Assembly (NCBI RefSeq): GCF_004360225.1
Contig: NZ_SNUA01000023.1
Location: 1-50,893, forward strand
DNA from: Alcanivorax sp. 24
GTDB taxonomy: Bacteria > Pseudomonadota > Gammaproteobacteria > Pseudomonadales > Alcanivoracaceae
Direction: 5' to 3'
Length of the DNA stretch: 50,893 bases
The notes beneath the pieces are model-generated. The model was not told where the DNA came from. It ran no database searches and was given only the letters and a program-made list of their open reading frames with translations. Positions 1-50,893 of this stretch are shown here, piece by piece. How positions within the stretch are numbered: position 1 is the stretch's first letter; every line of letters starts with the position of its first letter. The position numbers and the translations under genes were made by a program.

Positions 1-127
1 GACAGTCCGCCAGAATCACATAACTACCATACAGACCGTCCCCCAGGAGGATATCGCCGGCATTGAAGCCAGGCAGCAACGAACGGAACAGGGTGTGTTC
101 GCTGGCGCCTTTACCCGCGTAAGGCCC
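1..127 (-). pseudogene. IS4-family transposase fragment, cut by the IS3 insertion
   Basis: Read on the minus strand, these bases give an uninterrupted segment starting GPYAGKGASEH and ending LLGDGLYGSYVILADC. This matches the central part of IS4-family DDE transposases, where the GD..LLxDxxYxSY stretch carries the second catalytic aspartate. The frame is open right up to base 127, where the IS3 left end begins. The upstream (N-terminal) half does not continue on the far side of the IS3 element, and the downstream part runs off the window. The gene is therefore interrupted and its 5' half is missing from the other flank. The family call rests on motif memory; no alignment was run. Confidence 0.75.
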
Positions 128-184
128 TGTAATCCCCCCGAAAAGTAATCGAGGTTTTGAGTAGAGACTTTTACACTGATCGCA
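128..184 (+). repeat. IS3 left inverted repeat
   Basis: The left terminus begins TGTAATCCCCCC. Bases 128-184 are matched by 1332-1388 in reverse complement with a single mismatch over 57 positions. They are matched less well by 1281-1323, where the first 12 bases are identical and later blocks match with one gap. The short leader to orfA follows. Confidence 0.85.
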
Positions 185-198
185 TTGAGGAGCGACGT

Positions 199-465
199 AT
201 GAAGAAGTCTCGATTTTCCGACAGTCAGATAGTGGCGATTCTGAAGCAGCACGAAGCTGGGGTTCCGGTGGCGGAGTTGTCCCGTGAACACAACGTGAGT
301 ACGGCGCTGATCTATCAGTGGCGGTCGAAGTTTGGCGGCATGGACGCGTCGCTGATGAAACGGCTGAAGGAGTTGGAGGCCGAGAACGCCCGTCTGAAGA
401 AGATGTATGCGGAAGAACGGCTCAAAGCCGAGCTGCGCCAGGAGGCCCTGGAGGGAAAGCTGTAA
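199..465 (+). CDS. IS3-family transposase OrfA
   Basis: This 88-residue protein begins MKKSRFSDSQIVAILKQ, the standard opening of IS3 OrfA proteins (HTH_Tnp_1 family). It has a helix-turn-helix around residues 10-45 (VAELSREHNVSTALIYQWR) and a leucine-zipper-like helix at about 50-85 (LKRLKELEAENARLKKMY pattern). OrfA binds the terminal repeats. Fused to OrfB by frameshifting it forms the full transposase. ATG 199 is preceded by GGAGCG. The frame ends at TAA 463-465, two codons after a slippery heptamer. The in-frame extension back to 157 lies inside the terminal repeat and was not used. Confidence 0.9.
   Translation: MKKSRFSDSQIVAILKQHEAGVPVAELSREHNVSTALIYQWRSKFGGMDASLMKRLKELEAENARLKKMYAEERLKAELRQEALEGKL
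453..459 (+). other. Predicted -1 ribosomal frameshift site GGGAAAG
   Basis: The orfA codons GAG-GGA-AAG-CTG-TAA place the heptamer G GGA AAG in the X XXY YYZ phasing that permits simultaneous -1 slippage. A shift here moves translation from orfA into the frame of orfB, which is open from 459 to 1283. IS3-family elements generally make their OrfAB transposase this way, most often on A-rich heptamers. Here the signal is the last possible one before the orfA stop. A downstream stem could form between GGCC at about 466-469 and GGCC at about 488-491 but looks weak. Confidence 0.6.
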
Positions 466-1283
466 GGCCGTCTCAACGCCGGGAGATGGCCATGAAGGGC
501 GTGGCCAAGCACGGGATCAGTATCCGGCTGGCCTGTGTGGTGTACGGCATTAGCGAAACCTGCTACCGCTACCAGGCGAAGCTCGACGGCGAGAACGCCC
601 TGATTGCGGAGTGGCTGCTCAAGCTCACGCAGGCCCACAAGCGCTGGGGATTCGGGTTATGTTTCCTGTATTTACGTAACGTGAGAGGCTATGCCTGGAA
701 CCACAAGCGGGTGTATCGGATCTACCGGGAGCTGGAGCTTAACCTACGGATCAAGCCCCGGCGGCGAATCAAGCGGGGTTATCCCGGCGAATTGACGGTG
801 CCGACGGCGCCGAATCAGGTCTGGTCGATGGATTTCATGGGCGACCAGCTGGTCAGCGGCAAGTCGTTGAGAACATTCAATGTGCTCGACGACTACAATC
901 GCGAAGGGCTCGGTATTGAAGTTGACCTGTCACTGCCTGCACAACGAGTGATACGTGCGCTTGACCAGATCATCGAATGGCGAGGGAAGCCCGCCGCCCT
1001 GCGCTGTGATAACGGCCCGGAATATATCTCGCAGGCGCTGGTGGAGTGGGCGAACAGGAGGCGAATTACGCTGATCTATATTCAGCCAGGGAAACCGACT
1101 CAGAATGCCTACATTGAGCGGTTCAACCGGACCGCACGGCATGAATGGCTGGATCTGCATGAGTTCACCAGCGTTGCTCATGCTCAGCTGTTAGCGACCC
1201 AGTGGCTCTGGCATTACAATAACGAACGACCGAACTCGGCTATTGGTGGCGTGCCGCCAGCCCAACTGTTACAGGCAGGTTGA
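459..1283 (+). CDS. IS3-family transposase OrfB (rve integrase domain)
   Basis: This frame is about 274 codons long and lies -1 relative to orfA. It carries the catalytic core of an IS3 transposase: the first Asp in VWSMDFMGD, the second in LRCDNGPEY, and the Glu in QNAYIERFNRT with the following HEWL, which is the D,D(35)E arrangement. An N-terminal HTH_21-like region (QAHKRWGFGLCFLYLR) precedes it. There are internal ATGs at 486 and 492, but the active product is expected to be the OrfAB fusion made at 453-459. The frame has no internal stops, so the element could be active. Confidence 0.88.
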   Translation, partial: AVRPSQRREMAMKGVAKHGISIRLACVVYGISETCYRYQAKLDGENALIAEWLLKLTQAHKRWGFGLCFLYLRNVRGYAWNHKRVYRIYRELELNLRIKPRRRIKRGYPGELTVPTAPNQVWSMDFMGDQLVSGKSLRTFNVLDDYNREGLGIEVDLSLPAQRVIRALDQIIEWRGKPAALRCDNGPEYISQALVEWANRRRITLIYIQPGKPTQNAYIERFNRTARHEWLDLHEFTSVAHAQLLATQWLWHYNNERPNSAIGGVPPAQLLQAG

Positions 1284-1323
1284 CCCTCTACTCATCCGGT
1301 CGATTAAAAATGGGGGGATTACA
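1281..1323 (-). repeat. IS3 right inverted repeat (probable true right end)
   Basis: The reverse complement starts TGTAATCCCCCC and then, with one gap, shares TAATCGA and TGAGTAGAG with the left end. It includes the orfB stop codon. Imperfect ends of this length are typical of IS3 elements. This makes it a better candidate for the cognate right end than the 57-base near-identical copy further out. Confidence 0.65.
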
Positions 1324-1388
1324 GCTCCTTCTGCGATCAGTGTAAAAGTCTCTACTCAAAACTTCGATTACTTTTCGGGGGGATTACA
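1324..1388 (-). repeat. Orphan inverted copy of the IS3 left end
   Basis: Bases 1332-1388 are the reverse complement of 128-184 with one mismatch. The next bases inward (1324-1331) still resemble the left-end leader, including its GGAGC. The similarity then stops and the right terminus of the intact element begins. The simplest reading is that a second, inverted copy of the same IS once abutted this one and only its first 60-odd bases remain. Treating 1388 as the element's own right end would require unusually long and near-perfect termini plus an internal duplicate of the terminal 12 bases. Confidence 0.6.
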
Positions 1389-1607
1389 TTGCGTTTTACC
1401 TTTTCGGAAAATCAGGTCCAGATAAACAAAACGCAAGGTCCGGCCCTTAAAGCCCACGGCGTGATAACCTTGGCGGGTTTCCTTCCCTCTGGGTGGCAAT
1501 GCTCTGGAAATCCAGTCGGTTGCCGTCTTGGGGCGGAGGCTTGCTGTTGGCGCTTCTGGGAGCGGGAATCCCACTTACCGTAACGTGAAAGGTTGGGTCC
1601 ATGGACG

Positions 1608-2054
1608 ATGAAATCTAAAGCATCTTCGGGGAAACGATCATCCGTTGCCCGCGTGAACCGATTCCTGCCTGCCTTGCTGGTCGTGGTGGCGTTTTTCGTC
1701 GGGTTGGCCATTCTCGCTTCTGAGTCTGAACGGCGATGGTTCGTCGGTTTCTACGCGCTGATGAGCGTGCTGAGCTTTTCACTTTATGGCTTGGATAGGC
1801 GGGCTTCGGTGCGTGGTGGTTGGCGCACGCCCGAGGCGCGGCTGCATCTGGTCGAGCTGCTGGGGGGCTGGCCCGGTGCTTTGCTGGCGCAGTGGGTGTT
1901 CCGCCACAAGACCCGCAAGACGTCGTTCCAGGTGGTGTTCTACCTGGTGGTGGCGGCCAATCTGGGGGCGCTGGGGTGGTTGCTCTTTGTGAATGGCGGG
2001 CCGGGTTGGCCGCTGCTTTCCGGGCTGGGGGAAGGCCTCCGGGACGGCCTTTAG
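1608..2054 (+). CDS. DUF1294 family membrane protein
   Basis: This protein of about 148 residues has four hydrophobic segments. It carries the conserved DUF1294 signature: LYGLDRRAS, then WRTPEARLHLVELLGGWPGALLAQ, then RHKTRKTSF. Proteins of this family (YsdA-like) are small inner membrane proteins of unknown function, in some genomes fused to a cold-shock domain; no such domain is present here. The frame is open from TTG 1593. ATG 1608 gives the basic N-terminus MKSKASSGKRSS and is preferred, with a weak AAAGG 15 bases upstream. It is the first gene after the IS debris, so its native promoter may have been replaced. Confidence 0.8.
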   Translation: MKSKASSGKRSSVARVNRFLPALLVVVAFFVGLAILASESERRWFVGFYALMSVLSFSLYGLDRRASVRGGWRTPEARLHLVELLGGWPGALLAQWVFRHKTRKTSFQVVFYLVVAANLGALGWLLFVNGGPGWPLLSGLGEGLRDGL

Positions 2055-2159
2055 CGAGGGGCGTGTTGCGTTGTCAGGTCCGGCCCCGGGCCGTGCGGCC
2101 AAGGCGTGCCGGTGGGGTTGGTGACATAGTCCGGGCTTGGCTGATGAACTGAGGGCGCT

Positions 2160-2597
2160 ATGACGGCGAGCACATTGGCATTGTGGAGTTGCGGGCTGTT
2201 CTTTCTGGTCGGCCTGCTGACCGGGGTGTGGAAGTACGTTCAGATCAGGGGCAGTGACAAGGCCCGGGCGCATTACTATGTGGACATCGCCCACCGGGCG
2301 AGCCTGATGTACGCCTTCGCTTGTCTGGTGCTGGAGCGCTTCGCGGTGCTCAGTGTCTGGCCGGAGTGGGTGAACGTGCTGGCGGTGTTGGCGTCGGTGC
2401 TGTTTTTCGCTTTGGCGGTGGGCAGTTATATTCTGCACGGCGCGCTCAAGGACACGCGTAACCAGCTGCAGAAGCCGCACGCCTTCGGCGCCGGGTCCTT
2501 GCCGGCGTGGTTGATAAGCGGTTTCATGTGGGTGTTGGTGATCGCCGAGATCGGCGGTTTCCTGGTGCTGTTCGTGGGCTTCGCCGCCGCGCCTTGA
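2160..2597 (+). CDS. Conserved hypothetical inner membrane protein (4 TM)
   Basis: This is a 145-residue protein with four predicted membrane helices at about 5-25, 45-65, 70-92 and 115-140. A short polar segment (RGSDKARAHYYVDIAHRAS) follows the first helix, and a charged loop (ALKDTRNQLQKPH) lies between helices three and four. ATG 2160 is preceded by GAGGGCGCT. I do not recognise a named family. The conserved-looking HYYVDIAHRASLMYAFA segment suggests a cofactor or lipid contact, but this is inference. It lies 105 bases downstream of the DUF1294 gene on the same strand. Confidence 0.65.
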   Translation: MTASTLALWSCGLFFLVGLLTGVWKYVQIRGSDKARAHYYVDIAHRASLMYAFACLVLERFAVLSVWPEWVNVLAVLASVLFFALAVGSYILHGALKDTRNQLQKPHAFGAGSLPAWLISGFMWVLVIAEIGGFLVLFVGFAAAP

Positions 2598-2673
2598 GCC
2601 CGCCGGTTCGCTGCGGCTCTAGCTCTCGTGCTGGCCGACGTGGGCGCCCATGCTTGCCATTGGGAGGAAGTCT

Positions 2674-3153
2674 GTGAAGATCGCGCCTATAGACCCAGGG
2701 TTACCCGAGGTTGCGACATTGCTGGAGCAATCTGACCGGTATATGGCTGCGTTATACCCAGCGGAGAGCAATCATCTGGAGAGCGTAACGGATCTGAGCC
2801 AGCCAAACGTTACCTTGTTTGGGTGCTTTGTCGATGGCGCCCTGGCGGGCTGTAGCGCGGTGAAGTTGCTTGAAGATGAAGAGATGCGTTATGGAGAAAT
2901 CAAGCGGCTTTTTGTCGCATCGGCCTATCGGCGGCGTGGAATTTCGAATGCTTTGATGGAGAAGGTCGAGCAATATCTTGTTGAGCGTGGTGTCCAAGCA
3001 GCCAGGCTTGAGGTGGGCATAAACCAGCCAGAGGCTCTATCGCTTTATCGAAATCGTGGATATGTTAAACGTACTCCGTTTGGCCGCTACGGCCATGACC
3101 CACTAAGCGCATTTATGGAGAAAACGCTTCTGCCTGGCCCAGTCACAAGATAG
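2674..3153 (+). CDS. GNAT family N-acetyltransferase
   Basis: This 159-residue protein has the GNAT fold signature. The motif A beta strand GEIKRLFVASAYRRRGIS carries the acetyl-CoA pyrophosphate loop (RRRGIS in place of R/QxxGxG/A). It is followed by LEVGINQPEALSLYRNRGY, the motif B region. The substrate is unknown; small GNATs of this type acetylate amino groups on small molecules or protein N-termini. The frame opens at ATG 2650, but GGAGG at 2663-2667 sits six bases from GTG 2674, so GTG 2674 is the better start. GC content falls along the gene towards the next one. Confidence 0.8.
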   Translation: MKIAPIDPGLPEVATLLEQSDRYMAALYPAESNHLESVTDLSQPNVTLFGCFVDGALAGCSAVKLLEDEEMRYGEIKRLFVASAYRRRGISNALMEKVEQYLVERGVQAARLEVGINQPEALSLYRNRGYVKRTPFGRYGHDPLSAFMEKTLLPGPVTR

Positions 3154-3309
3154 CAGCTTTGAGACAGCTCTTGTCTTCCGCCCATCTCAGAAGAGTATGT
3201 CGAGAAGTAAAGGTATGAATTATAACTCGATATGCCTTTTTGAAAATCATTACTGGCGACTTCGGGGTATATGGAGTGAAGTGACCTTGATTTGGGGACT
3301 GGAAAAGAA

Positions 3310-3588
3310 ATGGACGAAATTATCATCGCTTGGATGGCTTTCTTGGTCATAGTATCGGTTATTACTGCTGCTAAATTTCTAAGGGATTGGCGCAGAGATG
3401 AACCGGAATCGTATCGTCGATGGGGAAGTCCAAATTTATTCTATAACTTCGGCATGTATCTGACAGCAGTTTATGGTTCGGCGCTAGACGGAACGAAGAG
3501 CGTTTCCCTTTTGAGGGCGCGACGCAATCTGCGTATAGCGCTTCTGATTCTGTTGGCGTTTTTATTATTCGCATTTTTTGTAACTTAA
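3310..3588 (+). CDS. Small two-TM membrane protein, unknown
   Basis: This 92-residue protein has one hydrophobic helix at each end (about 4-24 and 74-90) and a polar middle containing FLRDWRRDEPESYRRWGSP. ATG 3310 follows GGAAAAGAA and is preferred over in-frame TTG 3292. I recognise no family. The base composition is clearly lower in GC than the flanking genes, which suggests later acquisition or weak expression constraint. The gene is isolated, with 150-200 bases of non-coding sequence on both sides. Confidence 0.55.
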   Translation: MDEIIIAWMAFLVIVSVITAAKFLRDWRRDEPESYRRWGSPNLFYNFGMYLTAVYGSALDGTKSVSLLRARRNLRIALLILLAFLLFAFFVT

Positions 3589-3788
3589 ACCTTCTAGGGA
3601 GCAGAGTGAGCTTTCTCGTCATCTGGTGATTAGGGGGGTAGGCCTTGCGTTTTGCCCCTTTAAGGCTAAGGTTGATTGAGTTGGGGAGAAAGCAGGGACT
3701 GGTCCGCTTGGCAAAAATCTAATCTAAGCCCCAATAGCTGCGCTGTTTCAGCTACGTGTGACAGGCGTTATCCGCAAAAGGAGAAGGA

Positions 3789-4580
3789 ATGCACAAGGAC
3801 GAAATAGACCGCCTACGCACAATTGAGTGGAAGGATCTACTGTCCCTCAATCGTCTGGAAATCCTGAACGAGCTGAGTATTTCCCTTCCGTGGCTGGTCG
3901 GTTCCTGGGTGGCCGCCTCGTATGAGCAATATCTGATTGCGCTCATCTGTTCGTTCATGTTTTTTCTCACCGGCCTACGGCAGGTCCACAATGCCTATCA
4001 CTATGCCCTTGGCATTTCGCGTCGCCTGACGGAGTGGGTGATGTTTGGGCTGAGCATCCTTATGCTCGGTTCCATGCACGCGATTCAGATTAATCATCTT
4101 CGCCACCATCGCTATTGCATGGAGGAGGAAGATATTGAGGCGATGAGTGCGCGGTTGCCCGGGTGGCAAGCGGTCCTTATCGGTCCGCTTTTCCCGTTGC
4201 GTCTGCATCTGAAGGCCATCGAAGTAGGCAGTCGGCGCCAGCGAGGCTGGATACTCGCGGAGCTGGTGGCGAATGTGGCCTGGGTGGGGCTCGTTTTCGG
4301 TGCCCTTGAGGTTAAATGGCTGGAGTATCACGTGCTGGCCATGGCCGTAGGGCAGTGTCTTACGGCCTTCTTTGCGGTCTGGACCGTGCATCACGATTGT
4401 GAAGCGGAGAAGCTGAAGGCCCGAACCATCCGAGGCAGGCTCAAAGCGCTGCTCACCTACAACATGTTTTTCCATGTTGAGCATCATCTCTTTCCGGCCG
4501 TCCCTACTTGCAAGCTCGATATTCTTGCAAGACGTCTGGATACCATGGCGCCGGACTTGGTGGCCAAGAAGGTGTTCTAG
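3789..4580 (+). CDS. Membrane fatty acid desaturase (three-histidine-box di-iron enzyme)
   Basis: This 263-residue protein has the histidine boxes of membrane-bound desaturases: HNAYH at about 67-71, HLRHH at about 103-107 and HVEHH at about 229-233. Hydrophobic pairs of helices lie between them. These enzymes use a di-iron centre and oxygen to introduce double bonds into acyl chains or related lipids. The substrate here (phospholipid acyl chain, carotenoid or other) cannot be read from sequence. At 263 residues it is shorter than typical acyl-lipid desaturases (about 300-370). The start is well supported by AAGGAGAAGGA directly before ATG 3789. No electron-donor gene is adjacent. Confidence 0.83.
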   Translation: MHKDEIDRLRTIEWKDLLSLNRLEILNELSISLPWLVGSWVAASYEQYLIALICSFMFFLTGLRQVHNAYHYALGISRRLTEWVMFGLSILMLGSMHAIQINHLRHHRYCMEEEDIEAMSARLPGWQAVLIGPLFPLRLHLKAIEVGSRRQRGWILAELVANVAWVGLVFGALEVKWLEYHVLAMAVGQCLTAFFAVWTVHHDCEAEKLKARTIRGRLKALLTYNMFFHVEHHLFPAVPTCKLDILARRLDTMAPDLVAKKVF

Positions 4581-4658
4581 GAGCCGATATGTGTCTTCGG
4601 GCTGTGCAAGTGGGTTATCAGCCGGCCCCGGGGCTCTGACGAGTTCAAGCGCGGGGGG

Positions 4659-4699
4659 CACCTGTAATGCTTGTGACAGTTGGCACGTTACACCTGTAA
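4659..4699 (+). promoter_or_regulatory. Candidate regulator site upstream of the dehydrogenase gene
   Basis: CACCTGTAA occurs twice in direct orientation at 4659-4667 and 4691-4699, offset by 32 bases (about three helical turns). The second copy forms part of a TTACA-CC-TGTAA dyad at 4688-4699. The site lies about 140 bases before the butanediol dehydrogenase-like gene in an otherwise empty intergenic region (4581-4834). No regulator family is assigned. Confidence 0.3.
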
Positions 4700-4834
4700 A
4701 AAAGATAGCATCTGAGACCGCACGCTCCCTTCTCTTATTCAGATGATCCCGTGACTTCATGCTCCTGACGGCCGACAGCGATGTTGGTGCGTATTTTGCT
4801 GGATATCGCTAACAAAAACGTAAGGAGCAGAATA

Positions 4835-5902
4835 ATGAAGGCAGCACGTTTTTATGACCGTGGCGATATCCGCATCGAGGACATACCGGAGCCCGTGGTG
4901 GAGCCCGGTACGGTCGGTATCGAGGTGGCATGGTGTGGTATCTGCGGTACGGATTTACATGAGTTCATGGAAGGGCCGATCTTTATTCCTCCCTGTGGCC
5001 ATCCGCATCCCATCTCCAAGGAGTCAGCCCCTGTTACCATGGGCCATGAGTTTTCTGGTGTGGTGTATGCCGTGGGGGAAGGGGTGAGCGACATCGAAGT
5101 CGGTCAGCATGTGGTGGTGGAGCCTTACATCGTGGCGGATGAGGTGCCCACCGGGCCCGGTGATAAGTATCATCTGTCCAAGAATATGAACTTCATCGGC
5201 CTGGGTGGCCGTGGTGGTGGCCTGTCCGAGAAAATCGCGGTTAAGCGCCGTTGGGTGCACCCGATCTCCAAGGATATTCCGCTGGACCAGGCTGCCTTGA
5301 TCGAGCCCCTGTCCGTGGGGCACCACGCATTCACTCGCAGCGGCGCCAAGGCTGGTAATGTGGCGCTGGTCGGCGGCGCCGGGCCTATTGGTTTGCTGCT
5401 CTCAGCGATTCTGAAAGCCAAGGGGCTGAGCGTTATCGTCACGGAGCTCAGCAGCGCGCGCAAGAAAAAGGCCTCCGAGTCCGGTGTCGCCGACCATATT
5501 CTGGACCCCTCCGAAGTGGATGTGGTCGAGGAAGTGATGAAGATCACCGAGGGCAGAGGCGTGGATGTGGCGTTTGAATGCTCCAGTGTGAACAAAGTCC
5601 TGGATACCCTGGTGGCTGCGACTGCTTCCGCCGGCGTAGTGGTGATTGTGTCCATCTGGAGTCATCCGGCCACCGTCAACGTACATAGTGTGGTAATGAA
5701 GGAGCTCGACGTGCGTGGGACCATTGCGTACTGCAATGACCACCAGGAAACGATCCGGCTGGTGGAGGAGGGCAGGATCAACCTGGAGCCCTTCATCACC
5801 CAGCGTATTCAATTGGATGATCTGGTTTCGAAAGGGTTCGATACCCTGATCCATAACAATGAATCCGCTGTGAAGATCATTGTTCAGCCTCGAATAAGTT
5901 GA
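4835..5902 (+). CDS. Zinc-dependent alcohol dehydrogenase, 2,3-butanediol dehydrogenase-like
   Basis: This 355-residue medium-chain dehydrogenase has catalytic zinc ligands Cys37 (CGICGTDLHEF) and His71-Glu72 (MGHEFSG). A Rossmann loop GGAGPIG begins the NAD(P) domain. The insert GPIFIPPCGHPHPISKESAP after the first zinc motif is characteristic of (R,R)-butanediol dehydrogenases (acetoin to 2,3-butanediol, NADH-dependent). The usual four-cysteine structural zinc lobe is not evident. AAGGAG sits before ATG 4835, so the upstream in-frame ATG 4781 is rejected. A strong hairpin follows the stop, so it is probably a single-gene unit. Confidence 0.82.
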   Translation: MKAARFYDRGDIRIEDIPEPVVEPGTVGIEVAWCGICGTDLHEFMEGPIFIPPCGHPHPISKESAPVTMGHEFSGVVYAVGEGVSDIEVGQHVVVEPYIVADEVPTGPGDKYHLSKNMNFIGLGGRGGGLSEKIAVKRRWVHPISKDIPLDQAALIEPLSVGHHAFTRSGAKAGNVALVGGAGPIGLLLSAILKAKGLSVIVTELSSARKKKASESGVADHILDPSEVDVVEEVMKITEGRGVDVAFECSSVNKVLDTLVAATASAGVVVIVSIWSHPATVNVHSVVMKELDVRGTIAYCNDHQETIRLVEEGRINLEPFITQRIQLDDLVSKGFDTLIHNNESAVKIIVQPRIS

Positions 5903-5910
5903 GCACGCCT

Positions 5911-5930
5911 GGGTGGGACTGGTCCCACCC
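5911..5930 (+). terminator. Terminator-like hairpin after the dehydrogenase gene
   Basis: GGGTGGGA (5911-5918) pairs perfectly with TCCCACCC (5923-5930) around the loop CTGG, nine bases after the dehydrogenase stop. There is no strong T-run afterwards, so termination may be only partial. Confidence 0.55.
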
Positions 5931-6063
5931 GCTACCTGTTCTGGAGTGAAACGGGTTAAACCGGTGGAAAGGAAGGCCAGAACACGGGAACGACCACGGG
6001 TGTCCCGTTCAATACGCTTCTGTGCGATCCTGAGTGCCAGGGATGTTGGCGCGGAGGATGCCT

Positions 6064-6741
6064 ATGCGAAGACTCACCGTTGTTTTTCTACTTCTCCCGG
6101 TATTGGCGGTGGCCAAGGAAAGCACTTGCTATGGAACCACGTCAAAGGGCAGTCTCGCTGGCGGTGTCAAGCTGCCATTGAGCGGCGGCAATTTTGAGAG
6201 TTACAGCGCCATGGCTCACGCAGCGGGACGAACCTATGTCCATTCCGAAGTAAGAGACATCGTGGTATCCGCTTACCAGGACCTGGAAAAGGAACAACCG
6301 GAGAAGGTCTACAAGTACGCGGAGACCGGGTTCAAGGAAGGCGGCCGGTTCGAGCCTCATAAGACTCACATGAACGGGTTGTCGGTGGATTTCATGGTTC
6401 CGGTGGTGGATTCCGAGGGGCAATCCGTTCATCTTCCGAGCCATCCTCTCAACCGTTTTGGTTATGACATCGAGTTTGATGGCGATAGTGCCTACGAGGG
6501 CTTGCGGATCGACTATGAGGCGATGGCCGCTCATATCGTGGCGTTGCACCGGCAAGCGACGTCACGGGGCCACGAGCTGTGGCGGGTTATCTTCGACCCT
6601 GAGTTACAGCCGAACCTTTATAAGACCAGGTACGCGGAGTACTTGCGTGGCAACATACAGTTTTCCACCAGGCGGTCCTGGGTGCGTCACGATGAGCATT
6701 ACCATGTCGACTTTGACCTGCCCTGCAAACAGGTACGTTGA
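6064..6741 (+). CDS. Exported LAS-type (MepA/VanY-like) murein peptidase
   Basis: This 225-residue protein starts MRRLTVVFLLLPVLAVAKES, a cleavable signal peptide. It carries the LAS metallopeptidase zinc motifs: HMNGLSVD (His102-x6-Asp109) and HYH (His212, His214). This group includes penicillin-insensitive murein endopeptidase and D,D-carboxypeptidases, which cut peptidoglycan cross-bridges or stem peptides in the periplasm. Homology outside the motifs to MepA itself is weak, so the exact bond cut is unknown. GGAGG at 6053-6057 is six bases from ATG 6064, which decides the start over ATG 6034 and 6058. The gene 10 bases downstream may be co-transcribed. Confidence 0.75.
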   Translation: MRRLTVVFLLLPVLAVAKESTCYGTTSKGSLAGGVKLPLSGGNFESYSAMAHAAGRTYVHSEVRDIVVSAYQDLEKEQPEKVYKYAETGFKEGGRFEPHKTHMNGLSVDFMVPVVDSEGQSVHLPSHPLNRFGYDIEFDGDSAYEGLRIDYEAMAAHIVALHRQATSRGHELWRVIFDPELQPNLYKTRYAEYLRGNIQFSTRRSWVRHDEHYHVDFDLPCKQVR

Positions 6742-6750
6742 GGCAGACAT

Positions 6751-7212
6751 ATGCCAGAATACTCGGATATCTACGTCATCTCCGACAAAAGAGATGAAAA
6801 GACAGTGGAAGACTTCCTGAATTGCTTTCTTCCCGACAGAGAAGAAAGTGCTGACGAATATGAAATCCCTCAATTTTCGGAATCCCCTGACGTCGTATAT
6901 TCGAAGGCCCTGGAGCTGGTGAAGTATTGCGGTGCAAACCAGAGGGCGGAATACGCCGCATACTGGAGAGCGGTAAATCAGGGAAAGCCAGAGCATGCAA
7001 TGGTGTTCTATCTCAAGGACGGTCACGTGATCTACGGCCTTTCCACGGATGCTGGTGATGAAGCTTTCGCCAATGGACTATTAGCAGAACTGAAGGCGTT
7101 CCTTGGGTCAGAGTTCGGCTACATTGGCCATGAAGCATCGCCGAATGCGGCCGATCTGCCGGAATTCATGCGGGAAATGGAGAACCATCAGCGTTGTAAT
7201 GTCGGGGGCTGA
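6751..7212 (+). CDS. Hypothetical protein, acidic, cytoplasmic
   Basis: This 153-residue acidic protein has no signal peptide or membrane segment. It has an N-terminal IYVISDKRD strand, a long helix (VVYSKALELVKYCGANQRAEYAAYW) and a strand pair FYLKDGHVIYGLST, followed by an acidic C-terminus. The overall look resembles small immunity-like proteins of the polymorphic-toxin world, but no family is recognised and no toxin gene is adjacent. It follows the murein peptidase with a 10-base gap and probably shares its transcript. Whether the two work together is unknown. Confidence 0.5.
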   Translation: MPEYSDIYVISDKRDEKTVEDFLNCFLPDREESADEYEIPQFSESPDVVYSKALELVKYCGANQRAEYAAYWRAVNQGKPEHAMVFYLKDGHVIYGLSTDAGDEAFANGLLAELKAFLGSEFGYIGHEASPNAADLPEFMREMENHQRCNVGG

Positions 7213-7273
7213 TGTTTCCGGTTATCTGCCGCCGGGCTACCTGATCTCGGTCTTAATTGGAAGGAAAGGAACC

Positions 7274-7687
7274 ATGATGGATAACCTGCGTGAAGTCGAT
7301 GGCGTGCCGATTCGTCCCAAACACAAGGCGACATGCCATTGCGGTTCGGTGGAGCTTGAATTCGATCTCCCCGACGGGCTGGCTGAAGTGCGTAGGTGCG
7401 ATTGCTCTCTATGTCGGCGAAGGGGGGCGATAGTGGCCTCGGTGCCCCTGTCTGGTATCCGGATAGTGAAAGGCGAGGATGTTCTCAGGCTGTATCAATT
7501 CAACACGATGACGGCGAAGCATTATTTTTGTGGTCGTTGCGGGATCTATACGCACCATCAAAGACGCTCCAATCCATCACAGTATGGTTTCAATGTCGCC
7601 TGTCTGGAAGGCATTAATCCGTTGAAGATAGAGGGCGTGCCGACGAATGACGGTGTCAATCACCCCGCGGATAGGCAAAGCGCCTGA
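7274..7687 (+). CDS. GFA (glutathione-dependent formaldehyde-activating) family protein
   Basis: This 137-residue protein has the zinc-binding cysteine pattern of the GFA (Mss4-like) fold: CHCGSVE near residue 22, CDCSLCRRRGA near 42 and FCGRCGIYTHH near 88. Named for an enzyme once thought to speed S-hydroxymethylglutathione formation, most members are uncharacterised zinc proteins and some act on glutathione adducts. AAGGAAAGGA precedes the tandem ATGs at 7274 and 7277. It sits 174 bases before the YdeP-like oxidoreductase on the same strand, which fits a one-carbon theme only loosely. Confidence 0.8.
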   Translation: MMDNLREVDGVPIRPKHKATCHCGSVELEFDLPDGLAEVRRCDCSLCRRRGAIVASVPLSGIRIVKGEDVLRLYQFNTMTAKHYFCGRCGIYTHHQRRSNPSQYGFNVACLEGINPLKIEGVPTNDGVNHPADRQSA

Positions 7688-7861
7688 CCCACGCCGGCCA
7701 CCACTTTGCCCCATTCCGGAAATCGTCTTATCCTGAATCTCGCCTTGCCGCCGCTTCTTTCCTGAGGTGGTGCTACAGTGGCCTCAACCTGATCCATCTG
7801 CTCCGCCACGGGGCCCCCGGCTTTACTGCCGGCTGCCCCGTCCGGACATCGGAGACGCACC

Positions 7862-10189
<2,328 letters not shown>

Positions 10190-10213
10190 TAGGAGCTGAT
10201 GACGCGGGAATGT

Positions 10214-11410
10214 TTATCTTCGCGCCTTCCGTTTCCGCCACCAGATCATCACCCCGGTGACGCTGAGCATGACGATCACCAGGCCGAGGAGGGTTACGGC
10301 TATCCGGTAAGGCAGCCCACCCAAAGCGGCGATGTGCAGAGTGGTCAACCAGGAGGTGAGGGTGTCGCCAGAGGCTTCTCCAGTTGGCAGGTAGTGCCCG
10401 AGCGGCGCGCCGGTGGTGGCGTCCACGTAGACCCAGGTTTCACCAAAGCGCTGGTTGACGTCACTGCTGGTGCGGGCCATCAGTTTGAGTGTGTTCTTGT
10501 CCGGGTGGTAGGCGAAGCGCTCCACCGCCTTGATGGAAAAGCCACGCTCCGCCGCCAGGGTCTCCAATCTTTGCCGGGCGATCAGGAAGCCTTGCTCCCA
10601 GCCGATTTGGGGGTGGCGGGAAGGCGTGTCCTGTGTCGGGATGTCCACCAATGGATCTTCCTGGAAAGTCAGAAACAGCCCGGCGGTGGGGCGATAGACC
10701 TCCACATGGAGGTTCATGGCCACGCTGCTCCAGGCGAACACCAGCAGCAGAGCCCAGGGCCACAGGCCGCCGGCGCGATGGAGATCGAAGCGGCGTTTAT
10801 AGGGGCCAGCGCGCCAGCGAATTTTCCACGCCGGGATCCAACGCTTGCAGAAGCGGTGAGGGCGCGGTGGACCGTTACGGCTTTGCCGGGGCGGGAAGGT
10901 GAGCCAGGCACCAATGAAGCAGTCCAGGACCCACAGAAGACTGACAATACCGAACGCCCAGGTGCCGATGGTGCCCAATGCCAGGGCGTGATGCAGGCGG
11001 TGGATGAATGGCATCAGGTTGGTGGGGCCCGCCGTGATGTCGCCCCACAGCCGTCCCCCCAGTATGTCGCCGCTGTAAGGGTCAACAAATATTTCGTCCA
11101 TGGGCAGGGCCGCGCCACCGAGCTCTGGGGCAATAAAAAAGCGCATCGGGCCGTGGGCATCCGGCGGCGCCAGCATCATCCAGTTTGCCGCGGCGTCGGG
11201 AAAAGCGGCATCGACCTTTTCCCGCAGTATGAATGGCGAGAGCGGCTCACTGTCCGCCGCCGGTGGTTCCACTCGCAGCAGGCCCGGGTTGATCAGCGCA
11301 TCCAGCGGGTAATACCACACCAGCACAGCGCCGGTCAGGCCGGCGATGATCAGGAAACCCGCCATCACCAGCCCGATGTAGCGGTGCAGTAGCACCAGCC
11401 GTTTGCGCAT
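10214..11410 (-). CDS. PepSY-associated TM protein (iron uptake)
   Basis: This 398-residue protein begins MRKRLVLLHRYIGLVMAGFL, the standard opening of PepSY_TM (PiuB-like) proteins. It has four membrane helices at about 10-32, 145-170, 200-220 and 350-375, with periplasmic PepSY-like segments between. These inner membrane proteins accompany TonB siderophore receptors and are thought to reduce ferric siderophores or assist iron release; evidence is mainly genetic. Its ATG shares one base with the TGA of the receptor gene (TGATG), indicating translational coupling. It ends 24 bases from the convergent YdeP-like gene. Confidence 0.85.
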   Translation of the reverse strand: MRKRLVLLHRYIGLVMAGFLIIAGLTGAVLVWYYPLDALINPGLLRVEPPAADSEPLSPFILREKVDAAFPDAAANWMMLAPPDAHGPMRFFIAPELGGAALPMDEIFVDPYSGDILGGRLWGDITAGPTNLMPFIHRLHHALALGTIGTWAFGIVSLLWVLDCFIGAWLTFPPRQSRNGPPRPHRFCKRWIPAWKIRWRAGPYKRRFDLHRAGGLWPWALLLVFAWSSVAMNLHVEVYRPTAGLFLTFQEDPLVDIPTQDTPSRHPQIGWEQGFLIARQRLETLAAERGFSIKAVERFAYHPDKNTLKLMARTSSDVNQRFGETWVYVDATTGAPLGHYLPTGEASGDTLTSWLTTLHIAALGGLPYRIAVTLLGLVIVMLSVTGVMIWWRKRKARR

Positions 11411-13707
11411 CAGAACAGGTACTTCAGGCGCGCCAGATAAGTGCGGCCCTCTTCACGGATCACGCCGTCGAAGGAGCCGGGGGAGAAGATCTCTTCGTCG
11501 GTGACATTGTTGAACAACAGGTCCAGTTGCAAAGCATCGGTGATGGCATAGTAGGCCCCCAGGTCCAGGCGGGTGTAGGCGGGCAGAGAGACGCTGTTGT
11601 CCGCGTTGGCGGGGCGTTCGTCCACGTAGGCGACAGTGCCGCCCAGGCTCAGGCCGGTGACGGCGTTGAGGTAGTAGCGGCTTTGCAGGGCGGCGGTGTG
11701 CAGGGGCACGTTGACGAAGCGGTTGCCTTCCAGGGTGGCGTCGTCGGTGCGCAGCACTTCGGTGTCGGTGTAGCCGTAGCCGGCGCTCAGGTAGAGGTTG
11801 CTGGTGGCGTAGCCGTCCACGGTGAGCTCGGCGCCCTGGGAGCGGGCGCGGCCCTGTGCCACCAGGAAGCCGGCGTTGAGCGGGTCGCTGATGGGCATGT
11901 TGTCTTTTTCGATGATGAAGCCGGCTGCGTTGATGTTGAGGCGGCCGGCGTTGACGCGCACGCCCACTTCGTACTGCACGCTTTCTTCCGCGTCCAGGGG
12001 TTGGCGGCCAGAGGTGGTGCCTTGCTGTGGCACGAAGGCTTCGTTGCGGCTCACATAGAGTGAGGCGTTGTCGCTGAGGTCATGGACCAGGCCGAACTGA
12101 GTGGTCCAGGCGGTTTCACCGAGTTCGGCGCGGGTGATGCTGTTGTTGTCGAGGAAGTCGGTGGTCTTCTGGGACTGTTCCGCGTCGGTGTAGCGCAGGC
12201 CGGCGAGCACATGCCATTTTTCCGCCACGGTGATGCGGTCCTGGACGAAGCCAGCCAGGATGCGGTCGGTCTGGGTGAAGCCGCGGTCGCGGGCCAGGGT
12301 GCTCAGGTCCATGGGGCCGTAAACGGGTTGGTACAGGTCGATGGGGTCGATCAGGTAAATCTGGGTGGGACGGGTGCTGTCGGATTCCCGGTAGTTGATG
12401 CCGGTGATGAAACGGTGTTTGAGCGCGCCGGTGGTGGCTTCTCCGCTGAGGTCCAGGATCACTTCATGGTCGGTTTGCCTGGCGTCGTCGCTGGCGAAGA
12501 TGATGCGGTTCAGAGTGCGGAAGTCCGCGCCCAGGCCGAAGGGCGCGTATTCGCGCCAGTCGGCGCTGTTGCGGGTATAGGCGTAGCTGAGGCGCGCGTC
12601 GATATTATCGGTGAGCGCCCGGGTAAGCCGGGTGTTCAGGTAGATCGAGTCGCGGTCGGTGACGCCGTCTTTCCCGGCGACGTTGAAGTCGTCGCCGTAG
12701 TCGCCATTGGGATTGGGCTCGATGGCGCCCTCCGCCGGGGCGCCGCCGGGCAGGGCGGTCCATTCGTTGCGTGAGTAGCTGCCTTCCACCGTCAGGTGGG
12801 TGGTGTCGGTGAGGTCCACGGTCACATTGGGTGCCACGAACAGCCGCTCGTACCCCCAATGGTCCATGGAACCGTGGCTGTCCTGGTGCGCCAGGTTGAG
12901 GCGGGCACGCACCCGATCATTGAGCGGGCCGGTCACGTCCAGGGTGGTGCGGTGGTAATCGTAGCGTCCGTACTCGGCGCTGACTTCCGCCTGGTAATAG
13001 TCCAGCGGCTGCTTGGTCACGACGTTGATGGTGCCGCCCGGTTCCATCTGACCGTACAGTACCGAGGCCGGGCCTTTGAGGACTTCCAGACGCTCCACAT
13101 TGGCGAGGTCGGTGGGGTGATCGGTTTGCCGGAAGCCCAGGCCGTTGACGGATTGCTCGGCGTTGAAGCCGCGAATCAGAAAATCGTCGGCGAACATGTC
13201 GCGGCCGGAGCCGGAGCGGTTGGCGCTGGGGGTGAGACGTACCACGTCGCCCACGGTATCGGCGCCGGCCAGATCGAAGTTTTCCCGGTCGTAGACGTTT
13301 ACGCTTTGCGGGATGGCCTCGACGGTGTCGTTTCTCAGGCGGCCATAGACGGAGACCGCCTCCAGCGTGTTCTCCTGCCGAGGCAGTCTTTCCAGTTTGT
13401 AGCCGTTGGTACCGTGGATCACGGTGACGCCACTGCCGGCGAGCAGAGCACGCAGCGCCTCTTCCGGAGTGTACTCACCGCTGAGCGCGGGAGCCTGTTT
13501 GCCTTGAAGCAGTGAGGCGTCGCCGCCGATGGTCAGGCCGGTCTGGCGGGCCAGTTCTATGATGGCCCGATCCAACGGTTGGGCAGGCAGATGGATGGGG
13601 ACGGGTGGTTGAGCCCGTGCGCTGCCCGGGTGAGTGAGCAGCAAGGGGGCCAGCAAGCCAAGCAGCAGCAGCGCCTTGGGGGATGTCGTTCCGGTCTTCA
13701 GGATCAT
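11410..13707 (-). CDS. TonB-dependent siderophore receptor with STN signalling domain
   Basis: This outer membrane protein of about 765 residues has a signal peptide (LLLLGLLAPLLLTHPGSARA). An STN domain follows at about 40-110 (LDRAIIELARQTGLTIGG), the transducer module that contacts FecR. The plug (PQSVNVYDRENF, DDFLIRGFNAEQSVNGLG) and a 22-strand barrel end in the aromatic YLARLKYLF. It is FpvA/FecA-like and imports a ferric siderophore while signalling ligand occupancy. GGAG lies nine bases before ATG 13707; the 20 in-frame codons upstream are rejected. The ligand cannot be deduced, and no siderophore biosynthesis genes are nearby, so it may serve a xenosiderophore. Confidence 0.9.
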   Translation of the reverse strand: MILKTGTTSPKALLLLGLLAPLLLTHPGSARAQPPVPIHLPAQPLDRAIIELARQTGLTIGGDASLLQGKQAPALSGEYTPEEALRALLAGSGVTVIHGTNGYKLERLPRQENTLEAVSVYGRLRNDTVEAIPQSVNVYDRENFDLAGADTVGDVVRLTPSANRSGSGRDMFADDFLIRGFNAEQSVNGLGFRQTDHPTDLANVERLEVLKGPASVLYGQMEPGGTINVVTKQPLDYYQAEVSAEYGRYDYHRTTLDVTGPLNDRVRARLNLAHQDSHGSMDHWGYERLFVAPNVTVDLTDTTHLTVEGSYSRNEWTALPGGAPAEGAIEPNPNGDYGDDFNVAGKDGVTDRDSIYLNTRLTRALTDNIDARLSYAYTRNSADWREYAPFGLGADFRTLNRIIFASDDARQTDHEVILDLSGEATTGALKHRFITGINYRESDSTRPTQIYLIDPIDLYQPVYGPMDLSTLARDRGFTQTDRILAGFVQDRITVAEKWHVLAGLRYTDAEQSQKTTDFLDNNSITRAELGETAWTTQFGLVHDLSDNASLYVSRNEAFVPQQGTTSGRQPLDAEESVQYEVGVRVNAGRLNINAAGFIIEKDNMPISDPLNAGFLVAQGRARSQGAELTVDGYATSNLYLSAGYGYTDTEVLRTDDATLEGNRFVNVPLHTAALQSRYYLNAVTGLSLGGTVAYVDERPANADNSVSLPAYTRLDLGAYYAITDALQLDLLFNNVTDEEIFSPGSFDGVIREEGRTYLARLKYLF

Positions 13708-13791
13708 TATTGGCTCCAGCGTTATTTTCGCGGTGTCTCTACTGATGAAGACAAAGCAGGAAGCCAATCGGGCAGTACGAAGTACGATTTT

Positions 13792-14706
13792 TTATTGTCG
13801 CTTCAAGATCACATACCAGGGTGTGAAGCGTTGTACCTTCAGGTTCAGGGCGTCGCTCAGTAGCGCCAGGGCCGCGTCGCTGTCGTCGGCGGGCAGCACG
13901 CCGGTAAAGTGGGGAGCACGCTGGCCGGCGGTCAGCGTTTCATCCAGCACCAGCATACCGGCACGGTGGTGACTCAGACGCTCGACCACTTGCGGCAGAG
14001 GGGTGTTGTTGAAGACCAGTTGTCCGTCCGCCCAATCCGGCCGATGGGCGGGGGCGGTACTCTGGGCGATCAATCCATCGCGGTTCAGGTCGGCTTGTTG
14101 CCCGGAAGCCAGGCGGAGGGGGGCGCCGCCGTTATGGGAGGTCACGGCCACGGTGGATTCCTGCACCGCCACCCGGCTGTAGGTGTCCGCCAGTTTCACC
14201 GTGTACTGGGTGCCCAGGGCGGTGGCGCTGATGTCCCGCGTCTCTACCTGGAAAGGCGCATCCTGGCCCTTGGCCACGGTGGCGAGCAGTTCGCCGCGCA
14301 CCAGTTTCACGGTGCGGGCCCCTTCGGTGTAGTCCAGATCCATGGCGCTGTTGCTGTTAAGCACGATCTGGCTGCCGTCGGGCAGGGGCACGGTGCGGAT
14401 CTCGCCGGCGGCGGTGCGATAGTCCGCGCCCCAATAAACCCAGGGAAGCTGGGTGCCGGACCAGGCCAGCAGTAGCAGCGAGCCCAGGCCGGTCAATTGA
14501 CGCCGGCGTTTGCGGCGTCGTTCGAGGGCGGGTTCGGGAGCCTGCCATATTCGCTGGATCTGCTCGAGCACCTGGCGTCGCCGAGGATCCCCCGCCTGCC
14601 AGATTTCGCACTCGGCTTGCAGCCGTGCGCGCTCATCGGAGCCGGCCTCCTGCAAGGCCACCACCCATTCGGCGGCTTGCTGGCGGATACGGTTCAAGTC
14701 CGACAC
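13792..14706 (-). CDS. FecR family anti-sigma factor / transmembrane sensor
   Basis: This 304-residue protein has an N-terminal cytoplasmic FecR region (AAEWVVALQEAGS, DPRRRQVLEQIQRIW) that binds the sigma factor. A single membrane helix lies near residues 70-90 (GLGSLLLLAWSG). The periplasmic FecR domain (GEIRTVPLPDGSQIVLNSNS, VQVETRD-like and ATALGTQYTV) and a C-terminal STN-like portion (PLPQVVERLSHHRAG) follow, the part that meets the receptor's signalling domain. Its start overlaps the end of the sigma factor gene by 13 bases. It passes the siderophore signal from the outer membrane to the sigma factor. Confidence 0.9.
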   Translation of the reverse strand: MSDLNRIRQQAAEWVVALQEAGSDERARLQAECEIWQAGDPRRRQVLEQIQRIWQAPEPALERRRKRRRQLTGLGSLLLLAWSGTQLPWVYWGADYRTAAGEIRTVPLPDGSQIVLNSNSAMDLDYTEGARTVKLVRGELLATVAKGQDAPFQVETRDISATALGTQYTVKLADTYSRVAVQESTVAVTSHNGGAPLRLASGQQADLNRDGLIAQSTAPAHRPDWADGQLVFNNTPLPQVVERLSHHRAGMLVLDETLTAGQRAPHFTGVLPADDSDAALALLSDALNLKVQRFTPWYVILKRQ

Positions 14707-15257
14707 GGCGGGTCCAGGCTGTCATAGAGCCGGGCGTGGCAATGGGCCAGCGCCCGGGCCAGGTATTGTTTGACGCTGCTTTCGGAGACCGACAGCCGGC
14801 GTCCGATCTGCCGGTAACTGAGTCCTTCAAGGCGTGCCATGAGGAAGGCGCGGCGGGGCTTTTCCGGTAACTCGTCGACCAGCAGCTTGACGACACTGAC
14901 CAGCAGATTCCGGGCCGCCGCGATCTCCGCCGGTCCCCGGATGTCCCGGGTTTCCAGCAAGATGGCGACCTGGCGCAGGGCTTCCTCCTCCACCTGTTTG
15001 CGGTGGTGGCGGTTGATCAGCAGGCGGCTGGCAATGACCAGAAGATAAGCACGCGGCTCGCGCAGTGCCTCCAGGGGCTGGTCGCCGAGAATCAGGCGCA
15101 GGAAAGTATCATGGCTCAGATCCGCGGCGTCCTGGGGACAGCGCAGGCGACGATGCAGCCAGTGGGTCAGCCAGCCGTGATGCGCCTCATACAAAGCGCT
15201 GATCTCGCCTTGGGAGCGAGGAGGCAAGGGCCGTGGGTTAGTGGCTGTCCCGGTCAT
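14694..15257 (-). CDS. FecI-like ECF RNA polymerase sigma factor
   Basis: This 187-residue ECF sigma factor has region 2 at about 22-85 (ISALYEAHHGWLTHWLHRRL, DAADLSHDTFLRL, PRAYLLVIASRLLINRHHR) and region 4 at about 125-180 (LPEKPRRAFLMARLEGLSYRQIG, RLSVSESSVKQYLARALAHC). This is the iron-starvation group that drives transcription of the adjacent receptor operon when FecR is triggered. A Fur box lies 26 bases upstream of its ATG, so iron should repress it. The gene order sigma, FecR, receptor, PepSY is the classical layout. Confidence 0.92.
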   Translation of the reverse strand: MTGTATNPRPLPPRSQGEISALYEAHHGWLTHWLHRRLRCPQDAADLSHDTFLRLILGDQPLEALREPRAYLLVIASRLLINRHHRKQVEEEALRQVAILLETRDIRGPAEIAAARNLLVSVVKLLVDELPEKPRRAFLMARLEGLSYRQIGRRLSVSESSVKQYLARALAHCHARLYDSLDPPCRT

Positions 15258-15282
15258 GAGTTCCGATACTGTGCTTCAGAGT

Positions 15283-15297
15283 TGAGAGTGATTATCA
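15283..15297 (-). promoter_or_regulatory. Fur box upstream of the FecI-like gene
   Basis: TGAGAGTGATTATCA matches the 7-1-7 Fur consensus TGATAATGATTATCA at 13 of 15 positions. It sits 26-40 bases before the sigma factor start, where bound Fur would block transcription of the sigma-FecR-receptor-PepSY unit in iron-replete cells. The divergent OsmC-YcaO gene starts 136 bases away on the other side and might also respond. Confidence 0.75.
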
Positions 15298-15432
15298 ATT
15301 AAAGGCAAAAAGGCTGCAACCGGGCGTGTTTTTGCACCCCCTCGAGCCCGCCAAGACGAACCCCTGCAAAATCAGGATAATGGCGCTCATCCAAGCCCCC
15401 GAGCGTCAAACTCCCCAACCCGGATCCCTCCC

Positions 15433-17637
15433 ATGGAAATCAAGGTCAACTTCCTCGACAACCTCCGCCTGGAAGCCAAGTTCGACGACTTCACCGTCGT
15501 CACCGATCAGCCGATCCGCTACAAGGGTGACGGTTCGGCACCGAGCCCGTTCGATTACTTCCTGGCGTCGTCGGCACTGTGCGCGGCTTACTTCGTCAAG
15601 GTGTACTGCAAGGCGCGAGATATCCCCACCGACAATATCCGATTGTCGCAGAACAACATCGTCGACCCGGAGAACCGCTACAACCAGATCTTCCGTATTC
15701 AGGTGGAGCTGCCGGAAGACATTTCCGACAAGGACCGGCAAGGCATTCTGCGCTCCATCGATCGTTGCACGGTGAAGAAGGTGGTACAGACCGGGCCGGA
15801 GTTTCAGATAGAGACGGTGGAGAATCTGGACGAGGATGCCCAGGCGTTGTTGATGGCGGGGCTCGATGGTGCGTCGCGCACCTATATCGAGGGCAAGGAC
15901 CGGCCGCTGGAGGAGACCATCGCCACCATGACCGGGCTCCTCGAAGAGCTGGGCATGAAGATCGAGATCGCTTCCTGGCGGAATATCGTGCCGCATGTTT
16001 GGTCTCTGCACATTCGCGATGCGGCGTCGCCGATGTGCTTCACCAACGGCAAGGGCGCCACCAAGGAAAGTGCGTTGTGTTCGGCCCTGGGGGAATTCAT
16101 CGAACGGCTGAGCTGCAATTTCTTCTACAACGATCAGTTTTTCGGTGAGGAGATTGCCAACAGTGCCTTCGTGCATTACCCGAACGAGCGCTGGTTCCCG
16201 CCTGGCCCGGAGGACGAACTGCCCGAAGGCATTCTGGATGAGCGTTGTCTGGCCATTTATGACCCCGAGGGCGAGCTGCGCGGCTCCAATCTGATTGATA
16301 CCAATTCCGGTAATGTGGAACGGGGCATTTGCTCTCTGCCTTTCGAGCGCCGCTCGGATGGCGAGACGGTCTGGTTTCCCTCCAATCTGATTGAGAATTT
16401 GTTTCTCAGTAACGGCATGAGCGCCGGCAATACTCTGCCCGAAGCGCAGGTGCAGTGTCTGTCGGAAATTTTCGAACGGGCGGTAAAAAAACAGATTATC
16501 GAGGAGGAGTTGGCTCTGCCGGACGTGCCGCCGGCGGTGTTGGCGAAATATCCGAACCTGGTGGAGGGCGTTGAGGCACTGGAAGCCCAGGGGTTCCCGG
16601 TGCTGGTCAAGGACGCTTCCCTGGGCGGCCAATTCCCGGTGGCCTGCGTGGCGTTGATGAACCCGCGCACCGGCGGTGTGTTCGTTTCTTTCGGCGCGCA
16701 TCCGAGCATGGCGGTGGCCCTGGAGCGCAGTCTGACGGAACTGCTGCAAGGGCGGAGTTTCGAGGGGCTGAACGATTTCCCGCCGCCAACCTTCAACAAC
16801 CTGGCGGTGACCGAACCCAACAACTATGTGGAACACTTTATCGATTCCAGCGGCGTGGTGTCCTGGCGTTTCTTCAGCGCCAAGGCGGATTATGACTTCC
16901 ACGAATGGGATTTCTCCGGCACCACGGTGGAAGAAGCGACAAAGCTGTTCGATATCCTGGGGGAGATGGGCAAGGAAGTGTACATGGCGGTCCATGAGGA
17001 CCTGGGCGCGCCGGTGTGCCGGATTCTGGTCCCCGGTTACTCCGAGGTGTACCCGGTGGACGATCTGATCTGGGACAACACCAACAAAGCCCTGGATTAT
17101 CGGGAAGATGTCCTCAACCTTCATCGGCTGAGTGACGATCAACTGGCTGACCTGGCCGGGCACTTGGAAGAAAGCCAGATCGACGACTACACCGACATCA
17201 TTACCCTGATCGGCATCGAGTTCGATGAAAACACCGTCTGGGGGCAACTCACGGTTCTGGAGTTGAAGTTGCTGATCAACCTGGCACTGGGACAGCACGA
17301 GGAGGCCCTGGAGCGAGTGGAGGCCTTCCTGCAATACAACGACAATACGGTGGAGCGCAATCTGTTCTACCGAGCAGTTAGTGCCGTGCTGGAGATCACG
17401 CTGGACCAGGAGCTGGAATTGGACCACTACCTGGTGAACCTGCGCCGTATGTATGGCGAGGACACCATGAGTACCGTGGTCGGCGCCGTGGAGGGCTCCA
17501 TCCGCTTCCCGGGATTGACGCCCACCAACATGCAGCTGGAGGGTCTGGACAAGCACCTGCGCTTGATCGAGAGCTACAAAAAACTCCATGCGGCGCGGGC
17601 GGCCAGATGGCAGAGCACGCTGTCGAAGGCCACTTGA
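15433..17637 (+). CDS. OsmC-YcaO fusion protein
   Basis: This 734-residue two-domain protein has an OsmC-like domain at about 1-135. Its candidate peroxidatic and resolving cysteines are Cys50 (ASSALCAAYF) and Cys112 (IDRCTVKK). A YcaO domain follows at about 160-530 with the ATP-binding motif S217-ALG-E221-FI-E224-R225. The C-terminal 200 residues are acidic and helical, TPR-like, ending ARAARWQSTLSK. YcaO proteins use ATP to activate amide backbones; E. coli YcaO is linked to RimO-dependent methylthiolation of ribosomal protein S12. OsmC proteins reduce organic hydroperoxides. The fused architecture is known in proteobacteria but its joint role is not. No precursor peptide or partner dehydrogenase gene was seen nearby. 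The ribosome site before ATG 15433 is weak. Confidence 0.9.
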   Translation: MEIKVNFLDNLRLEAKFDDFTVVTDQPIRYKGDGSAPSPFDYFLASSALCAAYFVKVYCKARDIPTDNIRLSQNNIVDPENRYNQIFRIQVELPEDISDKDRQGILRSIDRCTVKKVVQTGPEFQIETVENLDEDAQALLMAGLDGASRTYIEGKDRPLEETIATMTGLLEELGMKIEIASWRNIVPHVWSLHIRDAASPMCFTNGKGATKESALCSALGEFIERLSCNFFYNDQFFGEEIANSAFVHYPNERWFPPGPEDELPEGILDERCLAIYDPEGELRGSNLIDTNSGNVERGICSLPFERRSDGETVWFPSNLIENLFLSNGMSAGNTLPEAQVQCLSEIFERAVKKQIIEEELALPDVPPAVLAKYPNLVEGVEALEAQGFPVLVKDASLGGQFPVACVALMNPRTGGVFVSFGAHPSMAVALERSLTELLQGRSFEGLNDFPPPTFNNLAVTEPNNYVEHFIDSSGVVSWRFFSAKADYDFHEWDFSGTTVEEATKLFDILGEMGKEVYMAVHEDLGAPVCRILVPGYSEVYPVDDLIWDNTNKALDYREDVLNLHRLSDDQLADLAGHLEESQIDDYTDIITLIGIEFDENTVWGQLTVLELKLLINLALGQHEEALERVEAFLQYNDNTVERNLFYRAVSAVLEITLDQELELDHYLVNLRRMYGEDTMSTVVGAVEGSIRFPGLTPTNMQLEGLDKHLRLIESYKKLHAARAARWQSTLSKAT

Positions 17638-17766
17638 GTGTTGGGGGGCTAAGGGGAGAATATGCCTTTGGCCCATGAATCGATGCCAGGCTGACGGCAT
17701 GTCGAACTCCATCGGCGCCATTCGACTAACCTGGACAACAGGTTGTTCGAATCAATGGAGATGACA

Positions 17767-18393
17767 ATGATCAAGCTGTACGGAACACCGCCGACCCGTG
17801 CTCTGCGTGTTATCTGGTTGCTCAATGAACTGGGCCTGGAGTACCAGATGCTCCCGGTGGATATTCTGAAGGGTGAGACCCGGGAAGCGGACTTTCTCGC
17901 CCTTAACCCCGCCGGCAAAGTCCCTGTTCTGGTGGATGGCGATCTGGTGATCACCGAGTCGTCCGCAATCCAGCTTTACCTCGCCGATAAATACTCCCAG
18001 GCCGGTTTTATCCCGGAGGTCGTGGAAGACAGGGCAAAGATGTACCGCTGGATCTTTTTCCTGGCTACCGAAATCGAACAGCCGCTATGGCGCATCGCGC
18101 GTCATACCTTCCTGTACCCCAAAGAGAAGCAGCTACCCCAGGATGTGGACTTGGCCAGGCAGGAGTGCCTGGAGATGCTGGCCGTGCTCGAGCAGCATAT
18201 GAAGACGCATGAGTTCATGGTTGCCGACCGGCTCAGCGTGGCCGACTTTAACACCGCTTACACGCTGGACTGGGCCAACGAAGAGAAGATGCTTAGGGGC
18301 TTCCCGGCATTGTCGGCGTATCTGACATCCATGTACTCACGGCCCACGGCTCCTCCGTCCACTTCCGGAGTGGTTAGGGATCCGGCAAGATAA
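17767..18393 (+). CDS. Glutathione S-transferase family protein
   Basis: This 208-residue protein has the N-terminal thioredoxin-like GST domain. It carries the cis-proline and ESSA motif in LNPAGKVPVLV...ITESSAIQLYLAD, and an all-helical C-terminal domain with VADRLSVADFNTAY. It conjugates or reduces electrophiles using glutathione; the substrate is unknown. GGAG at 17757-17760 is best spaced for ATG 17767 (MIKLYG) rather than ATG 17761 or the upstream in-frame TTG. The C-terminus ends RPTAPPSTSG, a common GST tail variant, so no frameshift is inferred. Confidence 0.85.
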   Translation: MIKLYGTPPTRALRVIWLLNELGLEYQMLPVDILKGETREADFLALNPAGKVPVLVDGDLVITESSAIQLYLADKYSQAGFIPEVVEDRAKMYRWIFFLATEIEQPLWRIARHTFLYPKEKQLPQDVDLARQECLEMLAVLEQHMKTHEFMVADRLSVADFNTAYTLDWANEEKMLRGFPALSAYLTSMYSRPTAPPSTSGVVRDPAR

Positions 18394-18465
18394 GCTGGTA
18401 TGGAAATATCAGGTTCGGATGGAGGAAGGGCCCAATAGGGCGAAACAGGAGAGGGCGTTTTAGCA

Positions 18466-19281
18466 ATGGATGGCGGTCTTATAGTGAATGAGGAAGGTAT
18501 CAAAAGTGCTTTCGCTGCAGACGGTTACACCGTCGTTCCCGGTCTGCTTACCGGACGACATCTGGGGCTGGCGGCGCAGCTATCACGCGGCCTGATCGAG
18601 CGGTATCGGGCGGGGGAGCGGCTGGTAACCCGAGACGCGATTAGCGTGGCAGCCGTGACATCACGGCATCCACAGCGCAATCCTGGTGTGAACGCGGCGC
18701 GCTGGGAAGCCGAGCCGTTCATTATTGGTGATTTGGTTGCCCGTGATGTGCGGTTCGCTCAAGTCATAGCCTCGCCTTCTCTCTGGAGATGTACCTCCCT
18801 TTTACTTGGCTGCTCTTTGCAGGATGTGGTTTTTCATCATTCGAATCTGACACGTAAGCCCGCGGGAATTGGACCTGCCATCGGCTGGCATAGGGATGCA
18901 AGTAATACCTATTTTTCCACAACTGACGATAAGACCGTTCGCTTCCTGCTTCCGCTGCAAATTATGTCGGAAGGCAATGGCGGTACGGCTCTGATTCCTG
19001 GCTCTCATGAAACCTCTCAGGAATGCTCCTCAACTGATGCGGTCTTCCCGAAGGTGAGCCCTGGAGCTGGTTTGGTACTGCATTCTCAGATACTACATGG
19101 GGGCTATCCTAATCGAGGTTCGGAAAATCGGGATGTGATTGTACTTCAGTTCGGAGTCGCTTCTTCCACTTTGGCCTATCAGGAAAATGAGACTTTGTCT
19201 TTGTGCCATTATTCGGAGATAAGAAATTTTTGCATCAGAAGATGGAGAAATGATTGCTTTACCGATTACGAGGAAGGATAA
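18466..19281 (+). CDS. Phytanoyl-CoA dioxygenase (PhyH) family protein
   Basis: This 271-residue Fe(II)/2-oxoglutarate dioxygenase-like protein has the metal triad in GWHRDAS (His-x-Asp) and HGGYPNRGSENRD (distal His), with a conserved Arg close behind. The segment VRFLLPLQIMSEGNGGTALIPGSHE is the usual PhyH core. Members hydroxylate fatty acyl-CoAs, amino acids, ectoine or secondary metabolites; the substrate here is unknown. The N-terminal third is GC-rich, whereas bases from about 18800 onward are distinctly poorer in GC, which hints at a mosaic or recently acquired gene. A GGAGAGG lies upstream of ATG 18466 at long spacing. Confidence 0.75.
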   Translation: MDGGLIVNEEGIKSAFAADGYTVVPGLLTGRHLGLAAQLSRGLIERYRAGERLVTRDAISVAAVTSRHPQRNPGVNAARWEAEPFIIGDLVARDVRFAQVIASPSLWRCTSLLLGCSLQDVVFHHSNLTRKPAGIGPAIGWHRDASNTYFSTTDDKTVRFLLPLQIMSEGNGGTALIPGSHETSQECSSTDAVFPKVSPGAGLVLHSQILHGGYPNRGSENRDVIVLQFGVASSTLAYQENETLSLCHYSEIRNFCIRRWRNDCFTDYEEG

Positions 19282-19419
19282 GAGTATGATTTTCCCGGCC
19301 GGGGGCGTTTGTCTGGCCAAAAGGCGCGTCCGACGCTTCGAGCTTCACTGATGAAACGGCGCACAATGATGGGCCTGGCTTGTTAAGCTGCTTTGAGATG
19401 ATGTCGAGGGAGCATCGGT

Positions 19420-20394
19420 ATGAAGGCGGTGATGATTTCAGGTTGGGGACGTAACCCTCGCTTGGTGGTCCGGGAGATGCCGGAGCCCGGTGAACCGGGG
19501 CCGGATGACGTTCTGGTGCGAGTGCAGGCGGCCTCCGTAAATCCCAAGGACTGGAAGCTCAACTACCACCTCGCCTTGTTGGCGACTCCAGCGCTGAGTC
19601 GTCGACTCCCGCCGCTATTTGGCGATGACCTGGCGGGGACGGTGATCGCGACCGGGAGTCATGTGTCCGACTTCGAAGTGGGGGACGCGGTTTATGGCAT
19701 GGACATGAATCTGCGTACCGCGTCCCTGGCGGAACGAACGCGTATCAGCCAGTTCCGCATCGCCAAGAAGCCAGTCTCCTTGTCGTTTCGTGAGGCGGCG
19801 GCGATGCCGCTGGCGGCGCTCACCGCATTGCAAGGGATGCGCAAGGGAGGAATCAAGGCCGGCAGCAAGGTGCTGATCATCGGCGCCTCCGGTGGGGTGG
19901 GTACTTTCGCGGTACAGATTGCCAAGGCGCTCGGCGCCCAGGTGGCCGGTGTGTGTAGCGGTAAGAATACGGAACTCGTCCGTAACCTTGGTGCCGATGA
20001 GGTGATCGACTATACCCTTGGAGATTACCGTCACGGTAACGGGGCCTTCGATTTGGTCTTTGATGTGGCCGCCAATGAATCCCCTCGCGGTTGTGCTGAT
20101 CTGATCGCTCCCGGCGGCTGGTTCATTTCCACCGGAGGTCACGCCCGGTCGATGCTGGGGACGCCGATACATCGTATGTTGGGCCGGAATGCGGCGAACA
20201 TCATGGTAGCTCCCCGGCGCAGGGATCTGGAGACCCTGTCAGCCCTGGTGGATGACGGAAAACTCAGGCCGGTGATCGACAGTGAATTTGATCTTGCCGA
20301 TATCGAGCAGGCCTACCAGCGTAGTCGCACCGGGCGCTGTCGGGGTAAGGTGGTGGTGGGCGTTGCCGAGGAGGGAGTCGCTCGGAACGCTTGA
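19420..20394 (+). CDS. NAD(P)-dependent quinone oxidoreductase-like dehydrogenase
   Basis: This 324-residue zinc-independent medium-chain dehydrogenase has N-terminal GroES-like features (PGPDDVLVRVQAASVNPKDWK), the LFGDDLAGTVIATG segment and the nucleotide-binding motif GASGGVGTFAVQIAKALGA. The YNIP1/RTN4IP1 branch of quinone oxidoreductases fits best; they use NADPH to reduce quinones or enones. It is followed closely by the MFS, methyltransferase and YjbR genes (spacings of 13 and 22 bases, then a 4-base overlap), which suggests one transcript. GAGGGAGCATCGGT precedes ATG 19420. Confidence 0.82.
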   Translation: MKAVMISGWGRNPRLVVREMPEPGEPGPDDVLVRVQAASVNPKDWKLNYHLALLATPALSRRLPPLFGDDLAGTVIATGSHVSDFEVGDAVYGMDMNLRTASLAERTRISQFRIAKKPVSLSFREAAAMPLAALTALQGMRKGGIKAGSKVLIIGASGGVGTFAVQIAKALGAQVAGVCSGKNTELVRNLGADEVIDYTLGDYRHGNGAFDLVFDVAANESPRGCADLIAPGGWFISTGGHARSMLGTPIHRMLGRNAANIMVAPRRRDLETLSALVDDGKLRPVIDSEFDLADIEQAYQRSRTGRCRGKVVVGVAEEGVARNA

Positions 20395-20407
20395 TAAGGA
20401 AAGAGCG

Positions 20408-21649
20408 ATGCCGATAAATACAACGAAAAAAGCCATGGACGAAAAAAGCAACTTCTGCCGGGATATTTTTACTGCTCTGGGGTTATCCACCGGCGCAGCG
20501 GTTGCCCTGGGACTATCTCGATTCGCATACGGTTTACTGCTGCCGCCGATGCAGGTGGATTTGCAATGGACTTACGTGGAAGCCGGTGCTCTCAATACCG
20601 CCAATGGGGCGGGTTATATCGTCGGGGCCCTGGTGGCGGCCTGGCTGGCCCGGCGGTGGGGAACGGCGCGAGCGTTCCTGGCCGGTTTCTCGGTGAGTGT
20701 TCTGGTCCTGCTTTTGACGGCAATGACGGCCAGCTTGTCTGCTCTGATCATGTTAAGAACCGTCGGTGGCGTTTCCACGGCGGTTACCTTCATTCTTGGC
20801 GCGGGTTTGGTTTCCGCGATCTGTCCGTTGGAAAACCCTCGTCGTCGTGGAGTCCTGGTGGGTGTGTATGTGGCGGGGGTCAGTATCGGCGTTATTCTTG
20901 CCGGCGTGGCTTTACCGATCATCCTGCGGGAGGGGGCGCAGCGATGGCCGGAGGGTTGGACCGTGTTGGGCGTGCTCGGCGCCGCCGGCTTGCCCGCCGC
21001 CTGGCTGGCTGCCCGCCGGGTGCAGCAACCGGCGGGTGGCACCATGGCATTGCTGAATGCCCGGGAGTGCCGGCGGATCGCGCCGACGTTGATCGGCTAC
21101 GGTGTTTTCGGGGCGGGTTATGTCGGTTACATGACCTTCATTATGGCGCTGTTGCAAGAACAAGGAGGCAGTAGCGAGCAGATGATCTGGTTCTGGTTCA
21201 CACTGGGCCAGGTGTCCGCCGTTACCAATCTTCTATGGGGGCGGGTGCTGGGTGCCTTCAATGACGGTCGCGGGCCGGCCCTGGTATTCGCGACGGCCAT
21301 GCTGGGCACCCTGCCGGTGCTGCTCTATCCGGGGCCGATGGCGATGTTCCTGTCGGCGATCCTGTTCGGCGGCAGTTTCATGGCGGGCCCCACTTCGATC
21401 ACCATCGTTGCACAGCGTCAGTTGTCGGCCGCGTCCTGGACCGCCGCCATTTCGCTGCTGACGGTAGGGTTCGCGCTTGGCCAGACCATTGGCCCGATCC
21501 TGGCCGGTGCCATTTCCGATGTGGCGGGCAGCATTGAAGCCGGCTTTTGGGTGTCTCCGTTACTATTGGCTATTGCCGCCTGTGTGAATCTGTTGCAACG
21601 TCCCCCTGTACCGGCGGAGTCTCCGGCGCTTGCCGGTAAGTCCAGTTAG
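20408..21649 (+). CDS. YbfB/YjiJ family MFS transporter
   Basis: This 413-residue carrier has twelve hydrophobic helices. The first contains LGLSRFAYGLLLPPMQ, the hallmark of the YbfB/YjiJ (DUF1228) branch, and a later cytoplasmic loop has RRWGTARAF. Substrates of this branch are mostly unknown; drug efflux is often suggested. TAAGGAAAGAG sits before ATG 20408, 13 bases after the dehydrogenase stop, so translation is likely coupled. The longer in-frame extension back to 20282 overlaps the upstream gene and is rejected. Confidence 0.85.
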   Translation: MPINTTKKAMDEKSNFCRDIFTALGLSTGAAVALGLSRFAYGLLLPPMQVDLQWTYVEAGALNTANGAGYIVGALVAAWLARRWGTARAFLAGFSVSVLVLLLTAMTASLSALIMLRTVGGVSTAVTFILGAGLVSAICPLENPRRRGVLVGVYVAGVSIGVILAGVALPIILREGAQRWPEGWTVLGVLGAAGLPAAWLAARRVQQPAGGTMALLNARECRRIAPTLIGYGVFGAGYVGYMTFIMALLQEQGGSSEQMIWFWFTLGQVSAVTNLLWGRVLGAFNDGRGPALVFATAMLGTLPVLLYPGPMAMFLSAILFGGSFMAGPTSITIVAQRQLSAASWTAAISLLTVGFALGQTIGPILAGAISDVAGSIEAGFWVSPLLLAIAACVNLLQRPPVPAESPALAGKSS

Positions 21650-21671
21650 ACACCTTTCAGGAGTTGCGAGG

Positions 21672-22295
21672 ATGAAAAGCGCGAGAGTCTTCTGGGACAA
21701 GGCGGCGCCTCGTTACGCCCGGAGCCCGGTCAAGGACGAAGAAACCTACCGGAAGAAGCTGTCGATAACCCGGAGCTATCTCCAACGCGATTGGTCGGTG
21801 TTGGAGTTTGGCTGTGGTACCGGCAGTACCGCGATCCAACATGCCGCTCATGTGGGCCGGATTCTGGCCACGGATGTTTCTCCCAGAATGCTGGAGATCG
21901 CGGAAGGGAAGGTTCGTGAGGCGGGAATTACCAATATCCGCTTTCAGGAGGGCAGCCTGGACAGCCTGAAACTGATACCATCCAGTTTCGATGCGGTGTT
22001 GGGGTTGAATATCCTGCATCTGCTGGAGGAAGTGCCAGGTGCCGTCAGCAGGGTTTATGAGGTCCTCAAGCCCGGAGGTGTCTTTGTTTCCAGTACCGCG
22101 CTGGTCGCGGAAATGGCGTGGTATTGGCGAGGGACGATTCCCGTGATGCAGCGTCTGGGGTTGGCTCCCCATGTCAGCCCGTTGAGCCAGAAGGGACTGG
22201 TGGCACTATTGACCGATGCCGGGTTCTATATCGATCACGAATGGCGGGTGACCAGGGAATCGGTTTTCATTGTCGCCGGGAAGCCGTTGCCGTGA
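21672..22295 (+). CDS. Class I SAM-dependent methyltransferase
   Basis: This 207-residue protein has the Rossmann methyltransferase motifs: VLEFGCGTGSTAI (motif I, SAM binding), ILATDVSPRMLEIA (acidic loop), FQEGSLDSL and SFDAVLGLNILHLL (motif II/post-I), and LKPGGVFVSS (motif III). It is UbiE/Methyltransf_11-like. The methyl acceptor is unknown, and its place in a dehydrogenase-MFS-methyltransferase run would fit a small-molecule modification. AGGAG and GAGG precede ATG 21672. Its TGA overlaps the GTG of the next gene. Confidence 0.85.
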   Translation: MKSARVFWDKAAPRYARSPVKDEETYRKKLSITRSYLQRDWSVLEFGCGTGSTAIQHAAHVGRILATDVSPRMLEIAEGKVREAGITNIRFQEGSLDSLKLIPSSFDAVLGLNILHLLEEVPGAVSRVYEVLKPGGVFVSSTALVAEMAWYWRGTIPVMQRLGLAPHVSPLSQKGLVALLTDAGFYIDHEWRVTRESVFIVAGKPLP

Positions 22296-22654
22296 ACTAC
22301 GAAGAATTCAACGCGTTCTGCCGTTCGCTGCCGGCGACCTCCCATGTCGTCCAGTGGGGCGGCTCCCATGTCTGGAAGGTGGGTGGCAAGGTTTTCGCCA
22401 TTGGCGGGTGGGCAAAGAATGGCAAGCCGGCCTTCACGTTCAAGGCTTCGGATCTTAACTTCCATATTCTGTCCGGGGAGCCGGGGTACCGGCCGGCACC
22501 CTATCTGGCCTCCCGCGGGATGAAGTGGATACAGCAGTACGACGCTCCCGATGAGTCGGATGAGGCGCTCCGATACTATATCAAGGAGTCCCACCGGATC
22601 GTTGCCTCGGGGCTGACCAGGAAAAAGCAGAGGGAGCTCGGGCTCATCGACTAG
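22292..22654 (+). CDS. MmcQ/YjbR family protein
   Basis: This 120-residue YjbR-fold protein starts with FNAFCRSLPATSHVVQWGG. It carries the conserved KVGGKVFAIGG and FKASDLNFHILSGEPGYRPAPYL segments and ends in the helical DEALRYYIKESHRIVASGL. Members are called DNA-binding from their CyaY-like fold, but function is unproven. The GTG start at 22292 overlaps the methyltransferase stop (GTGA), the reason for choosing it over the open extension upstream. Confidence 0.82.
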   Translation: MNYEEFNAFCRSLPATSHVVQWGGSHVWKVGGKVFAIGGWAKNGKPAFTFKASDLNFHILSGEPGYRPAPYLASRGMKWIQQYDAPDESDEALRYYIKESHRIVASGLTRKKQRELGLID

Positions 22655-22669
22655 GAAAAAGCAGAACCG

Positions 22670-23509
22670 TTACCGGTTTTGCTGCTCCGACAACCGCTCT
22701 TCCAACGTGCCCAGGCGATTCTCCATGGTTCTCAACAGGTCCAACATCTCCTGCCGCTCATCGTGAGCGCGCTGATTTTCCCGCTCTCTTTCTTCCCGAA
22801 GTTCCAGATCGTGCACTTCTTGCGTGGCGTTGACGATAATGGCGATGAACAGGTTCAGAACCATGAAGCTGGAGATGAGAATAAAGGGAACGAAGAAGAC
22901 CCAGGCGTGAGGGAACTGTTCGATGACCGGACGGGCAATGCCCATGGACCAGCTTTCCAGTGTCATGATCTGGAACAAGGTGTAGATGCTGGCTCCGAGC
23001 GTGCCGAACCATTCCGGGAAGGCCTCGCCGAACAACTCCGTGCCCATTACGCCGAAAATATAGAACATCATCAGCAACAGCGCCGCGGTCCAGCCGATGC
23101 CGGGCAGGGAGTGCATCAAGGACTCCACCAGCATGCGCAATCGTTTGACCGTGGACAGGAGCCGCAATACCCGGAGGATGCGAAGGCTGCGCAGGATGGC
23201 CAACTGACCGGAGGTGGGCGCGAGGGAAATGCCGACGATAAGGAAGTCAAAGAGGTTCCAGCCGGAGCGAAAGAAGCGGGGGCCGAACGCAGCCAGCTTG
23301 ATCACAATCTCCGCCACGAACACCGCAAGGATAATGCTGTTGAGCAGGGCCAGTAACCCGCCGGCGGCTTCTTCCGCGGCGGTGGAAGTCTCCACCCCCA
23401 GAACGATGGCATTGAGGAGGATCAGGGCGGTAATCAGGTGCCGTACGGGCGGAGACTCGATCCACTCCCCAAGCCGTGTGCGCCAACCGTTCAGGACCAG
23501 CGTTGTCAT
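22670..23509 (-). CDS. Bacterial voltage-gated sodium channel (NaChBac/NavAb family)
   Basis: This 279-residue single-domain channel has helices S1-S3 and an S4 sensor with Arg107, 110, 113 and 116 spaced every third residue (LRSLRILRVLRLLS). The pore has the selectivity filter TLESWSM at 183-189, identical to that of well-studied bacterial sodium channels. The inner S6 helix (FILISSFMVLNLFIAIIVN) leads into a charged neck and a C-terminal coiled coil (MLDLLRTMENRLGTLEERL) that holds the tetramer together. It conducts Na+ on depolarisation; roles in motility and pH homeostasis are known in Bacillus. GGAGAG before ATG 23509 sets the start. An Alcanivorax channel of this family has been studied, consistent with the suggested host. 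Confidence 0.93.
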   Translation of the reverse strand: MTTLVLNGWRTRLGEWIESPPVRHLITALILLNAIVLGVETSTAAEEAAGGLLALLNSIILAVFVAEIVIKLAAFGPRFFRSGWNLFDFLIVGISLAPTSGQLAILRSLRILRVLRLLSTVKRLRMLVESLMHSLPGIGWTAALLLMMFYIFGVMGTELFGEAFPEWFGTLGASIYTLFQIMTLESWSMGIARPVIEQFPHAWVFFVPFILISSFMVLNLFIAIIVNATQEVHDLELREERERENQRAHDERQEMLDLLRTMENRLGTLEERLSEQQNR

Positions 23510-23795
23510 ACTGTATCTCTCCGTTCGCAATTCCCTGGCGCCGCCGAGGCCGCTTCCGGCCGGCGCGTTCGGCGCGCAGTATACATCGTGTGGTTAGTGA
23601 GGCCGACAGGGGATCGATTGCTATCATCCATTGCTATCCCCGCCCCAGGGACGCCCCCGGGTACTAATGACCAGGAGAGAAAGAAATAATTCCGTTTTAT
23701 GTCCTGTCTTTTCGGTGTTATTCAATATGCGATGGTTTACGGTGTGAGCTGTTGGAATGATGTGTTGTAAAGATAAGGCCATCTGAAGGTGAAGT

Positions 23796-24035
23796 ATGAA
23801 GAACGCTTATTTAGTGATCGGCATCCTGTGTGCCCTATACACTATCGCTGATCTCCTTGGGGTCTTACCTGTCGATTTATGGATCAGGACTTGGGAATGG
23901 CTTTTTGTTCATAACCCACAGCCTCAATACTATAAAATAGTTCCAGATAGCGGACTTCATTATGACCCTTTTATTTCCGGTGTCTTGGCCATGATTTTTA
24001 TTACCTGCGGCCTTCATGGCAGGAGAAAGGCCTGA
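23796..24035 (+). CDS. Small two-TM membrane protein, unknown
   Basis: This 79-residue protein has membrane helices at about 4-24 (YLVIGILCALYTIADLLGVL) and 55-74. A soluble loop (HNPQPQYYKIVPDSGLHYDP) lies between them and a basic tail HGRRKA ends the protein. GAAGGTGAAGT precedes ATG 23796. No family is recognised. The surrounding 23.5-24.2 kb is lower in GC than the core genes and has long non-coding gaps (23510-23795 and 24036-24186 hold nothing I can identify). Confidence 0.5.
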   Translation: MKNAYLVIGILCALYTIADLLGVLPVDLWIRTWEWLFVHNPQPQYYKIVPDSGLHYDPFISGVLAMIFITCGLHGRRKA

Positions 24036-24186
24036 TCTTATATTGCTGTGTCCCTGTGTCCCGAGGCGGTAACGGTATGGCCTGCGGTGAGCCCCTGGAG
24101 GGGTGGGTTGGTTCGGAAAACTGAATTAAAGTCCTTTTGGGTTATGAGAAGGGATCATTTTCTTTGAAGTAAGGGCTCAAACAGGT

Positions 24187-25014
24187 ATGGACAAGAAAGC
24201 CAATAAGATTCTGCTTTCCACCTTTTGGAAGAACGGTTGGATTGACAGAAAGGACAGGGTTCTGACAGGGCTGGACGTTGAGTATGCGAAATCAAAGGGG
24301 TTGATGTTTGATCCGATTTCGATTTCACATGATGACTGCGTGGCTTCCATTTTCAGATTGGTAAACGAAACCCCTGTGGAGGCGGTGGCCAGAGGGTTTG
24401 TCAGTAGCCTGAGTCGTCGCCGTCTGGATTGGCGCTCCGCCCTATCCTCTTATGTGATTGCAAGGAGCATCCCCGGCCATCACTACACTCCTGTCGTCTC
24501 CGGAACTCACTATGTGGACGGAAAGCCGGCCGCGCACTCTTATTTTTGCGGTATTTGCGAAGGCTGCCGGTATGGGGTGATAGGGCATGAGTTCTATAAG
24601 GAAAGTGATCTTAATGTATTGAATTTCGAGCGGATGAAATGGGGCGGTGTTCGCCATGGTGACATTCTCTACATCCTTTTTGACATGAGGGAGTTTAAGC
24701 GGTGTGAGATTCCCGAGCCGACGGCTGATGATGTCGATTGTCTGAACGGCATCCTGAGTGTAATTGAAAGCTCCCAGCCCGATGATTATCCAGGTGCACT
24801 TGAGAAGCGGCTGGCCTCGGTTGTAAAGTCCAGCAAGGCGGAGCGGCAGGTTATCATTGAGATTCTGGCAAGCATCGGTGTGTTAAAACCCGGCAGCTAC
24901 GACCGGCCGGTAAAGGGAAGAAACGACTGGGTGTTTGCCGAGTACTGGCGTGGTGAAGATGGCTATTGCCGTCAGGCGGTAGAAGAGTATTTCGGGCCAT
25001 ATTTATTGCTCTGA
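24187..25014 (+). CDS. Hypothetical protein with a CxxC..C centre
   Basis: This 275-residue soluble protein has no signal peptide. A cysteine cluster FCGICEGCRYG near residue 122 could bind zinc. The C-terminal NDWVFAEYWRGEDGYCRQAVEEYF is tryptophan- and aromatic-rich. The middle section (DVDCLNGILSVIESSQPDDY) is helical and acidic. The gene looks foreign: lower GC, isolated, near two broken genes. I do not recognise a family. The general shape recalls immunity or effector-associated proteins, but no toxin is adjacent, so no function is assigned. Confidence 0.55.
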   Translation: MDKKANKILLSTFWKNGWIDRKDRVLTGLDVEYAKSKGLMFDPISISHDDCVASIFRLVNETPVEAVARGFVSSLSRRRLDWRSALSSYVIARSIPGHHYTPVVSGTHYVDGKPAAHSYFCGICEGCRYGVIGHEFYKESDLNVLNFERMKWGGVRHGDILYILFDMREFKRCEIPEPTADDVDCLNGILSVIESSQPDDYPGALEKRLASVVKSSKAERQVIIEILASIGVLKPGSYDRPVKGRNDWVFAEYWRGEDGYCRQAVEEYFGPYLLL

Positions 25015-25159
25015 CGGGGGCAGACGGTCAAACGGCTGATTGGACCACCTCCTGAATTTCTGGCATTACCAAACCAGGTTTCAAAAGGATAACGGTTCCG
25101 AAGGGGCGTTGAGAAGTGATAGGGTGAGTTCTTTCCTGCAAGAGTGAAGGATATGGCCA

Positions 25160-25536
25160 ATGAAAAGGATTTTAAGGAAGTTGTTAGGTTTTAAATCAGG
25201 CACGAGAAGCCCTGATGAAGCCTCTCCCGCCAGGAAAACCCCGGAAGATCGGGCACCCTGAAGCGGCTGGAGGATTACAACGGTCTCACGGTTCAGGAAG
25301 TTCAGGTCGCCGAAGACGACTTTGTCATAGTGCTGATCAGCGAGGCACGGCAGCCTCTGCCTTTGGGAGTCGACCTGTCCAACGGGCGAATGGATCTTCT
25401 TGTCGCCACCGTTATAACCGATGACGAGATGGAAGGGTTCATGGGGAACGGTCGGGGTACGCTGCTGGACAAGTTGATCGCCGCGGGAGTGGGGCAAGTC
25501 AGCGAGTGGGACGGAAAATCAATCCTGCAGGGATAA
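25160..25536 (+). pseudogene. Small gene split by a one-base frameshift, unknown
   Basis: ATG 25160 (after GAAGGAT) opens MKRILRKLLGFKSGTRSP and stops at TGA about 25258-25260. From about 25258 a second frame continues coherently as TLKRLEDYNGLTVQEVQ, VAEDDFVIVLISEA, then through LLVATVITDDEMEGFMGNG to SILQG and the stop at 25536. The downstream frame is -1 relative to the first and has no own start before ATG 25330. The pattern fits a single-base deletion near 25230-25260 (C- and A-rich runs) in a gene of about 125 codons, or a sequencing error. The intact form would be a small soluble protein of unknown family. Confidence 0.5.
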
Positions 25537-25543
25537 TGACACG

Positions 25544-26176
25544 ATGCTTGATGAATCAGATATGAACCCGGAGCGCTGGGCCCGACTTATGACGCTGTGG
25601 GACTTCGGCGACAATACCGAGACGTATCGCTCCCTGGTGTCTTCCTACTCAGGGAAGGGCCGTTACTACCATTCGCGAGAACATGTTTCCGCTTGTCTTC
25701 GACATCTGGATAGATGCGTTTCGGAGATACAGTCCCCCTGTGAAGTAGAATTGGCCTTATGGTTTCATGATGCCATCTATGAGCCGCTTTCAGGAAAGAA
25801 CGAGAAGAAGAGTGCTGACTGGGCACAATCTTTCGTGCTGGAGAATGGAGCATCCAGAGGTATCGCCGATAGGGTGCACCGTCTCATTATGGTTACCGAG
25901 CACAATGCTCCTGCGAAGACGAGTGATGAATCGCTGCTAGTGGATATCGATCTGGCTGTATTGGGCGCGGAACCCGAAACTTACCAGATCTTCGAAGAAG
26001 GCGTGCGCAGCGAATACAAGATGGTGCCATGGCCTTTATATAAAAAGAAGAGAGTGGAGGTGCTCAAGGGCTTTCTTGATCGCCCCAGAATCTTTCAGAA
26101 CGAGCCTTTCCTGACAGAACGCGAGCAGCAAGCCAGAAGGAATCTGGCGGCGGCCATATCGAAACTGGAAGGGTAG
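25544..26176 (+). CDS. Predicted HD-domain metal-dependent hydrolase (COG4339-like)
   Basis: This 210-residue helical protein has the histidine motifs of the HD-like family often misnamed NMDA-receptor subunit homologue: YYHSREHVSACLRHL, LALWFHDAIYEP, a helix with VHRLIMVTEHN, and DIDLAVLGAEPETY. These residues match the His, His-Asp and Asp metal ligands of HD phosphohydrolases. The substrate is unknown. ATG 25544 starts eight bases after the broken gene; ATG 25562 (MNPERW) is an alternative start. Codon use is slightly less GC-rich than the core genes. Confidence 0.75.
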   Translation: MLDESDMNPERWARLMTLWDFGDNTETYRSLVSSYSGKGRYYHSREHVSACLRHLDRCVSEIQSPCEVELALWFHDAIYEPLSGKNEKKSADWAQSFVLENGASRGIADRVHRLIMVTEHNAPAKTSDESLLVDIDLAVLGAEPETYQIFEEGVRSEYKMVPWPLYKKKRVEVLKGFLDRPRIFQNEPFLTEREQQARRNLAAAISKLEG

Positions 26177-26216
26177 CCCAGAGGCGGGCGGATGGTGGAT
26201 CCAGTAAGGGAGCCTG

Positions 26217-26360
26217 ATGGTGTCGAAGGTGATATTGAAAGGGGGCATCGTGGTGCCTGAGACCGATCTTGAGGCCGTCAAAGCCGAGCTGCCCACTTAT
26301 ATTGACGCCATCATGAGAGAGCCCGGCTGCTTCTTGGTTTGGATAGGTGTGCGCAAATAG
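26217..26360 (+). pseudogene. Truncated antibiotic-biosynthesis-monooxygenase-like gene
   Basis: ATG 26217, after AGGGAG, encodes MVSKVILKGGIVVPETDLEA and continues to YIDAIMREPGCFLVWIG before TAG 26358. This matches only the first half of small ABM-family proteins (about 95-100 residues), which normally continue through a second beta-alpha unit after the EPGC segment. Downstream bases to about 26465 still have coding-like patches in another frame (SWGTHTSGF) but no clean continuation. It is most simply a decayed gene. ABM proteins are heme- or flavin-independent monooxygenases acting on quinol-type substrates. Confidence 0.45.
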
Positions 26361-26527
26361 GGAGTGTTCCGCAGCCGTTTACGATTCAGGACAAAAAAGG
26401 AAACACGCTTTCCGGCAATGGTGAGCTGGGGGACACATACGAGCGGTTTCATGGGCCGGACTGACGGACCGGGGTGGGCGCGTTGGCCTTCTATAAAATG
26501 GGGCGCTTGCCTTTGACCGATAGAAGT

Positions 26528-27601
26528 CTACTCCGCCCCTAAATAGCGGGTCACCACACCACGCCAACCTTCATCGTTTAAAATGCCCAGCAAGGCCTGG
26601 TCCAATGGCTCGCGGAGCGGAGACCCATTGGCCACGGCAATGGCGTAACTTTCTTCCCGCGCGAGCTGTGGCAGGACCAGTACCTCGTTTTCCTGGTTCT
26701 GGCGCAGCAAGTAACGCATTACCGGAGCGTCATGGACCACCGCATCAACGCGCCCTTGCGCCACGGCTTGCATCGCGTGTGCGATGTTCGGATAAGGCCG
26801 ATAAGCAATGCCTTGATTGTCGAGCCAGTGAGAGGCACTGGTGCCGTCGACGGTTCCAACTTTAACCCGTGGCAGGTCCGCGACGCTGGAAACCCGGGTT
26901 TGCAGTTGATTAACCGTAACGCTGGAGGCAATGGCGGCGGTAAAACCGGATATGGTGATGATGCTGACAAACATCCAGATCAGGCCGATGACCCGGCCGG
27001 CCGGAGTGATTGGCGCTTTATCGCCGTAACCCACGGTGGTCATGGTGACCGCCGACCACCAAAAGCCGCTGCCAATGCCTTCACGGATGCTGCCACCGAA
27101 CTGTTCAGGGTTGCGGTGGCGCTCCAACAGCCAGACCACGACGCCAACTGCCAGCAAGACCAATACCAGCGCGGTAACCGCGGAGAGGAATTTCCAACTG
27201 AACAGGCCTTGCAGCGTCGTCAGCCACCCGGAGGGACTGCTGGGCGTGGCGATGCCCAGGCCGGCACGAAACATGGGTTGAGTGAAGTCCAAACGCCGTT
27301 CCCGATCGGCGGTCACACTGATGGCCCCGATAGCCACATCGGCCTGGCCTTGCTCCACGGCTTCGAGCATTTCCGACACGCTTGGGTATGGGCGCAACTG
27401 GTAGTCCTGCCCCAGTTGACCGGCCAGTTGATGCCATAAATCGACACTGATACCGGTCCAGTGGCCTTCCTCCTGATAGCTGAAGGGCGGAGCCGATTTT
27501 ACCGCCACGGTGAGTGGTTCGGCATGCGTCAGGCCGCTGATCAGCAGGCACACGACGGCGATCAAAAGAGGTGATGGGTGGGTGCGTTCCTGATATGGCA
27601 T
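26528..27601 (-). CDS. GluR0-like ligand-gated potassium channel
   Basis: This 357-residue protein has a signal peptide (LLIAVVCLLISGLTHA) and a periplasmic amino-acid-binding-type domain split in two (about 29-125 and 245-355; SBP_bac_3, with EPLTVAVKSAPPFSY and ITADRERRLDFT-like SVTADRERRLDFTQP). A two-helix pore is inserted between the halves. Its filter T188-TVGYGD is that of potassium channels. This architecture defines prokaryotic ionotropic glutamate receptors such as GluR0, in which ligand binding in the periplasm gates K+ flux. The ligand is unknown. GGGAGGAAAGG before ATG 27601 fixes the start and removes 43 arginine-rich upstream codons. Confidence 0.9.
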   Translation of the reverse strand: MPYQERTHPSPLLIAVVCLLISGLTHAEPLTVAVKSAPPFSYQEEGHWTGISVDLWHQLAGQLGQDYQLRPYPSVSEMLEAVEQGQADVAIGAISVTADRERRLDFTQPMFRAGLGIATPSSPSGWLTTLQGLFSWKFLSAVTALVLVLLAVGVVVWLLERHRNPEQFGGSIREGIGSGFWWSAVTMTTVGYGDKAPITPAGRVIGLIWMFVSIITISGFTAAIASSVTVNQLQTRVSSVADLPRVKVGTVDGTSASHWLDNQGIAYRPYPNIAHAMQAVAQGRVDAVVHDAPVMRYLLRQNQENEVLVLPQLAREESYAIAVANGSPLREPLDQALLGILNDEGWRGVVTRYLGAE

Positions 27602-27909
27602 CCTTTCCTCCCGGTGGATGTCGGCTACGCCCAACAACGGCCACGGGCGCGTATCGTGTTTTTTTGCGTCGGGTTCAGGGTAGCGGTCTCTTCGCCGGCG
27701 CACCAGCAGGGCGGGAGAGGCGCGACGCAAAGTTCGGATGGGAAGGTCGATCTTGTTTTAGAGAGTCGAGGAAAAATGGGCTTTTCTGGTTATAGTGATG
27801 ATTGCAAAAGAATCTGAACCGCTGTTACTCGCGGAGTTGTTGCTGCTCCGTTCGGGGGGTATTTGATAGGGGGACATGCTTGAGCGGAAAAGTGAAAGAG
27901 AGGTGAAAC
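27602..27909 (+). other. Intergenic region between the divergent channel and VOC genes
   Basis: This 308-base gap holds no supportable gene. Short open frames at 27571-27817 lack ribosome sites and family resemblance. It must contain the promoters of both divergent genes. An AT-richer stretch at about 27750-27815 including TATAGTGAT is the likeliest promoter area, but no confident -35/-10 pair was found. Confidence 0.4.
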
Positions 27910-28296
27910 ATGATCGCCTATACCATGGTTGGCATCCGGGATCTGGATAGAGCGAGTGACTTCTATACCCCGTTGTTCCAGGAAATGGGGTTTAAGGTGT
28001 GCTGGCGGGACGAAGATTGCGTCTCCTATGGTGTCGTTGATGATTTGTCGGTCCCCCGGTTCTTTGTCGGCTACCCATTTGATGGCGAGGCGGCCTCGGT
28101 TGGCAATGGCACCATGACGGCGTTCCAGCTCCCGGAGCCCCGGAAAGTAGACCGGCTCTATGACATCGCTATGCGTCAGGGTGGGAGTGATGAAGGCAAG
28201 CCGGGATATCGACCTCGGTACGGAGAGGGGTTCTATGCCGCTTACGTGCGGGATCCGGATGGCAACAAGCTGGCTTTTATTGTCTATGACGGCTAA
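27910..28296 (+). CDS. VOC family (glyoxalase-like) protein
   Basis: This 128-residue vicinal-oxygen-chelate protein is built from two beta-alpha-beta-beta-beta units. It opens MVGIRDLDRASDFYTPLF and ends FYAAYVRDPDGNKLAFI, the terminal DPDGN-x-L/I-E-like strand of the fold. Such proteins bind a metal and act on small electrophiles or provide antibiotic resistance; the specific reaction is unknown. GAGAGGTGAAAC precedes ATG 27910. It is a single gene, preceded by the GluR0-like channel promoter region. Confidence 0.82.
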   Translation: MIAYTMVGIRDLDRASDFYTPLFQEMGFKVCWRDEDCVSYGVVDDLSVPRFFVGYPFDGEAASVGNGTMTAFQLPEPRKVDRLYDIAMRQGGSDEGKPGYRPRYGEGFYAAYVRDPDGNKLAFIVYDG

Positions 28297-28447
28297 TCGG
28301 CTTGAGCACTACCTTCCGTCTGGAAAACGCCGTTGACACGGGAGGAGATTTGGCAGAATCAGGCAAGGGGGATGTCTTGCCGTTCTCCAGGGTTTATGTT
28401 GGCATGCTACACGTCAACCCACTTTGGTTAATCGTGAGAGCAGTCCA

Positions 28448-29317
28448 ATGACCGACGACACCTATACGCCTCCGAAAGTCTGGCAATGGGAACCCGGCAA
28501 CGGCGGCAAGTTCGCCAACATCAACCGGCCCATCGCCGGTGCCACCCATGACAAAGAACTACCGGTGGGCAAGCACCCATTGCAACTCTACTCCCTGGCC
28601 ACGCCCAATGGCGTCAAGGTCACGGTGATGCTGGAGGAGTTGCTGGCCCTGGGGCATACGGGGGCGGAGTATGACGCCTGGCTGATCAATATCGGTGAAG
28701 GCGATCAATTCGGCAGCGGCTTCGTGGAAATCAATCCGAATTCCAAGATTCCCGCCATGGTGGATCACAGCGTGGACCCGCCGCGGCGTGTTTTTGAAAC
28801 CGCCTCCATTGTCCTGTATTTGGCGGAGAAATTCGGCGCTCTGATACCCAAGGAGCAGGGGGGCCGCACCGAGTGTATGAACTGGCTGTTCTGGCAGCAG
28901 GGCGCGGCGCCTTTCCTGGGCGGTGGTTTCGGCCATTTTTATGCCTATGCCCCGGAGAAGTATCGCTACCCCATCGATCGCTACACCATGGAAGTGAAAC
29001 GCCAACTCGACGTGTTGGATCGCCACCTGGCGGAGAACACTTATCTGGCCGGTGATGAATATTCCATCGCGGATGTGGCCACCTGGCCCTGGTACGGACA
29101 ACTGGTATTGGGACGTTTGTACGATGCGGCCGAATTCCTGGACGTCGGGTCGTACAAAAACGTGGCCCGTTGGGCCCAGCAAATCGACGCCCGTCCGGCG
29201 GTGAGCCGTGGCCGCATGGTGAACCGGACTTTCGGTAAACCGGAAACCCAGCTCCGTGAGCGCCACGATGCCAGCGATTTCGACACCCGCACCCAGGACA
29301 AAATTGAGGCGCCCTGA
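28448..29317 (+). CDS. yghU: YghU-like glutathione-dependent disulfide-bond oxidoreductase
   Basis: This 289-residue Nu-class GST is essentially the length of E. coli YghU. It has an N-terminal extension (TPPKVWQWEPGNGGKFANIN) and the active-site motif LATPNGVKVTVMLEE, where Thr-Pro-Asn replaces the classical Tyr/Ser. The NPNSKIPAMVD cis-proline loop and FETASIVLYLAEK follow. The C-terminal domain carries GDEYSIADVATWPWYG. The enzyme binds two glutathiones and reduces disulfides and organic hydroperoxides. ATG 28448 is preferred to the in-frame 28424 because it begins the conserved N-terminus. Confidence 0.9.
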   Translation: MTDDTYTPPKVWQWEPGNGGKFANINRPIAGATHDKELPVGKHPLQLYSLATPNGVKVTVMLEELLALGHTGAEYDAWLINIGEGDQFGSGFVEINPNSKIPAMVDHSVDPPRRVFETASIVLYLAEKFGALIPKEQGGRTECMNWLFWQQGAAPFLGGGFGHFYAYAPEKYRYPIDRYTMEVKRQLDVLDRHLAENTYLAGDEYSIADVATWPWYGQLVLGRLYDAAEFLDVGSYKNVARWAQQIDARPAVSRGRMVNRTFGKPETQLRERHDASDFDTRTQDKIEAP

Positions 29318-29343
29318 GGTCGATTGCAAAGAGCGTTGGGGGC

Positions 29344-30015
29344 ATGAAACAACGAAAGGCATTGCTCCAGCGAATTGCGGCGGTCATTACCAATAAAATG
29401 AACGGCGCAACCCTGCGTGTGGCCGTGGACGGTGCGGACGGGGCGGGGAAGAGCACCTTCGCGGATGAGTTATGGCGGATGTTGCGCGCGGATGAAATCA
29501 GGGTAATCCGCGCATCCGTCGATGGCTTCCATAACCCGGAGGTCGTTCGTTACCGCAGGGGACGCTATTCTCCGGAAGGTTTTTATTACGATTCCTATGA
29601 TTACGAGGCCCTGAAGACGCTTCTTCTGGAACCATTGGCGCCCTCGGGAAGCGGGATCTACGTGACGGCTGCGTTCAACCATGGGATGGATCGGCCGGTG
29701 GTTGTGTCCCCGCGGAAGGCGAGTCGGGGAGACGTGCTTCTCTTTGATGGTATTTTCCTGCAGCGGCCGGAGTTGAGCGGATACTGGGATTTTTCCATCT
29801 ATCTGGATATTCGCAGTGATACTTCCGTGTCCCGTTTGCAGCAACGGGATGGAGGCCCCGGTACCTCGGATCACCCTCTGAATCGCCGCTACCGGGATGG
29901 GCAGGTCATTTACCGGCAGCGATGTCATCCCATGGAAAAGGCGCATATCATCGTGGACAACAATGAACCGACAAGGCCGTTTATCATTAAGTGGAATCAA
30001 GGTTCACTGAATTGA
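29344..30015 (+). CDS. Uridine kinase-like P-loop kinase
   Basis: This 223-residue protein has the Walker A motif DGADGAGKST at about 29-38. SVDGFHNPEVVRYRRGRYSPEGFYYDSYDYEAL resembles the substrate lid region of uridine/phosphoribulokinase-type enzymes, and DVLLFDGIFLQRPEL contains the Walker B-like aspartate. It likely phosphorylates a nucleoside or small sugar-like substrate, but is not a close match to Udk itself. It starts 26 bases after the yghU-like gene and may be co-transcribed. Confidence 0.8.
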   Translation: MKQRKALLQRIAAVITNKMNGATLRVAVDGADGAGKSTFADELWRMLRADEIRVIRASVDGFHNPEVVRYRRGRYSPEGFYYDSYDYEALKTLLLEPLAPSGSGIYVTAAFNHGMDRPVVVSPRKASRGDVLLFDGIFLQRPELSGYWDFSIYLDIRSDTSVSRLQQRDGGPGTSDHPLNRRYRDGQVIYRQRCHPMEKAHIIVDNNEPTRPFIIKWNQGSLN

Positions 30016-30101
30016 AAAAGTAATCCATGACCCTGGTAAGGTGAAAAAACACATCTTCACGTCCTGCGGCGTGGCTAACCTCTCCGGAGGAGCGAACCAA
30101 T

Positions 30102-30293
30102 ATGCCTCTTTCAGTGGATACTCTGAGCGAAATACGAACCTTGCTACGCGGGTTTGATGAGCGCGATGACATCATTGGGATCCTGTGTGAAGAGATGTAT
30201 GAGCCCGGGGAGCTGAATGAACAGGAGGTGCAATGGGACGGCACCTTCGTCCATCGCATCTTCATTCCCGATATGGGTTGGAAGCGTCGATAA
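30102..30293 (+). CDS. Small hypothetical protein
   Basis: This is a 63-residue acidic protein (LSEIRTLLRGFDERDDIIG, then ILCEEMYEPGELNEQEVQWD) with a basic end GWKRR. GGAGGAGCG lies 10-15 bases before ATG 30102, a strong ribosome site that supports it being real. No family is recognised. It ends nine bases from the convergent OsmC gene. Confidence 0.55.
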   Translation: MPLSVDTLSEIRTLLRGFDERDDIIGILCEEMYEPGELNEQEVQWDGTFVHRIFIPDMGWKRR

Positions 30294-30302
30294 ACTCGCC
30301 CG

Positions 30303-30689
30303 TTACTGCCATTTGCTTTCGATGAGGGTGCCCCGTCCCACGGTCTTGGTCACCGGGGTTTTGGCGGCGATCTCCAGCAGCCGTTGACGTTGCTCGTCGG
30401 TCAGCTCCCTGCTGCAGGAAAGTGTCCGGTCGATGAACTCATTACCGTCCTCGTCGCGATGAAAATGCAGGTAGACGCTGATCTCCCCCAATTCCCAGCC
30501 CTTGCGGTCGGCGTACATACGCAGGGTGATGGAAGTGCAGGCACCAAGACTGGAAAGCAGCAACTCGTAGGGATTGGGGCCGCTGTCCTCGCCGCCCAGA
30601 TCGGAGCCTTCATCGGCTTGAAAACGATGGTGACGGGCGTGGATATGCTGCTGGTAATGAGTGTCGCTGTATACCGATACCTTGGCCAT
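30303..30689 (-). CDS. OsmC family peroxidase-like protein
   Basis: This 128-residue OsmC/Ohr-fold protein has the conserved [29 protein letters not shown] segment holding the peroxidatic cysteine. However, the usual resolving CPV cysteine appears as [26 protein letters not shown], where the second site lacks the cysteine (KTPVTK in place of xCPVxx). It may therefore not be a classical two-cysteine hydroperoxide reductase. GGAGACCGCA places the start at 30689 (MAKVSVYSD). It is the second OsmC domain in the window. Confidence 0.82.
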
Positions 30690-30850
30690 TGCGGTCTCCA
30701 TGACGGTGAGAAACAGAATGCCTACTGTGCCACAGCCGCGCCGGGATCGGGAATGCCCCTCTTTGGAGAGAGGGGCGGCGCGGTCAGGGTGGATAGAGCG
30801 GAGACGCGGGTAAGCGGATAACGCGGATAAGTAAATGGAAGCGCGCTGCG

Positions 30851-31483
30851 TCAGACCGCGTGGGCGGCCAGGTCATCGTCGATCTGGCGTGCCTTGATGG
30901 CCGCGGGGCGCTCCATCAGATTGGCGCAGTAGCGTTCGAACACCGGCCGCTTTTCGATGGTGCCAACAGCCATCTCGTAACCCAGATAAGCGCCAGCGAG
31001 CAGATCGGCGGCGGTGAATTGCTCCCCAACCAAATAATCCCTCCAGCGTAATTCGTTTTCCAACGTATTGAGTACCCGGTCCAGGGTGCCGTAGCCAGCG
31101 GTGACCGCTTTCTTGGCATCGTCGCCGACCTCGAAACCCAGCACATGGTTGGTGCAGGCCGCGTCAAACGGGCCCGCGATAAAAAACAGCCAACGATAGT
31201 AAGCGCCTCGTTCCCGGCTGGTCACAGCCGGAGCCAGTCCGGCTTGTGGGAAGGCATCGGCCAGATAGGTGCAAATCGCCGAGACCTCGGTGATCACGGT
31301 GTCGCCATGCACCAGCGCGGGGACTTTCCCCATCGGGTTGATCGCCAGATAGTCCGCGTCTCTCATCCCCAAACCGAATGACAAAACATGGGTCCGGTAG
31401 GGCTGGTTCACTTCTTCAAGCATCCAGCGCGCCACTCGGGCCCGAGACATGGGATTGGTGTAGAAAACCAGATCCTGACTCAT
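30851..31483 (-). CDS. Glutathione S-transferase family protein
   Basis: This 210-residue GST has an N-terminal thioredoxin fold ([21 protein letters not shown]; catalytic Ser/Arg region NPMSRAR), the [29 protein letters not shown] glutathione site and a helical C-domain with [18 protein letters not shown]. It likely detoxifies electrophiles. GAGAGGATTGC lies before ATG 31483. It is a monocistronic gene between OsmC and the DUF2894 locus. Confidence 0.85.
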
Positions 31484-31577
31484 GCAATCCTCTCCGTGTC
31501 ATTGTTGATTGGAGAGCGAGTGTATCGGGGGCTCCTGTCAGATAATGGCAGCAGTGCCCCGTGGTTGGCATGAGCCG

Positions 31578-32321
31578 TCAGCCCTTCTTCGCCACCTTCT
31601 CCAGCGCCAGCAGGGTGTCCATATAACTGACGAAATGGTTCAGATAGTCCGGTGACAGGCCGCGCAGGGTTTCCACACTGCGGGTGACCAGGCGGTGTGC
31701 GTTTAGCGGGCCGGCGTCGCCGGGGGACTGGGCAATGGCGTGGTCAATGCGTTTCTGAGTATGCAGGCGGGCGCGGGTGGCGCGCAGTTGACGCAGAGCC
31801 TTGAGCTCCCGCTGCGATGTCAGGGGGCGGACATTGCGACGGCCTTTGCCGGCGGTCTTCTGGAACAGGTTGGGATGAGCCCTGAGCAACGCATCCAAAG
31901 GGGTGTTGTCGGGGCCTTCGTCCTCGATATCGCTGTCGTGCAGCGCTTCCAGTAACGCCACCAGCGGTGAGGGCGAACGTCGTGTCTGTTGCTCGGCGAG
32001 GCGCTGGAAGGCGCGCAGGTCACCCCTTTCGAAGAGATGATCCAACTGGGCCCGTGTGGCGTCATCGACGGCGTGGTAAGGCAAGGTGGCGCGCTGGGCC
32101 CGGGCCTTGTCCCTGGCTTCCTCGAAGCGCGCCTGATAGTCCGTCAGCGCCTGCTGTAATTTTTCCCGCTGCGCCGGTGACGGCGCCCGATGGCTCCCGG
32201 CCAGGCGTTGGGCCAGGGTGTCCAGATAACGGAAGCGCACCGGGTCGTAGCGGTCGGCGTGGTCGTCACGCAGCCGGGCAAGGCGCTGCAGCGGTGTGAG
32301 TGTCCCGGTGACGTCACTCAC
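31578..32321 (-). CDS. DUF2894 family protein, last gene of the motor-like operon
   Basis: This 247-residue protein is soluble, very basic and helical, with no signal peptide. Conserved-looking parts are the N-terminal GTLTPLQRLARLRDDHADRY, a middle EALHDSDIEDEG acidic patch and the C-terminal LNAHRLVTRSVETLRGLSPDYLNHFVSYMDTLLALE. From memory, DUF2894 proteins occur next to OmpA-like and DUF802/DUF3348 genes; their function is unknown. The start is GTG 32321, which overlaps the end of the OmpA-like gene by eight bases. The longer open frame to 32426 overlaps that gene much more. High basicity and conserved neighbours suggest a cytoplasmic partner, perhaps nucleic-acid or tail binding; this is inference. 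Confidence 0.78.
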   Translation of the reverse strand: MSDVTGTLTPLQRLARLRDDHADRYDPVRFRYLDTLAQRLAGSHRAPSPAQREKLQQALTDYQARFEEARDKARAQRATLPYHAVDDATRAQLDHLFERGDLRAFQRLAEQQTRRSPSPLVALLEALHDSDIEDEGPDNTPLDALLRAHPNLFQKTAGKGRRNVRPLTSQRELKALRQLRATRARLHTQKRIDHAIAQSPGDAGPLNAHRLVTRSVETLRGLSPDYLNHFVSYMDTLLALEKVAKKG

Positions 32322-32955
32322 CGTTCTCGGCCTGGTTGTCCTGGCGCGGTACGGTGGTGATCTCCACCCGGCGATTCTTGGCGCGGGACGCTTCGCCCTG
32401 GTTCGGAACCACCGGCTGATTGTCACCGAAAGCAGCGGCGAAGATGCGGTCCGCCGGCATGCCCTGGGCGATCAGCGTGCGGGTAACGGTGAGCGCACGT
32501 TGTGCGGAAAGTCCCCAGTTATCCTGATAACGCGGATTCCCCTTCTGAATCGCCAGATCGTCGGTGAAGCCGCTCACCATCAGCAATTCATTATGCTCGC
32601 TGAGATAAGCGCGTAGCGGTTCCACCAGGCTGCTCAGCAGCTTCTCGCCCTCGGGTTGCAAGACATCGGAGTTGAGCGCGAACAAGACACTGCCGCTGAT
32701 ACCGATGCGGCCGTTGTGGAAGGTGATACGGCCGCTTGAAAGCGGATCCCGCAGCGCGTCCTCCAGCGCGATACGGCGCTGCTCCTCGACCTGGCGGCGG
32801 GCTTTTTCCTGTTGCAGGGACTGGCTCAATTCCAATTGGATACCGATCACCCACACGGTGATCAGCACGAAGATGCCCACCAGCGCCGCCATCAGATCGG
32901 AGAAGATGGCCCATACCGGCGTGGCCTGGGCCTGACGGTCGTGCAGCTCATCCAT
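32314..32955 (-). CDS. MotB/ZorB-like OmpA-family inner membrane protein
   Basis: This 213-residue protein has a short cytoplasmic start and one membrane helix (about 14-40, WAIFSDLMAALVGIFVLITVW). A conserved Asp20 lies in the helix at the position of the ion-binding Asp of MotB and ZorB. A coiled linker (LQQEKARRQVEEQRR) and an OmpA/peptidoglycan-binding domain (about 90-205; FTDDLAIQ, NWGLSAQRALTVTRTLI, RAKNRRVEIT) follow. It should be the anchored stator partner of the upstream MotA/ExbB-like protein. Its ATG shares one base with the upstream TGA, and GGAG lies seven bases before. Zorya ZorB has the same order of parts. Confidence 0.88.
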   Translation of the reverse strand: MDELHDRQAQATPVWAIFSDLMAALVGIFVLITVWVIGIQLELSQSLQQEKARRQVEEQRRIALEDALRDPLSSGRITFHNGRIGISGSVLFALNSDVLQPEGEKLLSSLVEPLRAYLSEHNELLMVSGFTDDLAIQKGNPRYQDNWGLSAQRALTVTRTLIAQGMPADRIFAAAFGDNQPVVPNQGEASRAKNRRVEITTVPRQDNQAENGE

Positions 32956-35474
32956 CAGCCGGCTCCGTTGCCGTTGGTGGCCGACTGCTGGCGCACCGCG
33001 CCAAGCGCTTCCAGCACATCCTTCTGCGAGGTCATGCTCAGGTCGATGACTTCCCGCGCCTGTTCCACGTAATAAGCCAGCTGTTCATCACTGCGCGTGG
33101 TGGCTTGTTCCAGGGCGGCCTCCACCTTTTGCAGATGATCCACGAGCTTGTCGTTGGCGTCGCTGAACAGCTGCACGGCGACGGAGAAGGCTTCGCTCAG
33201 ACTGGCCACTTCATGGGCGCCGCCGGTAACGTCGGAGGCCACTTCATCCAGTTTGCGGCTTTGCTCTTCCACTTGCCGGGAGAAGGTGTCGCTGACGCTC
33301 TTGAGAACGTCGCCGGAATCACGGATCAGGCTTTCCACCGCCTCGCGCTGGGCGCTGGCGCCGTCACGCTGGGCCGCCAGCAGGGTTTCCAGCTCCGCCA
33401 TGATGCGCCGGCGCTCCTCCAGCATATCGTTATCGCGCTCGCTGCTTCGGGACATTTCCTCGCGCAGTTGGCTGATCACCTCGGCGGCGGCCTTGGGCGT
33501 TTCCGAAGCGGTTTCGATGAGACGCGTCATGGGGGCTTCCAGGGCCGCGCCCAGGTCACCGAGATGGCGGGTGACCGTGGTTTCCAGTTCCGCCAGTCGC
33601 GCGGTGGCGGTTTCGCCACGTTGCGCTTCTTCGTTACGCAGCGTGGACAGGGCCTGGCCAGTGTCCGTTACCAGTTTCTCCAGGCCTTCACGCTGCTGTG
33701 CAATCAGGGTCTCGGCGGCGTTCTGGAATTGCTCATTGTGGCTTTGCAGAGCCTGGATGATGTTGTCAATCAGGCCGGCGGCGGAGCGCTGCTGCTGATC
33801 CAGGCCATGACGCCACTGTTCGGCGGTTTGTTCGGTGGTGGCCTGGAAGCGCTCGGCCAGTGTCGCCAGTTGCTGTTCGCCGGTGCTTTGCAGCTGCTGG
33901 TGGTGTTCGCGAGTCTGTTCCAGCAGCGTGTTGCTATGCCGGTGGAAGGTATCGTTGTGGTCCTTCAGAGCGGCGCCGAGGCTATCCGACAATTGGGTGT
34001 TGGCGTGTTGCTGTTCACTCAGGCCATCGCGCCATTGCTCCGCGGCACGCTCGGTGGTGGTCTGGAAGTGCTCCGCCAGGGCGGTCAGTTGCGCCTCACT
34101 GGCCTGCTGTAACTGTTGATGATGATCGCGGGCCTGGACCAGCAGGAGCTCGCTTTGTTCGCGGAAGCGCTCGCCGTGGGCTTGCAGTGCGTCGGCGACC
34201 TGTTCGGCCAGTTGGCGGCTCTGTTGCCGCTGCTCGCCGAGACCGGTTTGCCAGGCCTGGGCGGCGTGCTCGGTGGTGGCCTGGAAGTGCTCGGCCAGCT
34301 CCGACAGCTGCGCCTTGCCGGTTTCACGCAGTTGCTGATGATGCTCCCGGGTTTGCGCCAGCAGTTCGCTGCTGTGCTGCTCGAAGCGGCTGTTGTGGGC
34401 CTGGAGCGCGGCGTCGATGTCGGCGGCCAGTTTGCCGGTGCTTTGTTGTTGTTCGGCGAGCCCTTGTTGCCAGTGCCGGGCGGCTTGTTCGGTGGTGGCT
34501 TGGAAGCGTTCCGCCAGGGTGCCGAGCTGACGCTCGCTGATCTCGCTCAGGGTCTGATGGGTGCTCTCCGCCTGTTGTCCCAGACGGGCCATGGCCGCTT
34601 CCACGATCGGGCGGGTGCTCTCCGCGGCGATGCGGCCACTGTCCGCCAGGCTTTGCTTCAGGGTGTCGCTGACCGAGTGGGCCAGCTGCTGATAGTGGCC
34701 GCTGACGTTGTCATGGAATTGCTGCTGGTTCCGCGTCAGCGCGCCGCTGACCTGCTCGCTCATGTGTTCCATGCGTTCGGCCAGATGGCCGAGTTGGGCA
34801 ACCACTTCGGGGAAAGCGGCGGACTGCTCTCGCAACGCCTGGTAAGTATCGCGTTGTTGCTGGCCGATTGAGAACGCGCGCAGATCCGTGGCGATATGAG
34901 TGTCCAGCTCACGGCCGGTCAGAATCCGGTCCCGGCGGCTCAGGGCGGCGGCCAGACCGAGCATGGCGGAACTGGCGACACCGGCGATGGAAGTACCGAA
35001 CGCCAGGCTCATGCCGCTGATGGGAGCGGCCAGGGCGTTACGGATAGCGTGCAGTTCGCTGCCGCCTTCCAGCGCGGTAACGGCACCGCGCAAGGTCACG
35101 ATCATACCAATGAAGGTGCCGAGCAGGCCGAGCATGACCAGCAAACCGGAGAGATAAGGCGTCAGCATCGGACCGGGCAGAGCGACCGGTTCACCTTCCA
35201 CCCGGCGGCGCACCGCGTTGCGCAGGGAATCGGGCAGGCCAGCGATCCACTGGCCGAGACAGTCCGGGCTGTTCGGCAATTGCTCCAGACCGTGGCGCAA
35301 TTGAGCGGTGGCGCGGCGGAATTGCCGCAGCTCCAGAAAGCCCAGGCCGTACACCAGTGCGATCAGCAGGATGGCGGTTAGCGCCACCAGGTCGGTACCG
35401 AGAAAGCCCAGGCCCACCCAGATCACCGTGATGGCGCCCAGGATGAAGGTCAGCGCGAAAAGAAAACGTGTCAT
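32955..35474 (-). CDS. MotA/ExbB-like protein with long coiled-coil tail (DUF802-type repeats)
   Basis: This 839-residue protein has four membrane helices at about 4-25, 29-48, 106-130 and 152-178. The last two form the MotA/TolQ/ExbB signature (LLGTFIGMIVTLRG and ISGMSLAFGTSIAGVASS). A cytoplasmic tail of about 650 residues follows, almost entirely helical and glutamine-rich, including four tandem 73-residue repeats (320-611). Each repeat begins LAE-[RH]-FQ-[AT]-TTE and ends with a REHHQQL-like stretch. From memory the repeat is Pfam DUF802. The architecture parallels ZorA, whose tail relays an ion-driven motor to cytoplasmic effectors. Start ATG 35474 overlaps the DUF3348 stop (ATGA); the 902-codon open frame is longer only by reading into that gene. 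Confidence 0.85.
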   Translation of the reverse strand: MTRFLFALTFILGAITVIWVGLGFLGTDLVALTAILLIALVYGLGFLELRQFRRATAQLRHGLEQLPNSPDCLGQWIAGLPDSLRNAVRRRVEGEPVALPGPMLTPYLSGLLVMLGLLGTFIGMIVTLRGAVTALEGGSELHAIRNALAAPISGMSLAFGTSIAGVASSAMLGLAAALSRRDRILTGRELDTHIATDLRAFSIGQQQRDTYQALREQSAAFPEVVAQLGHLAERMEHMSEQVSGALTRNQQQFHDNVSGHYQQLAHSVSDTLKQSLADSGRIAAESTRPIVEAAMARLGQQAESTHQTLSEISERQLGTLAERFQATTEQAARHWQQGLAEQQQSTGKLAADIDAALQAHNSRFEQHSSELLAQTREHHQQLRETGKAQLSELAEHFQATTEHAAQAWQTGLGEQRQQSRQLAEQVADALQAHGERFREQSELLLVQARDHHQQLQQASEAQLTALAEHFQTTTERAAEQWRDGLSEQQHANTQLSDSLGAALKDHNDTFHRHSNTLLEQTREHHQQLQSTGEQQLATLAERFQATTEQTAEQWRHGLDQQQRSAAGLIDNIIQALQSHNEQFQNAAETLIAQQREGLEKLVTDTGQALSTLRNEEAQRGETATARLAELETTVTRHLGDLGAALEAPMTRLIETASETPKAAAEVISQLREEMSRSSERDNDMLEERRRIMAELETLLAAQRDGASAQREAVESLIRDSGDVLKSVSDTFSRQVEEQSRKLDEVASDVTGGAHEVASLSEAFSVAVQLFSDANDKLVDHLQKVEAALEQATTRSDEQLAYYVEQAREVIDLSMTSQKDVLEALGAVRQQSATNGNGAG
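33642..34517 (-). repeat. Four tandem 219-bp coding repeats (73 residues each)
   Basis: The units are 34299-34517, 34080-34298, 33861-34079 and 33642-33860, each exactly 73 codons. Units one to three share the LAEHFQATTE start, a W at position 16 with HWQQGL-like context, an L..AL.-H-N/G-.RF motif in the middle and LL.Q.REHHQQL near the end; the fourth degenerates after position 55. The period equals about ten heptads plus three residues, expected of a regular helical rod. The exact unit length, with no indels, suggests unequal crossing over set the tail length. Confidence 0.85.
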
Positions 35475-36232
35475 TGCGGGAGTGGTTCCTCGTGATTCAA
35501 TGCGTCCAGCAGGCCTTGCACCGGTTCCAAACGGGTTTCCAGTTCCGCCAGCAGCAGCGTCTGCATTTCCTGGTGAAACTGATGTAACCAGCCCCCGGGT
35601 GTCACCCAGGCGTCGATCGGATCGGGCTGGTCTGCCGAGTGTTGATTGCGGTGCGCCCGCCAAAGGGAGCGAAAGCGTTTGCCCAGTACCATCGGTATGG
35701 CGCCGAAGCAGTAGCGGCCATAGCTGGCCAGGGTGTTGTCGAACACCGTGTCGAGCACGGCGAGCTGGGCGAGTGTGTGATTCTGGGCGGCAAAACCGTC
35801 GCGCAGACGTTGCCGCAGATACTGAATGGCGGTGATCAGTTGTCTCTGGTGGGACAGGTAAAAACGTTCATAGGGCTTGAACACCGGTGGCGTCTCGGTG
35901 ATCCGCGGCAAGCGCAGCTTCACCTTGGCGTCACCGGGCTCGAAACTCAGGGTGATGCCGTTGATGAGCGTGTCACGGGTTTGGGCGAAGTCGGCCCGGA
36001 GCCGCTCCGCCAGCCCTTCTTTGGGGTGGAATGGCCCCATGGGCTGGTACTTATAGGCGGCGTCCAGTGCGATGGTGTCGGACAGATCGAACAGCCGGCC
36101 CATACGTTCCGCGAAGCAGGTGTGGGCATCGAGGCCGGCGCCATTGCCCAGCGCGGCCACCAGCTGTACCAGTCTGGCGCTGGGAGGGGCCGGTTGCGCT
36201 TTTTTTTGCGTCCTGTTCGTGCTGTTGCTCAT
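35471..36232 (-). CDS. DUF3348 family protein, first gene of the motor-like operon
   Basis: This 253-residue soluble protein has a basic, proline-rich N-terminus (RTQKKAQPAPPSARLVQ). Helical segments contain DAHTCFAERMGRLFDLSDT, the conserved LDAAYKYQP and ASYGRYCFGAIPMVLGKRF, and a C-terminal WLHQFHQEMQTLLLAELETRLEP. It matches DUF3348, a family of unknown function that, from memory, co-occurs with DUF802 and DUF2894. No signal peptide or membrane segment is present. Its TGA overlaps the next ATG by four bases. The ribosome site is weak, while a promoter-like sequence and a leader hairpin lie upstream. Confidence 0.8.
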   Translation of the reverse strand: MSNSTNRTQKKAQPAPPSARLVQLVAALGNGAGLDAHTCFAERMGRLFDLSDTIALDAAYKYQPMGPFHPKEGLAERLRADFAQTRDTLINGITLSFEPGDAKVKLRLPRITETPPVFKPYERFYLSHQRQLITAIQYLRQRLRDGFAAQNHTLAQLAVLDTVFDNTLASYGRYCFGAIPMVLGKRFRSLWRAHRNQHSADQPDPIDAWVTPGGWLHQFHQEMQTLLLAELETRLEPVQGLLDALNHEEPLPQ

Positions 36233-36266
36233 GGGCCGCCGTGGCTAGGAAAAAGGTATGACCATG

Positions 36267-36285
36267 CCGTCGCCTGACGCGACGG
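36267..36285 (-). promoter_or_regulatory. Leader hairpin upstream of the DUF3348 operon
   Basis: CCGTCGC (36267-36273) and GCGACGG (36279-36285) form a perfect seven-base-pair stem with a five-base loop. It lies between the predicted -10 box and the first start codon of the motor-like operon, in the transcribed leader if the promoter call is right. It could modulate translation or mRNA stability. Confidence 0.4.
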
Positions 36286-36295
36286 GAAACCGCCC

Positions 36296-36324
36296 ATTCT
36301 AATCAACTGCGGCGGCCCCACCAA
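36296..36324 (-). promoter_or_regulatory. Predicted sigma-70 promoter of the DUF3348 operon
   Basis: On the minus strand TTGGTG (36319-36324) and TAGAAT (36296-36301) are separated by 17 bases. The -10 box matches consensus at five of six positions, the -35 box at three of six. It is the only good candidate in the 121-base gap between the CoA transferase stop and the operon's first ATG, 64 bases from that ATG. Confidence 0.45.
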
Positions 36325-36353
36325 TCCTGCGGATGCCTGAGTCGGTTGGCGGG

Positions 36354-37565
36354 TCAGCCGGGATCGTTGGCGGCGGGCATGGTGACCACGCCCCGGGCCA
36401 GAAGAGCGTCGATGGCGGTGTCGGCGAAGCCGGCCTCCCGTAGCACGTCCCGGCTGTCGCCGCCGAGGCGCGGCGCCGGCCGGTCCGGCCGCGTCGGAGC
36501 ATCAATGAAGCGTAACGGGTGGCGGGTGGCGAGCAGCTTCCCTTCGCTGGGGTGATCCACCTGTTGAAAGAAATCCACTGCCCGCAAATGCGGGTCGGCG
36601 AGCAAGTCTTCCAGTGTGTTTACCGGGCCGCAGGGAATATCCCGCTCCTTCAGCGCGGTCAGCCAGTACTCGTTGCCATGGGATGGCATGCACTCGGCGA
36701 CGACCTGATACAGCTCGCCAATGCGCTCGCTGCGACGGGCCGGGTGCATGACCCATTCCGCCCGGCCCAGATCATCCCGACCCACCAGGCCGAGAAACCG
36801 TTGCCAGTGGCGGGAGGTGTAGGGCAGCACCGCGATGTAGCCGTCGGCGGTTTGATAGGGGCGCCGATAGGGGGTCATCAAGCGGTCGTAGCGCAGCGAG
36901 CCCCGCGGTGGCTCGAAGACATGGCCGGCAAGGTGTTCGGCCAGCAGGAAAGAAACCAGGCTTTCAAACATCGGTGCTTCCACCGCACCGCCCTGGCCAG
37001 TGCGTTCCCGCTGCAACAGAGCCGCGGCGATGCCGACAGTGGCGTACAGGCCGGCCACCTTGTCCGCCAGGACTGTTGGTGCGAAGGCGGGCGGGGAGTC
37101 GGGGGTGTGATTCAGCGAAGCCAGTCCGCTGATCGCCTGCATGATGTCGTCGTAGGCAGGGTCGTCGGCGTAAGGGCCGTCGCCACCGAATCCCACCGCG
37201 GCGCAATACACCAGGCGTGGGTTGAGAGGGCCGAGGGTGTCATGGTCGATGCCCAGTTTTCTGGCGGCGGCGGGGCGGATGTTGTGCAACAGCACATCCG
37301 CCTGGGCCACCAACCGGTGCAGTGTGGCCTGTCCCTGATCGGTTTTCAGGTCCAGGACCAGGGACCGTTTATTGCGATTCAGATTGAGAAAGCCGGCGCC
37401 CATGCCCGGGTGCCGGGCCGGTGCGGCGGCGCGGAAAATATCCCCCTCCGGGGATTCCACCTTGATCACTTCGGCGCCCAGGTCGGCAAGAAGCTGGGAA
37501 GCGAAAGGCCCCAACACCACGGTGCTCAGATCCAGCACCGTTATCCCTTTAAGCAACTCGAACAT
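36354..37565 (-). CDS. CaiB/BaiF family (class III) CoA transferase
   Basis: This 403-residue class III CoA transferase opens VLDLSTVVLGPFASQLLADLGAEVIKVESPEGD, with LNRNKRSLVLDLK, the catalytic-Asp region ADDPAYDDIMQAISGLASL and a C-terminal EREIPCGPVN-like ERDIPCGPVNTLEDLLADP. These enzymes move CoA from an acyl-CoA donor to a carboxylic acid. Divergent from the IclR regulator and facing the TRAP-ACAD genes, it likely activates the imported substrate. GAGGAAATACC precedes ATG 37565. Confidence 0.88.
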   Translation of the reverse strand: MFELLKGITVLDLSTVVLGPFASQLLADLGAEVIKVESPEGDIFRAAAPARHPGMGAGFLNLNRNKRSLVLDLKTDQGQATLHRLVAQADVLLHNIRPAAARKLGIDHDTLGPLNPRLVYCAAVGFGGDGPYADDPAYDDIMQAISGLASLNHTPDSPPAFAPTVLADKVAGLYATVGIAAALLQRERTGQGGAVEAPMFESLVSFLLAEHLAGHVFEPPRGSLRYDRLMTPYRRPYQTADGYIAVLPYTSRHWQRFLGLVGRDDLGRAEWVMHPARRSERIGELYQVVAECMPSHGNEYWLTALKERDIPCGPVNTLEDLLADPHLRAVDFFQQVDHPSEGKLLATRHPLRFIDAPTRPDRPAPRLGGDSRDVLREAGFADTAIDALLARGVVTMPAANDPG

Positions 37566-37740
37566 GGTATTTCCTCACTGCATTGCCGATGTTCGGGAGG
37601 CGCCTTCCCCGTCATCGGCGGAATGATTTTTTTATTCAGTCTTGCATGGTGGTGTTTATTCGTGCAACGCTATTTTGAATCAATGGTTCACAGGGTGAAC
37701 CTTTGCTGAAGGCAAACCCTGTTCAAGCAGAGCGAGGCGC

Positions 37741-38499
37741 ATGGGATACGCACCGGTATCGGCGGTCCTGAAGGGACTGAAAGTGTTGGAGGTGGTGAAT
37801 CGTCTGGGGCCGGCGAGTCTCCGTGACATCACCGAGGCCACCGGCTTGCCCAAGGCGTCCACTCTGAGACTTCTGGATACCCTGCAGCACGCCGGTTATG
37901 TCTCGGTAATGAACGATAGCCGCCGCTATATCGTCACCGCCAGGGTCTTGTCCCTGTCCAATAATTTCCATCCGGACGACGCGCTTCTCGCGGCCGCCGT
38001 TCCGGTATTGAAAGCGCTGCGTGATAAAACCGGCTGGCCGTCGGACCTGGGCATTTATCAGCACGGCAAGATGGTGATCGCGGATACCAACCGGCAACCC
38101 GGTGCGTTTTCGATGAACCGTTCGGTGGGGTCACGGGTTTCCATGACCACCACTTCGCTGGGCAAAGTCTACATGGCGTTCTGTCCGGAGCCGGAACGGG
38201 AAGAAATTTTTCTTCACTTGTCACGGCTTGATGACCCGGATGAGAACAGCGCTCTCAGAGGCGAAGCCGTCGAGCGTCTGATAAAGAAAATTCGCAAGCA
38301 GGGTTATGCCACCAGCGATCAGGAACAAGGCAAGAGCATACGGGCGGTGTCGGTGCCGGTGATGCTTGGTGACCGGGTGGCGTGTTCGTTCAACGTCATT
38401 GTGCCGGCTCAGGTGATGTCGATGGCGCAGGTGGTAACCGACTACGTGCCGCTGATCAGCGCCGCGGCCCGGGAGATAGAACAGCGTATTCAGGGATAG
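37741..38499 (+). CDS. IclR family transcriptional regulator
   Basis: This 252-residue protein has an N-terminal winged helix-turn-helix (LRDITEATGLPKASTLRLLDTL, about 22-45) and a C-terminal IclR effector-binding GAF-like domain (about 75-250, with TTTSLGKVYMAF and AVSVPVMLGDRVACSFNV). It probably controls the divergent CoA transferase and the downstream TRAP and dehydrogenase genes in response to the substrate. The 175-base gap to the CoA transferase must hold its operator. GAGCGAGGCGC precedes ATG 37741. Confidence 0.9.
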   Translation: MGYAPVSAVLKGLKVLEVVNRLGPASLRDITEATGLPKASTLRLLDTLQHAGYVSVMNDSRRYIVTARVLSLSNNFHPDDALLAAAVPVLKALRDKTGWPSDLGIYQHGKMVIADTNRQPGAFSMNRSVGSRVSMTTTSLGKVYMAFCPEPEREEIFLHLSRLDDPDENSALRGEAVERLIKKIRKQGYATSDQEQGKSIRAVSVPVMLGDRVACSFNVIVPAQVMSMAQVVTDYVPLISAAAREIEQRIQG

Positions 38500-38605
38500 G
38501 CCGGTTCCATCCGGTCATTGCCATGGCGAAGGAGAGGTAACGTGATCGAGGCCCTGCCGTTTCAGGTCCGGCCGAATCAAAATAATGCAGAATAGAGGTG
38601 ACGTA

Positions 38606-39643
38606 ATGAAAATAATAACGTCGATTATGCGAAAACAGGTCCCGCTCTGGGGCTTGATGCTGACTCTGCTGTCCGCGCCCTGGGCCCAGGCGCGGGACAT
38701 GACCCTGGCGGATTCTTTTCCATTGGACCACTACTTGTCCAAGGAAGGCACGGTGTACTGGATGAACCGGGTCACCGAACTGACCGGAGGTGATCTCGCG
38801 TTCCAGCATTATCCGGCGGAACAGATCGCCAAGGCTTCTGAGATCATGCGCCGGGTCCAGGACGGGGTGGTGGATGTGGGGTATGTGGGCATCGGTTATG
38901 TCAGTGATCGCATGCCCTTGAATGGCGCCACCATGTTGCCCGGTGTGGTCCGTGATTCAACCCGAGCAAGCCAGGCGTACTGGTCTGAACTGAAAGACCC
39001 GGACAGTGTTTATCGCAAGGAATTCGAAAAGAATGGTCTGGTCCCGGTGTTCGCGGTACTGCTGCCACCCTACCAGGTGGTACTGAACAAGCCGGCCATA
39101 GACTCGACCAGTGACTTCAAGGGATTGAATTTGCGTTCCTCCGGCAGTCTGGACCTGGCGGTGCAGGCATTGGGAGCGTCACCGGTCTCCATGGCGGCGC
39201 CGGATATCTATCTGGCTTTGCAGCGGGGAACGCTGGACGGCACGCTGTTGCCGGTGACGAGTATCACTCCCTATCGGGTCGATGAGGTGACCTCCAGCGT
39301 ATCCACCAATGGTGCCTTCGGCAGTTTCGCCATCACCGTCGCCATGAATGCCGAGCGCTACGAGGCACTTGATGATGCTCGGAAACATGCCATTCGGCAG
39401 GCCGGGGACGAGACCGTCCGGCATTTGAGCGAGTACGAGGCGGAGGCGGTCAGTCAGCTTCTGACGCAATTCAAGGACCAGGGTATCCAGGTTTACGCCT
39501 TTTCCGATCCCACCCTGAAAACCATCGAGCAGCGTCTTGACGGTGTCCGCGAGCAATGGGCCAGACGTATGGAGAAACGCGGTCTGGATGGCCAGCAAGC
39601 GTTGCAGGCCATGGAGCATGCTCTCGAACAGACTGGCCGGTGA
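38606..39643 (+). CDS. dctP: TRAP transporter solute-binding protein (DctP family)
   Basis: This 345-residue protein has a signal peptide (LWGLMLTLLSAPWAQA). The TRAP binding-protein core follows, with WMNRVTELTGGDLAFQHYPAEQIAKASEIMRRVQDGVVDVG and LRSSGSLDLAVQALGASPVSM. It contains the conserved arginine region NLRSSGS, which coordinates the ligand carboxylate. It delivers a small organic acid to the membrane DctQM pair. GAGGTGACGTA precedes ATG 38606, so the in-frame ATG 38585 is less likely. Five bases separate it from dctQ. Confidence 0.9.
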   Translation: MKIITSIMRKQVPLWGLMLTLLSAPWAQARDMTLADSFPLDHYLSKEGTVYWMNRVTELTGGDLAFQHYPAEQIAKASEIMRRVQDGVVDVGYVGIGYVSDRMPLNGATMLPGVVRDSTRASQAYWSELKDPDSVYRKEFEKNGLVPVFAVLLPPYQVVLNKPAIDSTSDFKGLNLRSSGSLDLAVQALGASPVSMAAPDIYLALQRGTLDGTLLPVTSITPYRVDEVTSSVSTNGAFGSFAITVAMNAERYEALDDARKHAIRQAGDETVRHLSEYEAEAVSQLLTQFKDQGIQVYAFSDPTLKTIEQRLDGVREQWARRMEKRGLDGQQALQAMEHALEQTGR

Positions 39644-39648
39644 CGCCG

Positions 39649-40185
39649 ATGTCCGGTTCTCTCAAATTGCTGGAGCGGGGACTGGCGGTTATTGCCGTGG
39701 GCGCGGTACTGGCGATGATGTTGCTGGTCAGTCTGGATGTGATCGCGCGCTACCTGTTCAAAGCACCACTGACCTTCCAGTACAGCCTGACCGAGGATTA
39801 CCTGATGGTCATCATGGTGGCACTGGCGTTGCCATGGGCGGAACGGCGAGGCGCCTTCATTCGCTTGACGCCGTTTCATCGTCTCATGAGCCCTGGGGTA
39901 CGCCGCGGCTTGTACGCGCTCAATAATCTGATAATCGCTCTGATGCTGTTGGCGATGACCTGGTATGCCGGTGAGCGGGTATGGGTTGACTGGTGGGAAC
40001 AGCGGGTGATCTTCGGTGTGATCGACTGGCCGGTATGGCTGTCCCACGTCTGGGTCCCGATAGGAACCCTGGTTCTCTCCCTGAGACTGTTCACCAACGC
40101 CTGCCTGTATCTTCTGGGAAAAGCGGAAGTGCCATCGCCGCCATCCCTGGACGAGATGGGTGAAGGCGAGGAGGCGTTGCGATGA
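39649..40185 (+). CDS. dctQ: TRAP transporter small membrane subunit (DctQ)
   Basis: This 178-residue protein has four membrane helices, including the family signature LVSLDVIARYLFKAPLTFQYSLTEDYLM and PWAERRGAFIRL. It forms the TRAP carrier complex with DctM. ATG 39649 comes five bases after the dctP stop and its own stop overlaps the dctM start by four bases, so translation is coupled. Confidence 0.9.
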   Translation: MSGSLKLLERGLAVIAVGAVLAMMLLVSLDVIARYLFKAPLTFQYSLTEDYLMVIMVALALPWAERRGAFIRLTPFHRLMSPGVRRGLYALNNLIIALMLLAMTWYAGERVWVDWWEQRVIFGVIDWPVWLSHVWVPIGTLVLSLRLFTNACLYLLGKAEVPSPPSLDEMGEGEEALR

Positions 40186-41468
40186 TCATCATGATCGGAG
40201 TCGGTTTGCTCATCGTGCTGCTATTGATGGAAATGCCGATCGCCTTCGCCATGATGGTGGCGGCCACGGTGGGGTTGTGGCTGGTGGGCGGAGAGCTGAT
40301 GGTGCACAGCTACCTGGCGGATGCATTTCATAACGTCACCGCTTCCTACACCATGCTGACCATTCCCATGTTCGTTTTGATGGCTCAGTACATGGCCCAG
40401 AGTGGCATGGCCAGGGATATTATTGCCTGCAGCGACACCTGGTTGCGGCGCTTCAACGGTGGTTTGGGCATGGCCTGTGTGTTCGCGAGCGCCTTCATGG
40501 CGGCGATCATTGGCTCCAGCACCGCCTCCTGCGCCACCATGTCCTCGGCGGCCTTTCCATCCATGCGTGAGAGCGGTTACGACCGCCGTATCTCGGTGGG
40601 CATAATCGCCATCGCCGGCACTCTGGCGATTATGATCCCGCCGAGCATCGTGCTGATTATTTACGGCATCCTGACACAGCAATCCGTGGGCAAGTTACTG
40701 ATCGCGGGTCTTGTGCCGGGCCTGCTCACCGCCGCCGGCTACATCCTCACCATCTGGGGCTTGAGTAAACGGCGTCCGGATCTGGTACCCAGGCCAACCG
40801 CCTTCAATATGCGCGAGGCGATGGGGGCGTTACGTCCGGTCTGGCCCGCCATGCTGCTGATGGTGGTGACTATTGGCGGCTTGTACAGCGGTCTGGCCAC
40901 GCCAACGGAAATCGGCGCTGTGGGCTCGCTGGCGGCCTTGGTGATCGTGCTGCTGATGCGGCGTATCGACAAACGGCGTTTCGCCAGCGCCATGACCGAA
41001 ACACTGGGCACCACGGTGATGATCATCACGATCATCATCGGAGCCATGATGTTCGGCTACTTTCTCACCCTGACGCAGGCGACCCAATCCCTCATTGCCA
41101 TGATTAACGACGCCAACCTGTCACCCTGGGCGGTGCTGTTGACCCTGGTGGTGATCTATCTGGTGCTGGGCATGCTCATGGATCAGATGGCGATTCTGGT
41201 GTTGACCGTGCCGGTGACCTTCGCGCTGATCACCCAGTTGGGCTTCGATGGCATCTGGTATGGCATCGTCATAACGAAGACCGTGGAGATTGGTCTGGTG
41301 ACGCCGCCGCTCGGACTCAATGTGTTTATCACCTCCGGTATTACCCGGGTGCCGGTGGGTGAGTGCTTCCGGGGGGTGGCGCCCTTCGTTCTGGTGGATT
41401 TGCTGATTCTCGGACTGCTCCTGGCGTTTCCGGAAATCAGCTTGTTCCTGCCCGGCCTGATGAAATAG
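40182..41468 (+). CDS. dctM: TRAP transporter large permease (DctM)
   Basis: This 428-residue protein has about 12 membrane helices. It carries the DctM signature GSSTASCATMSSAAFPSMRESGYDRR and PPSIVLIIYGILTQQSVGKL, and a terminal QLGFDGIWYGI...LVTPPLGLNVFI segment. It is the Na+- or H+-coupled transport subunit. The full length and conserved motifs indicate a functional carrier. The acyl-CoA dehydrogenase gene starts 21 bases later. Confidence 0.92.
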   Translation: MIIMIGVGLLIVLLLMEMPIAFAMMVAATVGLWLVGGELMVHSYLADAFHNVTASYTMLTIPMFVLMAQYMAQSGMARDIIACSDTWLRRFNGGLGMACVFASAFMAAIIGSSTASCATMSSAAFPSMRESGYDRRISVGIIAIAGTLAIMIPPSIVLIIYGILTQQSVGKLLIAGLVPGLLTAAGYILTIWGLSKRRPDLVPRPTAFNMREAMGALRPVWPAMLLMVVTIGGLYSGLATPTEIGAVGSLAALVIVLLMRRIDKRRFASAMTETLGTTVMIITIIIGAMMFGYFLTLTQATQSLIAMINDANLSPWAVLLTLVVIYLVLGMLMDQMAILVLTVPVTFALITQLGFDGIWYGIVITKTVEIGLVTPPLGLNVFITSGITRVPVGECFRGVAPFVLVDLLILGLLLAFPEISLFLPGLMK

Positions 41469-41489
41469 TGAATGACATAGGAAACCGTG

Positions 41490-42692
41490 ATGAATTTTGA
41501 TCTTCCCGAAGAGTTGGTGACACTGCGCGACGCGGTCACCGACGTGTGTGAAAAGCACCTGGTTCCCGGCATCAAGGAGTTCGAGCAGCGGCAGGAATTT
41601 GCTTACCCGCTGATCCGGGAGATGGGCAAGGCCGGTCTGTTCGGCGCGCCGTTCCCGGAAGAGCTGGGCGGTAGCGCCGCTGGTTTCCTGGCGGTGTCGG
41701 TGATCGCCGAGGAAATTTCCCGGTTGGCGCCGGAGTTTGGTTACGCCATGAACATGCAGTCAATGACTTGCCCTTACACTATCTACAATTGGGGCACGGA
41801 AGAGCAGGCGCGGCGGTTCGTGCCGGGGTTGATTGCCGGCGAGCAGATCGGCATGTTCGCCTTGTCCGAAGAAGGCAGCGGCTCTGATCCGGCGGGTTCC
41901 ATGCGCACCGTGGCCAGACGTGATGGTGACGTGTATCGCCTGAATGGCTCGAAGATGTGGATCACTTTTTCTCATGCCACGGATGTGGGGGTTTTGTTCG
42001 CCAAAACCGACCCACACGCCGATCCGATGCATACTGGCATCACCGCTTTCATCGTGCAGCCGAAGCAATTCGAAGGCTACAGCGCGCAACCGATTGAATT
42101 GCCCGGCCTGTCCAAATCACTGCGCAGCTGTACCGTATTCCTTGATGACTTCGTGGTGCCGGTGGAGAACCGGCTTGGTGAAGAGGGGCAGGGATTCCGT
42201 ATCGCCATGAATGCTCTCGAGTACGGCCGTTTGACTGTCAGTGGACGATTGACCGGCCTGGCGCAATCCGCCCTGGAAGTGGCGCGGAACTACGCCAATG
42301 AGCGCATCATTGGCGGCAAACCGATCGCCCGCTTTCAATTGATCCAGGAACGCATCGCCGATGCCACGGTGGCAGTGGAGGCGGCGCGATTGATGTCGCA
42401 TCGGGTGGGCTGGACCATGGACCAGGGGCGGGTATCGACCCGGGTGGCGTCCCGTGCCAAGTATTTTGCTACCCAGGCGGCGCGGCTCGCCGGTGACGTG
42501 GCCAGGGAAGTGCTGGGCGGTAATGCTCTGACGGCGGAGTATCCGGTCAACAAGATCAATGCCTATATCGACATGCTCACTGTCGGCGAGGGCTCCGAGA
42601 ACGTGCAGCGAGTTCTGATTGGAGAGGATTCCCTGGGGATCAAGGATGCTACCCGGCATGCCATGCGCAACCGCTTCGTGGGAATGTTGTAG
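41490..42692 (+). CDS. Acyl-CoA dehydrogenase family protein
   Basis: This 400-residue flavoenzyme has an N-terminal helical domain (FDLPEELVTLRDAVTDVCE) and a middle beta domain with MFALSEEGSGSDPAG (FAD/CoA contacts) and GSKMWITFSHATDVGVLFAK. In the C-terminal helical domain, VGEGSENVQRVLIG holds the likely catalytic Glu367. It probably oxidises the CoA thioester made by the neighbouring CoA transferase. The branch resembles acid-specific dehydrogenases of dicarboxyl or branched acyl-CoA pathways, but the substrate is unknown. AGGAAACC precedes ATG 41490. Confidence 0.88.
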   Translation: MNFDLPEELVTLRDAVTDVCEKHLVPGIKEFEQRQEFAYPLIREMGKAGLFGAPFPEELGGSAAGFLAVSVIAEEISRLAPEFGYAMNMQSMTCPYTIYNWGTEEQARRFVPGLIAGEQIGMFALSEEGSGSDPAGSMRTVARRDGDVYRLNGSKMWITFSHATDVGVLFAKTDPHADPMHTGITAFIVQPKQFEGYSAQPIELPGLSKSLRSCTVFLDDFVVPVENRLGEEGQGFRIAMNALEYGRLTVSGRLTGLAQSALEVARNYANERIIGGKPIARFQLIQERIADATVAVEAARLMSHRVGWTMDQGRVSTRVASRAKYFATQAARLAGDVAREVLGGNALTAEYPVNKINAYIDMLTVGEGSENVQRVLIGEDSLGIKDATRHAMRNRFVGML

Positions 42693-42709
42693 CGCCGGTG
42701 GCGTGGAAG

Positions 42710-42748
42710 GCCGCGGCGGGAGCTAGCAAGGAAAGCTCCCGCCGCGGC
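42710..42748. terminator. Strong hairpin between convergent genes
   Basis: GCCGCGGCGGGAGCT (42710-42724) pairs perfectly with 42734-42748 around a nine-base loop, a 15-bp GC-rich stem. It lies between the converging acyl-CoA dehydrogenase and DUF2780 genes. No T-run follows on either strand, so it may be a transcription-blocking or mRNA-protecting structure rather than a textbook terminator. Confidence 0.65.
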
Positions 42749-42794
42749 TTCGTGGTTCCGTTCTATGGGCCGCAATGGACCTTAACGTGTTGTC

Positions 42795-43181
42795 TCAGAA
42801 CGGCAGAGCTTTCTGAATCAGACCGGCGATATCGCCTTGTCCTTGTTTCTGGAAATACTGCAGGATCAGCGGGATAAACTGCACCAGGGTATCCTTGTCC
42901 AGTCCCAGCTTTTGCATGCCGCCGGCGATTTGCGTCAGACCCGCCAGCTTGTCACTGCCCATGCTGGAAAGCAGCCCACCGGCCATGCCGAGCAGAGAGT
43001 CGCCGCCGCTTTCCGGGGCTTGCGACATCATTCCTTCCAGTTTGGGTTCGGCGCCGAGAATACGGCCGAAGTCGGTGCCGGAAAGATTGTCCTTTACCAG
43101 TTTCATCAGCAGGCCGGTGCCGCCCTCGGCTTGCTGGCCACTGACCCCGAGGGTGGACACGAGTTGGTTGATCAGGTCCAT
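42795..43181 (-). CDS. DUF2780 family protein
   Basis: This 128-residue protein has the DUF2780 pattern: glycine- and methionine-rich helices (LLGMAGGLLSSMG, LAGLTQIAGGMQKLGLDKDTLVQFIPLILQYFQKQGQ). The N-terminal LINQLVSTLGVSGQQAEGG resembles VcgC/VcgE-like proteins of Vibrio. Function is unknown. AAGGAGACAAGGCC lies before its ATG, 22 bases after the upstream Kbp stop, so the two probably share a transcript. Confidence 0.8.
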   Translation of the reverse strand: MDLINQLVSTLGVSGQQAEGGTGLLMKLVKDNLSGTDFGRILGAEPKLEGMMSQAPESGGDSLLGMAGGLLSSMGSDKLAGLTQIAGGMQKLGLDKDTLVQFIPLILQYFQKQGQGDIAGLIQKALPF

Positions 43182-43203
43182 GGCCTTGTCTCCTTGCCGG
43201 TAT

Positions 43204-43641
43204 TTACTTGGGAATACGGATTTTCTGACCCGGGTAGATCAGGTCGGGGTCCTTGATCACTTCACGGTTGGCTTCGAAGATGGCGGTATATTTGTTGCCG
43301 TCGCCGTAAAACTGGCTGGCCACCTTCCACAAGGTGTCGCCTTTCTGAATTTCGTAGTACTCCACTTCTTCCACTGCTGCTTCCGCCGGCAGGGTCAGGG
43401 CGTCGCCTTCCACTTTCTCCACGTTTTCCACGTTACCGGCCAGCAGTACGGTTTTTTCCTTGGCGGCCTGATTTTCGCAATCACCGCTGAGTGTGGCGCA
43501 GCCGTCGGCGAACTTCACCTCCAGGTTCGACACACCGGGATTGTCCTCCAGAATGTGTGCTTTGATTTTTTCGGCCGCGTCCGTGTCATCGCTACCGAAC
43601 AGTTTCTTACCGATGTTTTTCGCAAAGCTGAACAGATCCAT
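43204..43641 (-). CDS. kbp: Potassium-binding Kbp-like protein (BON + LysM)
   Basis: This 145-residue protein has a BON domain (about 20-85, with NPGVSNLEVKFADGCATLSG) and a LysM domain (about 95-145, EYYEIQKGDTLWKVASQFYG...IYPGQKIRIPK). The order and size match E. coli Kbp (YgaU), a cytoplasmic potassium sensor. GAGGAATGCAAC precedes the chosen ATG at 43641 (MDLFSFAKNIGKK); the six upstream in-frame codons are unnecessary. The linker carries extra acidic alanine-rich residues (LPAEAAVEEVEY). Confidence 0.88.
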   Translation of the reverse strand: MDLFSFAKNIGKKLFGSDDTDAAEKIKAHILEDNPGVSNLEVKFADGCATLSGDCENQAAKEKTVLLAGNVENVEKVEGDALTLPAEAAVEEVEYYEIQKGDTLWKVASQFYGDGNKYTAIFEANREVIKDPDLIYPGQKIRIPK

Positions 43642-43845
43642 GTTGCATTCCTCATACATTAAGGTGGGTCAGGCTCGGGGCCAGGGCTTGATTATTTCCC
43701 TATTGGCACGGCAAACACCATGCCAGATGATCTTTTCTTACCGTAATTCAACACTATTTTGTGATTGTCTCGTGACGGCGCTTCGCGTCATGCAACTATT
43801 GGATTATGTTTGGCGGATCGGTGGGCCCTGAATCGGGAGGGGCTG

Positions 43846-44049
43846 ATGCCGGAGGCAGGGACAATGACTTCCGCCAGGGACAGCGAGGCGCTGGAGGATG
43901 CGATCAGAGGCCGCGGTGCCTTTCGCCGCTTCAAGTCCCTGGTCTTTGATCTTGGCCTGGAGGATGAATGGCATCGGTTCAGGGGCGGGGCGTTGGAGGC
44001 GATGTTGGCGGACTGGATGGATTCGGAGAGGATCGAGTACGACGATTAG
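43846..44049 (+). CDS. Short UPF0158 family protein
   Basis: This 67-residue protein contains the UPF0158 signature DAIRGRGAFRRFKSLVFDLGLEDEWHRFRGGALEAMLADWM. Family members are usually about twice this length, with a preceding beta-rich half that is missing here. GGGAGGGGCTG six bases before ATG 43846 shows a genuine start, so it seems a natural short form or a domain remnant still translated. Function of the family is unknown. Confidence 0.6.
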   Translation: MPEAGTMTSARDSEALEDAIRGRGAFRRFKSLVFDLGLEDEWHRFRGGALEAMLADWMDSERIEYDD

Positions 44050-44106
44050 CCCGGGGTTGATCCCGCTTCCGCGGATAACGACAATCCTGTTTTCCATAGC
44101 GATCCC

Positions 44107-45120
44107 GTGAGATTGGCACCGTTGCGTCTATTCTGTTCTTTCATGGTTCTCGTGTTGCTCAGTGCCGGTGCCGCGGGCGACACCGTCTGGCTGAAAAATG
44201 GCGACCGGCTTACCGGCGAGATCGTGCTGATGGACAGCACCAAACTGCTGTTGGAGACCCCCTACGCCGGTGCGGTGCCGATAGATCGGGAGATGATCAG
44301 CACGCTGCAAAGTGACCATGGGTTGCTGGTGAAGTGGCCTGGGGGCAACGGTGAGGTCAGCAAGACGGTGGCGGCGGGGCAGCCAGGGCGGATCGTCGTC
44401 AGCAATGGCGAGGAAACCTCCGTGGAGTTGACCAGTGTCACCCGGATGTTGCGTCCCAAACCCTTGCTGCAGGACCTGGAGTGGACCGGCGACCTGGAGT
44501 TCGATATCAATTACGAGCGGGCCGAGCGGGACACCGATGACTTCGATCTGGCCCTGAACAATCAAGCCCGACACGGGCCCTGGCGGCATAACCTGCAGGC
44601 CGACTACAACCGCAAGTTCCGTGACGATGTGCGTATTGAGCAGGACTGGAGCGCCAAGTACGCGCTGGACCGCTTCATCACTCAGAGCCGTTTCTGGCAG
44701 ACCCGCTACGAGTATCAGCGTGATTGGTTCGAGAACGTACGCCGACGACGTGCCCTCGGCACCGGGCCGGGGTACCAGTTCTGGGACAATGAGTTGGGTG
44801 CCTTTTCCCTGGCCTGGCTGCTCAGCTACAACCAGTTCTCCTACGCGGAAAGGAGCGACAAGGATTTCTATGCCTTGAGCATGCAGTGGGATTACACCCG
44901 CTATCTGGTGGGCAAGACCTTCGAGCTGTTCAGCCGGGGCAGCGTCGGCAAGGCCCTGAGCGGCGTGGAGGGCTATTCCGTGGATGCGGAATTCGGCGTG
45001 CGATACCGGCTCACGGACTGGGCCTCACTGAGCATGAAAGTGGAAACCGATCTGGTGAAGGATTTCTCCGAGGACCTGGATGAAACCGATTACAGTCTTG
45101 GGCTGGGCATCGGATGGTGA
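44107..45120 (+). CDS. DUF481 family outer membrane protein
   Basis: This 337-residue protein has a signal peptide (LFCSFMVLVLLSAGAAG) and an N-terminal domain, VWLKNGDRLTGEIVLMDSTKLLLETPYAG, typical of DUF481/YdiY-like proteins. A beta-barrel domain of alternating aromatic strands (DLEFDINYERAE, WQTRYEYQRDWFEN, YSLGLGIGW) follows and ends in an aromatic residue. It probably sits in the outer membrane; its function is unknown. The start is GTG 44107 with a weak ribosome site. ATG 44143 would cut into the signal peptide and is less likely. Confidence 0.82.
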   Translation: MRLAPLRLFCSFMVLVLLSAGAAGDTVWLKNGDRLTGEIVLMDSTKLLLETPYAGAVPIDREMISTLQSDHGLLVKWPGGNGEVSKTVAAGQPGRIVVSNGEETSVELTSVTRMLRPKPLLQDLEWTGDLEFDINYERAERDTDDFDLALNNQARHGPWRHNLQADYNRKFRDDVRIEQDWSAKYALDRFITQSRFWQTRYEYQRDWFENVRRRRALGTGPGYQFWDNELGAFSLAWLLSYNQFSYAERSDKDFYALSMQWDYTRYLVGKTFELFSRGSVGKALSGVEGYSVDAEFGVRYRLTDWASLSMKVETDLVKDFSEDLDETDYSLGLGIGW

Positions 45121-45135
45121 GGTGGCGCCGACGGT

Positions 45136-46296
45136 CTAGGGCCAATTCCATGGCGGGGTATCCAACAGCCCCTGGCCTCTGATCCGGGTTTCCCCAAGCT
45201 CTTTCTCCAGTTCCACGCCATGGCAATCCGGTTCCTGATTCAATGCCGCCACCAGGCGGCTGGCGTGGCTGATCACCCACACCTGGCCGTGGCGGCTGGC
45301 GCGGGCAATCAATCGCGCCAGGGCGGGCAACAGATCCGGATGCAGGCTGTTTTCCGGTTCGTTCAGAACCATCAGTGAGGGTGGTCGTGGTGTCAGTAAG
45401 GCCGCGATCAAAAGCAGATAACGCAGGGTGCCATCGGACAGCTCCGCGGCTGTCAACGGACGCAGCAGGCCGTACTGATGGAAGGCGATCTTGAGCCGGC
45501 CATCGTTCAGGGGAACGATGGCCAGGCGCGCTCCGGGAAACGCGTCCTCGATGGCGCTGTCGAGCGCTTCGGCATCGCCGATTTCCCGGATGGTTTGCAG
45601 GGCCGCGGCCAGATCGCGGCCGTCGTGATGCAGCACGGAGGTGCGGGTGCCGAGCTGAACCTGCCGGGCGGGGGCGTCCTGATCGGTGCGAAAGTGGTCG
45701 TAGAAGCGCCAGCCGCGAATTCGCTCGCGCAAAGTGACCACCTCCGGTGTGGAGCGGGCGTCGGCCACCTGGCTGAACAGGCTGTCGAAGCTGTTGAGGT
45801 GCTCACTGATAACCTGCCAGTGGCCTTCGCTCCGGGTCTTCACCAGCGGGCCGCCGCGATCCACCAGCACCGTGGCCGGACGATAGCCGGAGCCGGCCCA
45901 GATCAGCTCCCGCTTGATCTCCGGGTCCAGATTGAAAGCGGTGGTGACATCCGGTTTCGGCAGACCCAGCTCGATCAGATAGCCATAGTCCTCATCGTTG
46001 AATCCGAGGCGCAGGCGGCGGCTATGCTGGCGAGGCCCGCCCTGCACCGGCACCGAGCCGTTGCGCATGCCTTTGGTGAGGGTCTCTGGTCCGGCCCAGA
46101 ACGTGGACTCCAGCCCGCCTTCGGCGGCCAGGGCGGCGATGACGTCGTCACGTGCGGTGGCGGCCAGCAACCGCAGGGCCCGGTACAAATTGGATTTGCC
46201 GCTGCCGTTGGCGCCGGTGACCACATTCAGGGGGGCCAGCGGCACGGTCAGATTCAGAACGGAACGATAGTTGCCAATGGCCAGCGTGGTCAGCAT
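45136..46296 (-). CDS. AAA family ATPase (AAA_21/RecF-like)
   Basis: This 386-residue ATPase has an N-terminal strand-P-loop (LAIGNYRSVLNLTV...VVTGANGSGKSNLYRALR), a signature AAELSDGTLRYLLL and the Walker B segment LMVLNEPENSLHPDLLP, in which Asn takes the usual Asp place, as I recall is common in this group. A switch histidine lies in VWVISHAS. There is no nuclease domain and no partner HNH/TOPRIM gene nearby, so it is a stand-alone member, not an OLD or Gabija ATPase. GGGAACCCCC precedes ATG 46296. Role unknown. Confidence 0.8.
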   Translation of the reverse strand: MLTTLAIGNYRSVLNLTVPLAPLNVVTGANGSGKSNLYRALRLLAATARDDVIAALAAEGGLESTFWAGPETLTKGMRNGSVPVQGGPRQHSRRLRLGFNDEDYGYLIELGLPKPDVTTAFNLDPEIKRELIWAGSGYRPATVLVDRGGPLVKTRSEGHWQVISEHLNSFDSLFSQVADARSTPEVVTLRERIRGWRFYDHFRTDQDAPARQVQLGTRTSVLHHDGRDLAAALQTIREIGDAEALDSAIEDAFPGARLAIVPLNDGRLKIAFHQYGLLRPLTAAELSDGTLRYLLLIAALLTPRPPSLMVLNEPENSLHPDLLPALARLIARASRHGQVWVISHASRLVAALNQEPDCHGVELEKELGETRIRGQGLLDTPPWNWP

Positions 46297-46407
46297 GCCG
46301 GGGGTTCCCTGGTGGCGAAGAGAGGCCAGTAAAAAGGAATCCCGATAGTGTTTCAAGGCGGTGAACACGGCCTTCCTCATCACCCTCGCCGTGCTATGCT
46401 GGCGCCC

Positions 46408-47043
46408 ATGAAAGCCGTCATCATTATTGTGAGTGCCCTGCTGGGGGCGATGCCGTTACCGGTCGTGGCCCAGCCCTCGACGGAGTCCGCCTTCGTGACG
46501 GCCTTGGTCGATGCCGCCATGGCGCGAACCCGGGTATCCGTCACCTATGACGGCGGTTATCGCCGCATTGATTATCCCAACGGGGACGTGCCCGACAATA
46601 TTGGCGTTTGCACGGATGTGGTGATTCGCTCTTATCGCAAGGTCGGGGTGGATCTGCAGCGTCTGGTGCACGAGGACATGAGACAAGCCTTCGATGCCTA
46701 TCCTAAGCACTGGGGATTGCGCCGCCCCGACACCAATATCGATCATCGGCGCGTGCCCAATCTGCAAACGTTCTTTGAGCGTCAGGGGGCGGCGCTGCCG
46801 GTTTCCGACCGGGCCGACGCTTACCGTCCCGGAGACCTGGTCACCTGGATGCTGCCCGGTAATCTCCCGCACATTGGGGTGGTCGCCAATCAACGTTCCA
46901 CCGATAGCGGCCGTCCCTTGATCATTCACAACATCGGACGCGGGCCGGAATTGGAGGATCTGCTGTTCTCTTATCCCATCACCGGGCACTACCGTTATGT
47001 CCGGCTTCCCAGCCGGGAGGCATCGCATGGTGATGCCCACTGA
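46408..47043 (+). CDS. DUF1287 family exported protein (NlpC/P60-like fold)
   Basis: This 211-residue protein has a signal peptide (IIIVSALLGAMPLPVVAQ). The DUF1287 core follows: YDGGYRRIDYPNGDVPDNIGVCTDVVIRSYRKVGVDLQRLVHEDM, with a candidate catalytic Cys in GVCTD, and AYRPGDLVTWMLPGNLPHIGVV with the matching His. It resembles cell-wall peptidase-like enzymes acting in the periplasm, but the reaction is unproven. It is divergent from the AAA ATPase gene across a 111-base gap that must hold both promoters. Confidence 0.82.
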   Translation: MKAVIIIVSALLGAMPLPVVAQPSTESAFVTALVDAAMARTRVSVTYDGGYRRIDYPNGDVPDNIGVCTDVVIRSYRKVGVDLQRLVHEDMRQAFDAYPKHWGLRRPDTNIDHRRVPNLQTFFERQGAALPVSDRADAYRPGDLVTWMLPGNLPHIGVVANQRSTDSGRPLIIHNIGRGPELEDLLFSYPITGHYRYVRLPSREASHGDAH

Positions 47044-47052
47044 TATGTTGTC

Positions 47053-47658
47053 TCAGCGGCCCCGCCGCCGCTCAATGGCGACCTGAATCAACGGCATCCG
47101 GTCATTGCCGAAGTACATGTCATCGCCGTCGATAAAAATAGTAGGTGAACCGAAGCCGCCCCGTCGTATGACGGCCTCCGTGTTCTCGCGCAGCTGGTCC
47201 TTGATCCCGGGTTCCTGGATGCCGGCGAAGAAAGCGTCCCGGTCCACGCCCAGCTGTTCCAGAATCGGGATCAACTGGTCGTCCTGGGCGATGTCCTTGC
47301 CATCGCGCCAATAGCTCTGGAACACCGCCCGGGCAAAGGGCACCAGCTTGCCCTGAGGGGCGAGCCAGAGGCAGCCGCGCATGGCCTTGACGCTGTTCAC
47401 CGGAAATACCTCCGGCCAATTGATTTCCAGCCCCTGATAGCGCGCCCAGTCCCGCAGATCCTTGCGCATATAGCTCGCTTTCTGCGGTACCGGTTTTTCT
47501 CGCGAAGCGTACACGGAGGGGTTGATGGTATTGAAGATGCCGCCCACCAGGATGGGTTTCCATTCGATGCTGGTGCCGGTGTCGTTGGCGACGTTTTGAA
47601 TACTCTCGAAGCCCAGATAAGTCCAGGGGCTGGAGCAGTCGAAGTAAAACTCGATCAT
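47053..47658 (-). CDS. DsbA-family / 2-hydroxychromene-2-carboxylate isomerase-like protein
   Basis: This 201-residue protein has the thioredoxin-like DsbA superfamily fold. It opens IEFYFDCSSPWTYLGFESIQ, where the CxxC is replaced by DCSSPW, as in HCCA isomerases and kappa-class GSTs, which bind glutathione. It ends GFGSPTIFIDGDDMYFGNDRMPLIQVAIE. It probably isomerises an aromatic ring-cleavage product or acts as a glutathione transferase. AAGGATTTCGCC precedes its start. The GST gene upstream ends 18 bases before it, which suggests a two-gene operon under TetR control. Confidence 0.85.
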   Translation of the reverse strand: MIEFYFDCSSPWTYLGFESIQNVANDTGTSIEWKPILVGGIFNTINPSVYASREKPVPQKASYMRKDLRDWARYQGLEINWPEVFPVNSVKAMRGCLWLAPQGKLVPFARAVFQSYWRDGKDIAQDDQLIPILEQLGVDRDAFFAGIQEPGIKDQLRENTEAVIRRGGFGSPTIFIDGDDMYFGNDRMPLIQVAIERRRGR

Positions 47659-47676
47659 GGCGAAATCCTTGTGGTG

Positions 47677-48372
47677 TTATTCGCTGGTCACGGTTTGGTT
47701 CTGGCCGAACAGGACCCGTTTGGCGTCGTCGGACATGGTGCTCTGGCGCAGCGCCTTGCCCACAGCGAGGCCTTTTTGCAGCGCTTCGCGGCCCCGCAAC
47801 CGCGAGAACCAGCGCGCTACGTTGGGGAAGTCGTCCAGTGTGATGCCCTGGGCTTTGTGGGTCATCACCCAGGGAAAGATAGCCATGTCGGCGATGGAAT
47901 AGTCGCCGGCCACGCAGGGGACGTCAGTAAGGGCCTGATCCAGGACGCCGTAGAGGCGCCGGGCCTCGCGGCCGTAGCGGTCAATGGCGTAGGGTTCCTT
48001 CTCCGGTGCGTATAACAGGAAATGCCCGTTTTGACCCAGCATCGGCCCCAAGCCGCCCATTTGCCACATCAGCCACTGTTTGACCCGGTAGCGTCCACGC
48101 AGGTCCACGGGCAGGAAGCAGCCGCTCTTCTCGGCCAGATACTCCAGGATGGCTCCGCTTTCGAAAAGGGAAACCGGCTCGCCGCCATCCTCCGGCGCAT
48201 GATCCACCAGTGCCGGCATCCGGCCATTGGGGCTGAGGGAGAGGAACGCCGGATCGAATTGCTCTCCCTTGCCGATATTGACCGGCACGATGCGGTAAGG
48301 CAGTCCGCACTCCTCCAGCATGATGGTGATTTTCCAGCCATTGGGGGTGGGCCAGTAGTACAGATCAAGCAC
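47677..48372 (-). CDS. Nu-class (YfcG-like) glutathione S-transferase
   Basis: This 231-residue protein has the WPTPNGWKITIMLEECGLPY active-site motif of Nu-class GSTs (Thr-Pro-Asn in place of Tyr/Ser). The LSPNGRMPALVD loop, ESGAILEYLAEKSG and a helical C-domain with GDYSIADMAIFPWVM follow. It binds two glutathiones and reduces disulfides. GGGAG seven bases before GTG 48372 sets the start. It is divergent from the TetR regulator across a perfect-arm palindrome, so repression by that regulator is likely. Confidence 0.88.
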   Translation of the reverse strand: MLDLYYWPTPNGWKITIMLEECGLPYRIVPVNIGKGEQFDPAFLSLSPNGRMPALVDHAPEDGGEPVSLFESGAILEYLAEKSGCFLPVDLRGRYRVKQWLMWQMGGLGPMLGQNGHFLLYAPEKEPYAIDRYGREARRLYGVLDQALTDVPCVAGDYSIADMAIFPWVMTHKAQGITLDDFPNVARWFSRLRGREALQKGLAVGKALRQSTMSDDAKRVLFGQNQTVTSE

Positions 48373-48498
48373 AAGCGTCTCCCGGAGTTATTGTCGTGGT
48401 TATGGGCGGTATACCGCCGGGTCCAGACCAATCTAAAACATTCCCACCGGTTTCGCGAAAGCAACGGGCTGAAGGAGGGGCGCCATGGGAGGGGCGGG

Positions 48499-48527
48499 TT
48501 GACGGAGTAGAATGATCGTTCTACTCT
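48499..48527 (+). promoter_or_regulatory. TetR promoter overlapped by a palindromic operator
   Basis: The palindrome at 48505-48526 has arms GAGTAGAA and TTCTACTC around TGATCG, a 22-base near-perfect dyad of TetR-operator size. It fills the spacer of a predicted promoter with -35 TTGACG (48499-48504) and -10 TACTCT (48522-48527) at 17 bases. The predicted start point falls at or next to the ATG at 48535, and no ribosome site is visible, so the message could be leaderless. Binding here would self-repress the regulator and may also close the divergent GST promoter. Confidence 0.6.
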
Positions 48528-48534
48528 CTTCGCC

Positions 48535-49146
48535 ATGACCACTCCTTCACGACAATCAACCAAACAGCGTCCGGCAACAGTGCGAGCGAAGCTGCTCGCC
48601 GTCACCGAGCGACTGATCTATACCGGCGGCATTCACGCCACCGGCATGGATCGCATCGTGCGTGAATCCGGTGTGGCGAGGAAAAGCATTTACCGCTACT
48701 TCCCCACCAAGGAAGCGCTGGTGGCGGAGGCGCTGCGTGAGCGGGATGAACGCTGGATGAACTGGTTCGTCTCGGCATGCGAAACAGCACCGCCGGGGCC
48801 GCCACGCTTGCGGGCGATCTTCGAAGCGCTGGCGGACTGGTTTTCCCAGGACGACTTCAATGGTTGCGCTTTCATCAACGCCGCTGGCGAAGTCGCCGCC
48901 GGACCTGTTCATGACGTGGCCCGGGCCCACAAGCGCCGGCTGCGAGACTATCTTTGTTCGGTGCTGGCGGAGTGCGGTGTAACGGACGCGGCGACGGCGG
49001 CCGCGGACCTTCTGATTTTGGTCGACGGCGCGATCATCAGTGCCCGCGTCGGAGGGGATTCCCGCGCGGCACAGCGGGCCGCACGCATGGCGCATCAGCT
49101 GGTGCGGGATCAAAACGTGTCATCAACCACTGGAGATTCATTATGA
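48535..49146 (+). CDS. TetR family transcriptional regulator
   Basis: This 203-residue repressor has an N-terminal helix-turn-helix (about 20-65; [48 protein letters not shown]). A helical ligand domain contains [14 protein letters not shown], which places it near the TetR_C group responding to small molecules. It likely regulates itself, the DUF1348 gene that overlaps its stop by four bases, and the divergent GST-DsbA pair. ATG 48535 has no ribosome site and may be translated leaderless. Confidence 0.9.
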
Positions 49147-49616
49147 CGTCCGCTTCACGCCCTCCGTTGCCTCCTTTTACCCGTGAAAGCGCCATCGAAA
49201 AGGTGCGTTTGGCGGAAGACGGTTGGAATAGCCGTGACGCTGGTAAAGTGGCGCGGGCCTACAGTTTGAATACCAACTGGCGGAACCGGGCCGAGTTCGT
49301 GCGCGGTCGGGGCCAGGCGCGAGCCTTTCTTGAACGCAAATGGGACAAGGAGCTGGAATACCGCCTGATCAAGGAGTTATGGGCGTTCTCGGAGAATCGC
49401 ATCGCCGTGCGTTATGCCTACGAATGGCGGGATGATTCCGGCAACTGGTTCAGATCCTACGGCAATGAGAACTGGGAATTCGACGATGATGGTCTGATGT
49501 GCCATCGATACTCCAGTATCAACGATCTGCCGATTGGCGAGCAGGAACGCAAGTTTCACTGGCCGTTGGGGCGTCGTCCCGATGACCACCCCGGCCTGTC
49601 GGATCTGGGGCTTTAA
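49143..49616 (+). CDS. DUF1348 (NTF2/SnoaL-like) protein
   Basis: This 157-residue NTF2-like cone-fold protein has the DUF1348 pattern [60 protein letters not shown] and the terminal [20 protein letters not shown]. Members are small cytosolic proteins, possibly isomerases or binding proteins for small electrophiles. Its ATG overlaps the TetR stop (ATGA), so it is co-expressed with the regulator. Confidence 0.88.
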
Positions 49617-49624
49617 CCGACCGC

Positions 49625-50020
49625 TCAGGGCAGATTGAGTTGCCAGGATACGCCGAAGCGGTCGACTACCCAGGCAAAGCGGGTGCTGAATCCATAGTTA
49701 TCCAGCGGCATCATGACCTCGCCTTGCTCGGACAGATTCTCATAAAGCGAGGTCAGTTCGTCTTCGCCATCGCAATCGATAAAGAAGGAGAACGAAGGCG
49801 TGAAATCGAAATCGTGGGGGATCGGAGAGTCAATACAGCGGACAACCTGCTGTCCCAGACGAAACATCGCCTGGTAAACGCGTCCGGCCGCCTCCGGCTG
49901 TGTCTCGTCATAGTGTGACAGACTGATGATCTCGCTGTCCTCGATCAGAGAGACATAAAAGCGCAACGCCGCTTCGGCATTGCCCTGGAACATCAAAAAA
50001 GGGGTGATTGCCCGTGCCAT
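49625..50020 (-). CDS. VOC family (PhnB-like) protein
   Basis: This 131-residue protein begins MARAITPFLMFQGNAEAALRFYVSLI and ends with FAWVVDRFGVSWQLNLP, the standard boundaries of PhnB/3-demethylubiquinone-methyltransferase-like VOC proteins. Function is unknown. It converges on the DUF1348 gene with eight bases between the stop codons. GGAGCACGCC precedes ATG 50020. Confidence 0.85.
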   Translation of the reverse strand: MARAITPFLMFQGNAEAALRFYVSLIEDSEIISLSHYDETQPEAAGRVYQAMFRLGQQVVRCIDSPIPHDFDFTPSFSFFIDCDGEDELTSLYENLSEQGEVMMPLDNYGFSTRFAWVVDRFGVSWQLNLP

Positions 50021-50065
50021 GGCGTGCTCCGATTAGAAAGGCAACAATCAGGGTATCAGTCTAGG

Positions 50066-50119
50066 GCCTGTTCACGCTATTTGCATCCCGCCTGCTGGAT
50101 GCAAATAGCATGAACAGGC
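50066..50119. repeat. Long imperfect hairpin, possible MITE or terminator
   Basis: GCCTGTTCA and GCTATTTGCATCC (50066-50088) pair with GGATGCAAATAGC and TGAACAGGC (50097-50119). This gives a 23-bp stem with one mismatch (C against A) and an eight-base loop. It sits in the 243-base gap between two divergent genes, upstream of both, so it is not a terminator for either. The GGCCTGTTCA start is reminiscent of IS or MITE ends, but no tandem duplication of flanks was recognised. Confidence 0.5.
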
Positions 50120-50263
50120 TCTCATCAGTAGGTGTCCCCTTTTACTGACGGAACATCGCTTCCTCCCGATTGTTGACACCGGCTGGGTGGCTGTTAAAAA
50201 GGGGGGAGGGAAACAGTCTGTTTCTCGATGATGGAATAACAGAATAACTAAAGGATGAGAACC

Positions 50264-50686
50264 ATGGATTTCAGTGATGAGCAGGACCCCTATACCCGCG
50301 ACGATTTCAAAGCCGAAGTCGAAGAGGCCATTACTCGTCTGGAAAAAGCCAATGACGTGGCGCAGGAAGCAGTGAGCTTCCATCTGGCCCGCGCTTCCGG
50401 TTTGTTCTTCAGCCGTTTTGGCACCATGGATGAGTTCATGATGGCTTCGGAAGACGTGAAGATGGGTTATATCGAAGAGCTGAATGAGCGGGAGGACGAA
50501 TACGCGGAAACGGACCGCTTTGCGTCCTACGCTTTTGCCCTGTTCAAAATGTGGGTGGGAACGGTGATCGAATGCGACCGGGAATTAATGGTTCTTTTCG
50601 TGGAACGACTGGGGCCGTTCATGAATCGGGGCGAGAAACTCATCCTCGAATTGCTGGATGAGGAGGAGAATGAGAAGACGCATTAG
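50264..50686 (+). CDS. Hypothetical acidic helical protein
   Basis: This 140-residue soluble, acidic, all-helical protein opens DFKAEVEEAITRLEKANDVAQEAVSFHLARASGLFFSRFG. A middle region follows with YIEELNEREDEYAETDRF, and the C-terminus is AFALFKMWVGTVIECDRELM. It is possibly coiled-coil. AAAGGA at 50250-50255 is best spaced for ATG 50264; ATG 50255 overlaps that site. No family is recognised. It lies between the hairpin at 50066 and the IS110 fragment. Confidence 0.6.
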   Translation: MDFSDEQDPYTRDDFKAEVEEAITRLEKANDVAQEAVSFHLARASGLFFSRFGTMDEFMMASEDVKMGYIEELNEREDEYAETDRFASYAFALFKMWVGTVIECDRELMVLFVERLGPFMNRGEKLILELLDEEENEKTH

Positions 50687-50731
50687 TTCCCGGTTGCCCG
50701 CTGGCCGGGCGGCTCCCCAAGCCTGCTTGTG

Positions 50732-50769
50732 GGCCTTGCAGCAATGAATTCGGAGATTGCTACAAGGCC
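50732..50769. repeat. Hairpin near the end of the IS110-family element
   Basis: GGCCTTG-C-AGCAAT (50732-50745) pairs with ATTGCT-A-CAAGGCC (50756-50769) around a ten-base loop, 13 base pairs with one internal mismatch. It lies 33 bases past the stop codon of the minus-strand transposase, in the non-coding end of the element where IS1111-group members keep their guide (bridge) RNA. It could equally be a REP-like palindrome. Confidence 0.4.
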
Positions 50770-50801
50770 GCTGTGGGAGATTCTATGGTGCCCTGCAATG
50801 C

Positions 50802-50893
50802 TTAAAAGAGCTTTGCGGGGCAATATTCTTGTTGCTGCTTCATCAGGGCGAAGGCGGTGCGGGCGATCTTCCGGGCCAGGATGACCAAGGCTT
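50802..50893 (-). CDS. IS110-family transposase, C-terminal fragment (runs off window)
   Basis: On the minus strand, the last 30 codons read ALVILARKIARTAFALMKQQ then QEYCPAKLF and TAA at 50802-50804. This is the characteristic C-terminus of IS110/IS1111 transposases (ARKxxRTAFALLKxxxxY pattern). Only the end of the gene is in the window, so completeness is unknown. These DEDD transposases integrate by circular intermediates and use a structured guide RNA encoded in their own end. Confidence 0.72.
   Translation of the reverse strand, partial: ALVILARKIARTAFALMKQQQEYCPAKLF

Follow-up and report, generated by a model that had tools for sequence, protein, structure and literature searches.

A likely Zorya type III anti-phage operon in Alcanivorax, its inheritance within two genera and the rod-and-tip anatomy of its ZorA

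A four-gene operon on the minus strand of the window (the whole of contig C23, 50,893 nucleotides, from a genome of 4.76 Mb) is quite likely a complete Zorya type III anti-phage system, in which a motor would act through the tip of ZorA and two DUF proteins. The genes run head to tail in the order DUF3348, zorA3, zorB3 and DUF2894, with overlaps of 4, 1 and 8 bases. The initial annotation had presented the operon as undescribed; that label is rejected, because models in PADLOC match all four proteins and a published definition of Zorya type III, named in 2021, fits the operon. The kind of system is thus already known, and the additions made here are its inheritance pattern and the rod-and-tip anatomy of ZorA.

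For each of the four proteins, the best match in PADLOC-DB was a Zorya type III model: ZorG3 for the DUF3348 protein (PDLC00657; E-value 6.5e-102), ZorA3 (PDLC00648; 4.4e-270), ZorB3 (PDLC00651; 3.9e-105) and ZorF3 for the DUF2894 protein (PDLC00652; 1.1e-51). ZorA also matched the PADLOC type I ZorA model (3.4e-13). Pfam recognized DUF3348 (PF11828; 1.5e-81), DUF802 in four stretches of ZorA (1.5e-46), an OmpA domain in ZorB (PF00691; 3.7e-17) and DUF2894 (PF11445; 3.5e-59), while no match of ZorA to the Pfam MotA_ExbB model was reported at E<=1. In NCBIfam, the anti-phage ZorA models scored far under their cut-offs (22.7 bits versus 190, and 22.3 versus 100), and the sole name over its cut-off for ZorB, among the best 25 of 41 matches, was the ‘hypothetical protein' PRK09040. 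As NCBIfam names neither subunit as Zorya, the type III assignment rests on PADLOC together with alignment.

According to the passages of Payne 2021 that deal with these systems, 6,401 pairs of motor genes with DUF3348 and DUF2894 genes at their flanks were named Zorya type III, and in the type III activity test reported there a system from Stenotrophomonas nitritireducens, placed in E. coli, made at least one of the tested phages plaque less well (PMC8565338); a passage of Mariano 2025 restates the type III definition (PMC11890865). The family models and these two papers agree with the earlier proposal of a Zorya-like motor that is driven by ions and has a tail of the ZorA type, perhaps for phage defence, and likewise with its view that two DUF proteins stand in place of the usual Zorya effectors. 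The two DUF proteins carry swapped names in these sources: DUF3348 is ZorG in PADLOC-DB and ZorF in the passages seen of Payne 2021 and Mariano 2025 (PMC8565338, PMC11890865), and DUF2894 is ZorF in the former and ZorG in the latter two; the DUF names are used here. Type III seems to be the least studied Zorya type: a literature search on its DUF families led to Payne 2021 and Mariano 2025, and a further one found no published Zorya work, phage experiments included, on Alcanivorax.

All four genes lie on the minus strand. The DUF3348 gene (253 amino acids) occupies 35471..36232 and is followed by zorA3 (32955..35474, with its ATG at 35474), which encodes a MotA/ExbB-like motor subunit of 839 amino acids with a long cytoplasmic tail. 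The third gene, zorB3 (32314..32955; 213 amino acids), encodes a MotB-like N-terminal helix plus an OmpA-type peptidoglycan-binding domain, and the DUF2894 gene (31578..32321; 247 amino acids) begins with a GTG at 32321. Between the operon and the CoA-transferase gene upstream of it, also on the minus strand, lies a gap of 121 bases (36233..36353), in which no sigma-70-like site was found.

For comparison, 40 further loci were chosen by the presence of DUF3348, giving 41 systems with this one: 12 of the 12 other loci of its own genus, all 17 of the sister genus, both of those in genus g4 of the same family, four of the 87 of a third genus (g174), two of the seven of genus g154, and one each from three further genera. 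The four-gene set stood in identical order at all 40 loci thus picked, and the exact spacing of −4, −1 and −8 recurred in 27 of 32 systems of three genera, this operon counted and the starts being picked by script. The overlaps claimed at the outset are therefore real, by gene coordinates as well as by recurrence, and the arrangement is far beyond chance. That unrelated genes merely overlap here by accident or misannotation has a negligible probability, and is ruled out by the identical order at 40 of 40 loci and the tight overlaps in most of them.

The presumed ion path was conserved throughout. In the membrane motor core of ZorA (residues 1-240; 34755..35474), T120, T161 and S162 were identical in 41 of 41 systems, as was Asp20 of ZorB (codon at 32896..32898), the presumed ion-coupling aspartate. 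Invariant as well were G129, T131, D132 and R153 of the ZorB OmpA-like domain (residues 91-195; 32371..32685). The ion-path Thr/Ser and Asp residues align with those of the type I ZorAB of a sister-genus genome (G018), to which BLASTP gave 6e-11 for ZorA and 9e-11 for ZorB at 23-27% identity. ZorB also matched chain F of 8qyd (8e-7), a molecule labelled ‘Membrane protein' that we take to be E. coli ZorB, and a 96% identical ZorB occurs in records of A. xenomutans and A. balearicus. The ZorB-like helix with Asp20 and the OmpA domain, as first described, is thus present. Mean omega across five clades was 0.03-0.11 for ZorB and 0.05-0.17 for the ZorA core (0.015-0.035 for rpoB); moreover, it stayed below 1 throughout the genes and segments of the operon in all five clades, and the operon genes are under purifying selection.

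A MotA/MotB-like pair with an OmpA domain would also suit a stator for flagella or gliding, or an energiser of the ExbBD/TolQR type, and several MotB-type NCBIfam models did match ZorB under their cut-offs (among the best 25 of 41 matches). However, the scores of 896 bits for ZorA3 and 348 bits for ZorB3 are far above those reported for stator models, and this pair comes with a long tail and with DUF3348 and DUF2894 partners, none of which to our knowledge is a feature of stators; nor do we know of an OmpA domain in ExbD or TolR. Such a role is therefore very improbable.

The tail of ZorA consists of two parts that differ in conservation. Mean identity of the other 40 proteins to this ZorA was 66-77% over residues 81-200, 7-34% over residues 321-600 and 56-80% over residues 641-839. 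By the Pfam matches and this profile, residues 241-640 (33555..34754) form a rod of DUF802 repeats of variable length, with a period of 73 residues at the protein level, followed by a conserved distal tip (residues 641-839; 32958..33554); the mean identity of 7-48% in the rod, against 56-80% in the tip, is a low estimate, as gaps counted as mismatches and few of the compared ZorA proteins reach the length of this one. ZorA length ranged from 555 to 839 residues across the 41 systems. For example, the ZorA of genome G002 (766 residues) is exactly one repeat unit shorter than that of genome G001 and the present one (both 839), and is otherwise closely similar; no tandem repeat was found in zorA at the DNA level. 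The long tail expected for ZorA is borne out by the models, but it measures about 600 residues after residue 240 and not the 650 once claimed.

Within the tip, a signature at residues 794-810 (33045..33095) stood out by identity across the 41 systems, with R794, D796-L799, Y801-V803 and Q805-E808 invariant in all of them, and the last 200 residues showed a mean omega of 0.05-0.27 in the five clades. ZorA appears modular (a motor, 73-residue units that are gained or lost, and an invariant tip), so that the length of the rod would vary while the presumed docking tip stays constant. From its conservation, we propose the tip as a putative docking module for the DUF3348 and DUF2894 proteins.

The two DUF proteins themselves yielded few clues. 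DUF2894 is basic here, as had been noted for one of the pair, with a pI of 10.0 (range 4.8-11.4 in the 41 systems); DUF3348 is mildly basic (8.6; median 7.1 in the 41 systems). DUF2894 had the highest omega of the operon genes in each of the five clades (0.17-0.53), and that of DUF3348 was 0.12-0.29. Profile searches returned no credible solved relative for either protein, the best E-values being 0.02 and 0.12 over partial stretches. A kinship between DUF3348 and DUF2894 was rejected (hhalign probability 0.2). The structure models, each built from three near-identical sequences, were mostly helical, with a pLDDT of 48.6 for DUF3348 and of 63.9 for DUF2894, the latter good only over about the first 115 residues, and a fold search with the DUF2894 model gave nothing significant (best E 2.8). 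Given the absence of solved relatives and fold matches and the low confidence of the models, no effector activity was found for either protein; they may act on nucleic acid.

How widely the operon occurs, counted with DUF3348 as the marker, bears on a different reading: that of a resident envelope-maintenance or stress motor with a Tol-Pal- or Ton-like role, whose anti-phage effect in E. coli would be secondary. In its favour, DUF3348 was present in all 13 genomes of the own genus, all 17 of the sister genus and 87 of 91 of the third genus; rpoB was detected in 28 of the 30 genomes of the first two genera (29 of 32 searched), so that DUF3348, found in all 30, is no less complete. Presence in every examined genome of two genera is mildly surprising. 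Yet within the family DUF3348 was found in 32 of 46 genomes and three of eight genera (two of seven genomes in g4 and none of nine in the five other genera), in a sample of the class it occurred in 8 of 369 genomes, this one counted (6 of 272 genera), and even in the third genus it was missing from 3 of the 86 good genomes (83 positive). Genus g154, with 7 of 18 genomes, indicates that genus-wide presence is not a general rule. The absence from most relatives means that the operon is not generally needed, which argues against a maintenance role. Elsewhere, DUF3348 was recorded in 97 of 247 genomes of family f15 (19 of 54 genera) and 68 of 250 of family f110 (44 of 141 genera), lists that omit 130 and 162 negatives, respectively, and from which per-genus counts cannot be derived.

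Two other defence markers were counted alongside. Over its curated cut-off, hsdR was found in 4 of 13 genomes of the own genus, 8 of 17 of the sister genus, 16 of 46 of the family and 19 of 91 of the third genus; at E<=0.001 it rose to 32 of 46 in the family and 45 of 91 in the third genus, counts that probably include other helicases. The EH_Signature domain (ZorC) was found in 2 of 46 family genomes. As these two were the only controls, other defence genes might be genus-wide too.

The defence island for which the initial annotation had suggested looking was not found in this window: the ten chosen flanking proteins (26528 to 42692) belong to metabolic, transport, channel, regulatory or stress genes, none of the ten matched PADLOC at 1e-5, and neither ZorC nor ZorD was among them (EH_Signature had no match in genome G000). 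By comparison, the type I Zorya of G018 adjoins type I methyltransferase, specificity and restriction genes. A mobile or island cassette is the usual form in which Zorya occurs, though it does not define Zorya. Within the own, sister and third genera, the operon lacked the patchiness of such a cassette, but its presence was patchy between genera and within g154. Its genus-wide presence, its common setting and the lack of a defence gene among these ten flanking proteins are unlike a typical defence cassette.

ZorA had no match among 50,697 phage records, and a pattern scan with the ZorB alignment found no ZorB relative in viral contigs, both in line with a resident envelope motor. On plasmids, type III ZorB was found in 27 of 72,556 records at E<=1e-30, every one of at least 366 kb and 24 of them from Burkholderia, Paraburkholderia, Caballeronia or Cupriavidus; the type I query matched a single plasmid record, so these counts provide no contrast between types I and III.

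The setting and phylogeny of the operon point to long residence. Same-side flanking families were common to 71 of 78 pairs of loci in the own genus, 136 of 136 in the sister genus, the one pair of g4 and three of six in the third genus, the last drawn from four of its 87 positives, of which one locus had no common flank. In the own genus, a GST-family gene lies downstream at 11 of 13 loci, and an upstream gene is common to 9 of 13, being absent from the four-genome clade that contains this window. Furthermore, a tree of the four proteins from 29 genomes had 17 of 26 splits in common with the rpoB tree (over 500 label shuffles the mean was 0.2 and the maximum 2), and the correlation of 0.90 between Zorya and rpoB distances was reached by none of 2000 permutations. 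Three pairs of well-supported splits conflicted between the two trees, all in the sister genus and two of them involving G026, whose rpoB is truncated; the sister genus is not a single clade in the Zorya tree. Thus, for the own and sister genera, it is well supported that the operon reached each genus, or moved inside it, in the distant past and has been passed on mainly by descent ever since; in both, its behaviour is that of a resident, heritable device and not of a mobile cassette.

A setting common within each of these two genera, a tree resembling that of rpoB and omega below 1 would all suit an envelope motor, and the genus-wide inherited distribution lends some weight to the envelope maintenance raised at first as an alternative to defence. 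However, the setting differs by genus (a common flanking family in 8 of 598 between-genus pairs), vertical inheritance is equally possible for a defence system, and one type III system protected against phage according to a passage of Payne 2021 (PMC8565338). On balance, an envelope motor with merely secondary anti-phage effect is unlikely. A related idea can be put forward tentatively, and may well be wrong: in some genera type III, with its modular ZorA, would be a core inherited envelope-sensing motor, either an innate immunity that is rarely lost or an envelope machine that gave rise to defence. Among the matches listed by a literature search on core-genome or housekeeping Zorya there was no evident report on type III, which proves little.

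As a type III anti-phage system, the operon can be given a working model. From the solved type I and II complexes, we infer that five ZorA subunits would encircle a pair of ZorB helices within the inner membrane, with the OmpA domain of ZorB presumably binding peptidoglycan. An injecting phage would disturb the wall, ZorB would become engaged and the channel would open; ions might then cross by Asp20 and the Thr/Ser ring of ZorA, so that ZorA would turn. The rod could carry this motion to the conserved tip, which may recruit or activate both DUF proteins, the basic DUF2894 among them, perhaps close to DNA entering the cell. Passages of Mariano 2025 (PMC11890865) describe the flow of ions, the binding of peptidoglycan and the tail of ZorA as important in types I and II, and by analogy each may matter in type III.

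The present systems offer handles for studying the type: the operon is in every examined genome of two genera, the ZorA tip motif is identical in 41 of 41 systems, and natural ZorA variants exist that are one repeat apart. A normal function of the operon in the cell, if there is one, would link anti-phage motors to ordinary envelope machines.

Among known systems, MotAB/PomAB, ExbBD and TolQR are inner-membrane ion-driven A/B pairs, from which this operon differs by its long repeat tail, conserved tip and DUF3348 and DUF2894 partners. Zorya type II (ZorABE) has a ZorAB motor in common with it, whereas the operon genes here do not include ZorE. The likeness to Zorya type I (ZorABCD) extends to the aligned ion-path Thr/Ser and Asp residues, the long ZorA tail and the MotB/OmpA-like ZorB; however, this operon is without ZorC and ZorD, and its identity to the G018 proteins is 23-27%. 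With Zorya type III, all four genes match the models and the domains are the same, with no difference in kind.

Within the type III Zorya operon, three long open frames (335, 226 and 251 residues; 33105-34871, forward strand) run antisense to zorA, and these are most likely shadow frames of the GC-rich, repetitive zorA gene. Opposed frames also occur at 15406-17721 (reverse strand), where a 771-residue ORF, with no Pfam match at 1e-5, faces a 734-residue open frame at 15433-17637 on the other strand; either strand could code. Elsewhere in the window, the reverse-strand gene at 26528-27730 encodes a protein with Pfam SBP_bac_3, Lig_chan and Ion_trans_2 domains, in which the ion-channel segment is nested within the solute-binding domain, and the product looks like a prokaryotic glutamate-receptor-type channel. 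A matching ORF was found in 1 of the 40 other loci, most of which may end short of this position. Close to the contig end, an integrase core domain (rve) protein (318-1283, forward strand; Pfam) is probably an insertion-sequence transposase.

Among the compared genomes, contig C1 of G025 carries two DUF3348 matches of equal score (~40303 and ~3932073) near its opposite ends, which points to either a circular assembly left unclosed or a duplication; of the two, the comparison covered just the one at ~40303.

In the text of Payne 2021 (PMC8565338) and Mariano 2025 (PMC11890865), ZorF is DUF3348 and ZorG is DUF2894, whereas the PADLOC-DB models reverse these labels (DUF3348, ZorG; DUF2894, ZorF). 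The sister-genus genome G018 harbours both type I and type III Zorya: its type I region (L134; G018:C2:414000-433999) contains a complete zorABCD, adjoined by type I R-M genes and by two ORFs with matches to HEC-06/SspE-type models in their N-terminal portions.
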